Shown: positions 1 to 64,000 of the stretch, piece after piece
How positions within the stretch are numbered: position 1 is the first letter of the stretch
How the letters are laid out: the number at the start of each line of letters is the position of its first letter
Assembly (NCBI GenBank): GCA_002794785.1
Contig: NBBA01000008.1
Location: 558,001 to 622,000 of the forward strand
DNA length: 64,000 nt
Direction of reading: 5' to 3'
Source: Coniferiporia sulphurascens
Lineage: Eukaryota; Basidiomycota; Agaricomycetes; Hymenochaetales; Hymenochaetaceae
Position numbers and translations under genes: made by a program
The notes under the pieces: model-generated
Told to the model about the DNA's origin: nothing
Databases searched by the model: none
What the model saw: the letters and a program-made list of their open reading frames with translations, nothing else

Positions 1-764
1 ACGGTCCAGGTGATAACCATGTGGTCCGATCCTGAGGGTGTATCCCACGACCGTGTCCAGGAGTCGCCCAAAGCAAGGTCTTCCAATGATGGAGAAGCCC
101 AGGCAAGGTCGATGACTGATTCGGTGAATTGGGTGGAAGGGCAGCGCCGGGTATCGAAGCCCGGCTGATTAAGGAGGTGCATGGCATGTGAGGCAGCCCA
201 GTGTTCAAGCGGACGGGCTTTTTGACCATCGCTGACAGAGTGGGTGCCATGGTCCCAGTGGATGGAGTGGAGATTGAAGTCCCCAGCAACCAGCCAGTGT
301 GCACTAGGAGGAAGCTCCAGTAGAGTGAGAGAGGAGATGGTGGCAGTTTTATTGGCATCGTGATTGTATACATTAGTGACAAAAAGAGGCCCAAGGCCGG
401 TGTCAAAAATTAGTGTGAGTATGTCGCGAGTGGGGGAGCGCGAAGCATCCAACACCACTCGGGACAGAGGGATGGACTGGTGAACCAGTGTAACCACACA
501 CGGACATGTTAGTTCGGTGCTCCCCGCAGAGGGGGGCACAAAGATGTGGTAGTTGGGCATGGCGGGGAAGCCAAAGACGGGCATACCTGATGCCACAAAC
601 ATAGAAGGGGAGGCACTGATAGGGTACCAAGGGGGTTCCTGTAATAGAATAACTGCAGGTGGAGAAGGGGCACCAGGGGGAGATGAGAGGGAGTGGACGA
701 GTGCTTCAACGTGCACTCGGGACGTTGCAACATTGTGTTGCATGAACGTCCATGTACTACTCAT
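1..764 (-). CDS. LINE family I ORF2, N-terminal part of APE-type endonuclease (partial)
   Basis: The ATG at 764 opens a frame with no stop to the window edge. It is homologous to the endonuclease start of the complete copy at 19299. APE-type landmarks are visible: a QEPPW motif in the early beta strand, an AGDFN segment with the metal/phosphate-binding Asp-Phe-Asn, and GSDH near the left edge, the SDH catalytic motif. The enzyme nicks target DNA to prime reverse transcription. The start overlaps the ORF1 stop by 8 nt (ATGAGTAG, 757-764), as in the other copy. Reverse transcriptase and RNase H lie outside the window. Confidence 0.8.
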   Translation of the reverse strand, partial: MSSTWTFMQHNVATSRVHVEALVHSLSSPPGAPSPPAVILLQEPPWYPISASPSMFVASGMPVFGFPAMPNYHIFVPPSAGSTELTCPCVVTLVHQSIPLSRVVLDASRSPTRDILTLIFDTGLGPLFVTNVYNHDANKTATISSLTLLELPPSAHWLVAGDFNLHSIHWDHGTHSVSDGQKARPLEHWAASHAMHLLNQPGFDTRRCPSTQFTESVIDLAWASPSLEDLALGDSWTRSWDTPSGSDHMVITWT

Positions 765-3056
765 CTACCGGGGGTGGGGCGAAAGAGGAACGGGCACGGC
801 CATGCTGTTTGGGGCAGCTGGAAGAGTCAGCGCGGTGTTCGCCGGAGCAGTTCGAGCATTTGGGGGGGTGTGTGCAGGGGGAGGAGGCCGGGAGGGCGTC
901 TCGTACGCAACCGGGGCAGCGCATGCGATGGTCATCAGTTCGGTGACGGCCTGCGCAGATCAGGCATGACCAGGGTCGGTTCCTGCAGTTCTGAACCAGG
1001 TGGCCCAGCGCAGCGCACTTGGTGCACTGCATCAGGCGAGGGAGGTCACGTCGAGCCACCAGCTTGAGCCGGCAGCCGAACATGTAGACGACGCGGTTCC
1101 TTGGTGTGGAGAGGATACTCACAGAGCGGGCGCCCGTAGGGTCTTCGAAGGAGAAGGCGATAGGGGCGGACATGACGTCCTTGCCAAGGAGCTCATAGGC
1201 CCGGGTCCAGTCGGGCTCTAGAGTCATTGGTAGTGAGAGGAGGTGAGGGTTGGTGGCACAGAACTCCGCTTGGAGGTCAGATGCAGTGAAGGCAGGGAGG
1301 CCCGGCGCAGGGCACGTCAGGACTTCGGCAATTTGTAGGCAGGCCCAAGATATGAGTTGGGAGACTGTGGCAGGGTAGACGCTTTGAATGGCTGCCATCA
1401 CAACTTCCTTCACACTGTTCATAGTGGGAACATGAGTGTTGTGAGCGAACGTGACGAAGCAATTGCCTCAGTCGTTCCAATGGGCAGTGCGTACGACCAG
1501 TTTGGCCGCAGTGGGGAAGCGTGAGAGGGCAGTCCGGACGTTGATAGTCGTCTAGGAATCGGTGGGGCGCACTTCAGCAGGAGGTGGAGCCCCATGGAAG
1601 CGGATGGCGAGGGTCAGGTCCGTAATGGTATGGATAACCGGGAGGACTGCATGCTTCGGCTCTTGTTTCACAGCGCTAGCAGAAGTGGGGGTTCCCGTCG
1701 ACACTGCTGCTGCAATAGCAGGAGAAGTGGCGGGAGTAGCCCCACCCGCGGCAAGACCTGGAGGGACAGGTGTCGGCAAGGTGGACCTGGCGGTGAGGTT
1801 AGAAGGGCCCGAAGGTCCTTGTGGTGGAGGAGGGGCAGTACTAGGGTTGGCTTTACCCTTCCCTTTCCTGTCTCTGGAGGGGGCGGACCCGACCCCCGAG
1901 GAGCGTGGGGGGGGCGTTCAAGGGCGTCCATCTGCTGCATCATGAAGGACATTTGGCACGTGAGGTCAGACATGACTTGAACCATCTGCTGTGGCAGGGA
2001 GGGGGGAAGGGGGGGACCGGCCACAGTCTGGGGGGGCTGAGGGGGGGCAAGAAGGGGAGCCGGCGGGGGGGCCAAGCTGAGACGGGGGCCCACCGCCACC
2101 CTGAAGGCCTGCATCGTGGCGGAATGTGCTAGAGGATCCTCCTGGACCAGAGCATTGTTGAGAGAATTAACTGCAAAGGCAATCTCTCCAAAGAGGGCGG
2201 CAGTCATGGCAGCCGACGCAGAGGTCGTCTTCCTGAGTGCGAGGAGGTCGTGGGAGGCGCGCATCGCAGTGGTGGCGGCCAGCCGAAGATAGGGGACCTT
2301 CAGCTCCTCTGCCTGGGGGGACAGAGGGGCTGGGGCGTTGGTGGATTTGCGCTTTTTCCATGCAGAGGCCGTAGAGTCCTGGGCATCGATATCCCCAGTG
2401 TCCGACATTTCAGAGTCGGAGTCAAGGGACGAGATGGCCACAGACGTTGGGTGGGACGGGCCACAGGGGGTCTCGTCTACGTGGGGGGCCATCCCACCAC
2501 CACCTGGGGGCGTGGTAGGGGGGGCAGGAGCAAGTAGAGAGGAGGTTGCATCTGTGGGGAGGTGAGATGCCCAGATGGAACCGGCGGTGGACTGGGGGGC
2601 CTGTGGGGCAGGGGCCAGAAAGGAGGAAAGGCCTGGTGGACCCCCAGAAGAGAGAGTTTCACCCGTGAGAGGCCCTGTAAGGGGTAAGCCCGGGGTAGCC
2701 GGGCGCGAGATATGCGCTGTAATCTGGCCAGTTCCTCGGTTGCTCGCTGCTGAAGCAGAGCGGGATGGGGGGTGGAAGGGTTGGCGAGACGTGATCTCCA
2801 CCACCAGTGGGGAAACTGTGGGGAGGATTTTGGGAGGTACCGGAGGTGCACGGGAAAAGCTCAAGATCGACCCCAAGAACGAGGAGGAGCGAGCCACAAC
2901 CATTCCCAGAGGAAGCAGTGGGTCAGACCCACATCCACGATGAGGACAAAAACCACCTCGTGTAGATACAGAGGGGGCAGAGAAGGTCTCGTCAATGGGG
3001 CGAGGGGATTGTTGTTTTTGTTGTTGTTGATCAGACATAGAGGGCAGAGTGCTCAT
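757..3056 (-). pseudogene. LINE family I ORF1 (gag-like, zinc-knuckle), frameshifted
   Basis: It encodes a nucleic-acid-binding ORF1 protein, homologous along its length to the intact 760-aa ORF1 at 17024-19306. The N-terminal half (from ATG at 3056) is low-complexity, rich in Pro, Ser and Ala. The C-terminal half carries Cys/His zinc knuckles (CTKCAALGHLVQNC and following CLICAGRH and CPGC motifs, about 870-1040). A frameshift near 1800 moves the reading to another frame, and in-frame stops follow at 1552-1554 (TAG) and 1468-1470 (TGA). The terminal TAG at 757-759 lies inside the ATG context of ORF2, as in the complete copy. Non-functional as it stands. Confidence 0.85.
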
Positions 3057-3269
3057 AAAGACTACCTAGATGGTGGTGGTTAGAGGACAAGGAGGATGGT
3101 GTGAATGGATATCAATCTCGTATGTCCAGTCCGGTCATAGCGGTTGCGCTTGGTACGTTCTAACTTTATTCGCACCCGCTCGTTTATCCGTTGCTTAGCC
3201 TTGATTCTGGATTGAATATATCGTTTGCTATAGGTGATGAGGTTAGTACAATCGGTGCGCCCCAAACAC

Positions 3270-3916
3270 GCCTCCTCGCACTAATTTTTGTACGACGAAT
3301 AGCCTTTGTACGACAACGACGCGGGATCGCCCGCAAATCTGGCAAAATACGTCCTTCAGACGAAATCCGACTTCGCAGCAGCCGGACTCTCGGGCATGCC
3401 CGCCTCAATCTCCGACATGGCGTAGTACGGCTGGCAGAGCGCCGGCGACATCTCGTCAAAATGGTCGCCGCAGTGGACTTCTTCATGACTAACGGCTTTC
3501 CGTACTTTGGGCAGAAGGCGACGACTGGGGGCAGCTCGACAAGCGATTTCACGGAAGATATAACTAACTTCAAGGGCATCGCGAAGGAGAAGCCGCTTCT
3601 GGTCATGTAGGTATGCGCTATTCTGTTCAAGATTGATAGTTGTGGCTGTATGCTTATAATGCTCGCTTTGTTGCATCTGCAGACTGGGTGGCCGAGCAAC
3701 AAGGAATTATGCTTGCCCAACAGCGCAGGTGTAGTCGTTTCGGTCCAGTCTAAACAGGCGTGCTTGGAGCTGTTTGGCAACTATTTCGGGGGCCACATCA
3801 AAGCGAATAACATCGGTTGGATGAGGCGCAGCTTCGTTGACAATCTGCTGGGCTGGGACGCCTTTGATACCTCCGGGAAGCAAGGATTTTACATAACGGC
3901 TGAGCAGTCATGTTGA
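3270..3916 (+). pseudogene. GH17-type glucan beta-1,3-glucosidase remnant
   Basis: Three stretches in different frames together resemble the C-terminal half of a fungal GH17 glucanase. About 3290-3420 reads LYDNDAGSPANLAKYVLQTK and then SISDMA, stop, YGWQSAGD. From about 3466 the frame changes and reads VDFFMTNGFPYFGQ, then FTEDITNFKGIAKEKPLLV. After an intron-like gap near 3608-3680 it continues TGWPSNKEL and ends GWDAFDTSGKQGFYITAEQSC with stop at 3916. The in-frame TAG at about 3430, the frameshift near 3460 and the missing N-terminal half mark it as dead. The catalytic Glu before TGWPS is not readable across the gap. The LINE at 1-3098 begins 170 bp upstream, so an insertion may have removed the 5' half. 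The family call rests on recognised motif order, not on a search. Confidence 0.6.
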
Positions 3917-4198
3917 GTTTCGGTCCACAACGGGGTTTCCGGTAAGAATCTCGGTTCGAACTTCAACTTATTCTCGGTGGCTGGATGTTTTGCACACTTA
4001 CACAGATGCATTCAAGAAAGGAGAGGTCGCAGGCGCACAACTATGTACATATAGTAGGAAGGGTACAACAATATAAGATAAGTTATTGAATCCATTACAA
4101 ATGGAGAGACGCAAAAACAAAAACAAAGATATAAGGGCCCTTTGAAAATGAGCAGTACAACATAAAGGACAGACACTGATAACCTGCATTGGTTACTT

Positions 4199-7100
4199 TT
4201 ACGTTTGCCCGTCAAGCTCCTCGACAATCCTTTGCTGTTCTTCAGGGGACATGTTGAAGCTGAATTACGATGTCATCAGTGTTGAAAACTCAGATAAAAG
4301 CGGCCCGGAACACTTACAATTTTGCAGCGAAAGAAGGGAGGTCGTCGGCAGTGCTGACAAATCTGGATTCCAGCAGGGCTTTATGCCTTGATCGTAGTCT
4401 TGTTATCAAGATATAATCAGCGCCATACGTATTACTGTTCACATAGCATTACTCACATAGACCCGGGGGATGGGGGAGCTTTGTGGTGGGCACGCCGAGG
4501 AGGCCACTCAGGCTCCGGCTCTGGTTCGGTGCGCTGGCGTTGCGAAGGACGTCCCTTCCCCGGTTCTCGGGATACAACTTTGCGCTTACGAGATTTCTGA
4601 CATGTACTGGTACGTTAGTGCGGGGCCAAAAGGAAAGTAGTGAAACAAGCCAGGTCTTCACCGATTCGCGCAGTGACTCCTTCTCCATGCGGCTTGGCCT
4701 TAACAGCGCATCATTTTGATGGGTGTATCTTATACATCCGGCACTTAAGATCTGATGGATTTCATCCGAGGCTCCGTCTTTTTGAGGTGAAGGTGGGTCT
4801 TGATTGCAAGTTCTCATTAGTATATTCGATTACGACGGAGTGCGGTCACTTTACCGTCGTCAAGAAACAAGGATGCCAGCCCACGCAAATCATCCTTTCG
4901 TATGCAGGATAAGTAGTGTTAGCCCTTTCAATCATGCACATCAATGTACGGAAGGATATTACATCTTCGAGACTCTGAGACTTCGCCTCGACTTCCAGAG
5001 CTTCTTTCTCAGTGGCAAGACTTTTTCGCTTTCCTTTCTTGTTCACATCCATGTTCGCGAGTGCCCAGTCGAACTCAGCCAGATGAGCTCTTTCGATCTG
5101 ACGAATGCAGTCATATGATAAGCTTAAAACGACGAATTCATACGGAATACCCGCACAGTCATTTTCGTGGCCAGCGTGTCCTCGTGCAGCTTGAAGAGAT
5201 TATCTGCGCCAAAAAGTTCTCCTCTCCTCTTCGTATCACCTTGTACGCCCTCGAAATATCTGTTGTGCAATAGTGGAAGGGGTAAAGTGAATAACTGCTA
5301 GAAAAGGATAGTGTATTTTGGTACCTTGTTTGGTGGCTCGCTTCATAACCGATTTTCATCATCTGCTGTTTATAGACTTGGCGAGCATATATCAGCTCCT
5401 CTATAGAACCCGCGCCAAGAAGGCGATAGACATGAACATCGCGAGTTTGACCGAAACGATATGCGCGATCCATAGCCTGGAGATCATGTGCAGGATCTAG
5501 TTACGAACTGAGCATCTATAAACCCTATCCAGAAGACACATCTACTTACTCCAATTTGGATCTTGTGGGAGATATCTTAAGTCACTCTGCAGATGGAAAA
5601 GGAATAAAGCACGGGACATACCGAAAATAACTACTTTATTAGCGCTTGTTAAGTTGAGGCCGGTTCCTCCAGCCAGCGTAGATATCAAAAATATGAAAAT
5701 CTCAGGATTATTGTTGAACCTGTCTATCAGAGGCATTCCTAAGATGCAAAGGTAAGACATCAGACTTATATTGGAAAGGGAAAGCCCCTTACTCTCGTTT
5801 TGTTTCGTTGACCCATCCAATCTGCAGAAGCTGTAGCCTAGTTTCGGCGCGTGAGTCAAATGAAGGGGACAGTAGGGCGTGGCGATGGTTACGAACTATT
5901 ACAATTCAGATGATAGTCTAACATGTCCAGCAGCTTCACCGATTTCGTAAATATAAGGACTTTGTCAGAGCGACCCTTTTGCCACTCCCTCAATAGTAAG
6001 TTCAAAACCTGTAACATTCCATAATAAGGAACATCAAATCGGTTTCGTTGCGTTAACTAGGGAGTCTGGTTAGGGGAAACTACGTACATCCCACTTTCCA
6101 CAAAACTGCGGTAGTAATATTGCGGGGCCATATTTCGGGACCGTACGATCTGGAAAAGCAATCTTTGAAATCTCTCGATTCCGCTTCGTCTACAGAGAAA
6201 CGATCAGTTTAATAACTGCCACGAAGCATTGATACAGACGTACTTGGTCTTTAGTATCATTGGGGGCTGCAGGAATAAATTAGATGAGCTACGCAACGTT
6301 TGCGGATTGAGGGGCTTTGGCTCACATGGGAGGATAAGAGCGAGGTGGTTCGAAATTTTCAGTAGAATTGTCAAATAAGTGAAGAAGTGTGCGGCGTCCA
6401 TTGAATGACAGCACTTTGTCCTCCTTAGTGAATTATTAAGTTAGAGAATCTGACTAACATCAATGAGGGATAACGCGAACATACGTCAATCCTGAGCCGC
6501 AGTCGCACGGTGTCAAATCAACATGGGGTCCGGGACCATTTATTTTTATCCGTTCCTCCCTATGAGCGAGTATACGTTTGTATACCAGTATTTGCTGTGG
6601 AGTCAGGGGACAGAAGACCACTTCATCCACTTTCTGCGGAAGCTGCATTGTATTTGGTCGATATATAGCACGAGTACCTAGTAATGTAATTTAGTTCTCA
6701 CTCACCTGAAGGCGTATAAGATCTTTCGTCCTGTTAAAAGTGAATGATATCTACCGGAGAACTAGCGGAAGTCTTAAGTGACGACGGACCTGCGCAAAAA
6801 ATACAATGGCAGCAGACGGCTAACGAGCGTCTGAGCCACGGACTGTTCCAAAGCTTCAGTCCTTGCTACATCGTAAGCCTTTTGCCACAATAATCGTACC
6901 TTCGCAGTTGTCCTCTCATCCTCCGATGCTTTCGCGCTTTGACCAATTGCAAGGGGCTTAGATACATAGTTCTTCCAAGTCTTCAAGGTATCCAGCTTCC
7001 CGGGATTTGACCAGTCGAGAATAGTCCAGAGCTCTTCGTATGTATTCTGAATTGCTGTTCCAGTAAGTCCAAAGCGAGCTTTACACTTGAACTTGTTGAA

Positions 7101-8754
7101 CGCTAGTGTTATCTTAGACGCCGGATTCTTGAGTTTATGGGCCTCGTCGACAAAGATAATGGACCAAGGAAGGTCGTATAAGAGTTCTATATCCCCTCTG
7201 GCCGTATCAAAAGAAGTAATCACTGTATCGAAAAGAAAAATTAAATTTCAATAAACACTATTTTCACGTCATGCTTTCTCTCAGATTCACGCACAGACAT
7301 CAAGGCGTCCCAGACTGAAGTCCTTGAGAGCCTGCCGTCGATCCTCGGGAGGACCTACGTACATACCGGCCTCAAAATAACCCCACTGTCACCGTACATC
7401 AATTAGCCTATACAATTCACTTGCACGGGGAATTCACTGACTGTTTCGAATTCGCGTTGCCAGTTATGGGCAACCGTACTCGGCGCGATGATCAAACACG
7501 TCGGCCAGCTTGTATTCGCCGGCTGGAGTCGCTTATGCTCCCTCCACTCGTGGTTATCTTGCAGACGCGAAACATGCTTGCGGCGTCTGTTCACGTCTCG
7601 CCTGTCGCCGTATTTCTTCATAATTGCCGCCAGGAAGGAAATAACTTGTATCGTTTTCCCCTGGGTATTAGGAGGGATATCAGTATACATAAAGAACCCT
7701 CGGTGGACGAACACTTCAACCCACGAGTCCCATGTCGTCGCCGAGGACACCTCCCCGTCCCTCTTTATACCGATTCCAGAAGAAGCGTATCCCATCACGT
7801 TGATAGTCACGGAGGAACGTATTCATAGATGCGGGAACTTTTGTATCAGTCTCCGCCTCGAGTACGAGAGGAACAACTGGTCGTGAGACGTCCCTTGGAA
7901 ATGCCGGCCGAGGTTCCAAGGTCTAGACAGTCTGTTTAAGAATACGAACATTGCGCCGGTATCACGCAGTGAACTCACGAAGACATCATCTAGGTCATAG
8001 TCATCATCTGATTCTGTTTCGGAGTTGATAGAGACAGTTCCCTTCGTTGCAGACCGTGAGTTCATCGGTGCAAACATGTCGTCCTGTTCTGATTCGGACT
8101 CGGTGACAGAATCGTCGTCTTCCGGAGAATGTTTGTGTTAGATTCGAATTATCTATAGGCAGAGCATGGATCGTTTTTACTTACCTACTTGAGGTTTCCT
8201 AGAATTGGAGAGGGAGCTTCGCAGTACAACTTTCTGACGAGGTGAGGGATATTTTTCTTTGCTGAAATCGTCATCATCGGAGAGTTCCTCCTCTTCATCG
8301 TCTGTATCCACGCCGTATTCGTTTTCTTCTGACTCAGAGTCTTCAATTTTACTTCTTAGTACTGTCAAAAGCCAAGGTCAATAATACGCATTGAGGCTAT
8401 CCGGAATACTTTACAAGGGCCAAACATATTAACAACGACACTTTGTGGCGCATTCCGTGTCGATTCGGAATCTAGAAACGGTGAGGGGGCTTGGAAGGCC
8501 TGTCGTCTGCGTCTGTCTATTGCTGAGCATTTTGGAATGGCTGTCTCGCAGTCATTGACAAGTCGCTGGGACCCGTCTTTGTCGCCAGTCCCAGCTCTTC
8601 TCCCACCCCTCGCCTTTCCCTTTCTTTCGTACTCATACGGTGCGTTATTAATGAAGTCCGGGTCTGATTCTTCGGAGTCTGAGAGTTCGGGACACGCCTG
8701 GCGCCGGCCAAGTTGCAACCTTGACGTTGTCTTTGTCTCATCCATTGGAACCAT
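4199..8754 (-). CDS. SNF2-family DNA-dependent ATPase, ERCC6L2-like
   Basis: A 1050-aa Swi2/Snf2 translocase, nuclear by family, in 24 exons that sum to 3153 nt. Introns: 8362-8414, 8119-8184, 7923-7978, 7661-7724, 7386-7441, 7223-7294, 6731-6789, 6643-6705, 6424-6484, 6267-6325, 6190-6243, 6009-6087, 5838-5902, 5739-5792, 5562-5621, 5497-5549, 5260-5324, 5098-5156, 4895-4962, 4799-4854, 4597-4661, 4399-4456, 4260-4317. The N-terminus is acidic and Ser-rich (about residues 1-230). Motif I (GDDMGLGKT, about 280-288) is assembled across an intron. Then come DEAHKLKNP (motif II), [14 protein letters not shown] (III), [31 protein letters not shown] (V) and RAYRFGQ (VI). The tail has RYFEGVQGD, then [11 protein letters not shown] and [11 protein letters not shown], which I associate with ERCC6L2/Rad26-like proteins, and a basic KSRKRK patch. 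The role is probably in DNA repair. ATG 8752-8754 is the first in frame. Confidence 0.9.
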
Positions 8755-9094
8755 TGAAGACTTTGACACACACAAATTTTGCTAGGTCATACGGTTTGAG
8801 GGCACTTCCACTGCTCAAGGAGGCGCAGTTCGCAATTGCGGCGGTGGATGTTGGTTGGGTTTAACTCGGGGGCTCCGGCGCGGCTGGCACTTGGAAATAA
8901 TGACGTGACGGATTCAGACGCGTAAGTCACGTACAATAACGGTAACGTTATCTCGCTCAGAAATTTGACTAAGACTTTGGCGCAATTGCATACTAGTTGC
9001 TTGCCTGTGCTATGCTTTGCCTCAAGTCATCCTGACATTTATCTATTCTTTCTTATCCGTCTCCTATCTGGAGGTAATACATTCGGAGGGAACT
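8755..9094. promoter_or_regulatory. Divergent promoter region between the SNF2 gene and RPC2
   Basis: The 340 bp separate the start codons of two oppositely transcribed genes and must hold both promoters and 5' leaders. I see no clear TATA box; several CpG-containing stretches are present, as is common at constitutive promoters. This is inferred from position only. Confidence 0.45.
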
Positions 9095-12000
9095 ATGGGT
9101 CCAACTCCGGAGCGCGACGAACACAGTGACGAGGACTGGGACCATGGCACGAACTGGCGCGGCCTCGGTCTCACTGACCCAATTAAAAGTGTTGAGGTAT
9201 TTAGCGAATATGCTCCCATTTCTAGAGCTTCAGAAACTTATACGCATACTCAGGACAAGTGGTTGTTGCTTCCAGCATTCCTAAAGGTCAAAGGGCTAGT
9301 AAAGCAGCATCTTGACTCGTTCAATTACTTCGTCGATGTGGATATCAAGAATATTGTTAAGGCAAATAATAAAGTCACCTCGGACGTCGACCCGCGCTTC
9401 TGGCTCAAATACACCGATATTCAAGTCGGATTTCCTGACCGAACCGACGCCGATGCGATCGACAAGAGTGTTACCCCCCATGAGTGTCGTCTACGTGATT
9501 CAACTTATGGTGCGCCCGTTTTAGTGACAATCCAGTACACTCGAGGAAAGCAGGTTGTGCTCCGGAAAAACGTCAACATAGGCCGATTGCCTATCATGCT
9601 CAGAAGCAATAAGTGCGTTCTGACCGGAAGGACAGACGCCCAGCTGGCCAGGATGCAGGAGTGTCCATTAGATCCGGGGGGTTACTTCGTGGTTAAAGGG
9701 ACTGAAAAAGTCATCCTTGTGCAGGAGCAGCTGAGCAAGAATCGTATTATCGTGGAAAACGACTCAGTCAAAGGAATTGTGCAGGCATCATGCACATCGT
9801 ACGTAACCTTTCGCTCATGTGTTCCGGAGGTATATGAATGCAATTATACAGATCGACTCATGGGGGTCTCAAGTCGAAGACTTACGTCGCCACAAAAAAG
9901 GACAGGCTTTACTTGCGTCATAATTGTTTCCACGAAGACATCCCCATTGTCATCGCTTTAAAGGCTTTGGGTCTTCAATCTGACAAAGAGATCTTGCTAC
10001 TCACCGCCGGCACCTCCGAAGCTTATAAATCCTCTTTCTCACCGAATCTGGAGGAAGCCGCGAAACTTAATGTCTTTACGCGACACCAGGCACTTGATTA
10101 TATTGGGAGCCGCGTAAAAGTGAACAGGCGGATGATTGGTCCTCGTCGACCCGTTTGGGAAGAGGCTCTAGAAGCCCTTGCGACAATTGTTCTTGCACAT
10201 GTCCCGGTAAACAATCTAGACTTTCGCCCTAAGGCCATATTCGTTGCAACTATGACACGCCGAGTTTTGATGTGCATGGATGATGAAAAAATGGTTGACG
10301 ACCGCGACTACGTCGGGAACAAGCGTCTCGAACTAGCTGGGCAGCTTCTGGCGCTATTATTTGAGGATCTCTTCAAAACATTCAATACAAACTTGAAGTC
10401 CGCGATTGACAAAGTCCTTAAAAAGCCGTCACGGACATCTGAATTCGATGCCTTCAACACAATGCAGTTCCAAGGTGACCACATCACTGCGGGCTTTGTA
10501 CGCGCAATCTCGACAGGCAACTGGTCTTTGAAGCGTTTCAAGATGGAGCGTGCGGGTGTCACTCATGTCCTTAGTCGTCTTAGTTTCATCAGCGCGCTCG
10601 GAATGATGACGCGTATATCGTCACAATTCGAGAAAACGCGCAAGGTAAGTGGACCGCGTGCCTTGCAGCCAAGTCAGTGGGGAATGTTATGTACAAGTGA
10701 TACACCTGAAGGGGAGGCCTGTGGTCTCGTCAAAAACTTGGCGTTGATGACGCATATCACAACCGACGTAGAGGAAGAGCCTTTGGTTCGTCTAGTACAC
10801 TCCTTAGGCGTAGAAGGTATGGTACCATCGCAAGTCCTTAGTCCTTACTGCAGAATCTGATTTTCTCTTCTTAGATATCTGTCTTGCTACAGGAGCGGAG
10901 ATATACGGCCCGAACTCGTTCGTGGTCAACGTTAATGGTACAATTATCGGCCTCACGCGTTACCCCACCCGCTTCGTGCAAAACTTCCGGCGTCTTCGTC
11001 GGGCCGGACGGTTCAGCGAGTTCGTCAGTGTATACATCAACCACCATCACCATGCCGTACATATCGCTAGCGATGGAGGGCGAATTTGTAGGCCAATGAT
11101 AATTGTGGAGAATCAGCGGCCGAAGGTAACTAACGATCACATTATTGTACGTATTTTTTCTTGCCGTCTTCGTCACTTTTCTGAGTAAACGACCATTCTA
11201 GGAATTAAAGAAAAGTCTCGTTACTTTTGACGATTTCCTCCGGCGAGGTCTGGTTGAATATTTGGACGTCAATGAAGAAAATGATTCCTACATTGCGCTC
11301 TATGAAAACATGATTGTACCCGGTACTACACATCTTGAGATCGAGCCCTTCACTATCCTTGGTGCAGTTGCCGGCCTCATTCCATATCCACATCATAACC
11401 AATCCCCACGTAATACTTATCAATGTGCTATGGGCAAACAAGCTATCGGCGCCATCGCATATAACCAGCTCAATCGTATCGACACACTTTTATACCTCTT
11501 GGTTTACCCTCAACAACCGATGGTGAAAACAAAGACGATAGAACTGGTTGGTTATGACAAGTTGCCTGCTGGACAGAATGCCACAATTGCAGTCATGAGC
11601 TATTCAGGCTACGATATTGAGGATGCTTTAATTCTCAACAAGGTGGGATATCCTTCGCGAGGAAGTGTTTGTGCATTGCTTATATCTTACCTAGGCAAGT
11701 TTGGATCGCGGTTATGGTCGTTGTCAAGTTTTGCGAAAGAATGCAACCCTCATTCGCAAATATCCGAATGGCACGTAAGTTATTTTCTTGCATTTTGCTC
11801 TTAAACAGTGTTTGACGATGCCTGTAGATTCGATCGTCTCGCCGATGCGCCATTGGATGAAAATGGCCAGGTCCAGAAGAAATACGACATCATTCAATTG
11901 GACGGTCTCGCGGGAGTTGGTGAACGTGTCGACCCAGGTGACGTCTATGTCAACAAGCAGACCCCAGCGAATGCGAACGACAATTCATTTACTGGCCAAG

Positions 12001-13192
12001 CCGCTTCCGTCGCGTATAAGAATTCACCTATGACATACAAGTCACCTGTTGCCGGCAATATCGACAAAATCATGCTTACAGACACGGAGAACGACCAGAC
12101 TCTCGTGAAGGTTCTCATTCGTCAAACACGGAGACCTGAGCTCGGGGACAAGTTCTCGTCGAGGCATGGACAAAAAGGTGTATGTGGCTTGATCGTAAAC
12201 CAGGAAGACATGCCTTTCAACGATCAAGGGATTAATCCTGGTGAGTCCCCCACTGACTAGTTCAAAAATATTCGACTGAGGGGCGTACAGACTCGATCAT
12301 GAACCCTCATGGTTTCCCATCTCGTATGACGGTCGGAAAGATGATTGAACTCCTTGCTGGCAAGGTGGGGTCTTTGTTCTTACGGAATGTATACATTTTT
12401 AATTGATTTTTAATGTGAAGGCTGGGGTCCTCGATGGCAGTCTGCAGTATGGGACAGCTTTTGGCGGATCCAAGGTTCGTTAGTAGCTTTATCATCACAA
12501 CACAAAATTAACCGTTGTTCGTACTTGCAGGTTGAAGATATGTCGAAAATTCTTATCGACAAGGGATTCAATTACGCTGGAAAGGACATGCTCACCAGTG
12601 GAATAACTGGGGAGCAGCTGGAAGCTTACGTGTATTTCGGCCCCATCTACTATCAGGTACTTACGGCCAGTTGAGCTCATCATTATTGGTCATCTAACGT
12701 TTCTTTAGAAATTGAAGCATATGGTTATGGATAAAATGCATGCTCGTGCTCGGTACGATTTGGTCAACAAACGTGAGATTTTCACATTATTAATTTATTT
12801 TCCCATATAGCGGTCCCCGAGCAACATTAACTCGTCAGCCAACTGAGGGTCGTTCGCGCGAAGGTGGTCTCCGTCTGGGAGAGATGGAAAGAGACTGTCT
12901 CATCGGCTATGGCGCGACACAGCTCTTGCTAGAGCGACTCATGATTTCCTCGGACAAGTTTGAAGTCAACGCCTGTCAGGAATGCGGGCTAATGGGCTAT
13001 AACGGCTGGTGTCCGTACTGCAAAAGCTCAAAAAAGATGGCACAATTGACAATCCCATATGCCGCAAAGCTTCTGTTTCAGGAGGTGCGTTCATCAGTCA
13101 GCCGCTTTAGAACGAGTAAATTGACTTTTGTGTCTCTGCAGCTGATGGCAATGAACGTTGTTCCGCGTCTCATCCTAGATGACGCATCATGA
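9095..13192 (+). CDS. RPC2: DNA-directed RNA polymerase III second-largest subunit
   Basis: A 1146-aa subunit (13 exons, 3441 nt) forming one side of the Pol III active site, for tRNA and 5S rRNA transcription. Introns: 9197-9253, 9799-9851, 10817-10874, 11147-11201, 11643-11694, 11775-11827, 12241-12290, 12365-12420, 12475-12530, 12657-12708, 12753-12810, 13085-13141. Beta-subunit landmarks run in order: [19 protein letters not shown] at the N-terminus, [41 protein letters not shown], and the hybrid-binding [12 protein letters not shown]. The C-terminal zinc site is [16 protein letters not shown], and the last residues are [14 protein letters not shown]. Pol III identity comes from the KTVEDKW-like start and the [17 protein letters not shown] segment, both typical of RPC2. 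ATG 9095 was chosen because the upstream in-frame codons lack another ATG. The first intron (57 bp) stays in frame. Confidence 0.96.
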
Positions 13193-13489
13193 TATTTTAT
13201 GGCAGCAGACGTGCAAGGAACAATGTTATTTATTTGACACGCACCATTAGGCATTTTTTAGTCCGCTTCGTGTATTACCGGTAGCATCGAATTTGTTGTA
13301 GCACAAGCACCGTATCAGTTTATGCATTTTTTCCGAAATCTAATACTTGGTATAATCCGTTCATTTGAGGGCAAAATGACGGACGGCGGATGGGTCCGCA
13401 GGAAGTCGGGTCGACAAGCGTCAAAGACCAGACGCGTCTGGACGCGAATTAGGCGCGCCACGGTCATCTTCCGCACACCACCTCGAACC

Positions 13490-14842
13490 ATGACCGATTC
13501 GGCACCAGAGCCTCCTCCAAAGGACGTTCGTTAGTGCAATCTCTCGAATATCATGTATCTTGACTTCTGACGAGTCTCTAGTTATTCCGACGATTGTGGA
13601 ACCCAATGCTACGGCATACAACCCAACGACCACTGGTGTGTACTCGGGCTAAAGGGATTGCTGAAAGCTTCAATGTTGATGATGATATCTATACTCCTTA
13701 GACATGTCGTCGCTCAGTCCACTTGAGCTGCAACAGCTGACCCAGGTCCGTCAGTTCGAATTCGGAGTAGCAATGAGGCGCGTCCGACGACACTCTTTCC
13801 GCAGAATATGCTGGACGAAGCGGCATCTACACGTCCATTGATCACGGAAAGCATACCCCTCGCGGCTCTGCGCGAAGAATATGAAAACGGCTCGGGTTCT
13901 TTCATTCAGCAAATAGATTACCTGCGGAGCCAGGGCTTCACCGATATACGGAGAACACGGGGGGACGGCGATTGCTTCTATCGATGTATGTTCCTTCTCC
14001 TTTCCCCACTCTTTACGAGCCGACACCCTCTCCTCCTCGTGTATTCCCAGCCCTCGCCTTCGCATGGATTGAGCGCATGATTATCTCGCGAAACCAGACA
14101 GTCGATGTTGCAAAGTCTCTTTCGCTACTTGACTCATCGCTACTGATCCTGAAGGCTGCGGGCTTCCAAGAGCTCGTCTTCGATGACTTCTATGATGTCC
14201 TTATCTCGCTCATCCGTCAGATCGTCGTACCCGAGCCAGACGGCTCGACGCTGACGCCATCAATATTGCTTGAGGCGTTTCAGGACAGTGAAGGTGCGAA
14301 TTGATTCCCTCAAAACAAATTGTTAGTTGAGCTTGACGAACGTCAACACAACAGTTAGTAACTGCATTGTAGTCTTCCTCCGCCTCCTTACTTCTGCAGT
14401 CATACGAACCGACCCAGAGGCGTACGCGCCCTTTTTGTTTCACCCGGAGAGCGGTGATGATATCGCCCCACAAGAGTTCTGCGAGCGCTATGTAGAGGCG
14501 TGCGGAAAAGAGGCCGGTGGGTTATGCACATACAGTCAAACTTGCCCATTTATTTATGTTCGGTCTCTTCAACAGATCACGTCCAGATCACCGCACTGAC
14601 GAAGGCACTGAAGTTAAATGTCGAGGTTGCTTACCTTGATGGCCACAGTAGCGATGGTTCCGTTAGCTTTGTCCCGTTTCAGAATGTACCTCCGGACGAT
14701 TTTGAGAACCAGCTGGCGTTGTTGTACAGGTGAGCTACGCTCGTCATGTCGGAGACTGTCCGCCAGTCTTACTGACTAGTCGATGGCTGCACCCGCTAGA
14801 CCAGGGCACTACGACATCTTGGAGAAACGAAGAATAAACTAA
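13490..14842 (+). CDS. Otubain-type ubiquitin thioesterase (peptidase C65)
   Basis: A 306-aa cysteine protease that removes ubiquitin, preferring Lys48 chains in characterised otubains; cytosolic or nuclear. Eight exons sum to 921 nt. Introns: 13530-13581, 13636-13701, 13746-13804, 13986-14050, 14294-14354, 14517-14575, 14730-14799. The catalytic Cys lies in GDGDCFYR (Asp100, Cys103) and the His in PGHYDILEKRRIN at the extreme C-terminus (about His296). Between them are the otubain helices (AFAWIERMI, then CIVVFLRLLTSAVIRTD) and the EFCERYVEACGKEADHVQI block. The first about 60 residues are Pro/Thr-rich and not conserved. The start is the first ATG that joins the N-terminal exons in frame, and is less certain than the core. 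Confidence 0.93.
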
Positions 14843-15043
14843 TGCATGTTCCAGCTGGGTCAGAAAAATATTCGAAGAACCCAACGTGTAAGAGGGGGAA
14901 TTGATCTAATCCGTAAACGTGTAGCTTTAAGACCGAGACAAATGTTGTTCATTATGGCTTCCTTATTTTCAGCCGTGCAGTGTGTTTGATACCTTAAATG
15001 TATGCTCAATCAAATGCAGAACAAGCTATATGAGGAGCTCTCT

Positions 15044-16666
15044 TCACTCGTCCTCTGCGGTATCTATCTCTAGCTTTTTCCCGGCTCTCCGCTCACCCTT
15101 CCCCTTTCGCCACCTTTCATTCACAACGTCCACATGTTCCAATCGTTTTCTTAGGAGTAATGGAGTATAACTCCGAGCTGCAGTCCGCCGGATCATCCCT
15201 CCACCGAGTGGAATATTCAAAACAGTTGAGGGGCTGTTTTGTAAGAAGGTTGTAACTGTGGCAGCGTCAAAAGGGTGGGGGGATGAGGGCGGGGGATGGA
15301 ACACGGAAGCAGCGCGCAAGAAATGTGCATCGAGTACGCTGTGCACGAGCGAGCGGGCGTGGATTGCATGGAGTTGACGGTACAAGCTCCTCTCGCCCGT
15401 CGTCGCCAACCCGACGTTCTCGTCCGTCTCTTCGTCGTCCGTCCGCCATGGGACATCTTTAGTGCCATATGCACACTCCCACAACACCAGCGGGAGTGGG
15501 TCGGACATCTGGTACTCGGGCTTGCATGTCACAAGCTCGGGTGAAGGCTCGTCGTCACGATACGGGGGTGCTGGCCGGGCAGGGTCTGCGTTGAGTAATG
15601 CGCTCACGACTGCGGAAGGCTCCAGCCCTGCGCCAACGAGTAGGAGCACGGCCATTATATGGCGTACTTGATTGTATAAAAAGGCGGTGCCTATGAGGTC
15701 GAACACACACATATGTTGTTGTGTGCTGGCAATTGGTTCGGGCTCAGACTTGCCTGCAAAGACTGAGGCAAAACTAATCTCGGCGCGCAGGATTTTGCGC
15801 CAGAAGCTCGTAATCTGCTTGCTCGGGTCGAGCTTGCAGAGATTACGGAAGTCGTGCTCGCCGACGAGACGCGCCGCGGCATCGCGCATCGCGTCTAGAT
15901 CGAGTCCTTCGGGACTGAAGAAATATTTGTAGTGTCTGTACTTGCAGTTGAAGCGCGCAGAGAAAGAGGGCGAAATAGGCGACCATGCGAGAATGCGAAT
16001 AGTTGGGGGAAGGACGCGGTTTAGGATGGACACGTAGCGCAGCTCCTGCTTCCGTTCATAAAGTGGGGGAGGGGCCGGTGTATCTTCTGAATCGGATACC
16101 TCAAGCAAGGGGAGCTCATTTTCAGCATCGGACATGAAGTCCGAGTCCGTGACTTCTGGTGCATTGTCCTCGTTAGCTGTTAGTAAAGGCCCTGAAGACG
16201 GCCCCGGCTCAGAATCCGGTGTTTGGCCTATATTGCTCCGCACCCAAAGAGACACGACCTGTCCTGCAGAGCTGACCCCGCGGTCTGTACGCCCACAGCG
16301 TTCCCATCCGCACCCTTCAGGTCCAGCAGCGCCATCGATCAATTTGCATGACGCCAGCGCGTTATACAGGGTTCCTTCGACCGTCGGGAGTGGTGTTTTG
16401 TCATTCTGGAATGCAAGCCCATTGTACTCCCAGCCAGCATAGCAAAATTTCAGAGCAATCTTACGGCACGGGTAAGACGAGAAATGAAATGCTTTTGGTG
16501 CTTTGGCGATCTGTCTAGGAGGCGGGGAGTGTGTGCGAGATGAGAGGAGTGTCGCGTCGAGCAACTTCAGACGAGCGATGAGTTCTTCGCGAGACCAGGA
16601 CTCATAGGAGGGCGGAGGCATGATAGCTCTGCTGGCTGCTCTCGCGACTCTGGTTCGAGAGTGCAT
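15044..16666 (-). CDS. DEG1: tRNA pseudouridine synthase, Pus3/Deg1 family
   Basis: A single-exon gene of 540 aa. Pus3/Deg1 isomerises uridines 38 and 39 in the anticodon arm of many tRNAs. The TruA-type catalytic motif is ERCGRTDRGVSSAGQVVSL (catalytic Asp128). It follows the ALKFCYAGWEYNGLAFQ strand and precedes the YVSILNRVLPP, ARFNCKYRHYKYFF and FLYNQVRHIMAVLL blocks, all family features. Two acidic/Ser-rich insertions, near residues 155-200 and 400-430, lengthen it relative to yeast Deg1. A second ATG, 15 codons downstream, precedes the conserved part; the Arg-rich stretch between the two could be a mitochondrial presequence. It converges on otubain with about 200 bp between stops. Confidence 0.93.
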   Translation of the reverse strand: MHSRTRVARAASRAIMPPPSYESWSREELIARLKLLDATLLSSRTHSPPPRQIAKAPKAFHFSSYPCRKIALKFCYAGWEYNGLAFQNDKTPLPTVEGTLYNALASCKLIDGAAGPEGCGWERCGRTDRGVSSAGQVVSLWVRSNIGQTPDSEPGPSSGPLLTANEDNAPEVTDSDFMSDAENELPLLEVSDSEDTPAPPPLYERKQELRYVSILNRVLPPTIRILAWSPISPSFSARFNCKYRHYKYFFSPEGLDLDAMRDAAARLVGEHDFRNLCKLDPSKQITSFWRKILRAEISFASVFAGKSEPEPIASTQQHMCVFDLIGTAFLYNQVRHIMAVLLLVGAGLEPSAVVSALLNADPARPAPPYRDDEPSPELVTCKPEYQMSDPLPLVLWECAYGTKDVPWRTDDEETDENVGLATTGERSLYRQLHAIHARSLVHSVLDAHFLRAASVFHPPPSSPHPFDAATVTTFLQNSPSTVLNIPLGGGMIRRTAARSYTPLLLRKRLEHVDVVNERWRKGKGERRAGKKLEIDTAEDE

Positions 16667-16696
16667 ACAACCAGACGCGAATATTTATTTCAAGTA

Positions 16697-16948
16697 CAGG
16701 TGGATGTAAAAAGTTACGGACCGGCCAAAAAAGGAAGGAGGTTCGCATTGAGCACCAAAGCCCCTTTTCGCTGCTCATGCGGGGTAAACAACTTGACTCA
16801 GTGCATGAGGTCCTTATAATTAGTGCTAAAATATATTGGCTTGTCGATGTACAAGCTGCATTTATGTTTTGGCTCATAAAAAGATTTGAATGAGGGTGTC
16901 TAATCTCCTTCCTTTTTTGGTCGGTCCGTAACTTTTTACATCCACCTG
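16697..16948. mobile_element. MITE with about 44-bp terminal inverted repeats, TA-flanked (copy 1)
   Basis: A 252-bp non-coding element starting CAGGTGGATGT and ending ACATCCACCTG. The ends are nearly perfect inverted repeats over about 44 bp; for example TTACGGACCGGCC at the left answers GGTCGGTCCGTAA at the right. It is flanked by TA on both sides (16695-16696 and 16949-16950), as for Tc1/mariner-type insertion. The interior is AT-rich, without an ORF. A second, reversed copy lies at 46834-60471, split by two LINEs. The superfamily is inferred from the TA duplication only. Confidence 0.88.
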
Positions 16949-16950
16949 TA

Positions 16951-16963
16951 GACAAGAGAACAA
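16951..16963. repeat. Left target-site duplication of LINE family I
   Basis: GACAAGAGAACAA here equals the bases directly after the poly-A tail at 23979-23991. The preceding A also matches, so the duplication is 13-14 bp. It begins one base after the MITE's TA duplication. Confidence 0.9.
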
Positions 16964-17023
16964 CATCCTCCTTGTCCTCTAACCACCACCATCTAGGTAG
17001 TCTTTACAAGCACTCTGCCCTCT

Positions 17024-19306
17024 ATGTCTGAACAACAGCAACAAGAACAACAACCCCCTTGCCCCATCGACAAGACGTTCTCTGCCCCCTCTGTCTCTAC
17101 ATGGGGTGGTCTTCGCTCTCTTCGTGGACGTGGGGCCAACCCACTGCTTCCTCTGGGAACGGTCACGGCTTGCTCCTCCTCGTTCTTGGGGTCGATCTCG
17201 AGCTTTTCCCGTGTGCCTCCGGTACCCCCCAAAATCCTCCCCACAGTTTCCCCACTGGCGGCGGAGATCACGTCTCACCAGCCCTTCCACCCCCTGTCTC
17301 GCGCCGCCTCCGCAGCGAGTGACCGAGGAACTGACCAGGTCATGGCACACATCTCCAGCCCGGCTATCCCGGGTCTCCCCCTCCCAGGGCCTATTTCCGG
17401 CGAAACCCTCATTTTTGGGGGTCACCCAGGCCTTTCCTCTTTCCTGGCCCCTGTCCCACAGGTCCCCCAGTCCACCTCTGCCTCCATCTGGGCGACTCAC
17501 CCCCCCACTGATGCAGCCTCTGCCTTCGTTGCGCCTGCCCCCCCTATCATGCCTCCTGGTGGTGGAGGGGTTGCCCCCCATGTAGACGAGACCCCTTGGG
17601 GCCTGTCCCGCCCTACGTCTGCGGCCATCTTGTCCATGGACTCCGACTCAGAAATGTCGGAGGCTGGGAACTCTGATGCCCAGGCATCTACGGCCTCTGC
17701 ATGGAAAAAGCGCAAATCCACTAATGCCCCAGCCCCTCTGTCCCCCAGGGCGGAAGCGCTGCAGGTCCCCCTCCTCCGGCTGGCTGCTACTACCGCTATG
17801 CGTGCCTCCCATGACCTCCTCGCACTTGGGAAGACGACCTCTGTGTCGGCTGCCTCGACTGCTGCCCTCCTCGGGGAGATTGCCTTCATGGTTAATTCTC
17901 TCAACAGTGCTCTGGTCCAGGAGGATCCTCTCGCACAATCAGCCACGACGCAGGCCTTCCGGGCGGCGGCGGGCCCCCGTCTCAGCCTGGCCCTCAGCCC
18001 CGCCCCCCCTTCTGCCCTCCCCCAGCCCCCTCAGACTGCGGCCGGTCCCCCCCCTCTTCCCTCCCTGCCACAGCAGATGGTGCAGGTCATGTCTGACCTT
18101 ACGCGCCAAATGGCCTTCATGATGCAGCGGATGGACGCCCTCGAACGCCCCCCCCCACGCTCCTCGGGGGTCGGGTCCGCCCCCTCCGGAGACAGGAAAG
18201 GGAAGGGTAAAGCCAACCCTAGTACTGCCCCTCCTCCATCACAAGGACCTTCAGGCCCTTCTAACCTCACCGCCGGGTCCACCTTGCCGACACCTGTCCC
18301 TCCAGGTCTTGCCGCGGGTGGGGCTACCCCTGCCACTGCCCCTGCTACTGCAGCGCCAGTGCCGACAGGGGCCCCCACTACTGCTAGCGCTATGAAACAA
18401 GAGCCGAAGCGTGCAGTCCTCCCGGTTATCCGTACCATTACGGACCCGACCCTCGCCATCCGCTTCCATGGGGCCCCACCTCCTGCTGAAGCGTGCCCCA
18501 CCGACTCCCAGACAACAATTAATGTCTGGACCGCCCTCTCCCGCTTTCCCACTGCGGCCAAACTGGTCATATGTGCCGCCCACTGGAATGAACGAGGCAA
18601 CTGCTTCGTTACATTTGCTCACAACACTCACGTTCCAACTATGAACAGCATGAAGGAAGTTGTGATGGCAGCCGTGCAAAGCGTCTACCCCGCCACAGTC
18701 TCCCAACTCGTATCTTGGGCCTGCCTCCAAATTGCTGAAGTCCCCACACGTCCTGCTCCGGGCCTCCCTGCCTTCACTGCAGCGGACCTCCAATTGGAGT
18801 TCCGCACCACCAACCCTCACCTCCTCTCTCTCCCCATAACTCTAGAGCCCGATTGGACCCGGGCCTATGAACTCCTGGGCGAGGATGTCATGTCTGCCCC
18901 TATTGCTTTCTCTTTCGAGGATCCAATGGGCTCCCGCTCTGCGAGCGTCCTCTCTACCCCGAGGAACTGCGTCGTGTACATGTTCGGTCACCGGCTCAAA
19001 CTGGTGGCCCGCTGTGATCTCCCTCGCCTCATGCAGTGCACTAAGTGCGCGGCGTTAGGCCACCTCGTTCAAAATTGCAGGAACTGCCCGTGGTCGTGCC
19101 TCATATGCGCTGGCCGTCATCGAACTGATGACCACCGCATGCGCTGCCCGGGATGTGTCCACGACGCCCTTCCGGCCTCCTCCCCCTGCACCCACCCCCC
19201 CAAGTGCTTGAACTGCTCCAGCGAACACCATGCCAACTCTTCCAGCTGCCCCAAACAGCGTGGCCGTGCCCGTTCCTCTTTTGCCCCACCCCCGGCTGAT
19301 GAGTAG
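17024..19306 (+). CDS. LINE family I ORF1, gag-like zinc-knuckle protein (intact)
   Basis: A 760-aa intact ORF starting MSEQQQQEQQPP about 60 bp into the element. The first about 430 residues are Pro/Ser/Ala-rich and low-complexity. A conserved domain follows (VLPVIRTITDPTLAIRFHG onward). Three Cys/His clusters come near residues 670-735: CTKCAALGHLVQNC, CLICAGRHRTDDH and CPGC...CTHPPKCLNCSSEH. Such proteins coat LINE RNA and act as chaperones. The stop TAG is at 19304-19306 and overlaps the ORF2 start. It is the only LINE ORF in the window that appears undamaged. Confidence 0.9.
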   Translation: MSEQQQQEQQPPCPIDKTFSAPSVSTWGGLRSLRGRGANPLLPLGTVTACSSSFLGSISSFSRVPPVPPKILPTVSPLAAEITSHQPFHPLSRAASAASDRGTDQVMAHISSPAIPGLPLPGPISGETLIFGGHPGLSSFLAPVPQVPQSTSASIWATHPPTDAASAFVAPAPPIMPPGGGGVAPHVDETPWGLSRPTSAAILSMDSDSEMSEAGNSDAQASTASAWKKRKSTNAPAPLSPRAEALQVPLLRLAATTAMRASHDLLALGKTTSVSAASTAALLGEIAFMVNSLNSALVQEDPLAQSATTQAFRAAAGPRLSLALSPAPPSALPQPPQTAAGPPPLPSLPQQMVQVMSDLTRQMAFMMQRMDALERPPPRSSGVGSAPSGDRKGKGKANPSTAPPPSQGPSGPSNLTAGSTLPTPVPPGLAAGGATPATAPATAAPVPTGAPTTASAMKQEPKRAVLPVIRTITDPTLAIRFHGAPPPAEACPTDSQTTINVWTALSRFPTAAKLVICAAHWNERGNCFVTFAHNTHVPTMNSMKEVVMAAVQSVYPATVSQLVSWACLQIAEVPTRPAPGLPAFTAADLQLEFRTTNPHLLSLPITLEPDWTRAYELLGEDVMSAPIAFSFEDPMGSRSASVLSTPRNCVVYMFGHRLKLVARCDLPRLMQCTKCAALGHLVQNCRNCPWSCLICAGRHRTDDHRMRCPGCVHDALPASSPCTHPPKCLNCSSEHHANSSSCPKQRGRARSSFAPPPADE

Positions 19307-22300
19307 TACATGGACGTTCATGCAACACAATGTTGCAACGTCCCGAGTGCACGTCGAAGCACTCGTCCACTCCTTCTCGTCTGCCCCCGGTGCCGCCTCT
19401 CCACCTGCGGTTATTCTTCTACAGGAACCCCCTTGGTACCCTATTGGTGCCTCCCCCTCTATGTTTGTTGCATCAGGTATGCCCGTCTTCGGCTTCCCCA
19501 CCATGCCCAACTATCACGTCTTCCTGCCCCCCTCCTCGGGGGGCACTGAACTAACACGTCCGCGTGTGGTTACACTGGTCCACCAGTCCATCCCTCTGTC
19601 TCGGGTGATTTTGGATGCCTCGTGCTCCCCATCCCGGGACATACTCACGCTAATTTTTGACACTGGCCTTGGGCCGCTTTTTGTCACTAATGTATACAAT
19701 CATGATGCGAATAAAAAAGACACCATCTCCTCCCTTGCTCTGCTCGAGCTCCCCCTGAGTGCACATTGGCTGGTTGCTGGGGACTTCAACCTCCACTCCA
19801 TCCACTGGGACCATGGCACCCACTCTGCTAGTGATGCGCAAAAAGCCCGTCCTCTGGAGCACTGGGCTGCCTCACATGCCATGCACCTCCTTAATCAGCC
19901 GGGCTTCGATACCCAGCGCCGCCCTTCCACCCAATCCACTGAATCAGTCATCGACCTCACCTGGGCTTCCCCTTCTTTGGAAGACCTCGCTTTGGGCGAT
20001 TCCTGGACACGATCGTGGGATACCCCCTCTGGATCAGACCATGCCATTATCACATGGTCTCTCCCCACCTCTTCTGAACCTTTCGTCGACCCCTTCCTCC
20101 GCCCTAAGTATGATGATTCGCTCTCTACTGAATGGTTGGAAGCTCTAGATGAACCCCTCACTACCGCCTTCGCCCTTTCAGGCGCCACCCCTCAACTCCT
20201 TGACGTCAAAGTCGCCGCCATACATGCTGCGCTGGTACTCGCCACTGATTCCTCACACCCCCCCTCTTCTTCGAAGACAGGGGGCCATAAGGTCAAGTGG
20301 TGGGATGCCTCCTGCCGTGCTCACATGGTCGCTTTGCGCGGAGCTACTCCGGCGACTCGTATCGTGCTCCGATGAGAGTCGGCCGGTATCTTTCGCTGTG
20401 CTAAACGTGCATGGGCTGACTCGTTTACCGCCTCCGTCAAGCCGGACAAAATCTGGCCAATGGCGAAGTGGGCAATGGGCACAAGACGTGCACCCATCCC
20501 CTCCTTGGTTATGGGGCACTCCACCGTGAACTCCCCTGCGGAGAAGGCTTCTGCCTTCCGGTCTAAGTACTTCGGTACCCAACCGTCCGCCGCCCTTCCT
20601 CTGACCTATTCCTTCATCGGCGCCCACCCTATGCGTGATCACCCCATCCTCATGGAGGAGCTTGACCGCGCCATACACCTCACTTCGAATTCGAGTGCTC
20701 CAGGCATTACGGGTGTTGGCTACCAGGCTCTCAAAAGCCTGCATGCCGCCCATAGTGTTCCACTCCTTGCACTTTACAATGAGTGCCTGAATGCTGGACA
20801 CCACCCCCGTCCATGGAAGGACGCTAAGGTGGTGATGCTCTGGAAACTCAATAAGAAAGACCCGACAGCCCTTAACGCATACCGCCCCATCACTCTCGAA
20901 GAAACTATGGGCAAACTCCTCAAGAAGGTTATCGCCAACCGCATCCAGTTCATTGCCAATGAACTGGGCGCTCTTCCCCCTTCCCAATTCAGTACCCGCC
21001 AAAAGTCGGGCGTTTTGGATGCCACCTCAGACCTCGTAAACGAAATTGAATCTGCATGGGCTAAACATCATGTCACAATGGCCCTCGCCGTCGACGTGGC
21101 GGGTTTTTTCCCTTCGGTTCAACATCCGCGTCTACTTGCCGTCCTCTCAGAACTAGGGTTTCCCCCTCTCCTTGTCTCCTGGGTTCTATCCTTTGTTTCA
21201 GACCACCATGTTGCCTTGTCTTTTGACGGCTTCACCGACACTCTGACCCCCATACCTAATATGGGCGTTCCCCAAGGCTCACCCATCTCGCCCATCTTGT
21301 CAGCACTTTTTGCGACTAGCCTTCTCACCTCTCTCCAGGTCTCTGATCCTCTTGTCTTCGTCCGCGCTTATGTGGACGACCACCTCCTTACCACCTCTTC
21401 GAGTTCCATCGCAACTAACGTCGCACGCCTCGAACAGGCCTATGTCTCCTTCTCCACAGCATGCTGTGCCCTCGGTCTCTCCCTGGATGATGACAAAACA
21501 GAGCTCATCCATTGGACCCGGCGACTCGCTCTGCGTGAAGACTCCCTCATTCACCCTATACATCTGCCGCGACAGGGCCTCCAACCCCTCCGAATCGTTC
21601 CCTCCCGGCCTCTGCGCTGGTTGGGAATTTTCTTCGACGCGCAATTACTGTTTACGGTTCACGTTCAGCGCATGTGCTTTAAAGCCATGTCCTCACTTCG
21701 TGCCCTGGAATTACTGGGCAACACTTTACGCGGCCTTGACCCGCTCCACCTCCAACGTCTCTACATTGGATGCATACTGCCTGTTCTACTTTGGGGTTCC
21801 CCCCTCTGGTTTACTGGCATACGACAAAAGAGTAAATGCGATAAAATGACCTTAGTTCAATCCGCTGTGTGTCGCCGTATCCTTGGATCATGGCGCACGT
21901 CTCCACATGGCCCCTCCGAGGTCCTTGCATCCATTTTACCCATCCCCCTTCGTCTAGAACATACCAAGTCTCGTGCGGCCATTCGCTATCTTACCACGAT
22001 GCACACCCTCCTTCCAATATGCACTACGCGTAAAGGTACCATTACCACATCTTTCGTCAACCGGGTTCCCCCCGGCTGCGAAAGAGTTCCCCGATACATT
22101 CGCCCACCTTGGATCTCTTTACCGGCTTTACGCCACATAAGCATCGACCGTGCGATTGACCACTCTCAAGAAGCTCAAGATGCACTCATTCAGTCACACC
22201 ATGGTCTCATAGACCAGCTGAAAGATGTCCCCTCTCGCCTCCTCATCTATACCGACGGCTCCCGTAAGGGCACGTCCCCATCCTCCTTCTCTGGCAGTGC

Positions 22301-23786
22301 TGCCAGCGTTTGGTTTTACTGTGGAGAGACCGTCCTCACCTGCGAATCCTATTTAGGTTCTGCAGTTCATGCTACGGACTGCGAACTCGCTGCCCTTGCC
22401 GATGCCGCTTGTGTTAAGCTCAACGGTTACGCGGTGATCGACGTCGGGGCTTCCTGATCGTCGGAACTGATTGTACGGCAACAGGGCTTCCTAGATGTCG
22501 TAAGTCGAGGGAGGATCGTCAGTGGGACTTCCTGATCGGCGATGTGGACGCGAGTTGCGTCGGTGGCTAGTCGGGTTACGACGAAGTGACTATTGGTCAA
22601 GTGGCACACAGTATACTGGTGGTAGCAGATAATGGGCTTGTATGAACAAAGAGCACAAGCTTAGGGCTTGTGCTACTGAAGTTACATGCTTATATGCTAC
22701 TCTATGTGTTTGCTACTGTAGCGACTTGGTTAGGTGTGTTTACCCGACTTATGGAAGGTCATGGAAACGCAAGGAAACCCTTGGTAATACAAGTATGGTG
22801 ATCAGTAAGCAAAGCACGTCATGATGGTGCAAGAAGGCGTCATCATGGCGTCTTATGGTGTAAGGCAAAATAAGGATGAGTAAGGTAGAGAAACGGGGGA
22901 GTTGCGCTGACTGATGATGACGAAGAGGAAGTGAGTCAGCGCAGTAAGGAAAGTAAAGGAAAATTGTAACAGCTTGGCTATTGGCCTACTCCTTTGATTT
23001 ACACCTGGCGGTCATGCAGGTGGAAATTTACACTGATTGCGAAGTCGCCCTCACCCTCCTCGCTGACCCTCGTCCAGCCCCAGGCGTCAATGTCGCCCTC
23101 CTTATCCGGAAGTGTCTCAAAATCGCTACCAAGCGGTTTCCCCGTGTGTTTTTTCACTTACACTGGGTCCCAGGACATTCCGATGTGGAAGGGAACGAAT
23201 TTGCTGACGTCCTCGCCTCCGGCATTGCGGACAACCCCCCCCCCCGGACACTCTTCCGTTTCCGCCCACTATCCGCTTCCTTCACGAAGCTGCCTCCTCT
23301 TCGGCGCTTTCACAATGGAAATCCGACTGGGCTTCCGCCTGTCATAAACTCCGAGGGTCTTCGGATGCCCATTCTATGGGCTCCACTCTGAACCCCTCTA
23401 CTAAGCCGTCTGCCCTTATGCAGAATCTCACTCTCGGTTGCCGCACTAAGTGCAAAGTTTTTCGGACACTCCTCGGTCACGCCGGCTTTGGCGCGTACTT
23501 TGGACGCATTCCGGGACGTGACCCTATGTGTCCCTTCTGCCATGTTCCGGAGACATGAGCTCACCTCTTGCTCTCCTGCCCACTCACCCTCCCCACTCAT
23601 CGTGCGGTGTGGAAAACCCCCCTGCCCTCTACGGAAGCCCAATGGTTTTCTAAGGACGGCCTCCCAATTTTGGCATCTTTCCTCGACTCCCACCCCGCCT
23701 TCGAGGCGGAACCCACCCTTGTCTTCGACCCGGGTGGCCCCACAGTGGTACATATTTCTGACCGAGGGTTCGCCCAGGGCAACTAG
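19299..23786 (+). pseudogene. LINE family I ORF2: endonuclease, reverse transcriptase, RNase H; broken
   Basis: ATG 19299 opens the polyprotein. The APE endonuclease (AGDFNLHSIHWDHG, GSDHAII) is followed by an in-frame TGA at 20373-20375. The same frame then continues through the reverse transcriptase to 22457, with AYRPITLEETMGK, LAVDVAGFFPSV, MGVPQGSPISP and the catalytic FVRAYVDDHL. RNase H begins LLIYTDGSRKGT and is cut at 22411 by a solo LTR. It resumes after 22976 with VEIYTDCEVALTLL and HLHWVPGHSDVEGNEFAD. A frameshift near 23300-23380 and a TGA at 23556-23558 break the C-terminal CPFCHVPET...HLLLSCP segment. Without the LTR and its duplication the RNase H frame is continuous, so that insertion is secondary. 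Confidence 0.9.
22412..22971. mobile_element. Solo LTR of an LTR retrotransposon
   Basis: A 560-bp insert begins TGTTAAGCTC and ends AATTGTAACA, so it has the TG...CA ends of an LTR. It is flanked by a 5-bp duplication GCTTG at 22407-22411 and 22972-22976. It contains no ORF of note. Removing it and one duplication joins the RNase H reading frame of the host LINE exactly. A solo LTR is what remains after recombination between the two LTRs of a full element. Gypsy or copia origin cannot be told from the LTR alone. Confidence 0.9.
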
Positions 23787-23978
23787 GCAGAAAACCACAC
23801 TTCCCTTCTTCCGCTGCCCTACGACAGCTCCAATCTCTGCCTCTGGCATCCCATCACTTGTTTGCTCTCTATACCAACTACCATCTCACTCAATACAGGG
23901 GCCTAAAGGCCCCTGGAGCGTATTTTGTACTAGATAGTCATGACGCGCTATAGAAATGCATTTAAAATAAAATAAAAA

Positions 23979-23991
23979 GACAAGAGAACAA
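23979..23991. repeat. Right target-site duplication of LINE family I
   Basis: GACAAGAGAACAA follows the A-rich tail and matches 16951-16963 base for base. Confidence 0.9.
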
Positions 23992-24280
23992 GCAGACGAC
24001 CTTGAAGAATCTGGAAATAACACGTTTCCGGAGTTGCACTCGTCCAAGTAAGGGTTTCTTGGGTTTTACGTTATTTCCTAAAAAGTCGAGTCATACTTGT
24101 GTATACTCGTCGAGCAAAAAAGCTAGCAGACCCTTAAAGCTCACTAACTGACATCTGGAAAACTGGTACTGGGCCTGATTGACTCCGATAACCAAGATTC
24201 TCTCTTTAAGGCGCTCTTCGCGTTTCCTGCGATATACTCGCCCTGTAAATATTTGTACTTTCGTTTCGAGCTCCCCCAGA

Positions 24281-27200
24281 ATGGCGAACACCGCAGGAGA
24301 CGGTCCTATTGCTCTTCAGCAGGTAACGCGCTTTAATTGCACAATTTCCGACGTCTCTAAAAGACCTATTCAGACAGGAAAGCGCGACGCTCTTAAGGCT
24401 ATTGAGCACAAGTATCAGCAGCGCTGGGCTGATGAGCGCGTTTTCGAGGTCGACGCGCCCACACCGGAGGAGACTGCTCAGCTTTCGCCAGCCGAAATCA
24501 GAGAGAAGTGGCCTAAATGGTTCGGAAACTTTCCTTACCCGTACATGAATGGGACGCTGCACCTTGGGCATGCCTTCACAATCTCAAAGATCGAATTCGG
24601 GGCTGGGTACGAGCGCATGCTGGGGAAACGCACGCTATTCCCCCACGGTTTCCACTGCACGGGTATGCCGATCAAGGTGATGTGCTCGCACTTTGCTGAG
24701 ATGCTAACTAACAATTGCAATAGGCCGCGTCAGATAAAATTATTCGCGAGATTGAACTGTTTGGTCCTGATTTCGAGGGATACCGTGATCCCGAGGAAGA
24801 AGCAACTGCCGCACTCCCACCCTCGGCGGGAGATGCGCCTGCTTCGTCTGCTCCGAGCAAGGCGAAGAAAGGGAAAGTGGCAGCCAAGGCCACTGGACAC
24901 AAATACCAGTTCCAAATTATGGAGTCTGTTGGTGTGCCCCGTTCCGAAATCAAGAAGTTTGCAGACCCTCAATATTGGATAACCTATTTCCCTCCCATCG
25001 CTATGGTATGTTGCAGATGTGAAGTTTTTGCAAAGATGCTGATTACCCGATAGGCAGACCAAAAAGCGCTTGGCACTCGCATTGACTGGCGCCGCTCCTT
25101 CATAACCACTGATACGAATCCGTATTACGATGCATTTGTGCGATGGCAGGTTAATAAGCTCTACAAGATGAACAAAATCAAATTTGGAGAGCGCTACACA
25201 GTTTACTCGCCGAAGGACGGTCAGCCATGTATGGACCATGACCGTTCGGAGGGTGAGGCCCTCGGCCCGCAGGAGTATACCGGCGTGAAGATGGAGGTTG
25301 TAGAGTGGCCAGAGGGTGTGAAGGAGTTGATTGAACCGGCTGTTGGAGCGAGAAAAGTTTTCTTGGTAGCGGCAACTCTGCGACCTGAGACCATGTACGG
25401 CCAGACCAATTGTTTTGTGGGCACTACCATCAAGTATGGTGTCTTTGCGGCCAAGAATGGCGAAGCCTACGTGTGCACGTACCGCGCGGCGCGTAATATG
25501 GCATTCCAAGGCATATCCGAAACGCCGAGCGAGGTAAAACAACTAGTGGAGATTGATGGCGCGAAGCTTGTCGGCACCAAAATCAAGGCTCCATTTGCGA
25601 TAAATCCTGAGGTTTATGTTTTGCCTATGGAGAATGTGCTCGCGACGAAGGCAAGCCACTCCCCTCTCAAGTTACAAGAATAGTTTATTTATTATTTCAC
25701 AGGGTACTGGTGTTGTCACGTCCGTTCCGTCAGATTCACCCGACGATTTCGCCGCACTCTCCGACCTTAGGAAGAAGCCCGAGTTTTACAAGATTCAACC
25801 CTCGTGGTGTGCAATTGACCCCGTACCCGTTATCGCGACCCCGACATACGGCGAGCTCACTGCACCCGTGCTCGTGAAGAAGCTCAAAATAAATTCACAG
25901 AAGGACACAAAGCAACTTGCCGAGGCCAAGGAGATCGCGTATAAAGAGGGCTTCTACAACGGCACGATGCTCATCGGAGAGTTCAAAGGCATGAGTGTGC
26001 AAGATGCGAAGCCCCGAGTTCGTAGTGCTATGATCGACGCAGGCCTTGCATTCGCGTATGCGGAACCGGAAGGGTTTATCCTCTCTCGCAGCGGTGATGA
26101 GTGTGTGATCTCGCTCATGGATCAGTGGTATCTCGACTATGGGGAGCCGACCTGGAGGGCACAGACGGAAAAGTAAGCTCCCTTGTTATTTGTTAAATTT
26201 TCGGTTATTCGTATTGAGGGATGGCTACGAGGCTTCTTGGACAAATGAACACATACGGTTCGGAAACGCGGAATGGCTTTGAGGCGACACTTGGATGGCT
26301 CAACCAGTGGGCATGTGCACGTACATACGGCCTCGGCACAAAACTCCCCTGGGACCACAACTTCATGGTTGAAAGTCTAAGCGACTCGACAATCTACATG
26401 AGTTACTATACATTTGCGCATCTTTTGCAAGGCGAGCACTGTTCTGGTACATATGCGTACACTGCTAAACAAATCTTTAGGCGGCGTTCGAGACGGTAGC
26501 GAAGTCGGTCCTTTAGGCGTCACACCTGAACAGATGACGGATGAAGTATTTGAATACGTCTTGTGCGACGGTCCATGGCCGTCCGACGCCTCTTTCCCCG
26601 GAGAAAAGGCCGATATTATGAAGCGCGAATTTAATTACTTCTACCCAATGGATATACGTTCGTCCGGCAAGGATCTCATTCCAAACCATTTGACCTTCGC
26701 GATGTATGTCCATGCTGCAATCTTCCCGGAAGACAAATGGCCGCGCAGCATGCGTACGAATGGGCATCTAATGCTCAACGGCAAGAAGATGTCCAAGAGC
26801 ACAGGCAATTCGCTCACTCTGCGCGAGGCTGTCGAGAAGTTCGGTGCTGATGCGACACGCACTGCTCTTGCCGATGCGGGAGATGGTATCGAGGACGCCA
26901 ATTTCGATGAGAAGAATGCTAATGCGAACATTTTGCGTTTGTACACTCTCAAAGACTGGTGTGAGGTAAGGGAAAAATTACTCGTGGGAGCGGGTCATTT
27001 ATTAATGGAGGTTCAATTTTAGGAAATGATCAAGGAACAACCAAACATGCGTACCGAGAGAAATTACCACGATGCTATTTTCGAGAATGAAATCAACGAA
27101 CTGATTGCACTGACCCAAAGTCACTATGAAACGTGAGTAAAGGGCCTTAAATAACTGAAAATACTAATGAATTGTCATATCAGCACGAACTACAAGGATG

Positions 27201-28033
27201 CCTTGAAGTATGGTTTCTTTGAGATGCAGATGGCTAGGGATTGGTATCGCGAGGTGACATCCGACGTTGGAATGAACGCAGAACTCGTAAAGTACTGGAT
27301 TCGCATTTCCTGCCTTTTGATCACACCCATCGCACCGCACTTCGCGGATCACATTTGGAGCGAGGTCCTGGGCGAATCAACGACTGTGCAACTCGCGCTT
27401 TGGCCAGTACCGACGCGCCCTGTCGACCGTTCGCTGCTCGAGGCAGGTCAGTACATGCGTGGCACGCTGAAGACGATGCGCGACTCAGAGCTCGCGATGC
27501 TCAAGAAGCTTGGCAAGAGCAAGAGCGCGCCATTTGACCCCAAGAAGCCCAAAAGTGTGCGCGTGTACGTTGCAACGCACTTCCCAGAGTGGCAGAACCG
27601 GGTTGTTGCGATCGTGCAGGAGGCGTACGGCCCGAAGGGGGATACTGTTGATGACCTGAAAATTCGCGAGTTGCTGCAGGCCCAAGGTTTGATCAAGGAC
27701 AAACGTGTCATGCCGTTCGCCCAGGCCTTAAAGGTACACACTAATTTTTTAACTGGTATAAGGCCGCACATTGCTGATTTTCTTGCGTTCCTTTCCACTC
27801 AGAAACGCATCGCACAAATCGGAGCAAAGGCCGCCTTCCAGCGTTCCCTGTCATTTTCCGAGTCAGATGTCTTGCTGCAACTCCTTCCGTATCTCAAGAA
27901 GTCGCTCAACCTCATTGACGTGGACGTGATGATGGCTGATGAGGCGCTTACAAAAGACGAACCCGGGTACACCAAGAACATCATTGAACTTGCAGAGCCC
28001 GGCAGCCCGGCATTCGAGTTCCGCAACGTGTAG
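24281..28033 (+). CDS. Cytosolic leucyl-tRNA synthetase
   Basis: A 1089-aa class Ia synthetase that charges tRNA-Leu in the cytosol, the same length as yeast Cdc60. Ten exons sum to 3270 nt. Introns: 24323-24373, 24677-24723, 25006-25053, 25651-25702, 26173-26231, 26432-26480, 26966-27022, 27133-27183, 27734-27802. The HIGH box is HLGH (77-80) within [13 protein letters not shown]. The CP1 editing domain follows, with [16 protein letters not shown] is at residues 734-738 (26786-26800), and the C-terminus is the eukaryote/archaeal type, ending PAFEFRNV. Introns 4 and 6 have GC donors (AAG|GCAAGC and AAG|GCGAGC). The last intron (69 bp) is in frame and open, but splicing restores the [13 protein letters not shown] block expected in this family. 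ATG 24281 is the first that fits. Confidence 0.96.
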
Positions 28034-28527
28034 ATCAAGGTTCTGAGGCGACGCTATATAGGGCAAATTGGTTGTTCCTCTTTTGTAACAATAAAAATAG
28101 AAGGCTACCAGGTCATTACTAATGCACGCCGTTGGCATGTCTAAATGGCACTTTGGATTGCAGGGTGCTAAACCTAATAATTAAGTTGTCGGTAAGCAAA
28201 TAGCTCAATAATTAGTCGAAAGCCGTCTGCTTTGAACTACGTAAAATACTAGTATTCCATCACAGTTACCTGTTCTTCTGTCTCAGTTGTCTAGACTCAC
28301 GAAAGCAAATATCTAGACCGGTATTTTATTTACTCATAAAATAACTTCTGTGTAGAGACTTTCTCGCTCTGCATACCCTTAGCGTCGATCATTTATTCAC
28401 ATTAGGAAAGACTCGACGCGCGAACGCGGTTGTGGCGCGTTTCGTTCGTGCCAGCACCCGTGTCTTCAGACCTCCCTGGTTTTGCACTGGTCCGTCCTTG
28501 TCGACATCGACTACTCGACGCCCTAAA
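28034..28527. other. Intergenic, no gene seen
   Basis: About 490 bp of AT-rich DNA: the LeuRS 3' UTR (an AATAAA-like AACAATAAAA lies near 28090) and the upstream region of the next gene. No ORF, repeat or RNA gene was recognised. Confidence 0.5.
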
Positions 28528-29710
28528 ATGCCTGGTCCATGCAATTCAAAAAAGAAAAGGAAGCAAAGTACGGGGAAGGTCAAGGTGCAAACGAAGATAT
28601 CCGTCTTGAAAGAGGTGGAGCAGAACGTGTTGGGTTCAAAGGACGTGCCTGTAGACGAGTTGAAAGACGCGGAGATAGGACGCGTTTTCCGGTATTTGGG
28701 ACCGTCGAGGGGTATTCAGAGGCCTCTCTAGACCCAGAAACGCGTCTAACAAATGGGAACTCCCAGAAGTGCGACCCTCATGCCGTGCAGACGTCGCCTG
28801 TCCTCTCGCGAGACTTTGAACCCCGAATCGACGACGCGTCCCTCATCCTTCCGCATCTCGAGAACCCGTTTATAACAGACCCAGGGAATGGACCTCGCGT
28901 CAAGAACGCGGAGGCGTTCCTCACGTCCTTCTTCTGCCCACCTCTGTCGCTTGAAGAGGAGACGTGCGCAGCGTTCGCACGCGAGGAAGTGCTGACGGTG
29001 CTGGAGGCCGTATTGCCGAGAGAGGTCGCCCTTGTACGCCTTAGAATTGCCTATACAGAATGTGGCCAGCGTCATTCACACCTCTATTGCAAAACCTTAG
29101 ATCGTTTGGTACAATAAGACGCGGAAGTACGGGCGCATCTGCCCGCCTGCCAGCGGCTCTATCGACTTGGCGACGCGCTGGTTGACCCAATTAACGGCGA
29201 GCCGGTCGATGTGTGCGATTCGCGCACGCCTCCACAAGTACTCAGAGAACAGCAACTAAGCGGCATATGTACGTTTTAGGTCCACTTTCTCTTTGATATA
29301 ACTAAGGAGGCGCGCCGGTCCTGGACGATGGTCGTATTATACGACACACAGGTTCAATGCCCTGTTTCCTGCTGGCGTCGTATACATCGCACCCGTACGT
29401 GACGGAGGTCGCACGCGGGGCGTGGGGACGCCTCACAGATGAGCTGGATGCCCAGACGCGTTCGTTACTCGACGCGACGGATCCTCAAACTGCCGCGCTC
29501 CTACGATACGGACTTGAAGCGTGGGCGCCCTCCCAAGGCTTAGAACTGGGACAGATGACGCATGCAACAGAAGATCAGGGGCTCGGTCGGATAATGCGCT
29601 TAACGAGGAGGCTGGATCTGGGGCTTGGAGAGGTATTGGAGGCATTGGCATGGCATGAAGGGAGAAAAGGAAGGAGAGAGAGGATGAGGCGAAGGTGGAA
29701 GGGCGGATAG
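28528..29710 (+). pseudogene. Conserved-looking basidiomycete protein with CxxC motif, one-base frameshift
   Basis: The function is unknown. Exon 1 starts MPGPCNSKKKRKQ, and a basic Lys-rich N-terminus is followed by an intron I could not place uniquely (donor in 28645-28712, acceptor 28766 or 28790). The next exon reads NPFITDPGNGPRVKNAEAFL, then EEVLTVLEAVLPREVAL to 29033. An intron follows at 29034-29100, then IVWYNKTRKYGRIC. Here one base is missing near 29143: the downstream CQRLYRLGDALVDPINGEP lies in another frame, and a CPAC pair would be expected. After an intron-rich stretch it ends SMPCFLLASYTSHP ... RRWKGG, stop at 29708-29710. I recall uncharacterised agaricomycete proteins of this layout. 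The shift could be a real mutation or a base-calling error. Confidence 0.5.
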
Positions 29711-31648
29711 CAGAAACGGGATTAGAAGAGACAGCAAGCACGGGGGAAATCGGAGAAGTTGGGGAGAAATGGGGAGACGGAGAGCAGCCCATGAGTTCAT
29801 TCTCGCCTACTCTGAGTGCGCCGAAGGGAATACGGACATGATACCATCTTGGTGAATGGGCGCATCATGCGACGCACAGGTCCGACGCGCCTGTTTTCAG
29901 GCCGATCGTGCCTCTGATATGTGCGCTTGAGGTCGAGAGGGCTGAGAGCGGGTGGGAAGGGTGCACTGCTCGTATCACATTTGAGGTGAATATCGGGAAG
30001 ACATAATTCGCCCGAGCGAGGCGCAGCCAGTGCTGGATATGCGTCTATAATTGTTATTATGACCGGGCCCCTTTCCCTGGCCAAGCTCGCGACAGCCGCA
30101 AATAGACTTGGAACTCGCAACGGCATAGGTACATCTTTGGTTTGTCCTGTTTGTTTGTGGAAATAATATGTATTATTAACTCGAAAGGTCGTGATGGCTC
30201 ACCCCAAGCTGTTTCAGAACTGGAAATGCCAAGGTACGGTGCGTGGTGAGTGGACCTATCGTATGCTATGCTTTCCTTCGACAGTACCAAGCCATCACTT
30301 ATTGCCGCAGAGTGTGCTAAGCGCAGATCATGATATCAATCGGCTGTTACGACGCCGAGGATCGTCAGGAGCTCTAGCGAGACACGCCGAAACCTTTACG
30401 ACAAATCCGGACCGTCTAAACACCCAGGAGGCTATAGGCGGCGGTTGGAATGGCCTGATGATCAGACAAGATGTTAGATATCACAGGGTAGTCTTGAGGA
30501 CCCCACATGAGTGTCTCTGATCACCTGGCTGAAAACACGGTATAGCGCGAGTCTCACGTATGTCGGTCTCGCATAAACGAAGGAACGGCTGCTGATGCGC
30601 CCCCAGAAACAAACACCGAGTTTCGCCGCCGCGGCGCTAGTAGCAGCCCGCAGGATATTATAGTATTCAATTATCACGGAACAAATGACTCACCGCTACT
30701 TTTACTAACGGAGTACGACGTCCTTCGATAAAATCGACATCGTCATGCCGAGGTCTCAGTTCGTGTCAGTTTTTCTTTTTATTATAATCACGTCTCTGGT
30801 TTCTATCCCGAACGTTCGTCGCAAGTGATTGACGGCAGTCGCGTAGTGACCGAGCATTTTGCAATCCGCATATGGAATATGTTACCACATTTGGAAGCGT
30901 CAGATCAGTTGTGGCGGTTGAATCTTGCTACCGAGACGTGTACGTACAACCTTCTGTTCCGTTGCCAGGTACAGCCCAGTGCTAACTAACAGCTGGCCGC
31001 GTTTTTTATGTTAGTTCTGCTTCCTTGGGCTTGAAATAAACAACTGTCCCATCGACATGAAGGACGTCTAGCCATGGTCTGGCGCTCGGAAGTCTTCGCC
31101 GCTTACTCTAGGGACTAGTCTGCCAGCAAACATGGGCTGCTTAGAGCCGTCGCCTTGCATACATGATATGATTTTCATCAAATTGATTGCCCGTTGGCTG
31201 TCCGGACTGCCTCCTTGGAATCAGGTCTACATGTGGCCGTTCTCCCTCAGTGACTTCCTTCCCACACCGGTGCATCAAGCAGGCCCACAGAAGCGCGCAT
31301 GCCGAACTCGGGTTGCCCACGAATTAATTTCTTCTTAGCGACCGATTGGTTGCTTTAGGTCATACAACAAGGAACGAAAGGGACACCGTCCATTGATCAA
31401 TCAGCTGATGAGTATAAAATGGGAGGATCTTTTGCAAGGGGTCCTTCATCTCTCCTTTCAACCCCGTTTCCTTCGTTCTTCTTTCCCCCTCACTTTTTTC
31501 TACTTCATCCCTTCTCCCTTTCTGCGGCCTGGTGTCGATTTCTAAAGCTCATCCAGCAGTCACTTTCTTTTTAAATCAACTCACGCACCACTTTTAAGGA
31601 GAAAGAAACACTTTTGACCACTTGCACTTTTTTTAAAATTCTGACACG
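29711..31648. other. Gene-poor stretch with unassigned short open segments
   Basis: About 1.9 kb without a gene I can assemble. Some open segments look protein-like on the plus strand, for example ATAANRLGTRNG near 30090, NGLMIRQDVRYHR near 30450, DIIVFNYHGTNDSPLLLLTE near 30650-30710, and SSQVIDGSRVVTEHFAIRIW near 30815-30880. They lie in different frames, and at least one join needs a 39-bp intron or a frame change. They may be exons of a decayed or unusual gene. The last 250 bp hold the promoter of the secreted-protein gene. Confidence 0.35.
31345..31419 (+). promoter_or_regulatory. CCAAT-like and TATA elements of the secreted-protein gene
   Basis: ATTGG (reverse CCAAT) at 31345-31349 and TATAAAA at 31413-31419 precede a long pyrimidine-rich stretch (about 31440-31520) and the ATG at 31649. 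This arrangement is common for strongly expressed fungal genes. Strength and start site are inferred. Confidence 0.55.
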
Positions 31649-33400
31649 ATGTTCCCGAAAACCCTCCTCACGGCTTTCAGTCTCCTTATTCTCGCTTCGA
31701 ATGCCTTAGCTGCACCCGCATTGTCATGCCCGGCCGCAGGAGCGTCGTCTTCGTCCTCTGTTGCGGCAGCTAGCGATATCGCAAGCTCTGTCGCCTCAAG
31801 CTCCGTCGCGAAAGCTACTTCCGTTGCGAGTTCCTCGGCAAAGGTTACTACCCACGCTGCAAGCTCCTCGGCGAAGGCTACCCATGCCGCGAGCTCTTCC
31901 GCGAAGGCTGCAAGCTCATCGGCAAAGGCCACTCAGGCCGCGAGCTCTTCCGCGAAAGCTGTGAGCTCGTCAGCGAAGGCCACCCAGGCCGCGAGCTCTT
32001 CTGCGAAAGTGACTGCCACTTCCGTGAAGTCAAGCGCCGCTGGGAAGTCCACTGGTGCTTCCAAGGCTACCGGAGCGTCCCTGGCTGCGGCTCCTAGCGC
32101 GACCGCCAAGTCGTCCACGGCTGCTAGCTTCGGAAGCTGCTCGTCGCCCGAGATCAAGTTTGCGGCTGGCCTCGATGGACGTAAGGAGACATCCTTCGCC
32201 CCTGTTAACACGAGTGAGTCCAGTCCAAACGCCCCTGTCTGCGCACTTCGGACTGATGATTATTTCGTCTCAGACTCTTTCAACCACGGCTCTGCCGACG
32301 CGATCACGGTCATAACCGATTTCATATGCCAACAGCTGCAATCCAAGTGCAAGGCGAACGCCGCTGCGATTGCGGACTGCAAGACCGGCACTACTGCTGC
32401 GAACGCCGCTGCCGCGGGCACCGGTGCGCAGGCTGACGCGTTTAACGCTGCGTTCGGCATCAAGTCCAACTTTGCGAACGTGGCTGCTGTCAACAACCAG
32501 GGAAAGACAGTTGGTGGATCTTCGGCGACGGCTGCCTCCTCCTCGTCATCCGCTTTGACCAATGGCGCTGTAGCATCGTCCACGGCTGTAGCATCGTCCT
32601 CGTCTGTAGTAGCGTCCTCGTCTGTAGCGTCGTCCTCGTCTGCGGCTTCGTCCACGTCCTCAAGCTCTGCCGGCAGCTCCAGCGCTGAGCAGTCTTCGAA
32701 CGGTGCGTATTTTATTCTTCCGCTATAAAAAAAAGTATGGATACTCGAGGCTGACGCGCACTTTTACGTAGTTCTTGACCCGGCCGTAATTGCCACTGGC
32801 TTTGCTCAGGACGGACAGGCGACCCCCGCAGCGGGCCAGGTTGCGTCGCTCACTTCGACAAACAACTTCATCAACTTCTGCCTGACAGTCAACAAGCCCA
32901 TAACGAACGGACAGCAGATCCAGACAGGCTCGTGCAACCCTGCCCCTATGGGTGTTATCGCAGCGAAGACCAACATGCCGAGCTCCAAGTTCACGTTCCC
33001 CACCAACTTCGGCTCAGTCAAGGCGAACACGGCGTTCACGATTTCGATGGCGATCAACAACCTCGAGACTGGCAACTTTGTGAACGCGGACTCGAACTAC
33101 TACTCGGCGCCCCAGCAGGTGAACAGCGCAGGCGACATCATCGGCCACTCGCACGTCGTTATCGAGCAGATCGACTCACTCAACTCGACGGCCCTCTCTG
33201 ACCCGTCCAAGTTCGCGTTCTTCAAGGGCATCAACGGTGCGGCTGTGAACGGCATCGTCACTGCTGACGTTACGGCCGGCCTGCCCGCTGGCATTTACCG
33301 CATGGCATCGATCAACGCAGCTGCAAACCACCAGCCGGTGCTTGTCGCGATCGCGCAGCACGGTTCGCTCGACGACATGGTGTACTTCACCGTTAACTAA
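31649..33400 (+). CDS. Secreted Ser/Ala-rich surface protein
   Basis: 540 aa in three exons (introns 32214-32273 and 32703-32771; 1623 nt). A signal peptide is clear: MFPKTLLTAFSLLILASNALA. Residues 28-165 are an Ala/Ser/Lys/Thr repeat tract (SSAKAT units). A first conserved domain follows (SCSSPEIKFAAGLDGRKETS to FGIKSNFANVAAVN), with few Cys. A Ser-rich linker comes next, then a second domain (FINFCLTVNKPITNGQQIQT to the end, HGSLDDMVYFTVN). Such two-domain secreted proteins are common in agaricomycetes and are sometimes misnamed ribosomal protein S17; that link is from memory. The Ser/Thr-rich regions are likely O-mannosylated. No catalytic motif and no GPI signal are seen. It is probably a cell-wall or extracellular protein. 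Confidence 0.85.
31780..32030 (+). repeat. Internal coding repeats, Ser-Ser-Ala-Lys units
   Basis: Imperfect tandem repeats of about 36-60 bp encode variants of AASSSAKAT and AVSSSAKAT. The phase stays in frame, so copy number could vary without breaking the gene. The antisense strand is open over the same stretch as a by-product. Confidence 0.8.
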
Positions 33401-33898
33401 GCGTATCGTAGTGCGACATGGCATCGTCGCCCCCAGTGCCGACTGGCCCAAACTCCGCGTAATTTATTTGGTGTTTGTTATTTCGGGCATTCTGTACATC
33501 TGTGTCTTTTTCCGTTGCATTTGGTTTCGAATTTGCTTCTTTTTTATTTTAAATTTCGGTTGTGTTATTGATACCTCTGCATTTGATTCCCGGCGGATTT
33601 GAACCTGGGGATGTACTGTTCCTGGGCGCGGTGATAGTAGTAGTGAACGGCCTGCCTTGACGGCAGACCGGGTGTGGGGGCACCGGTCTCGTTCTTTTCT
33701 GGTTTCTTCGATAGAATTGTGTTGAAGACGGAAATATATGGGTATAAGAGCATACGCACGGCGGGTGAAAATGAGCCGGTTATTGTGAATAAGTACCTAG
33801 TGGCTGTAGTACAAACGTGATCGACCGTCTCGGTTGTGGGACGCGCGGAAAAGTGTCTTGCTCGTTGCCCTCCTCCTCCTCGTCTTCCCCGCATCGGT

Positions 33899-36218
33899 AT
33901 GCAGGTTGAGAGCCAGCGGGCCGCTCCAGTGTACACTTCGCGCACACGCTCGACGACGGTCACCGCGTCCTCAACATCCCCCGCCCCCGTCTCTGCCTCC
34001 GCAGAGGTACGTGCGTTTCCATCCTCATCAGATCTCTGCATTGATCGCTCATTTCCCAACCCCTCCCGCGAAAACCTCCTTCCGTCTTCGAAAAAAATCC
34101 GCTGCTGGGGGACGCTGACGTTGACCTACCCGTAGAGGGATTACGCCGCAAACGCTCACACACTTCGGGCCGCCACCGCCAGTGCCAGTGCCAGTGCCAG
34201 CGCCAGTGCCTACACTCACCGCGCTCCGTCTGCCCGCTCGCACCAGAACCTACGCACGATGCACGCGTCGAGCGGCAGCGCGTCCGTCTCGCTCGGCCGC
34301 ACAGCAAGCGGGACGACTATTAGCCCTGTTACCACAGGTTCGAGCCCCGGTGCTTCGTCTGCAGCGCCGTCCTCGCGCTCGCGGTCGAGTTCCGCGGCTC
34401 GCTTCCTCAGTGTGAACACGCAGGCCGCTGCAGGCGCCTTGCCGGCCCTGCCACAGGTTTCGTCTGCGAACGGACTGTCGGGGGACACCCGCGATGGGGA
34501 CACGGCGCTCACACCGACAGTTGCCTCTACGCCGCCGTATCTGCACCCAGCGTCGACCGCGCAGGGCTCATCGAATGCTATCACAAACAATGCTGTGCCG
34601 GCGGGTGGCCCGAATGGAAGCCAGCAGCGCGAGCGGTCCCTCACCCACAAGAGCTCGAACAGGACGGTAGGGGGTGCTTCTACGGCCGCGAGCAGCTCGT
34701 CGCGCAAGATATCGTCTACATCCACCACGCGCGGATCGAGCAGCGCGAAAGACTCGTCGCGCACGCGCGAGCGGGAGAGGAGGAACAGGGATAAGGACAG
34801 GGACAGGGATAACGGCAGAGTGGGCGATGCAGATGAGGACGAACGCGATGGCTATCGGGGTGCCCCGCGTATGCATTTGCACGACGCAGAGCCCGCCCCG
34901 CCGACTCTCATGTACTGGAGCAAAGCGCCTGTATGGGGTGCGCTGCCGACCCACAAAATGCGTAGCCACAGTGCGACCTTTGTGGATAACACGACGATCT
35001 GGTTGTTTGGTGGGTGCGACGACAGGGAATTCTGGCGTGATGTGCTGTGCTTGGACATAGGTACGCAGATACTCATATCTTTGTCTATTCCCACTTCCAC
35101 AGATCGCTCCTGTTTTTCGCAGAAACAATGGAATGGACGCGTCCGGAAACGATCGGTGATGTGCCCCCGCCCTGCCGTGCGCATACTGCGACGCTCGTCG
35201 ATCGTAGACTCTTTGTCTTTGGTGGCGGCCAGGGAAACATGTATTATAACACGCTCTACATCCTTGACACCGCCTCACGTCGCTGGACGCACGTTCCCTT
35301 TTCTTCCCCTACCTCTCCCCCCGTCTCCGCCTCCAACTCGACGCATGCGCATACACTCTCCGGCTCGACCGGCCCCACCACGCAAAGTTTCGATGCCATC
35401 GCGGCGGTCGCCGGGGACGGCAGCGGAGCGGAAAGCGAGGAGGAGACGGTGCCGCGTCCTAGGCGCGCGCATACTGCTGTACTTTACAAGAATCGTCTTG
35501 TCGTGTTCGGTGGTGGGAATGGTGCGATGGCGTTGAATGATGTGTGGGTGCTCGACGTCAACGTGCAGCCCGAGCGTATGCGCTGGATGTGCCAGCGCAC
35601 GACGGGAAGTAAGCCCAGTCCGCGTGGCTACCACACTGCAAACCTCGTCGGAAATGTGATGGTCGTTGTCGGCGGGAGCGATGGACGGCAGACGTTTTCT
35701 GACATATTTTGTTTGAACCTGGGTCAGTTCCTTTTCAATTCGTTTAAGGGGCGTTGAATATTTTCTTACGATCGAGTTGCTAGATACTTGGCGCTGGAGC
35801 TCCGTGCATGCGGACAGGACGCACCGTCGTCTTGCACACACTGCGACGCAGATCGGGTCGTATCTATTCATCATGGGCGGACACGACGGCTCGCAATATA
35901 CGAATGAGCTACTCCTCTTCAATCTCGGTTTGTTCTTCTGCCCGGAATACCTGTGCATTGATCGAGGCTAACTGTTAGCCCCCCCACCCCATCCTGTCCT
36001 TCTTCCCTGTTGCAGTCTCCCTACAATACGAGCCGCGCACGACGCGCGGACCGCCACCGTCCCCCCGAGGATACCACTCCTCGGTGCTCGCGGACGGACG
36101 TCTGTGGGTGTTCGGTGGATACGATGGCCGTTCTGCACACGACGACGTACACACGCTCGACCTCGCCAGCTCTGCGTACCTCTTTCAGGTCACGGGATTC
36201 TACGTCAGTGTCGACTGA
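33899..36218 (+). CDS. Kelch-repeat protein with long disordered N-terminus
   Basis: 659 aa; introns 34007-34135, 35061-35122, 35723-35783, 35928-36015 (1980 nt). Residues 1-250 are low-complexity (Ser/Ala/Thr, then a RERERRNRDKDRDRD charged run). The C-terminal half holds about six kelch blades, recognisable by R-x-x-H-T/S...GG pairs: HSATFVDNTTIWLFGGCDD, AHTATLVDRRLFVFGGGQG, AHTAVLYKNRLVVFGGGNG, YHTANLVGNVMVVVGGSDG, AHTATQIGSYLFIMGGHDG and YHSSVLADGRLWVFGGYDG. Kelch propellers bind proteins; fungal relatives such as Tea1 act at cell ends, but no coiled coil is seen here, so the function is open. The N-terminal exon and its 129-bp intron are less certain; ATG 34259 would be the alternative start. 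An (AGTGCC) run lies near 34185-34210. Confidence 0.85.
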
Positions 36219-36777
36219 GCCGAGAGCCTGCGAGAAGGGCTACAGCACCGGGGAGCCGCCGGCGGCTCTTTGTGCTCGTAAATATTGGATGATTCCCAAA
36301 GACCATAGGCTGCTGGGTTCGGTTTCGATTTTTTATTATAAACTCAATTTCTTTCTTTCCTAATTCCGAATCCGAATCCCACCTTTGCCCTTCCCCCCTC
36401 TATTCCTTGCGTAATCCTCTTTTTTTTTGTCTTTCTCTTTCCATCCTGTTGAATGATCACGTTATTATTGTTTTCTTTATTTTTCTTCGATTTCTTTGTG
36501 CATCGTGCCTTTTCCTAGAGGTAAGAGGAATGTGGTCGCATTCGCGAGGTTTCTGCGAGTTTATCAATGTCACGAAGGTCATGCGAGTAAATCAATGCAT
36601 TGACGCGACACACGCTTATTGTGGGCGGTGGAAATGGTTTGTTCATGGCTACAGGACGACATACGGTGATGATGGCTACTAGTACACTCTTGTTCCTAGC
36701 TGTGGTTCTACTACTGCTCAACCAGGATTTTCACAATAACGAGAGCGTTATGTGTTTTTTTAGATGACCTGATGGAT
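36219..36777. other. Intergenic between convergent genes, no gene seen
   Basis: This is the 3' region of the kelch gene (T-rich, 36330-36500) and of the SMP-repeat gene. Short ORFs here look like chance. Confidence 0.5.
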
Positions 36778-37676
36778 TTACTCGTCGCCGCGGCTGTCAA
36801 TGATGGACTGTACTTGGGCAGCGAGTGAGTCGCGGGGCGGACGGTGTCCAAGCCTTTGTACAAATTATTAGCGCTTCTTCAATCGAACAAGAGAAATAAG
36901 TCCTGCTGCCTCACCTCCTATGCTCCTCGCTCATGAGGCGATCAGCATCCTCCTGCGTGATCGTGTTAGGATCAATACCCGCAGGCCCGCCATTAATACG
37001 ATTGCCTGTCAAATTGAGGTCTGCGGCGGATTGAGCCTGTGCCGCGAGTGAGCCAGGTGGAGGACGATGTCCGAGTCTTTTCCAGATGTCTGATTAGTCA
37101 TTGAAATCACAAGGGAAGCTAGCTTCAGTGTGCACCCACCTCCTTTGCTCCTCGCTCTGCAGACGCGCCGCTTCGTCCTTCGTGATATTGTTAAGGTCGA
37201 CCGTCGGGACCGCGCCGACCGCATCGCCCCGTTCCGCCGCGAGACGGGCCGCATCCACGCGCGCAGCTTCCTTCAGCGCGCTCGTACGCTGCGTGCCGCG
37301 CGCGTCCCCGAGTCCCGAGTCGCCGCGGTTCCGCTCAGCAGCGCTCTGCGCCTGTGCAGCAAGCGAGCCGTGCGGGGGCCGGTACCCGAGCCCGCGGTGC
37401 TCCTCCGACGCGAGGATCTGCGCCTCTGCGCGGGTGATGCGCGCGAGGTTCACGGAGGGCACGTCGTGCAGCGGGCCCTGCGCGGGGTCTTCGGCTGTGA
37501 TGCGCGCGGCGTCCTGCGCGGCGGCGAGTGCTGCGTCTGACCCGGCTGGGTGCTCCGTGCGCGCGTCACTGCATGGTTTTAAGTTGTGAATATCGACGCT
37601 GGCGGGGTGCTCACTTGGTGAAACGTGCGGCGTCGGAGGCCGCAGCGAAGGAGACGTTGTCTGCGATACCGGACAT
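36778..37676 (-). CDS. LEA-like protein with three SMP repeats
   Basis: 242 aa in four exons (introns 37569-37614, 37077-37139, 36854-36914; 729 nt). Three repeats each end in a similar block: GLGYRPPHGSLAAQAQSAAE, RLGHRPPPGSLAAQAQSAAD and RLGHRPPRDSLAAQVQSIID. Each is preceded by an ITxxEA(Q/A/D)xLxSEE helix. This is the pattern of the seed maturation protein (SMP, LEA-5-like) domain, also found in fungi, where it is linked to desiccation and stress tolerance. The introns fall at the same place in each repeat, between ...EEQRR/EEHRR and LGH, pointing to growth by exon duplication. The protein is Ala-rich, hydrophilic and Cys-free. ATG 37676 begins MSGIADNVSFAA. Confidence 0.85.
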
Positions 37677-38041
37677 CGTAATAGGTGGTTGAATTAACTG
37701 TAAGGAAAATAAAATAAAATAAGATCATGAATATATATATGCCCGGATATTTCGCTGGCGTCATCGTTGACGACGAGCGGCGCGTCTCTGAGTCGACGTC
37801 GTGGCGGAGGGACCGCGCCGGCATTCCCCGTCGCTTCATCTGAAAGCCGCCAGTCCCGCCACTAATATCTGCCTCTTTAGGCATACGCGTTAAATTTCCG
37901 CTTTTGGTAACCAGCACCGCCTGACTCGCCAACGCGGAATTTTTTGCAGTTAAAGAAGAAAGTTATTCCCACACGGAGTGACGTCATTACATACTTGGTT
38001 CCCTGCTCTCTGATAACACTCCTACTTCACCTCAAAATAAG
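37677..38041. other. Divergent intergenic region
   Basis: This is the upstream DNA of the SMP-repeat gene (minus) and the zinc-finger ORF (plus). AT-rich runs such as ATATATATA near 37733 could be core-promoter sequence for the minus-strand gene. Nothing else was recognised. Confidence 0.4.
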
Positions 38042-38962
38042 ATGGAGTGCTTCTTCTGCAGAAAGGAGTTCAAATCACAACGCTCAGTATCGCAGCATGA
38101 CAGGTACTGTACAAAAAAGAAGGCTACAATGGCTCTTCTCTCAGCTGGCCGCAGGAAATTTAAAAATCTCGAGATGGAACTAGAGAAGCGAAAGGACGCG
38201 GAAGCGGAAGCACGCACTTTGGGAGAAGGATCTCAGGCGGAGGCGGGAGGCGGCTCTCTTACTTCCGACTTCGGCGCAGATGGTCGACAACGCATAAAGT
38301 CCCCGCAGGGGTCGCTTTCCTCCACGCACCATATGTCATCGCAGGGCAGTCCGCGCCTCACCACCGAAAGCCTGAGCGTCCCCAAGTCCAGATCGCTTTT
38401 CGGCAGGCTAGCTATCCCTCGCTTTTGTGATATGGAGCAGAAAGCCGCGGCTGGTGGGCACTTGCATTCGCATGGCTCTGGGGCTTTGAAGACCGTGGAA
38501 ACTCATGAAAGCGCGGCTGAGCGCTGGCGGTCTCTGGTCAAGGAGTCGCTCGCCGAAGTCGTTGACCAGCAAGGAAAGGCGATCCTCATTTCTCGACACA
38601 TCTTGATCAAAAGTGCAAACAATTCAGAGGCAAGTAGCCTCACTTTCGTTCCGTTTAACACCCTCGCTGACCAGTTATCATTTAGAGAGATTACACAGTG
38701 AGCTACCCGTTTGACTCTACAAAAACCGTCACTCATCTTGAAGAAACAGTATGCACTCAAATACATCATTAAGCTTCTGTACAAAGACACAAGTGTCAAC
38801 AAGTTCATTGGTGACCACCCAAACCTACGCTTGCAGGCCTGCTTCGAGGATTTCGGGCTGCCCTCTAGGATGGGCGGGAGCTATGGACGCTACGTCGATA
38901 TCGACCCAGACTCGTGGAGCGAGGTTTGGAGTTTCGCAGATAGAATTTGTGTGGTTGTTTGA
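38042..38962 (+). CDS. Hypothetical zinc-finger protein, with in-frame stop or unusual intron
   Basis: The N-terminus (MECFFCRKEFKSQRSVSQHD and then RYC) is a C2HC-type finger of the kind seen in fungal DNA-binding proteins. A Lys/Glu helix and a Ser/Gly-rich middle follow, then ERWRSLVKESLAEVVDQQ. The frame hits TGA at 38699-38701 but stays open beyond it to 38962 in the same frame (KKQYALKYIIKLLYKDTSVN, then FEDFGLPSRMGGSYGRY). An intron of 96 bp (38648-38743, donor GTTCCG, acceptor GAAG) would remove the stop in frame, although the donor is weak. Otherwise the gene ends at 38701 (219 aa) or carries a nonsense mutation. I do not recognise the family. Confidence 0.5.
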
Positions 38963-39257
38963 AGCGAATCCTTACTCTTATGCCCCGCGTTTCCGAACTT
39001 CGAGTTGAAATTATTGTGTATTCAGAAGTCTGACCGTACCCCCACCCCGTCTGCTCGAACGCGGGTCCGTGTTCCGACTCTACCACCCCTGTAACCGATG
39101 CTAAGAAGTGACTATAACTCATCCGAACGCGACCCGCATGATGTTATGATATAAAGTTTATAATAACATGTCTTTACCGTTTGTCTGACTCGACTCGAGT
39201 CATCCTTTATAAATAAATTGACCCTGCTGTAGGTCTCGAACACAGAGTCCAAAATAA

Positions 39258-40260
39258 ATGGCATCTTCCCCAATCCAACAGCATCCTTTTCCTCTCCTCA
39301 CGAACCCTAACACCGGCGAGCCCTACCTAGCCCTCCCGCCTCCGCTCGCGGATATCATCATCACCCCACCACGAGCAAGCGACGCGCCCGCGTTAGTACC
39401 CATACTCAACTATCCGCGCGTGCACACTCAGCTTTCCCTGCGCGCGCTCCCGTTCACGCTCGTCGACGCGCACGCGTTTGTCGAGCGCGCCGGCGAGGAG
39501 TATGCTGAGGTTCGTGAAGAACTCGAGTCGGAGGGGTTGGAATCGGGGTTGGAGTTAGGGTCGGGCGCGGACTCGGACTCGGACTCGGGTCACTCGGAGG
39601 TGAAGGCACCGCGAGGTCAGACGGGACTGCGACTTGTGCATGGCTGCCCCTTGCGGTGTATCAGGCAAGTACAGGCAGACGGCTCGGACGTCTATATAGG
39701 CGACATCATGGCAAAGCGCCACAAGTTTTTCGACGTTGCCGACCCGGAGGAGGCACAGCGGCTGATCGCGGAGAACAACACGAAGCCGCTCGGGGACCCA
39801 AGTATCATCTGGTCGTTGTCAAGTGAGTGTACTCTCCGAGAGCAACGCCAGTACAACGCTGAGCGCTCATTCCTATTATTATTATTATTATTATTATTTT
39901 TTTTCGTATATTATACTCCTAAACCTACCTCCTCCTAAACGAATCGACATAGATTTCCTCTCGCCGGCTTACCACAGCCGGGGGATAATGTCCGCCGTAA
40001 TGCAGACCATCATCACGCGGTGGATGGTCCCGCGTATGGGCGCGCGCCACATGCGCGTATGTGTGCGCACAGGCAACGTCGGGAGCGCGCGCGTTTTCGC
40101 GAAGAACGGCTTCGCGCTTGTGCGCACCGTGACGGACCCGCAGTACATTCGGACGCCATTAATATTGCAGTGGCTGGCGGAGTCCTGCAGGATGACGGTA
40201 GGTTACATGTCCTCGAATGGAGCTTTGGAGATCAGAAAGGTGGTAGTACTGTACACCTGA
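39258..40260 (+). CDS. GNAT-family N-acetyltransferase
   Basis: 290 aa, with a 130-bp intron at 39823-39952. It resembles RimJ/RimL-like GNATs of fungi. The N-terminal PPRASDAPALVPILNYPRV (substrate strand) and an acidic, Asp/Ser-rich insert (residues about 100-125) come first. The acetyl-CoA-binding part follows: YIGDIM, then FLSPAYHSRGIMSAVMQTII (motif A with the R-G-x-x-S loop), then VRTGNVGSARVFAKNGFALV (motif B). The substrate is unknown. The C-terminus is doubtful: after about 40140 an alternative frame reads GGVLQDDGRLHVLEWSF, which resembles the usual GNAT ending, so a frameshift or missed intron near 40145 is possible. Confidence 0.75.
39874..39898 (+). repeat. (ATT)n microsatellite inside the GNAT intron
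   Basis: About eight ATT units followed by a T run lie in the intron and help explain its length of 130 bp against the usual 50-70 bp. Confidence 0.8.
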
Positions 40261-41255
40261 CTTAGTACGTGGTGCGAATCCTAACTGAAGTGGTTATATG
40301 CTAAGCGCTCTTTACTAGGTCTCATAACGGTGTGGGTGTAAGTAGGCTCCCACTAGCATCAAGAGTATACTGTATTGCGACGCCGAGTTCCTCATCTTTG
40401 TCTTTGTGTAAATGCGGCCATATGCATGTGTTTAAATCCAAAATTAAATCCTTTAGATCCACCCCGTCTCTAGTAAGTCACCGCGGCTGCGGTCGATCCC
40501 ATCGTGCATTTAGTAAGTCTCGTAAGTGTCTGATCGGCATATTCTTTTCTTCGTTTCAAGAAGGCAGAAGTTGGCTGTGCTCTCTCGTACACGCTGATCG
40601 GCGTTTGATTTCTCGTCTTCGAAATGAAGAACCCGAAATGTTGACGTACTTGGTTGTGAGAAAGCAGCGAAAAGACGCGCGCGTCTTGATGAAAGTAAGA
40701 GTTCGGCAAGTCATATGGGCTAATTTCTCCCCTCAGGACGGAGCGACAAGCAGATGTGTGTACATTAGGTTTCTGTGGTCCTAGAAAAGTGCTACTTATC
40801 TGTGAGAGCTATTCCCGTATGAATTTGAGGAGACCAAGAAAGGCGTATACTGACGGTGTCAGGTACTAGTAATACGGATACTCGTTGTTTTCAAGTAGCA
40901 GGGTGAAGGGGCTAGAGTAACAAGGCGGATAGCTAACCCTCTACGGGTATGCATCCATAATCCATTTGTTTATACATGTATGTATGCACGCTGGAGGGGA
41001 TGCATCGAAATGCGCTTCCACGAGCTTCCCTGTGCCGTCTTGCCACGATTGTGTGATCATTTTCGAGACCGAAGTGCCTTTTCTCCGTCGCATGTAAAGG
41101 CAGCGTCTTGTGCGCACAGGCTCAAAAGGAGCGTGGTCGTTATGGCCGCAACTATGTGTCGTTGCAGGGTAACGTTGGCTGACACGACAGGTTCGGATTC
41201 TATGGGCTATAATGTGAATGAGGGAGGGAATGGCAGCCGTGTGTGTGAGGCCGAA
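40261..41255. other. Intergenic, about 1 kb, no gene seen
   Basis: Open stretches here (for example 40332-40784) lack an ATG start and show no domain or intron logic. No repeat or RNA gene was recognised. Confidence 0.4.
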
Positions 41256-42812
41256 TCACAAGATGGGACGAGCGAGGTCTATGTCTTTGCTTTCTAAGTA
41301 GTCGATGACCCCAGCGTATGAATTCAGGGTATTGAAGTGGACACGGTCATGACGGGATAACTGCGACTCGAGCATATACGATCTGCAGGTAATAATAGTT
41401 GCTTCAGATATATCTAAAGCATCGGCAGGGGGGGAAGCTTACAGATGTCTCTGGAAGAGAGGATAGAGAAGCCCGTAATCGGTGGCAATGTGTACGAAGT
41501 CCTGATTTGGAGGAAGTTGAAGACATATGTTTTAATTAAAAAACGGGATAGAAAATTCGAGAGACAAACCTTTATAGCTTTGTGCGGGGTGACTTCATAA
41601 CCTGAAAACAGTGCCTGTTCGAGGGCAACCGTTAGAAAATCACGGCCTGGGGATATTTGAACGTCCGATCTTACAGGATTTGCGAGAAGCCCTCGGGCGC
41701 TCATCACACCGTTAGCACCTGTCTTCCTTCTGATCGTCTTCACTTCGGTCATGCCCCATGCATCCCCATTTGCAACGACTGGGACGGCATTCTTGGCGCA
41801 AGATACGGCGAATGCAATAGAGGATAGTGAAACAGGCCGTGTGGACGCCTGACGTCTCGTTCGACCATGGACTGTAATATGCGAAACGCCGGCGTGAATT
41901 GCTTAGAGAATATAATTGAGCTAGGATAACGTATAGATGAATCATGATCCGCCAACCTGTTTGGATCAGCCGATCCGTCATCCTAATAAAGTGCGAAATG
42001 CATAAGTGAATAATCCATATAATATGCTAATTAAAATATCTTTCCTATGTACTTACTTTTCGTCCTCATCAACTCTTATTTTAATAGAAATCGGAAAAGA
42101 GGACTCTACACGGTTCTTTGCCGCACGTACTATGTCAGAGACGATCTCAGGATGGCGGAGTAGCCAGCAGCCGATCTGTTCTTCGTACGCCCACCCCTGC
42201 GGACATCCTGTATCAACAGGCTGGTATCTTCAAGCAATTTAACCGCAGGCTGGTTATGAAATACCGCAGTTCAGGTCTACGCCATCGACGTGAGGCCGAA
42301 TCAGCTCTACCGCATCGGCAAAAACCTGTGATTCATTCGCAGCGAATTGGGCGATGAGCGCGCCGCGAACACGTTTTTGCCTGTATTTCTCTATCGATAG
42401 CTCCGACGGGGCTTCGTCGAGTTTCCCTAGAGTCGACATGCCTTTTTCGCGCAAGTCGAAGGTGCCTCTTTCCAACGACGATGTTGAGAAATCCGACAGC
42501 CTGGCGTTCGCTGAACGAGAGAATTCAGCAGCGAGCATCATGGGTGTATGCGTGATATGACAATCGTATAGTGAGACCAGATGCCGAAATGGTACTAATA
42601 CGCAATTATCAGTTGCTATCCATTGTGATAAGGGGACACCCTTGGGGTATTGGGACTCAACGCTTGCTGAAGCGGACCATGGGAGCTAAAATAGCAAACG
42701 TGTCAAATAAGGGCAAAAATATTGAAGTCCGGCGAAACCTACCCGCAACATTTATTCCCTCGAATTGCTCGAGCATCTCGTGAGGCGGGATAACGGATGC
42801 ATTTGCGTGCAT
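41256..42812 (-). CDS. DUS4: tRNA-dihydrouridine synthase, Dus4 type
   Basis: 352 aa in nine exons (1059 nt). Introns: 42686-42742, 42595-42661, 42208-42264, 41983-42056, 41902-41956, 41615-41674, 41502-41569, 41383-41442. This FMN enzyme reduces uridine in the tRNA D-loop; yeast Dus4 modifies U20a and U20b. Visible features: APMVRFSKLPFRHLV (FMN site), THTPMMLAAEF, VDGVDLNCGCPQGWAYEEQIG (catalytic Cys loop, assembled across an intron), SIKIRVDED, HITVHGRTRRQAS, VPVVANGD and GANGVMSARGLLANP. The C-terminal DFVHIATDYGL helices follow. The second exon is only 24 nt. Dus4 rather than Dus1 is based on the CPQ.WAYEEQIG variant. Confidence 0.93.
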
Positions 42813-43031
42813 CGTTCGCGTTCGTTCGAGCTGAAGATTTTTGGCAAGAGTCCGCCTGGTCCGGGCAAGGCACGGTCAAAGGCGGTGCGGCGTATGCCGA
42901 GATGAGCGCCCTACGCTAAAGCGTACCAAGGCATCCCAGGGCCGGGGCTGTACATCAGTCCGTCTGGCGCTTCGCTTGTCCCAGTCCACGACTCAGCTCG
43001 AACGTCCACGACGCCCCCCTCGCCACTCGCC
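42813..43031. promoter_or_regulatory. Divergent promoter between DUS4 and a membrane-protein gene
   Basis: The 219 bp between opposite start codons must serve both genes. The stretch is GC-rich with CpG and no TATA box that I can see. Inferred from layout. Confidence 0.4.
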
Positions 43032-43651
43032 ATGTCCAACGGTGCGAGCTACGACAAGGCCATCCTCGATGATGCCCCGGAGATCACCCGAGGACAGCGG
43101 CAGGTACGCCGTCCAGAACGTATGGATCAGAACAGTGTCTGATGATAGCGCGCCTCTTTCCTTCTCGCCAACAGCAATTTTATGATGCGGACATCCTGCT
43201 CAACGATGAGGACCAGCGACATGGGAGTGGCACGGACGGTCTGGCCACACTACCTGTAGGCGCAGCAGCACCAGCGGGCGCGCGCTCGAATCCGGATCTC
43301 GAAAATGGCCGCATGCACTCGAAGGAGTACACACCGCTCCCGCCGCCTGCCCTGCGCAAAACGCCTTGGTACAAGACGCGAGCAGGGATCATCGCGATTG
43401 TTGTAATTGTACTCGTCATCATCGCCGCCGTCGTTGGCGGTGCCGTGGGCGGGACGCGCAGTCACAAAAGCAGTTCCTCGGAATTGGCGGGGCAATCTCA
43501 GGTATCACAGACGTTTGCGCCGACCTCTCAGACCTCTCAGGGTGCAGGACAAGGAGGGGCTGCGACGGCTTCGGGCAATGACTTGTCCACGACTAGCTCG
43601 GCACCTTCGCCATCGTCGTCGACACCAGCAGGAGCGGGACAAGGCATATGA
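43032..43651 (+). CDS. Small single-pass membrane protein, Ser/Gln-rich tail
   Basis: 182 aa, one intron (43104-43174; 549 nt). The first about 100 residues are hydrophilic (MSNGASYDKAILDDAPEITR, then QFYDADILLNDEDQ) and end in KTPWYKTR. One transmembrane helix follows (AGIIAIVVIVLVIIAAVVGG), then a Ser/Thr/Gln/Gly-rich tail with no motif. Positive residues before the helix suggest that the N-terminus is cytosolic and the tail outside. There is no signal peptide. Such fungal proteins include wall-stress sensors of inverse layout, but I cannot assign a function. Both exons read in phase, which supports the gene. Confidence 0.7.
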
Positions 43652-44113
43652 GCCCGTCGCTATCGTTTACTTGACCAAGCTCCTCCACCTTCATATGTAC
43701 GCTACTGGAAAAGTTAAGGGTATTCGGAAGGACGCTCTTTTGATCTCGAATCCTATGGGGCCGCGTAGGGTCTCTGGCGTATTATCTTTTGTATATATAT
43801 ATGGATGCTCCCACTTATGCTGTTTGTATTATTGTTTCAACGCAATTCCGCCAAAATTATAGTTGTGTTAATATGATTGTTGCGCGACGAAGAAGTAAAC
43901 AGGCGGATAGTCAATCCATCCTTTACGATATTTTCGTAGCAAACAAAAAGAAAATGCTCTAGCTGCGGACAAGAAAGTGTACAAGAAGATTAGCTACTTC
44001 AATAAGTTTGATTTTACGCCATTTGCTGGCTCCTGTGCTAAAGTCCCATTTATGCAGTCATAAACACAAACCCATATCGATGGCAATAGCAAAGCGTTAG
44101 AAAAACATTACAT
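43652..44113. other. Intergenic between convergent genes
   Basis: AT-rich 3' flanks of the membrane-protein gene and of the large minus-strand ORF. Nothing else was recognised. Confidence 0.45.
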
Positions 44114-46060
44114 TTACTCAAGCAAAGACAGCAGGCTGTCACTTCCCCTCATCGGCCGAACGGGTGCGCCCATCCCTCGAGCCTGTCGACCGCCTTCAAA
44201 GTCAGCCTCGACGCAAGCTGTATGTGTCCCAGAGCGCTCCACACGCCTATAGTTGAGGTCGCGGAAGGTAAATGTGCTAGACAAGCGCGCCCGCAGTTGC
44301 TTTGCCTTTTTCGGAGAAGTGCGCGTCGAGGACTGGAAGAAAGAAGGCTCGGGATTTTCGTCCCTATCGAGCCACCCAAACTGAGAAGACATCCGGCGCA
44401 CAAACCCTGTATTCACTGGCAGGCTCATACGGCGCGCTCTCTTCGAATTTGGCTCCGCAAGCTTAGCTGCACTGGGGCCGGGGGGACCGGGAAAATCTTG
44501 GTAAGGTCGCAATGTATCAGAGCGCACTCGCTCGGTACATTGACTTAGATCCGTGGTAGCACTCGATGTCGGCAAAAGCGCAGTGCCTCCCAAAATGTCG
44601 TCCGTGGCGTGCTCCTTCGACAATTTCAACATGTCGGAGAATGACCTATGACGAGGACGGCGCTTTTGCGCCCCCTCAGCACCCGCGAAGCTTTTAACGC
44701 GACGCCTCGCTGCTGCGAAGAGACCGCGCAACTTTGTTGGGGATTGGAGTGGCAGGGCCCGCTGGTACACACGAGACCGGTCGGTGTCCTCCTCGCTTAT
44801 GCTCGGAACGCAATCTGCGGCGGAGTCGGAGATCGACGCGCACGAGGACGCAAGTGGTTTGTGACCGGATGCAGGTGGATAAACATGACCGCAATCAGAG
44901 TCAGGGAAGTTTGGAGACAGACACAGAGCGGATGATGTGCGAGAGTCTCCGAATAACCCGATCGACAAGGACGACCGACTCGCGTTCGCGCGCATTGAGG
45001 ACTCTGACCCAGAAGAATCTGCTTGCAAATCAGAATCTATACTCGCTGACGGATCGCGCTCCGCGATGCTTTCGACTGAATCACTGGATAACTTCTCGTC
45101 CTTTGTAACCACCTCACATCCTCCGGTTCCTTCTTTGTGCAGGGAATGTGACGAGCCTGCACATAGCGAGCCACGGGCCTGGCAGCGTCCGCACACACAG
45201 TTGACGTTCAAGCTTTCTTGCTGATGTGTGTGGAGAATACGGGCGGTATGGCGCGCGCTGCAGCTCTGTTGAACGTCGCTGCAGTCAGAGAACGAAGGTG
45301 AGGGAGATTCGACGGGTACGTCATCAAAAACAAGCTCGACAGATCCCACCACACTTCGCACGTCGTCAAGCTCCTGCCAGTGGTCTGCGGTGTCGCTGAA
45401 ACTCTCCGCGTCTTTACTTGACCCAAGGAGCGAATCCACTTCGAGCATGTCATTGTCCAAGGTGCTAAAACTTTGCAAATCCGTCTTGATAGTTACATTA
45501 GTTCCAGAACTCGCGTTAGAACATGTCGGGCTTTGTGGCACGTCCCCGGATCGCGCCTGGTCGCACAAACCGACGAAATTGAGGAGACCTGAAGGGAAAG
45601 ACATGGTCGGCGTCACTTGAGTCGGAAAAGCCCGAGCTGTGGATTCTGGCTTTGCGCTCGTGCTCAGACGAGATCTAGCCTGAGGTGCGAATGACGGAAA
45701 ATATGTCGCAGGGAGGAGATTTATAGGCAAGAGGCGGGAAGGGGAAGAGATGATAGAAGTTGGGTGGCTCGTGAAATGATGTATCCTTTTAGTGGTCTGC
45801 GGTAAGGCCCAGAAGCAGCGCATTAATCCCTTAGAGTTCGTGGGCTCGTTCTCCTCGCTTCCCACGTGTATGACAATCTCATCTTTCAGTAGAGTCTTGT
45901 CCCAATGCGAGTAAAGCTCCCTCCCCGCCACGCGGTAGGTAGATAATCCGGAGGGGGAGACAGAGAAGCTGAGGTTAACAGCCCTGTTTTCGCTACTTAT
46001 CCCAGGGCACTGGCGATGCGAATCCGATCTTTTTCCTGAAGTACAGCTGTGAAGAGTCAT
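44114..46060 (-). CDS. Large hypothetical protein, Ser-rich, intronless
   Basis: An uninterrupted 648-codon ORF, the longest single exon outside the transposons, and so very unlikely to be chance. No domain is recognised. It is Ser/Asp/Glu-rich with many SP and RxxS sites, for example RPRHRSFSDMLKLSKEH and KRARRMSLPVNTGFVRRMSS near the C-terminus, typical of a phosphorylated regulatory or scaffold protein. A short Cys cluster (VNCVCGRCQARGSLC) lies mid-protein. The start is uncertain: ATG 46060 is the first, but MSFPSGLLNFVGLCDQ (about 45603) is a plausible internal start, since the codons before it are less biased. Without homologues the call stays open. Confidence 0.6.
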   Translation of the reverse strand: MTLHSCTSGKRSDSHRQCPGISSENRAVNLSFSVSPSGLSTYRVAGRELYSHWDKTLLKDEIVIHVGSEENEPTNSKGLMRCFWALPQTTKRIHHFTSHPTSIISSPSRLLPINLLPATYFPSFAPQARSRLSTSAKPESTARAFPTQVTPTMSFPSGLLNFVGLCDQARSGDVPQSPTCSNASSGTNVTIKTDLQSFSTLDNDMLEVDSLLGSSKDAESFSDTADHWQELDDVRSVVGSVELVFDDVPVESPSPSFSDCSDVQQSCSARHTARILHTHQQESLNVNCVCGRCQARGSLCAGSSHSLHKEGTGGCEVVTKDEKLSSDSVESIAERDPSASIDSDLQADSSGSESSMRANASRSSLSIGLFGDSRTSSALCLSPNFPDSDCGHVYPPASGHKPLASSCASISDSAADCVPSISEEDTDRSRVYQRALPLQSPTKLRGLFAAARRRVKSFAGAEGAQKRRPRHRSFSDMLKLSKEHATDDILGGTALLPTSSATTDLSQCTERVRSDTLRPYQDFPGPPGPSAAKLAEPNSKRARRMSLPVNTGFVRRMSSQFGWLDRDENPEPSFFQSSTRTSPKKAKQLRARLSSTFTFRDLNYRRVERSGTHTACVEADFEGGRQARGMGAPVRPMRGSDSLLSLLE

Positions 46061-46833
46061 CGAATTTCAAGCGAATCCAGTTCTCCGCGTATGCTAATTC
46101 GGTACCCTTAGGATTTAATGACAGTAAGATTTGAAACATCGCATGAGTTTCGTATTCCTCAACGAACTAGATTTAGTGGGTTCTTACCTTGCAACACGCA
46201 AACGAGCTGTAAAACCAGTCTGACGAGAGGTCCGTACTGAGCCGAAATTGATGTTCGGTGCAGGATATGTGCCCACTACGCCCGCTTTTATAGACCTCAG
46301 CATGCTCGAGACATTGCATATATTATTGAGCCGCTTTGTCTAACAATGCCACCGTTGAGTTCACGAAATGGAAAAAGACCTCATCAAAGCTGCGGCCACA
46401 AAGTCGTCTATCGCCTCTTGGACACTGAACCACAGCTTTTTTTTGTTAAGCATAGTGAACGCCAAAAGGAGGGTTTGAAAGAAGTGTGCTTTCCGAGACT
46501 CCACATGTTAGGCCTCAGGCCCCGTCCACTTAATGTATACTTACCAAGTTACCAGGTTCCACCGAAAATGACGATGCCTGCCTTCAGCCAGCTTTCCGAG
46601 TGCTTGGAAAAAGCACATTCATCTTCCGATCGGTTGAACGATGTCTCCAAGCGCATGCGTTAATAACAGCAAAATTATAGAATTCGGCATTTAGGAACAG
46701 TATTGTGCAGCAAGACTAGACTAGATGTTGGGAAGCTAAGAGCTAGACGTCGTAAACATCGTAGCAATCAACGGGAAATAGAATAACTACGGTAAACGTA
46801 CGCGATTAGTAATCAACGCCGTTATCGTGACTA
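46061..46833. other. Intergenic with one small ORF of doubtful status
   Basis: A 105-codon ORF at 46346-46663 (+) starts MPPLSSRNGKRPHQ, with no recognisable domain; it may be chance. The rest is AT-rich. Confidence 0.35.
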
Positions 46834-47050
46834 CAGGTGGATGTAAACGGACCGACCAAAAAAGGAAGGAGATCAAACGCCCTCGTACAAATATTTTTTG
46901 TGAGCCAAATCAAAGCTGCAGCTTGTATATAGACGTGTCAATATATTCTGACACTGACTATAAGGTCCTCTCACACTGAGTCAAGTTGTTTGTCTCGCAT
47001 GAGCAGCGAAAAAAGTGTTTGATGCACAATGTGAACCTCCTTCCTTTTTT

Positions 47051-47064
47051 GGCCGGTCCGTAAC
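47051..47064. repeat. Target-site duplication, left copy (GGCCGGTCCGTAAC)
   Basis: This 14-mer belongs to the MITE inverted repeat and abuts the A-rich tail (T-rich on this strand) of LINE II-A. It is identical to 60449-60462. Confidence 0.9.
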
Positions 47065-47250
47065 TTTATTTTTTTTATTTTTTTTATTTTTAATTCAGCA
47101 TTTGTATACTGCTACATTACAGAGTAAAAGACGCGGATATGAAACCATATGAAGTATCGTGCCAGAGGAGATTAACAAGGTATAAAGTTTCTGGTTTTAA
47201 GGCTATGAAATGGTAGGATGTTTGTGTTTCAGAATTTGTTAAAGGTGAAT

Positions 47251-50200
47251 TTAAGGCGGAAAGAATCTGGAATTAAGAATTGGATCGTGTGTTGTAAATG
47301 ATTTAGTAAAGGCTTTCGACGAATTAAAAAAGGAGGCGAGTTTTTGAAGATAAGTTTCTTTTGTGAACAAAATGTGGTCCGGAGGTGGTATGACATTCCT
47401 GAATGCTTGAATGCGTGCGGATTTGAGAAGAGGGCATCGTCGGATAAGATGGTCTCTCGATTGGATAGGTTCCCCGCAAGGGCAAGAGATTGATTCGGTT
47501 GGTACGAAATGCCTGTAGTAATCTCCAAAATGGCCGTGTCCAGTAATGGCATGGAATATGCGCGATGAAATGTCCCGAGGGTAGTAAAACTTTTTCCAAA
47601 ATTGTGGTAATTTCGAAGATGGTATTCCGGTTATAGTGTTAAATGACGTGGACTCCGATATGTTTTTGGTGTTTTGAATTAGGTGGGACCATGATGTGAT
47701 AGCACGAAGGTTGATGTCTTCCTTCTCTCCTGCGTATGTTTTTTGTAGGAATGGACGGCCAATTGGTGAAAAATGAGTAAGCTTGTCGGTGATGACGTTT
47801 CCAGGAATGTCAAGATGACCTGGGGACCAATGAAGGTGAATATGATGTTCGGTGTTTGAAGTAAAAGTGTCAGAGAAATTGTGGAATAATTTAGAAGAGC
47901 ATTGGGCAGCGTGAGGGGATAAGTCAATGATAGCAGGAATGCAAGATGATGAATCTGAAAAGAAATGGATGTTTTTGATATGAATAGATGAAAGAATATG
48001 ACGTTGTCGGAATAATGTGATTCGTTCTGTACATTTGGCAAGGGCGTACATTTCTGCATCGAACGATGAGCCAGAGGGAGAGCAATAGAAATGACCAAGG
48101 TCGACTACTAGGCCTTTATGATAGATAACGAAAGATGAAATGGTGACAGATTTGTTGTTTTTGTAGTTTTTTGAACCGTCTGTGTAAACTATTAAATTGT
48201 GAATATTTTTTGATAAAGAATCGTGTAAAAGAATAATTTTGTTTTTTTGGGAATTTTTTCGATCAATAGAGGATGTTCTGGATTCGAGATGATAAGATAA
48301 CGCTTTGTAATGGTATTGCGATGGATTAGAGGGAAGGTGTTGTGACGGATGGGCGAGGTATGGATTGATATGTTCAGTGCGAGGGTCTGCGAGGAAGGCG
48401 AGGCGATGAAGTTGTGTTTTTGGTTTTTTTGATGTGGATTGATGTCGTGATGTAATTGGTGGTTTCGAAGTAGGAAGATGTGGCCAGGTTGCTGGAAGTC
48501 GGTTAAGAAGTTGAGAATTAAGAGGCAGTCTGTTGAGGCGAAGAGCGGTGGATTGATTGTATTTCTGAAGGAGGATTGGAATTGGGAGGATATGTGCGAT
48601 TCGGTGTAGTGCGTGCGATGGTGTAGTGCGAAAGGTACCGGTAAGAAGGCGAATGCTTTGATTTTGAGCAATAGACATTTGATTCATTTTGGATTGTTGT
48701 CGTATGCCGGTAAACCATAGTTGAAATCCGTATGTAAGGACGGGCAGAATATTGGCGAAATGTAAGGTCCGAAAGTTGGCGAATGACAGACCACGGATTG
48801 TGTTGCCAAGAATGTGTAGTGCCATGGTGGTTGATCGTGCTCTCATGCACATGCGGTGGATGTGGTCATTAAAATTGAGTCTTTGATTGAGATAGAAACC
48901 AAGCCAACGAATGACTGGTGACGGGGTAATAGTAATGGGAGGAGCGTGAATATTTGAAAGGGTAATAGAGGGAAATGAAGTTGGAGAAAACCTGTGTCTA
49001 ATAAAGTGAATGAGGTCAGATTTAAAATGATCAATGGAGAGTTGTATGTTGTTAAGTTTGTTGGAAATGATGTTATAGGCTTTTTTAAGAAGACAGATAT
49101 TTTCTTGATATGATTCGGAATATACTAGGATGAGTTGGTCGTCAACATATGCTTTAAGACAAGTGTCCGAAGAGGAAATGAATGAATCAAGAATAAAAGC
49201 GGTGTATATCGTGGAAAGGATTGGTGAAATGGGTGATCCCTGTGGAATACCGACGTTATGAATAGGTTTTTGTTCAGAAGTAAAATTGTCAATTTTAAAA
49301 GATATATGACGATCAGAGAGAAAAGCTTGCGTCCAAAGAATAATTTTTTGATCAAATCCCAGTAAATGTAAAGAATGTAGAAGTCATGTGTGATTGACGT
49401 TGTCGAAATAACCTTTGATGTCGATAGCGAGTGCTGATGCAATGAGTTTCTTTTTATGGGCGATCTGAATATCGTGAATAAGTGAGAGGCCTGTGTCGAT
49501 GGTGCACGAATTGGAACGGCCGCCAAATTGAATAGTGGGAACTAGGTTGAATCGACCGACATCCCAGGTGAGACGTTTCGCAATGATTTTTTCCAAAACT
49601 TTTCCTATGCATTCGAGGAGTGCAATTGGCCAGTATGATCGAGGGTTACTAGAGTCAGTTTTGTTAGGTTTTGGAATTAGGACAATGTTAGCATTTTTCC
49701 ACGGATGAATATGACGGGAGAAACATTCATTAAATAAATAAAATAAAATTGTTGGGTGGACTGAATTAACCCATTTAATATATGCATATGATATGTTTGA
49801 AATGCCGGGTGCTGAGTTGTTATGTGTAAGATTGAGGCACGTGTCGATTTCGTTCTGGGTGATACGAGGAGAAGATCGAGTAGGTTTTTTGGGAGGGTCG
49901 TACGGAAGGTCGGTGACATTTGGTTGTCGAATATTTGAAAAGAAGGATTGGTGAAAGACGTCCGCTTGTTGTTCTGGCGTATGGACGAATTGGTCTTGAT
50001 AAAGAATAGGTGGTGTGTGTGTTTTTCTTTTCCCAGAGGACCATTTGGCATATCGGTAAATGTCGTAAGATGAAGCTCCTTTGAGGACGGAAGTGGCCCA
50101 TGATTGTTTGGCTTTTTTGAAAATGATTCATGCTTCTTTGTGGAGATGTTCTTTTTCGAAATTTTCGGAGCAGTCCCTGAATGCATGTATTGCTTGGGCA

Positions 50201-51198
50201 CATTCGTCGTTCCACCAGTATGAATAGGAAAAAGTTGTCGACGATGTCTGTGGCATGATTTCTGATGTTGTTAGTAATATTTTTTCAGAAAGTTTATTAG
50301 CGTATTCATAAACGGAGTCGTCGGTTGAAAAAGTAGGAAGCGGTTGATCGTCTAAGTGAAAACTAAATTTTTCAATCCATTCCTTTTTCTGTTCGGGATC
50401 GTACTTGTATGTGGTAGGTGATTCATCGGGTTGGAAGTCATTGTTGATTGGGAGATATGCAATTGTTATCGGAATATGGTTGGATGAGTAGGCTGCCATA
50501 TCGATGCATGTCCAGTCATAAAAGAAATCGGAAAGAATTGCTGAGAAATTTATAAGCGTTAGGTCAATAATAGAGTCGTGTTGTCGATGTTGTCCTTTGC
50601 GTGTTGGGAAATCTGTGTCGTTAAGGATGAAAAGGGACTGGTCTTGGGTCCATGTAAGGAAGGTTTCGGCTTCTGCTGTTGTTCGTCGTGGGTTTCTATC
50701 AGGGAGTCCCCATTCCGAATGGTGTATATTGAAGTCGCCCATAATGCACGTAGGAATGTCGTAGTCGAGTTCGATATCGGTAAGGAAGCGAATGTTGTCA
50801 CCTAAGATGCCGGAGCCGTAATTGTAGCAGTTAATAAGACGTAATGTTTTGTTTAAATACGTGACGTCAATTGTCATAAAGTCTTTATGATTAGTAATGT
50901 CCTGATGCGAAATAGCTGAAAGATGAGGAAATGATTTTCTGACGTAGATGATCACGTGAGGTTTAATGGGAGCGTTAGTATTGTAAGTAGGAATAAAATA
51001 GTCCCAAGCCGGATGTTTTATCGGAAGAAAGATGGGAGTTCCATCAGGATCTGAGTCAGAGCGAGTGATACCAGAGAAACCGATAAAAGGTTCTTGCAAT
51101 GCTAGAATATGTAGATTCGGGTTATTGAGTAGTCATGTCGTTCATGGTCCGCTTTTTGCTACATTTAGCTGAAGTATTCGAAGGGCCATATGATTCAT
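47251..51198 (-). pseudogene. LINE II-A ORF2: endonuclease, reverse transcriptase, RNase H; four TGA codons
   Basis: A single frame of 3948 nt from ATG 51198. The APE endonuclease has MGDFNIHHSEW; its usual SDHIPI motif reads SNHIPI here, so a catalytic Asp is changed. The reverse transcriptase has PIALLECIGKVLEK, IDIKGYFDNVNHT, VGIPQGSPISPI and AYVDDQLILV. RNase H has VYTDGSKNYKN, SSFDAEMYALAK and LHWSPGHLDIPGN. The C-terminal knuckle is CPCGEPIQSRDHLIRRCP. In-frame TGA codons lie at 51142-51144, 51133-51135, 50128-50130 and 49384-49386; where the sister copy is alignable, CGN codons stand there. The length equals that of copy B exactly. Confidence 0.92.
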
Positions 51199-53558
51199 AA
51201 AGTATTGTCGTTAACTGAATTGTATGGGTCGACATGCATGGATGGGGATGACGGGCGTGTAATTGATGAGTTGGAAATGAGATTGTGTCGGGATGGGTGA
51301 ACGTTGATAAGATTTGGGTTGGTCGTTGTTGGTGATGGCGGGGATGATAAAGTCATGCGGATTGGTGCTGGGAAACGATTGAAATAGAGTGCGCATTGTG
51401 AGCAGTCAATAGAGTCGGCCGGGTGTGCTCCTGAACAATTTACGCAGAAAAAGTGATCGCAAGGTTGATTTTCTTGATAGCGCACACTAGAGCATCCTGA
51501 GCACATTTCGCAATGTTGAGATGTAAGGTGACGTTTCAATGCGCAATAACGGCATCCAAGTGGTTGGTTGCATTGAATCGTGAGGTGTCCAAATTTCCAG
51601 CATTTCGTGCATTGTGAGAATCGAGGTTTTGATTTCCATTCTACAGGAACTGTGGATTGACCAAAAATGAAAAATACCGATGTTGTTACTTTGCATAATA
51701 GATCTCCGTTAGGGTCTTCAAATGCGAATGATATAGATGACCGTGGTTTGGTGATAAGTTCAGGGTTACGTGCCCATCGCAGAGGTTGAGTAATTTTTAG
51801 TGAACGGAATAGGTCGTTGAGTAATAAAGATCGGAGGATTACAAGTTCGGAGAAAATCGGAAGGTTGGGCCCGTTTGATGTTATAATATTACTGAGTATT
51901 ACTTTAGACCATTTGATGTCTCGGGTGATCATAAGAGGGTGATTAGGTCGTAATTCGAAGGCTTCTTTTAGGATCGGGATGATGGTGTTGATGGAGTTTA
52001 TCGAAACATTGCTGGGAAATGAGAAGATGCAATTACCGGACATATTCCAATCGGCGCCAATGATACGAATGTGTTGAGCTGTGGGAATGCGGTCGAGTTT
52101 CAACTGGATTCTGTCGATTAGTGTTTTTGAATTTGGTCGTATGGATAAAGGAATGTTTTGACCCTGAAAGCGGGCAACGTAACGCGTAAGATTTGAAATT
52201 GAAGCTGGAGCCGATGGTAAGAGTTTGGGTTGATTCGTTGGCATGTTGAGTCCCAGGTGGTCTTTGTACGTGAGAGTGCTGATAGGTTGGTTTGCGATAG
52301 GGTTACAAATAAGGACAGGAGAGGGGGTTCATTGTCTAGGTCCTAAGGGTCGGGTGCGGCTAACAGTTTCGGTTTGAGTTGGGGGTTGAATAAACCCATG
52401 GCTGATGTTATCGGGTTCATGAGTGTCTTCGGAAAAGGAAACGTGTCTATTGTCATGACTGAATGGAGTTTTTTCTTTTTGGATAGGTGTTTCGATAGAG
52501 GCCATGGTTTCCTCCAGTTGGACCAATCTAGAGATGAGACGAGATTCCAGATCTTGTGCGTGTTTCTTTGCTTGTTCCTGAAGCGTCGTTTGAAGGTTGT
52601 TGATCATAGACGTGATGGTAGAGAAGTCGGGTCCTGAATTGGCGTTGCCCAAAGTGGGTTCGTTATCATTGTAAGCATTATCGTATATGGAGTCTGGGAA
52701 AAGAATAGGGTTCCGAACTTTGAAGTCGAATTGGCCAGCGTCATCGATGGTGATTTTTTTGTAAGTAATTGGTGTCTTTGGGTCGGCCGGGTGAATAATT
52801 GAAACCGCTGTGTTTGAAGGTATGAAATGAAGATGGAAAAGTTGGATCACGTTGGCTAGAGAATTCATGGAATGATCTGTGAGGTGTTGATTAAACTTGG
52901 AGGGCCACGTTTTCGCAATGAGATTCAAGATTTGTTCAATAGAGAGAGTCCACTCGTCAAATGAACCAGGCGCGAGTATGTTTTCGATCGTGTTTCGTGT
53001 TTCGGAAATGATTATTTGATCCTCAATGTTTGACTCATCAGGTGACAGAGTAAATCGGAGTCTGCGTTGTTGGTGCGTGGGAGGTTCGGAGGAAGAAGAC
53101 GATTGTGATTGGATCGAAGCTTGATGTGACAGAATAGGGGCTGGTGCATGTGTTGTGCCCTGTATAGTCGTGTCTGAAGGGGAGGCGGCTTGTAGGAGTG
53201 ACTGAGAGTCCAAGGGAAAAACGACGTCCATAGGTGTTGCTACTGGAGCTGCAAGTGTGATGTCTGAATAATTGGCATAAGTAGAAGTAAAATCTTGAAA
53301 ATGTGCATTGAAGGATGGGCCTTGAGATGTAGGCATAGATAAGACAGAAGGAGACTGAGACGACGGTAATATTTGCTGGTGACCTGTTATATTGATGTTT
53401 TTGTCGATTTCTTGGTTTTCTTTAGGTGGGGACGGAAGAGGACGAGGTGGTGAGTGTGAAGCTGGAATGTTGGGGACCATGGAGTTGTATTGGTGCATTT
53501 CGTCTGGGGTGTTGGCGTATGTCTGGCTGCTGAGAGATGGGTTTTGAGAGTTCGCCAT
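51195..53558 (-). pseudogene. LINE II-A ORF1, gag-like zinc-knuckle protein, one TGA
   Basis: ATG 53558 begins MANSQNPSLSSQTYANTPDE. A Ser/Pro/Gln-rich N-terminal half carries a coiled-coil-like stretch (QTTLQEQAKKHAQDLESRLI). A TGA at 52329-52331 interrupts the frame (CAA-TGA-ACC, against CAA-CGC-ACC in copy B), and the same frame then continues to the knuckles CTKCWKFGHLTIQC, CRYCALKRHLTSQH and CEMCSGC, and to the stop at 51195. The last codons read ...DNTL, stop, with ATGA shared with ORF2. No frameshift was seen. Confidence 0.9.
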
Positions 53559-53752
53559 GGGGGGAAAGAAAAATAAAGGAGGTAGGGGATATGGGGGAAG
53601 GGAAGTGGATATGGTGAAGTTAAGTGTAAAACAGCTCGACGAGTGTCTACTGTGAGTGAGGACCTGGTGTGGGTGGTTAACCCAGAGAGTTTAGGGGCGG
53701 CGAATGTGGCTGTGCTTAGGGTGAGATGATGGTGGTCAGAGGTCAAGGGGTT

Positions 53753-53763
53753 GGCCGGTCTGT

Positions 53764-53766
<3 letters not shown>
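53753..53766. repeat. Target-site sequence between the two LINEs (GGCCGGTCTGTAAC)
   Basis: The same 14-mer as the outer two except for one C-to-T change in a CpG. It abuts the 5' end of copy A on its left and the poly-T (3' tail) of copy B on its right. Confidence 0.9.
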
Positions 53767-53802
<36 letters not shown>

Positions 53803-53961
53803 TGCATTTGTATACCGCTACATTACATAGTAAAAGACGCGGATGTGAGACTAAATGAAGTGTCGTGTCAGAGGAGATTAACAAGGTATAAAGTTTCTGG
53901 TTTTAAAGCATGAAAATCAAAGGTAAGAGGTTTGTGTTTCGGATAGTGAGATAAAAATGAA

Positions 53962-56900
53962 CTATGGTGGAAAGAATCTGGAATTGGGAATCGGGTCGTG
54001 TACTGTAAAAGATTTGGTGAATGCGTTCGAAGAGTTGAAGAAGGAAGCGAGCTTTTGTAGAAAAGATTCTTTGGTGAATAATATGTGGTCTGGAGGTGGG
54101 ATGGCATTCCCGAAGGCTTGTATGCGTGCGGATTTGAGAAGAGGGCATCGACGAATAATATGATCTCTTGTTTGAATATGTTCCCCGCATGGGCATGAAA
54201 TGTTTTCGGTTGGAACGAAACGCCTGTAGTAGTCTCCGAAATGGCCATGTCCGGTGATGGCGTGGAAGATGCGCGAAGATATATCTCGAGGGTAGTAGAA
54301 TTTTTTCCAAAACTGAGGTAATTTGGAGGATGGTATGTTGGTGATGGTATTAAATGACATCGACTCCGATATGTTTTTTGTGTTTTGAATGAGGTGAGCC
54401 CAAGATGATATCGTCTGAAGGTTAATATCTTCCTTTTCGCCTGCGTATGTTTTTTGAAGGAATGGACGGCCAATTGGTGAGAAATGGGTAAGCTTGTCGG
54501 CGATGACGTTGCCAGGAATGCCAAGGTGACCTGGAGACCAATGAAGGTGAATATGATGACGGGTGTTGGAAGTAAAAGAGTCAGAAAAACTACGGAAAAT
54601 TTTTGAAGAACATTGTGCGGCGTGAGGGGATAGATCAATAATGGCAGGAATGCATGATGATGAATCAGAGAAAAAGTGAATATTAGAGATGTGGATAGAG
54701 GAAAGAATGTGACGTTGACGGAAAAAGGTGATGCATTCAGTACATTTTGCGAGGGCATACATTTCTGCGTCGAATGAAGAGCCAGATGGTGAACAATAAA
54801 AATGACCGAGATCGACTACGAGTCCTTTGTGATATATTACGAATGAAGAAACGGTGACGGATTTGTTGTTTTTGTAATTTTTTGAACTGTCTGTATAAAT
54901 GATTAAATTGTGAATATTTTTGGATAATGAATCGTGTAAAAGGATAATTTGATTTTTTTGGGAATTTTTTCGATCAAGGGAAGATGTTCCGGACTCGAGG
55001 TGATAGGAAAGAGCTTTGTAATGATATTGAGACGGATTAGAAGGGAAATGTTGAGATGGATGTGCTAGGTAAGGATTGATATGTTCGGTTTGTGGGTCGG
55101 CGATGAAAGCGAGACGATGTAGTTGGGTTTTTGGTTTATTTGAGGTGGAAAAATGTCATGAAGTGATGGGTGGTTTAGATGTAGGTAAGCGAGGCCAAGA
55201 TGAAGGTAGTCGGTTTAATAGTTGAGAATTGAGTGGGAGTCTATTGAGTCGTAAGGCGGTGGATTGGTTATGTTTCTGTAAGAGAATAGGTATGGGAAGA
55301 ATATGGGCAATGCGGTGTAGGGCATGAGACGGTGTGGTTCGGAAAGTACCGGTAAGAAGTCGAAGGCTTTGGTTTTGTGCGACGGACATTTTGTTTAGTT
55401 TGGGTTTTTGTCGAATACCGGTGAACCAAAGTTGGAATCCGTATGTGAGAACAGGTAAAACGTTCGCGAAGTGTAGGGTCCGGAAGTTGGCAAAAGAAAG
55501 GCCACGAATTGTGTTGCCGAGTATGCGAAGGGCCATAGTGGTTGAGCGTGCCCTCATGCACATGCGGTGGACGTGATCGTTAAAGTTGAGTCTCTGATCA
55601 AGGTAAAAACTGAGCCAACGTATGACTGGAGAAGGTGTGATGGTAACCGGAGGGGAATTAATATTGTTAAGAATGATGGATGGAAATGAAGTGGGGGAAA
55701 AACCGCGTCTGATAAAATGGATAAGGTCAGATTTCAAATGATCGATAGAGAGTTGTATATCGTTGAGTTTGTTAGAAATAATGTGGTAGGCATTTTTAAG
55801 GAGGCGAATGTTTTCCTGATAAGAATCGGAATATACTAAAATGAGTTGGTCGTCGACGTAAGCTTTGAGGCAAGTATCTGAAGATGAATTGAAAGCATTA
55901 AGAATGAAACCGGTGTAAATGGTTGAAAGGATTGGAGAGATAGGCGATCCTTGTGGGATGCCAACGTTGTGGATAGGTTTTTGTTCAGAAATAAAATTGT
56001 CAATTTTAAAGGAAATGAGACGGTCAGAAAGGAATGCTTGCACCCAAAGAACGATTTTTTGATTGAATCCTAATAAATGTAAAGAATGTAAAAGTCGAGA
56101 ATGGTTGACGTTATCGAAGTATCCTTTGATGTCGATTGCGAGAGCTGATACACAAAGTTTCTTTTTATGAGCGATTTGAATGTCGTGAATAAGAGAGAGG
56201 CCAGCGTCGATAGTGCAAGAGTTGGAACGGCCCCCGAACTGCGTAGTGGGAACTAAGTTGAATCGACCGACATCCCATGTGAGGCGTTTGGCGATAATTT
56301 TTTCCAAGATTTTTCCGATGCATTCAAGGAGGGCGATGGGTCGGTAAGAACGCAGGTTACTAGAATCTGTTTTGTTAGGTTTGGGAATAAGTACTATGTT
56401 AGCATTTTTCCACAGGTGAATATGACGCGAGAAACATTCGTTGAATAGATCGAATAAAATTGATGGATGAACTGAATTAACCCATTTGATGTATACGTAT
56501 GAAATGTTAGATATGCCTGGTGCCGAGTTATTATGTGTGAGATTGAGGCATGTGTCTATTTCATTTTGAGTGATACGAGGGGAAGATCGTGTTGGTTTCT
56601 TTGGTGGGTCGTAAGGAAGGTTAGTAACGTCTGGTTGTCAGTCAGTAGAAAAGAATGATTGATGAAAGACGTCTGCTTGTTTGTCGGGCGTATGTGCGAA
56701 TTGATTTTGATATGATATTGGTGGCATTCGAGTTTTTCGTTTCCCAGACGACCATTTTGCGTATCGGTAGATATCATATGATGACGCTCCTTCGAGAACT
56801 GATGTTGCCCATGACTGTTTCGCTTTTTTGAAGATAATACGCGCTTCTTTGTGTAGATGTTCTTTTTCGAAATTTTCGGAGCAATCTCTAAAGGCGTGTA

Positions 56901-57909
56901 TTGCTTGGGCGCATTCGTTGTTCCACCAATACGAATAGGAAAAGTTAGACGAAGAAGTTTTTGGCATGATTTCTGTGGTTGTTAGTAAGATTTTTTCAGA
57001 TAGTTTATTAGCGTAATCATGCACAGAGTCATTATCGGTGAAAATGGGAAGTGGTTGGTCATCGAGGTGAAAACTGAATTTTTCAATCCATTCTTTTTTA
57101 CGTTCTGGGTCATACTTATAGGTTATTGGAGCGTCTTCGGGTTGAAAATCGAGGTTGATAGGAAGGTACGCAATGGTAATTGGGATATGGTCGGATGAAT
57201 ATGCTGCGATATCGATGCAGGTCCAGTCGTAGAAGAAGTCAGAGAGGATTGCTGAAAAATTGAGAAGCGTTAGATCAATAATAGAGTCAGCTTGTCGATG
57301 TTGTCCTTTTCGTGTAGGAAAGTCGGTGTCGTTGATAATGAAAAGGGATTGATCTTGAGTCCAGGTTAGGAATGTTTCAGCTTCGGCAGTCGTTCGGCGC
57401 GGTTGTCTGTTGGGTAGTTCCCATTCTGGATGATGAAGATTGAAGTCGCCCATAACGCATGTCGGTATGTCGTAATCGAGTTCTGTATCAGTGAGGGTGC
57501 GTATGTTTTCTCCCATGATGCCGGAGCCGTAATTGTAGCAATTCATGATGCGGAAGGTTTTGTTTAAATACGTGACGTCGATGGTCATAAAGTCCTTGTG
57601 GTTGATGATATCTTGTCGCGAGATTGCTGATAAATGTGGAAAAGATTTTCTGACGTAGGTGATGACGTGGGGTTTTATGGAAGAGTTAGTATCATAAGCG
57701 GGAATAAAATAATCCCAAGATGGATGTTTGATAGGGAGAAAAATAGGAGTCCCTTCGGGGTTAGTATCAGATCGGTTTAGGCCGGAGAAGATAATGCACA
57801 GTTCTTGAAGTACGAGGATATGTAATTTTGGGTTATTGAGGAGTCGAGTAGTACGTGGGCCGCTTTTAGCTACATTTAGCTGAAGAATTCGAAGGGCCGT
57901 GTGATTCAT
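53962..57909 (-). pseudogene. LINE II-B ORF2: endonuclease, reverse transcriptase, RNase H; two TGA codons
   Basis: A single frame of 3948 nt with the same domain order as copy A. The endonuclease has VMGDFNLHHPEW and an intact SSDHIPITI motif. The reverse transcriptase has AIDIKGYFDNVNHSRL, VGIPQGSPISPI and AYVDDQLILV. RNase H has YTDSSKNYKN (Gly of YTDGS changed to Ser) and LHWSPGHLGIPGN. The knuckle is CPCGEHIQTRDHIIRRCP. TGA codons lie at 56638-56640 and 55156-55158, both where copy A reads CGA. This is the least damaged ORF2 in the window. Confidence 0.92.
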
Positions 57910-60252
57910 AAAGTGTCGTCGTGAACTGAGTTTTGCGGGTCGATGTGCATAGACGGGGAAGATGGGCGGGTAACGGATGTGTTGGTAATAAGGCTGCGTC
58001 TGGATGGGTGGACGTTAATCAAATTTGGGTTAGTTGCAGATGGTGAGGGTGGAGACGAAAGGGTCATTCGGACTGGAGCTGGAAAACGATTGTAATACAT
58101 AGACCGTTGTGGACAATCGATGGAGTCAGCTGGGTGAGCGCCGGAGCAATTTACGCAATAGAAATGATCACAGGGTTGGTTTTCTTGATAACGGGCACTG
58201 GAACATCCTGAACACATTTCTCGATGCTGAGAAGTAAGATGATGTTTGGAGGCGCAGTATTGACAGCCTAAGGGTTGATTGCATTGGATTGTGAGGTGAC
58301 CAAACTTCCAACATTTGGTGCATTGTGAGAACCGAGGTTTTGCTTTCCACTCGACGGGTACTGTAGATTGACCGAAAATGAAGAAAACTGACGTCATTAC
58401 TTTACGTAATAAATCTCCGTTTGGATCTTCGAAGGCGAAGGAGATGGATGACCGAGATTTAGTGATGAATTCGGGATTGCAAGCCCAGCATGGGGGTTGG
58501 GTAATTTTTAGGGATCGGAATAGGTCGTTAAGGAGAAGAGACCAGAGAATTTCGAGTTCGGTAAAAATTGGCATATTAGGTCCGTTTGACGTAATGATAT
58601 TGCTGATTATAACCTTGGACCATTTGGTGTCACGGGTGATGGTGAGGGGGTGGTTGGGTCGTAATTCGAATGCTTCTTTGAGAATTGGGATAATCGTGTT
58701 AATAGAATTAGTAGAAATATTGCTGGGGAATGAGAAAATGCAATTTCCCGCCATGTTCCAGTCCGCGCCAATGATCCGAATATGCCGAGCTGTTGGGATG
58801 CGGTCAAGCTTGAGTTGGATTCGGTCAATGAGAGTTTTTGAGTTAGGTCTGACGGATAATGGAATGTTCTGTCCTTGGAAACGAGCGACGTAACGGGTCA
58901 GAGTTGAAATAGACGCTGGTGCTGATGGTAAAAGTTTTGGTTGGGTATTCGGCATATTGAGGCCCAGGTGATCCTTGTAGGTTAGAGTGCTTATTGGTTG
59001 GTTAACTACTGGGTTCCGGACGAGAACAGGAGATGGGGTGCGTTGTCTTGGTCCTAATGGACGGGCCCGAGGGGTGGTATCTTGCACAATAGGGGAAATG
59101 AAACCGTGGCTAACGTTATTGGGTTCGTATGTATTTTCGGAGAAAGAGACGTGTTTGTCGGTATTTTGATGCGCTGGTTTATCGATTGTGGCTACTGTTT
59201 CTTCGAGCTGAACGAGTCGGGAAAGAATACGAGATTCGAGATCTTGAGCATGCTTTTTTGCCTGTTCTTGAAGCGTTGACTGAAGGGAGTTAATCATATT
59301 TGAAATTTCCGAGAAATTGGTTTCCGTTGGTTTGGTTGTCGGAGTGTTTACGTCCTCGTCATCATAAGCATTGTCGTACATGGAGTCAGGGAAGAGAATG
59401 GGGTTCCGGACTTTAAAGTCAAATTGGCCAGCGTCGTCGATGGTAATTTTGTTGTATGTAATCGGGGTTTTTATATCGGCTGGGTGTATGACTGATACTT
59501 TGGTGTTAGACGGAACGAAATGCAGGTGAAAAAGTTGTATGGCATTCGCGAGTGAATTCATGGAGTGGTCGGTAAGGTGTTGATTGTATTTGGTTGGCCA
59601 TGTTTTTGCAATGAGGTTAAGGATTTGTTCGATGGAGAGGGTCCATTTGTCAAAAGATGCTGGGGCTAAAATGTTTTCCAAGGCGTTACGTGCTTCAGAA
59701 ATGATAATTTGATCTTCAATGTTTGATTCGTCCGGTGTCGGTGTGAATCGAAGGTGTCGATGTTGTTGCGTGTGACTTTCGGAAGATGAAGAAGATTGAT
59801 GTGACTGAATCGAAGATTGGTGTGACAGTATAGGGGCAGGTGCATGTATAGTGGCAGGACGAGTCATGTCAGTTGGGGAGGCAGCCTGTACGAGAGATTG
59901 AGAATCCAAGGGGAAAACTACGTCCATTGGAGTGACCGTTGGTGCAGCTAGGGTGATATCTGAGTAATTGGCATAGGTGGAAGAAAAGTCTTGAAAATGA
60001 GCATTGAAAGAGGGGTCTTGAGATGTTGGCATAGATAAGACAGAAGGGGTTTGAGACGACAGTAATATTTGCTGATAACCTGTTATGTTAATGTTTTTGT
60101 CGGTTTCTGGGTTTTCTTTGGGCGGAGACGGAAGAGGGCGGGGGGTGAGTTTGAAGAGGAATGTTGAGGTTTTGAGAGTTGTATTGACGCATCTCTTCTG
60201 GGGTGTTGGCGAATGTCTGGCTGCTGAAAGATGGGTTAGGAGAGTTCGCCAT
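57906..60252 (-). pseudogene. LINE II-B ORF1, gag-like, N-terminal frameshift
   Basis: ATG 60252 begins MANSPNPSFSSQTFANTPEE. Near 60140, two bases are missing relative to copy A in a C-rich stretch, so the start frame ends early. The remaining about 740 codons are open in another frame down to 57906, including the coiled-coil-like LQSTLQEQAKKHAQDLESRI and the knuckles CTKCWKFGHLTIQC, CQYCASKHHLTSQH and CSGC. The long open frame that extends upstream of the ATG into the MITE is a by-product. ORF1 ends TTA-TGA with ATGA shared with ORF2. Confidence 0.88.
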
Positions 60253-60448
60253 GGGGGAAAGAAAAATAAAGGGGGTAGGGGAAATGGAGGATTGGGAAGT
60301 GGATGTGGTGAAGTTGAGTGTAAAACAGCTCGACGGATGTCTACTGTGAGTGAGGACCAGGTGTGGGTGGTTAACCCAGAGAGTTTAGGGGCGGCGAATG
60401 TGGCTGTGCTTAAGGTGTGATGATGGTGGTCAGAGGTCAAGGGGTGCT

Positions 60449-60462
60449 GGCCGGTCCGTAAC
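60449..60462. repeat. Target-site duplication, right copy (GGCCGGTCCGTAAC)
   Basis: Adjoins the 5' end of LINE II-B and continues directly into the MITE tip ATCCACCTG and its TA duplication. Confidence 0.9.
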
Positions 60463-60943
60463 ATCCACCTGTAAGTACTGTAGAAAAAAGTTCCTGCCCT
60501 TGTGCAAGGTCCCATCCATGCTCGGTCGGGAGACTCAGTCTTTTCATTTTATTGCATCCCTTACGGTATCCTTGAAGGATCTTCATTTCCGAAAATCGCC
60601 TGGATTGATATAAAGAACTATCAAAAATACCCTCGGTGAATCTGGCACCGTGACCCCATGGCATACTACAAGAGCCAGGTACTCGGTGCTGCGGAGGCCA
60701 GTGCGACCTGCCACTATACAAATCTCGGAGGTTCCTCGCAATTCTATGGCATTCGTGCTGGCTAAGGCTGTCGTGCGAACGGATATACCCTTTTTTGAGT
60801 AACAAACTTATGATAACTCTACCGATTTCAAGTCAGGACGTTTGGACTCTAGAGGCTCGTAATATGCGACCATAATATCGAATTCCTCCTGGTATCCACG
60901 TGCCGATGATCTAATATTCTAGAACCACAAGTCTAAGGGGTTC

Positions 60944-61377
60944 ATGGTTGACAATCAGACTAGCTCTGCGCATCAACTGTCTTATGAAGATACTCAAGGG
61001 TTTATGCGATCGTTCAGCCGCTACTTTCAAAATCAAATTATCACGTACTTTCCGTGAGTATTCACTTCATTTAACACTGTAAGCAACGCCCAATTTACAA
61101 AGAGCCTTGTGTTTTGATCGAAGCCTGTGTCTGCAGTCTCGTAACATTGCTCGCTCAGGCAAAACCACGCTTTTGGAGCAAGCTTAAGCCCGGTATTTCT
61201 GTGCTAGATCCGTGGTTCACCGAGACTCAATTGCCGGAGTTTCGGAATGGAGCTTTGTCACGTATGCACTGTAAAGCGTCATACTTCCCTTGCAACAAAC
61301 TCGGGCGAACAATGACCGAGTGGCCACAACAACCACGGACCTGGCTGGTGAAAAACGCGAGTTCGGGGGTGAGGTGA
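60944..61377 (+). CDS. Possible small two-exon gene of unknown function
   Basis: ATG 60944 reads MVDNQTSSAHQLSYEDTQGF. An intron of 83 bp (61054-61136, GTGAGT...CTGCAG) joins it in frame to LVTLLAQAKPRFWSKLKPG, ending at TGA 61375-61377 (116 aa, 351 nt). Good splice signals and intact phase support it; no domain is recognised and the length is short, so it may be a remnant. Confidence 0.3.
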
Positions 61378-61698
61378 GCACTGAACTTCTGAACCTAACC
61401 ATAACTTTAAGCTCAGAAGAATTGAAGCGAACATACCATATTGATCAGTATACGTGGGGCGGAGCGTTCGCTTCTATGCCTTTAACCTACACCTTACTTC
61501 TGCTACTATTCAACGGTGTCTGCAATGAAGAAGGCTGGTTCCTGAGCCGAGAAGGGTACGTAACTGATCGCATGGTCATAGTCACACGGCTCGAGCGAAT
61601 TTATCTGACAGAGAACCAGTTAGCATCGCATCGGATATCTTCCTCTAACTCTTGTTGGTACTCGGAATCCCACCTATATTGGGGCCGGCGCCCCACTC

Positions 61699-61704
61699 TA
61701 TATA
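61699..61704 (+). promoter_or_regulatory. TATA-like box of the P450 gene
   Basis: TATATA lies about 100 bp upstream of ATG 61801, a normal spacing for a fungal core promoter. Inferred from sequence and position. Confidence 0.5.
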
Positions 61705-61800
61705 CCCGAGATAGTGAAGAGAAGGGACTGGTTAAGATAAAAAGACTGCTCTAGCTGAAGCGAGCGGGAGCGTCCAAGCCATCCCCCATCCCGCGGCACC

Positions 61801-64000
61801 ATGTTCACAGATACCGCCTACAGCCCTGCGTTTCAGTGGCTCTTCAACCTAGACCCTCGTTTTCTTGCAGCTGTTGGCATAAGCTTAAGTGCGGTCGCCG
61901 TGTATACTCATGTTCGATATAGGGGCTCCAATGGACGCTCTCAGTATCATCCCAGCCCTCCGTCCGATCCTATAATTGGTCATCTTCGCATCATGCCAAC
62001 CAGGGAACAGTGGAAGACGTTTGCCAAGTGGGGAAGAACGCTAGGTATTGTCTGCTTCAATCGTATTATACATACGTGCTTATACTGTGGTTGTACCCCC
62101 CAGGCGACATAATTCACACATGCGTACTTGGCCGTCATGCGCTTATCATCAACTCAGCGGAAGTGGCGCGTGAGCTCATGGAAAAGAGGGGAGCCAACTT
62201 TTCAGACAGGCCTCATTTCTATCTTCTTGGGGACGTGTACGTCCGTTGTCCGTAAAGATTATTACCACCTTTTGACGTCTCTTCCGAACGCTGCACAGTT
62301 TCGGATGGGGAAAGATGCTCACTTTCCTTCCGTATGGAAGCAGATTTCGGACACAGCGCCGGCTCATGCAGCAATACTTCAATTCGCAAGCTGTGGCAGC
62401 CTTCCGTCCAAACCAAATCGAGGAGATTAAGACCTTACTCAAGAACCTCCTTGAATCCCCGGAGAACTTTGTGCACCACATTAACCGGTAAGCACATTCC
62501 TTTTTTTTTCAATCCTGGGTATTTAAGTGCCAATTTTATTCAGAATGAACACAGCGACGCTAGTGATGGCGACGTATGGGCACAAAGTTGAATCGAATGA
62601 CGATGAGTATACTAGGCTAGCAGTTGATGCTGCTACCAGAGTGTCGGCCGCTGGCGTCCCCGGAGCAACTCTAGTTGATCTCGTCCCTTTCCGTGCGTAT
62701 TGTCTTTGTGGTTATTATCTGGGAGGCCAGAAAATCCAAATAATCTAATCCAAATACAGTGCGCCACATGCCATTCTGGCTTCCTGGAGCGTGCTCTCGG
62801 AAGGAGGCGGCCAAGTTGCGCGAAATAACAGACGACATGTTGAATGTTCCCTATAATGACGTGAAAAGACTCAGGGTAAGTCTGTCTCCAGGTACATGTG
62901 TTCGTGACATCTTATTGCCATACAGAGTGCTGGGGAGGCTGTCCCGTCCTTGATGAGCCGCATGCTTGACGAATACGAGGCCAAACAAAAAGAGGACCCA
63001 GATCATGTGGTGAATATGAAGAACGTTTCCGGTATCATCCACGCAGGTACGATAATATCTTCTCGAAGATGAAGAAACCAGACTGATTCCAATTCGGATT
63101 GCTATTTCTTCCTTAAGCGGGCGTGGACACGGTTAGTCTCAAAAAAATTAAAGTGCCTGTGCGACTCCTCACCTAGGTTGTTTGTCTGTTTCAGTCGGAA
63201 GCGGCGTTGGTGACATTTTTCCTGATGATGACGTGCCACCCTGATGTCGCCGAGCGAGCCCGAGCGGAAATCGATAATGTGATTGGTTCCGAACGTCTGC
63301 CAACTCTCGATGATCGTCCTCGTCTTCCCTATGTTGAATGCATCCTAAAGGAGGTGCTACGGTAAGAATGAAGTCTAGATATATGGTAGCGGTATAATGG
63401 CTAATTCTGTTTGAAGCATCAATCCTCCTCTGCCCTTGGGTGAGCTTCACTGGTTCTAATTTCGTATTTCCGCCGACAGAGACAGTATGCATTTAGGTAT
63501 TCCGCACCAGTCTATGGAGGAAGATACATACCAGGACAAGATGATTCCCGCAGGAACTCTGATCATCCCAAATGTCTGGTGAGCGTCCTTGGATATTCCT
63601 CCGATCATCCGACATTTGACGCCGCATACATGTAGGCAAATGGCACGCGACGAGCGCTACTTCGAAGATCCGGCAGAGTTCAAGCCGGATCGTTTCCTAG
63701 AGAAAGTGCTCGCGCACAAAAGCCCAGATGGGGCGGTGCATGCGCTGAACGTCTTCAGCGCTGATGAACCGGCGTCATTGGTTTTCGGGTTCGGGAGAAG
63801 GTCAGTGGTTAAACCAAATACGACTATTAATATTTTGCTTTGATTCTGAACTCGGCCCGTGGTGCTTCAGGTTATGCCCCGGGCGCTTTTTTGTGGACGC
63901 CTCGCTTTGGATGGTCATGTCCAACGTTCTGGCGGCCTTTAATATTAAGCCATGCGTCGACACCATCACGGGAAAGGAAACAAAGCCTCCAATCGAGTTT
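61801..64000 (+). CDS. Cytochrome P450 monooxygenase (C-terminus beyond the window)
   Basis: A microsomal P450, cut at the right edge. Introns: 62045-62103, 62237-62298, 62488-62543, 62693-62759, 62876-62925, 63047-63117, 63132-63194, 63362-63416, 63440-63496, 63579-63635, 63801-63870; reading phase is kept throughout. The N-terminal anchor is FLAAVGISLSAVAVYTHV, followed by the Pro-rich HPSPPSDPIIGH hinge. The C-helix region reads FLPYGSRFRTQRRLMQQYF. The I-helix oxygen-binding AGVDT is encoded by a 14-nt exon (63118-63131). The K-helix ExxR is in ECILKEVLR, and the haem loop FGFGRRLCPGRF holds the Cys ligand. It resembles the expanded agaricomycete families annotated as O-methylsterigmatocystin oxidoreductase-like; the substrate is unknown. 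It hydroxylates small lipophilic compounds with electrons from P450 reductase. Confidence 0.93.

Follow-up and report, generated by a model that had tools for sequence, protein, structure and literature searches.

Architecture of the double LINE II locus

The window, a 64,000-nucleotide stretch of contig NBBA01000008.1 of Coniferiporia sulphurascens, contains two full-length LINEs, LINE II-A and LINE II-B, which lie head to tail on the minus strand within one of the terminal inverted repeats of a 256-bp MITE (MITE1). The left part of this MITE (46832-47064), consisting of the TA, the left terminal repeat, the body and the inner right terminal repeat, is 82.5% identical over 240 positions to an intact MITE at 16694-16948 and is cut by the LINEs. 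LINE II-A (47065-53752, minus strand) has an endonuclease frame at 50128-51132, which was scanned for domains, and further predicted frames at 49384-50127 and 47251-49383 that are interrupted by stops or shifts. LINE II-B (53767-60448, minus strand) has ORF1 in the frame 57906-60548, followed by an endonuclease (56638-58014), a reverse transcriptase (RT; 55156-56637) and an RNase H-like region (53962-55155). Comparison of the terminal repeats placed the outer end of the right terminal repeat, ATCCACCTG plus TA, at 60463-60473 (plus strand), and the outer halves join into one MITE with TA at 46832 and 60472. Each of the two LINEs has its own A-rich tail and its own 5' end.

Three copies of a 14-bp target duplication, GGCCGGTCCGTAAC, were located by a 14-mer search and by reading the flanks (all given for the plus strand): one on the 3' side of LINE II-A (47051-47064), one between the LINEs (53753-53766, with one change) and one on the 5' side of LINE II-B (60449-60462). 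These findings confirmed the preliminary description, in which the 14-mer borders both LINEs and its outer copies run into the halves of a TA-flanked MITE. When two or fewer mismatches were allowed, the window contained five matches, compared with a mean of 0.40 and a maximum of 2 in shuffled sequences. The other two matches, at 16713 (exact) and 16919 (one mismatch), fall in the two inverted repeats of the intact MITE at 16695-16950, indicating that the 14-mer belongs to the terminal repeat of the MITE.

In the orientation of the LINEs, each element is bounded by GTTACGGACCGGCC, with the middle copy reading GTTACAGACCGGCC, and the A-rich tail precedes the downstream copy. The change in the middle copy is ACGG to ACAG (LINE orientation) and lies at a CpG, where singleton changes are common in these LINEs. 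The most frequent singletons, C>T and G>A, make up 133 of 309, 67 of them at CpG, and the change fits this spectrum. The outer MITE end at this locus lacks 7 bp of the canonical AAAAA/GTTACGG context, a loss that could have preceded or followed the insertions.

MITE1 has the features of a MITE: it is short, its long terminal inverted repeats agree at 48 of 55 ungapped positions, it has TA on both sides and it is present in many copies; 60 MITE1 ends with three or fewer mismatches were found in the 39.3 Mb (31 contigs) of genome searched. A related family, MITE2, is about 267 bp long and has ends that read TACAGGTGGATATAATTAG, like those of MITE1; three further copies were read besides the one at L088. 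MITE2 was seen at L009 (8587-8853, on the downstream side of a LINE II copy and about 60 bp away from it), L139 and L155-L157. At L070, L073 and L138, MITE1 copies are interrupted by an apparent LTR-type element starting TATTAAATAAATATAA. The MITE1 copy at L068 (C5:1914900-1916700) carries a LINE II-type derivative of about 0.86 kb in its left terminal repeat, with the duplication GGAAGGAGGTTCAC, and the 5' end of a third type of LINE lies 14 nt outside its right end. A portion of the L068 derivative is found again upstream of LINE I in L102.

Enrichment of LINE I at MITE ends

The intact MITE1 copy of the window (16695-16950, TA on both sides by comparison of terminal repeats) belongs to the same family as the MITE at the double-LINE locus, and its right end is the landing site of a LINE of another family, LINE I, which begins 14 nt after position 16950. 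The 5' copy of the LINE I target duplication, GACAAGAGAACAA (16951-16963, plus strand), directly follows the TA of the MITE, as read from the flanks, and its 3' copy, a 13-bp recurrence, is found at 23979-23991 (plus strand). Between them, LINE I (16965-23978, plus strand) encodes an endonuclease (19212-20375) and an RT (20376-22457), and an LTR-like insert of about 600 bp lies near 22412-23008, with its ends read by eye.

Genome-wide, five of the 59 exact LINE I 5' ends lie 14, 14, 14, 15 and 17 nt beyond one of the 60 MITE1 ends, with the LINE pointing away from the MITE. These are the window copy, C3:85706, C2:666943, C1:4328928 and C3:1458022; the first four are at one and the same MITE1 end and C3:1458022 is at the opposite end. 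Shifting the LINE I positions by up to 2, 10, 50 and 200 kb gave means of 0.017, 0.0034, 0.0012 and 0.0012 matches against the five observed (≤2 in 20,000 trials), and a control with the reversed pattern gave no LINE I/MITE1 matches. Although the search pattern permitted gaps of 5-34 nt, all five matches fell within 14-17 nt. A sixth LINE I copy, at L088, starts 14 nt beyond the end of the related MITE2 (78% identity over 176 bp). At C3:1457-1458k, a MITE1 lies within a MITE2, with one LINE I at the MITE2 end and another at the MITE1 end.

The 5' flanks of LINE I were read in 47 of the 59 copies, and pattern searches for CACCTGTA and CTGTA covered all 59. At the remaining 53 of 59 5' ends we recognised no MITE end, 12 of them having been judged by pattern only, which indicates that the specificity is partial. 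Judged against LINEs of the Tx1L type, LINE I shows enrichment far above chance and a nearly fixed nick position, but the share of copies at the MITE ends (6/59) is not a majority. LINE I thus behaves like a semi-specific LINE whose preferred targets are the ends of two MITE families; it is not strictly site-specific, since most copies are elsewhere. The suggestion in the preliminary description that a MITE end is a preferred landing site for a LINE therefore holds for LINE I (six of 59 5' ends), but not for LINE II, the family for which it was originally made.

Nick position, target motif and order of insertion

The 3' flanks of LINE I were read for 20 copies, five of them at MITE ends, a set outside which lie the 3' duplications of C3:1458022 (where an LTR-like insert intervenes) and C6:1763173. 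All 20 have target duplications, that of L091 being matched in part by the script. In the five copies at MITE ends, the distance from the TA to the start of the duplication is 0, 1, 1-2, 0 and 0 nt. The duplication starts at CTGTA in none of the remaining 15 copies read, and the motif is therefore not required. Across all 59 LINE I 5' ends, CTGTA occurs at 14-17 nt in eight, compared with 0.23 expected, including two cases in which no MITE was recognised: L103 (TACTGTA, with the duplication read by eye) and L147 (CCATCTGTA, a candidate). CACCTGTA occurs at 1092 sites in the genome; LINE I is present at five of the 56 sites in MITE1 ends, as we counted them from the list of MITE1 ends, versus none of the 1036 others, which include MITE2 ends (P ~3e-7). 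CACCTGTA alone is thus insufficient, and a longer motif or the MITE itself must matter.

Most likely, to judge from these sequences, the LINE I endonuclease favours a motif of about CCA(C/T)CTGTA that is supplied by MITE ends. The positions of the duplications place the nick at the terminal TA or within 2 nt outside it; LINE I would nick the opposite strand there, presumably through recognition of the sequence by its endonuclease, and the nick is expected on the strand reading TACAGGTGG, adjoining the MITE boundary. With a nick at or just outside the TA, the LINE I duplication consists of whatever genomic DNA follows the MITE.

The explanation that we favour for the observations as a whole, and consider probably correct, is that a MITE was hit twice by a weakly selective LINE II and that LINE I separately prefers MITE ends. 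A broader reading, which we regard as a minor possibility, is that MITE ends are landing pads shared by several LINE families: LINE I may be on its way to true specificity for MITE ends, and the same attraction, exerted by a common motif, by repeat-driven DNA structure or by transposase activity, may lie behind the double hit by LINE II, the derivative of LINE II and the third LINE at one MITE. We think it unlikely that MITEs attract LINEs of any family through hairpin-forming repeats or nicks left by transposase. MITE ends or terminal repeats are the sites of six LINE I copies, of LINE II-A and LINE II-B, of the derivative of LINE II and of the third type of LINE, as such attraction would predict, and the MITE2 near the LINE II copy L009 leaves it some room. 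However, the LINE I nick lies 0-2 nt outside the TA, where Tc1/mariner-type transposases are not known to cut. Of the other LINE II copies read, none (0/36) is in MITE1 and one has a MITE2 about 60 bp away, and LINE I uses CTGTA also where no MITE was recognised.

An order of events in which LINE I came first, with the MITE transposase choosing a TA just upstream of the LINE and LINE I having no preference for MITEs, is unlikely. Either order yields the same final structure, and MITE1 is flanked by TA, as this alternative requires. However, the LINE I duplication starts where the MITE ends (to within 0-2 nt, in five of five copies), a boundary that should bear no physical mark once the LINE is in place, so that a later MITE would not be expected to find it; moreover, the case with a 17-nt gap tracks the start of the duplication and not that of the LINE. 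LINE I is also found at CTGTA where no MITE was recognised. For the five copies at MITE1, the triplets preceding the far-side TA are AAG, ATG, CAG, ACT and ATA, with CTG in none. The absence of CTG from the flanks that preceded the MITEs indicates that CTGTA came with the MITE and that the MITE was there first.

Two independent LINE II insertions and the target choice of the family

LINE II-A and LINE II-B are 79.5% identical and fall in separate groups, with supported splits between them, in two trees, one built on the 3' 3.2 kb of 22 copies and one on the 5' 3.2 kb of 19 full-length copies. LINE II-A groups with L009 and L010 in the 3' tree and with L011, L014 and L026 in the 5' tree, while LINE II-B groups with L021, L025 and L027 in the former and with L027, L013 and others in the latter. 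As the two elements belong to different LINE II lineages, the locus holds two insertions, not one copy duplicated, and the trees of both element halves bear out the earlier proposal of two independent insertions at one nick site.

It is highly improbable that the tandem is an artefact of assembly, such as the stacking of the two nuclei of a dikaryon in one contig. A double hit at the same nick is rare, with one tandem found genome-wide, as an artefact might lead one to expect; stacking, however, would still call for two independent hits on a single nick, and the junctions are clean on either side.

A specific recognition of the MITE terminal repeat by the LINE II endonuclease, as the preliminary description had proposed, could account for two independent insertions at one nick within a MITE and for the LINE II-type derivative of L068, which lies in the terminal repeat of another MITE1, about 20 bp deeper. 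Of 124 LINE II candidates, 40 were scored; beyond LINE II-A and LINE II-B, both flanks were read in 36 of 38 copies and the 3' flank alone in two. Target duplications were present in 35 of the 36 copies with both flanks read (all except L052) and measured 10-18 nt by script, with a leading A left uncounted. None of the 35 duplications resembles the 14-mer, and none of the 36 copies has a MITE1 flank. In the 40 nt ahead of the 5' end, these 36 copies matched the 14-mer at 9 of 14 positions at best, versus 13 and 14 in LINE II-A and LINE II-B; in random 40-mers the median best match was 7 and the 95% value 9. Unrelated target duplications in other family II copies are what the preliminary description had named as counting against its proposal, and with 35 such duplications in hand we reject MITE-end specificity for LINE II, to which we would now assign only a very slight chance.

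A site-specific LINE has most of its copies at one target, which is not the case for LINE II at the MITE, given that 0/35 other duplications resemble the site. The only preference seen was weak: the duplication starts with G in 20 of 35 copies and is preceded by T in 8, a leading A being indistinguishable from the tail. In the copies read, LINE II is thus an ordinary endonuclease-type LINE with a weak nick preference and no MITE specificity. The 5' flank of one copy, L025, resembles the MITE2 end over 22 bp, a weak lead with an E value of 0.003 among more than 100 query pieces.

LINE II 5' ends numbered 47 as exact matches and 92 when one mismatch was tolerated. The mark of a tail-to-5'-end tandem, a stretch of A lying 5-34 nt from a 5' end of LINE II type, occurs at one place in the genome, the locus described here; the patterns ask for five or more consecutive A and for a 5' end that is intact, and so pass over tandems in which a copy is truncated or a tail broken. 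On this count we rejected the idea that LINE II habitually forms tandems.

That a single insertion was followed by tandem duplication or gene conversion is barely credible and is contradicted by the trees: the 14 bp shared by the three junctions, apart from one change at one of them, would suit it, but the two elements fall in separate groups for both halves, are 79.5% identical and differ in their tails and 5' ends.

Within the explanation that we favour, a first LINE II copy would have nicked the terminal repeat at GTAAC, duplicating 14 bp by ordinary target-primed reverse transcription, and a later copy of the other lineage would have re-used one of the two duplicated sites, nicking the same base. 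Every insertion copies its target, and the site therefore survives on both sides. The canonical nick context of MITE1 is AAAAA/GTTACGG, and the LINE tail and the duplicated target together rebuild it, which may have raised the odds of a second LINE II hit. By our arithmetic, about 1e-4 same-nick coincidences are expected under uniform insertion (124 candidates in 39.3 Mb), and somewhat more with a weak motif; a double hit by LINE II at one nick stays improbable on that assumption. Some local favour at the site is therefore likely, although no rule for the whole family follows.

Classification and relation to known LINEs

LINE I and LINE II-B both have an endonuclease of the Exo_endo_phos type and an RVT_1 domain, and LINE II-A has the endonuclease, its RT being outside the region scanned. 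LINE I and LINE II are APE-type LINEs with A-rich tails and short target duplications. They are 38% identical to each other in the RT region and 25% in the endonuclease. The RNase H profile scored 23.1 bits in LINE II-B, under the Pfam cut-off of 25.8. Searches of solved structures with the two endonucleases gave no match at an E value of 0.01. A search with the LINE I RT returned 46 proteins, the best of which was 92% identical, and one from Coniferiporia weirii was 37% identical.

Tad1-like fungal LINEs carry RNase H; the LINE here likewise comes from a fungal genome and combines an endonuclease and an RT with a putative RNase H-like region. We know of no MITE preference in Tad1-like LINEs. 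Tx1L of Xenopus laevis, an APE-type LINE, has the DNA transposon Tx1D as its insertion target. Like LINE I, it inserts on a multicopy DNA transposon, but it is described as strictly specific and as inserting inside its target element, whereas LINE I is partial in its choice (6/59) and uses the outer end, so that its duplication is flanking genomic DNA. Insertion of Tx1L into Tx1D is the nearest precedent known to us, of which LINE I may be regarded as a variant. The targets of R1, TRAS and SART are rDNA or telomeric repeats, whereas most copies here are scattered. Strictly site-specific LINEs are thought to derive from scattered ones, and to our knowledge intermediates between the two are rarely caught. 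About one in ten exact LINE I 5' ends lie at the ends of the two related families of MITE, which gives LINE I the look of such an intermediate. The ends of DNA transposons multiply and rarely matter to the host, as targets of a LINE.

A first nick set by the endonuclease and a duplication of about 10-20 bp are what R1, TRAS, SART and other site-specific APE LINEs have in common with the LINEs here; APE LINEs are described as having some specificity of the first nick and usually 10-20 bp duplications (PMC6895275). Target-specific LINEs of the APE type fall in the Tx1 and R1 clades according to another study (PMC4640811), and a third names 'other TEs' among the targets of non-LTR lineages and has the Tx1L paper in its references (PMC8869645). 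The literature searched yielded no title on LINEs targeting MITE ends, a weak negative as subscription papers were mostly outside its scope. A MITE-end landing site, presented as new in the preliminary description, would have a precedent in Tx1L on a DNA transposon.

Other repeats in the window and genome

A second, partial LINE I copy occupies positions 6-3102 of the window on the minus strand and is 87% identical to the first. The sequence of the LTR-like insert in LINE I (TGTTAAGCTCAAC..., about 600 bp, window about 22412-23008) is found elsewhere in a second LINE I copy (L140). L112 and C22:87401 are LINE 5' ends of different families that have in common an upstream stretch containing CTGTAACGAGTTTGACTTA. 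Among the matches listed, the 5' ends of a related LINE (CATCCTTCTTGTCCTC) form one main block per contig, possibly marking centromeres; the blocks, again among the matches listed, are at 1.33-1.52 Mb in C1, 1.53-1.72 Mb in C2, 2.08-2.30 Mb in C3, 0.61-0.78 Mb in C4 and 0.75-0.94 Mb in C6.
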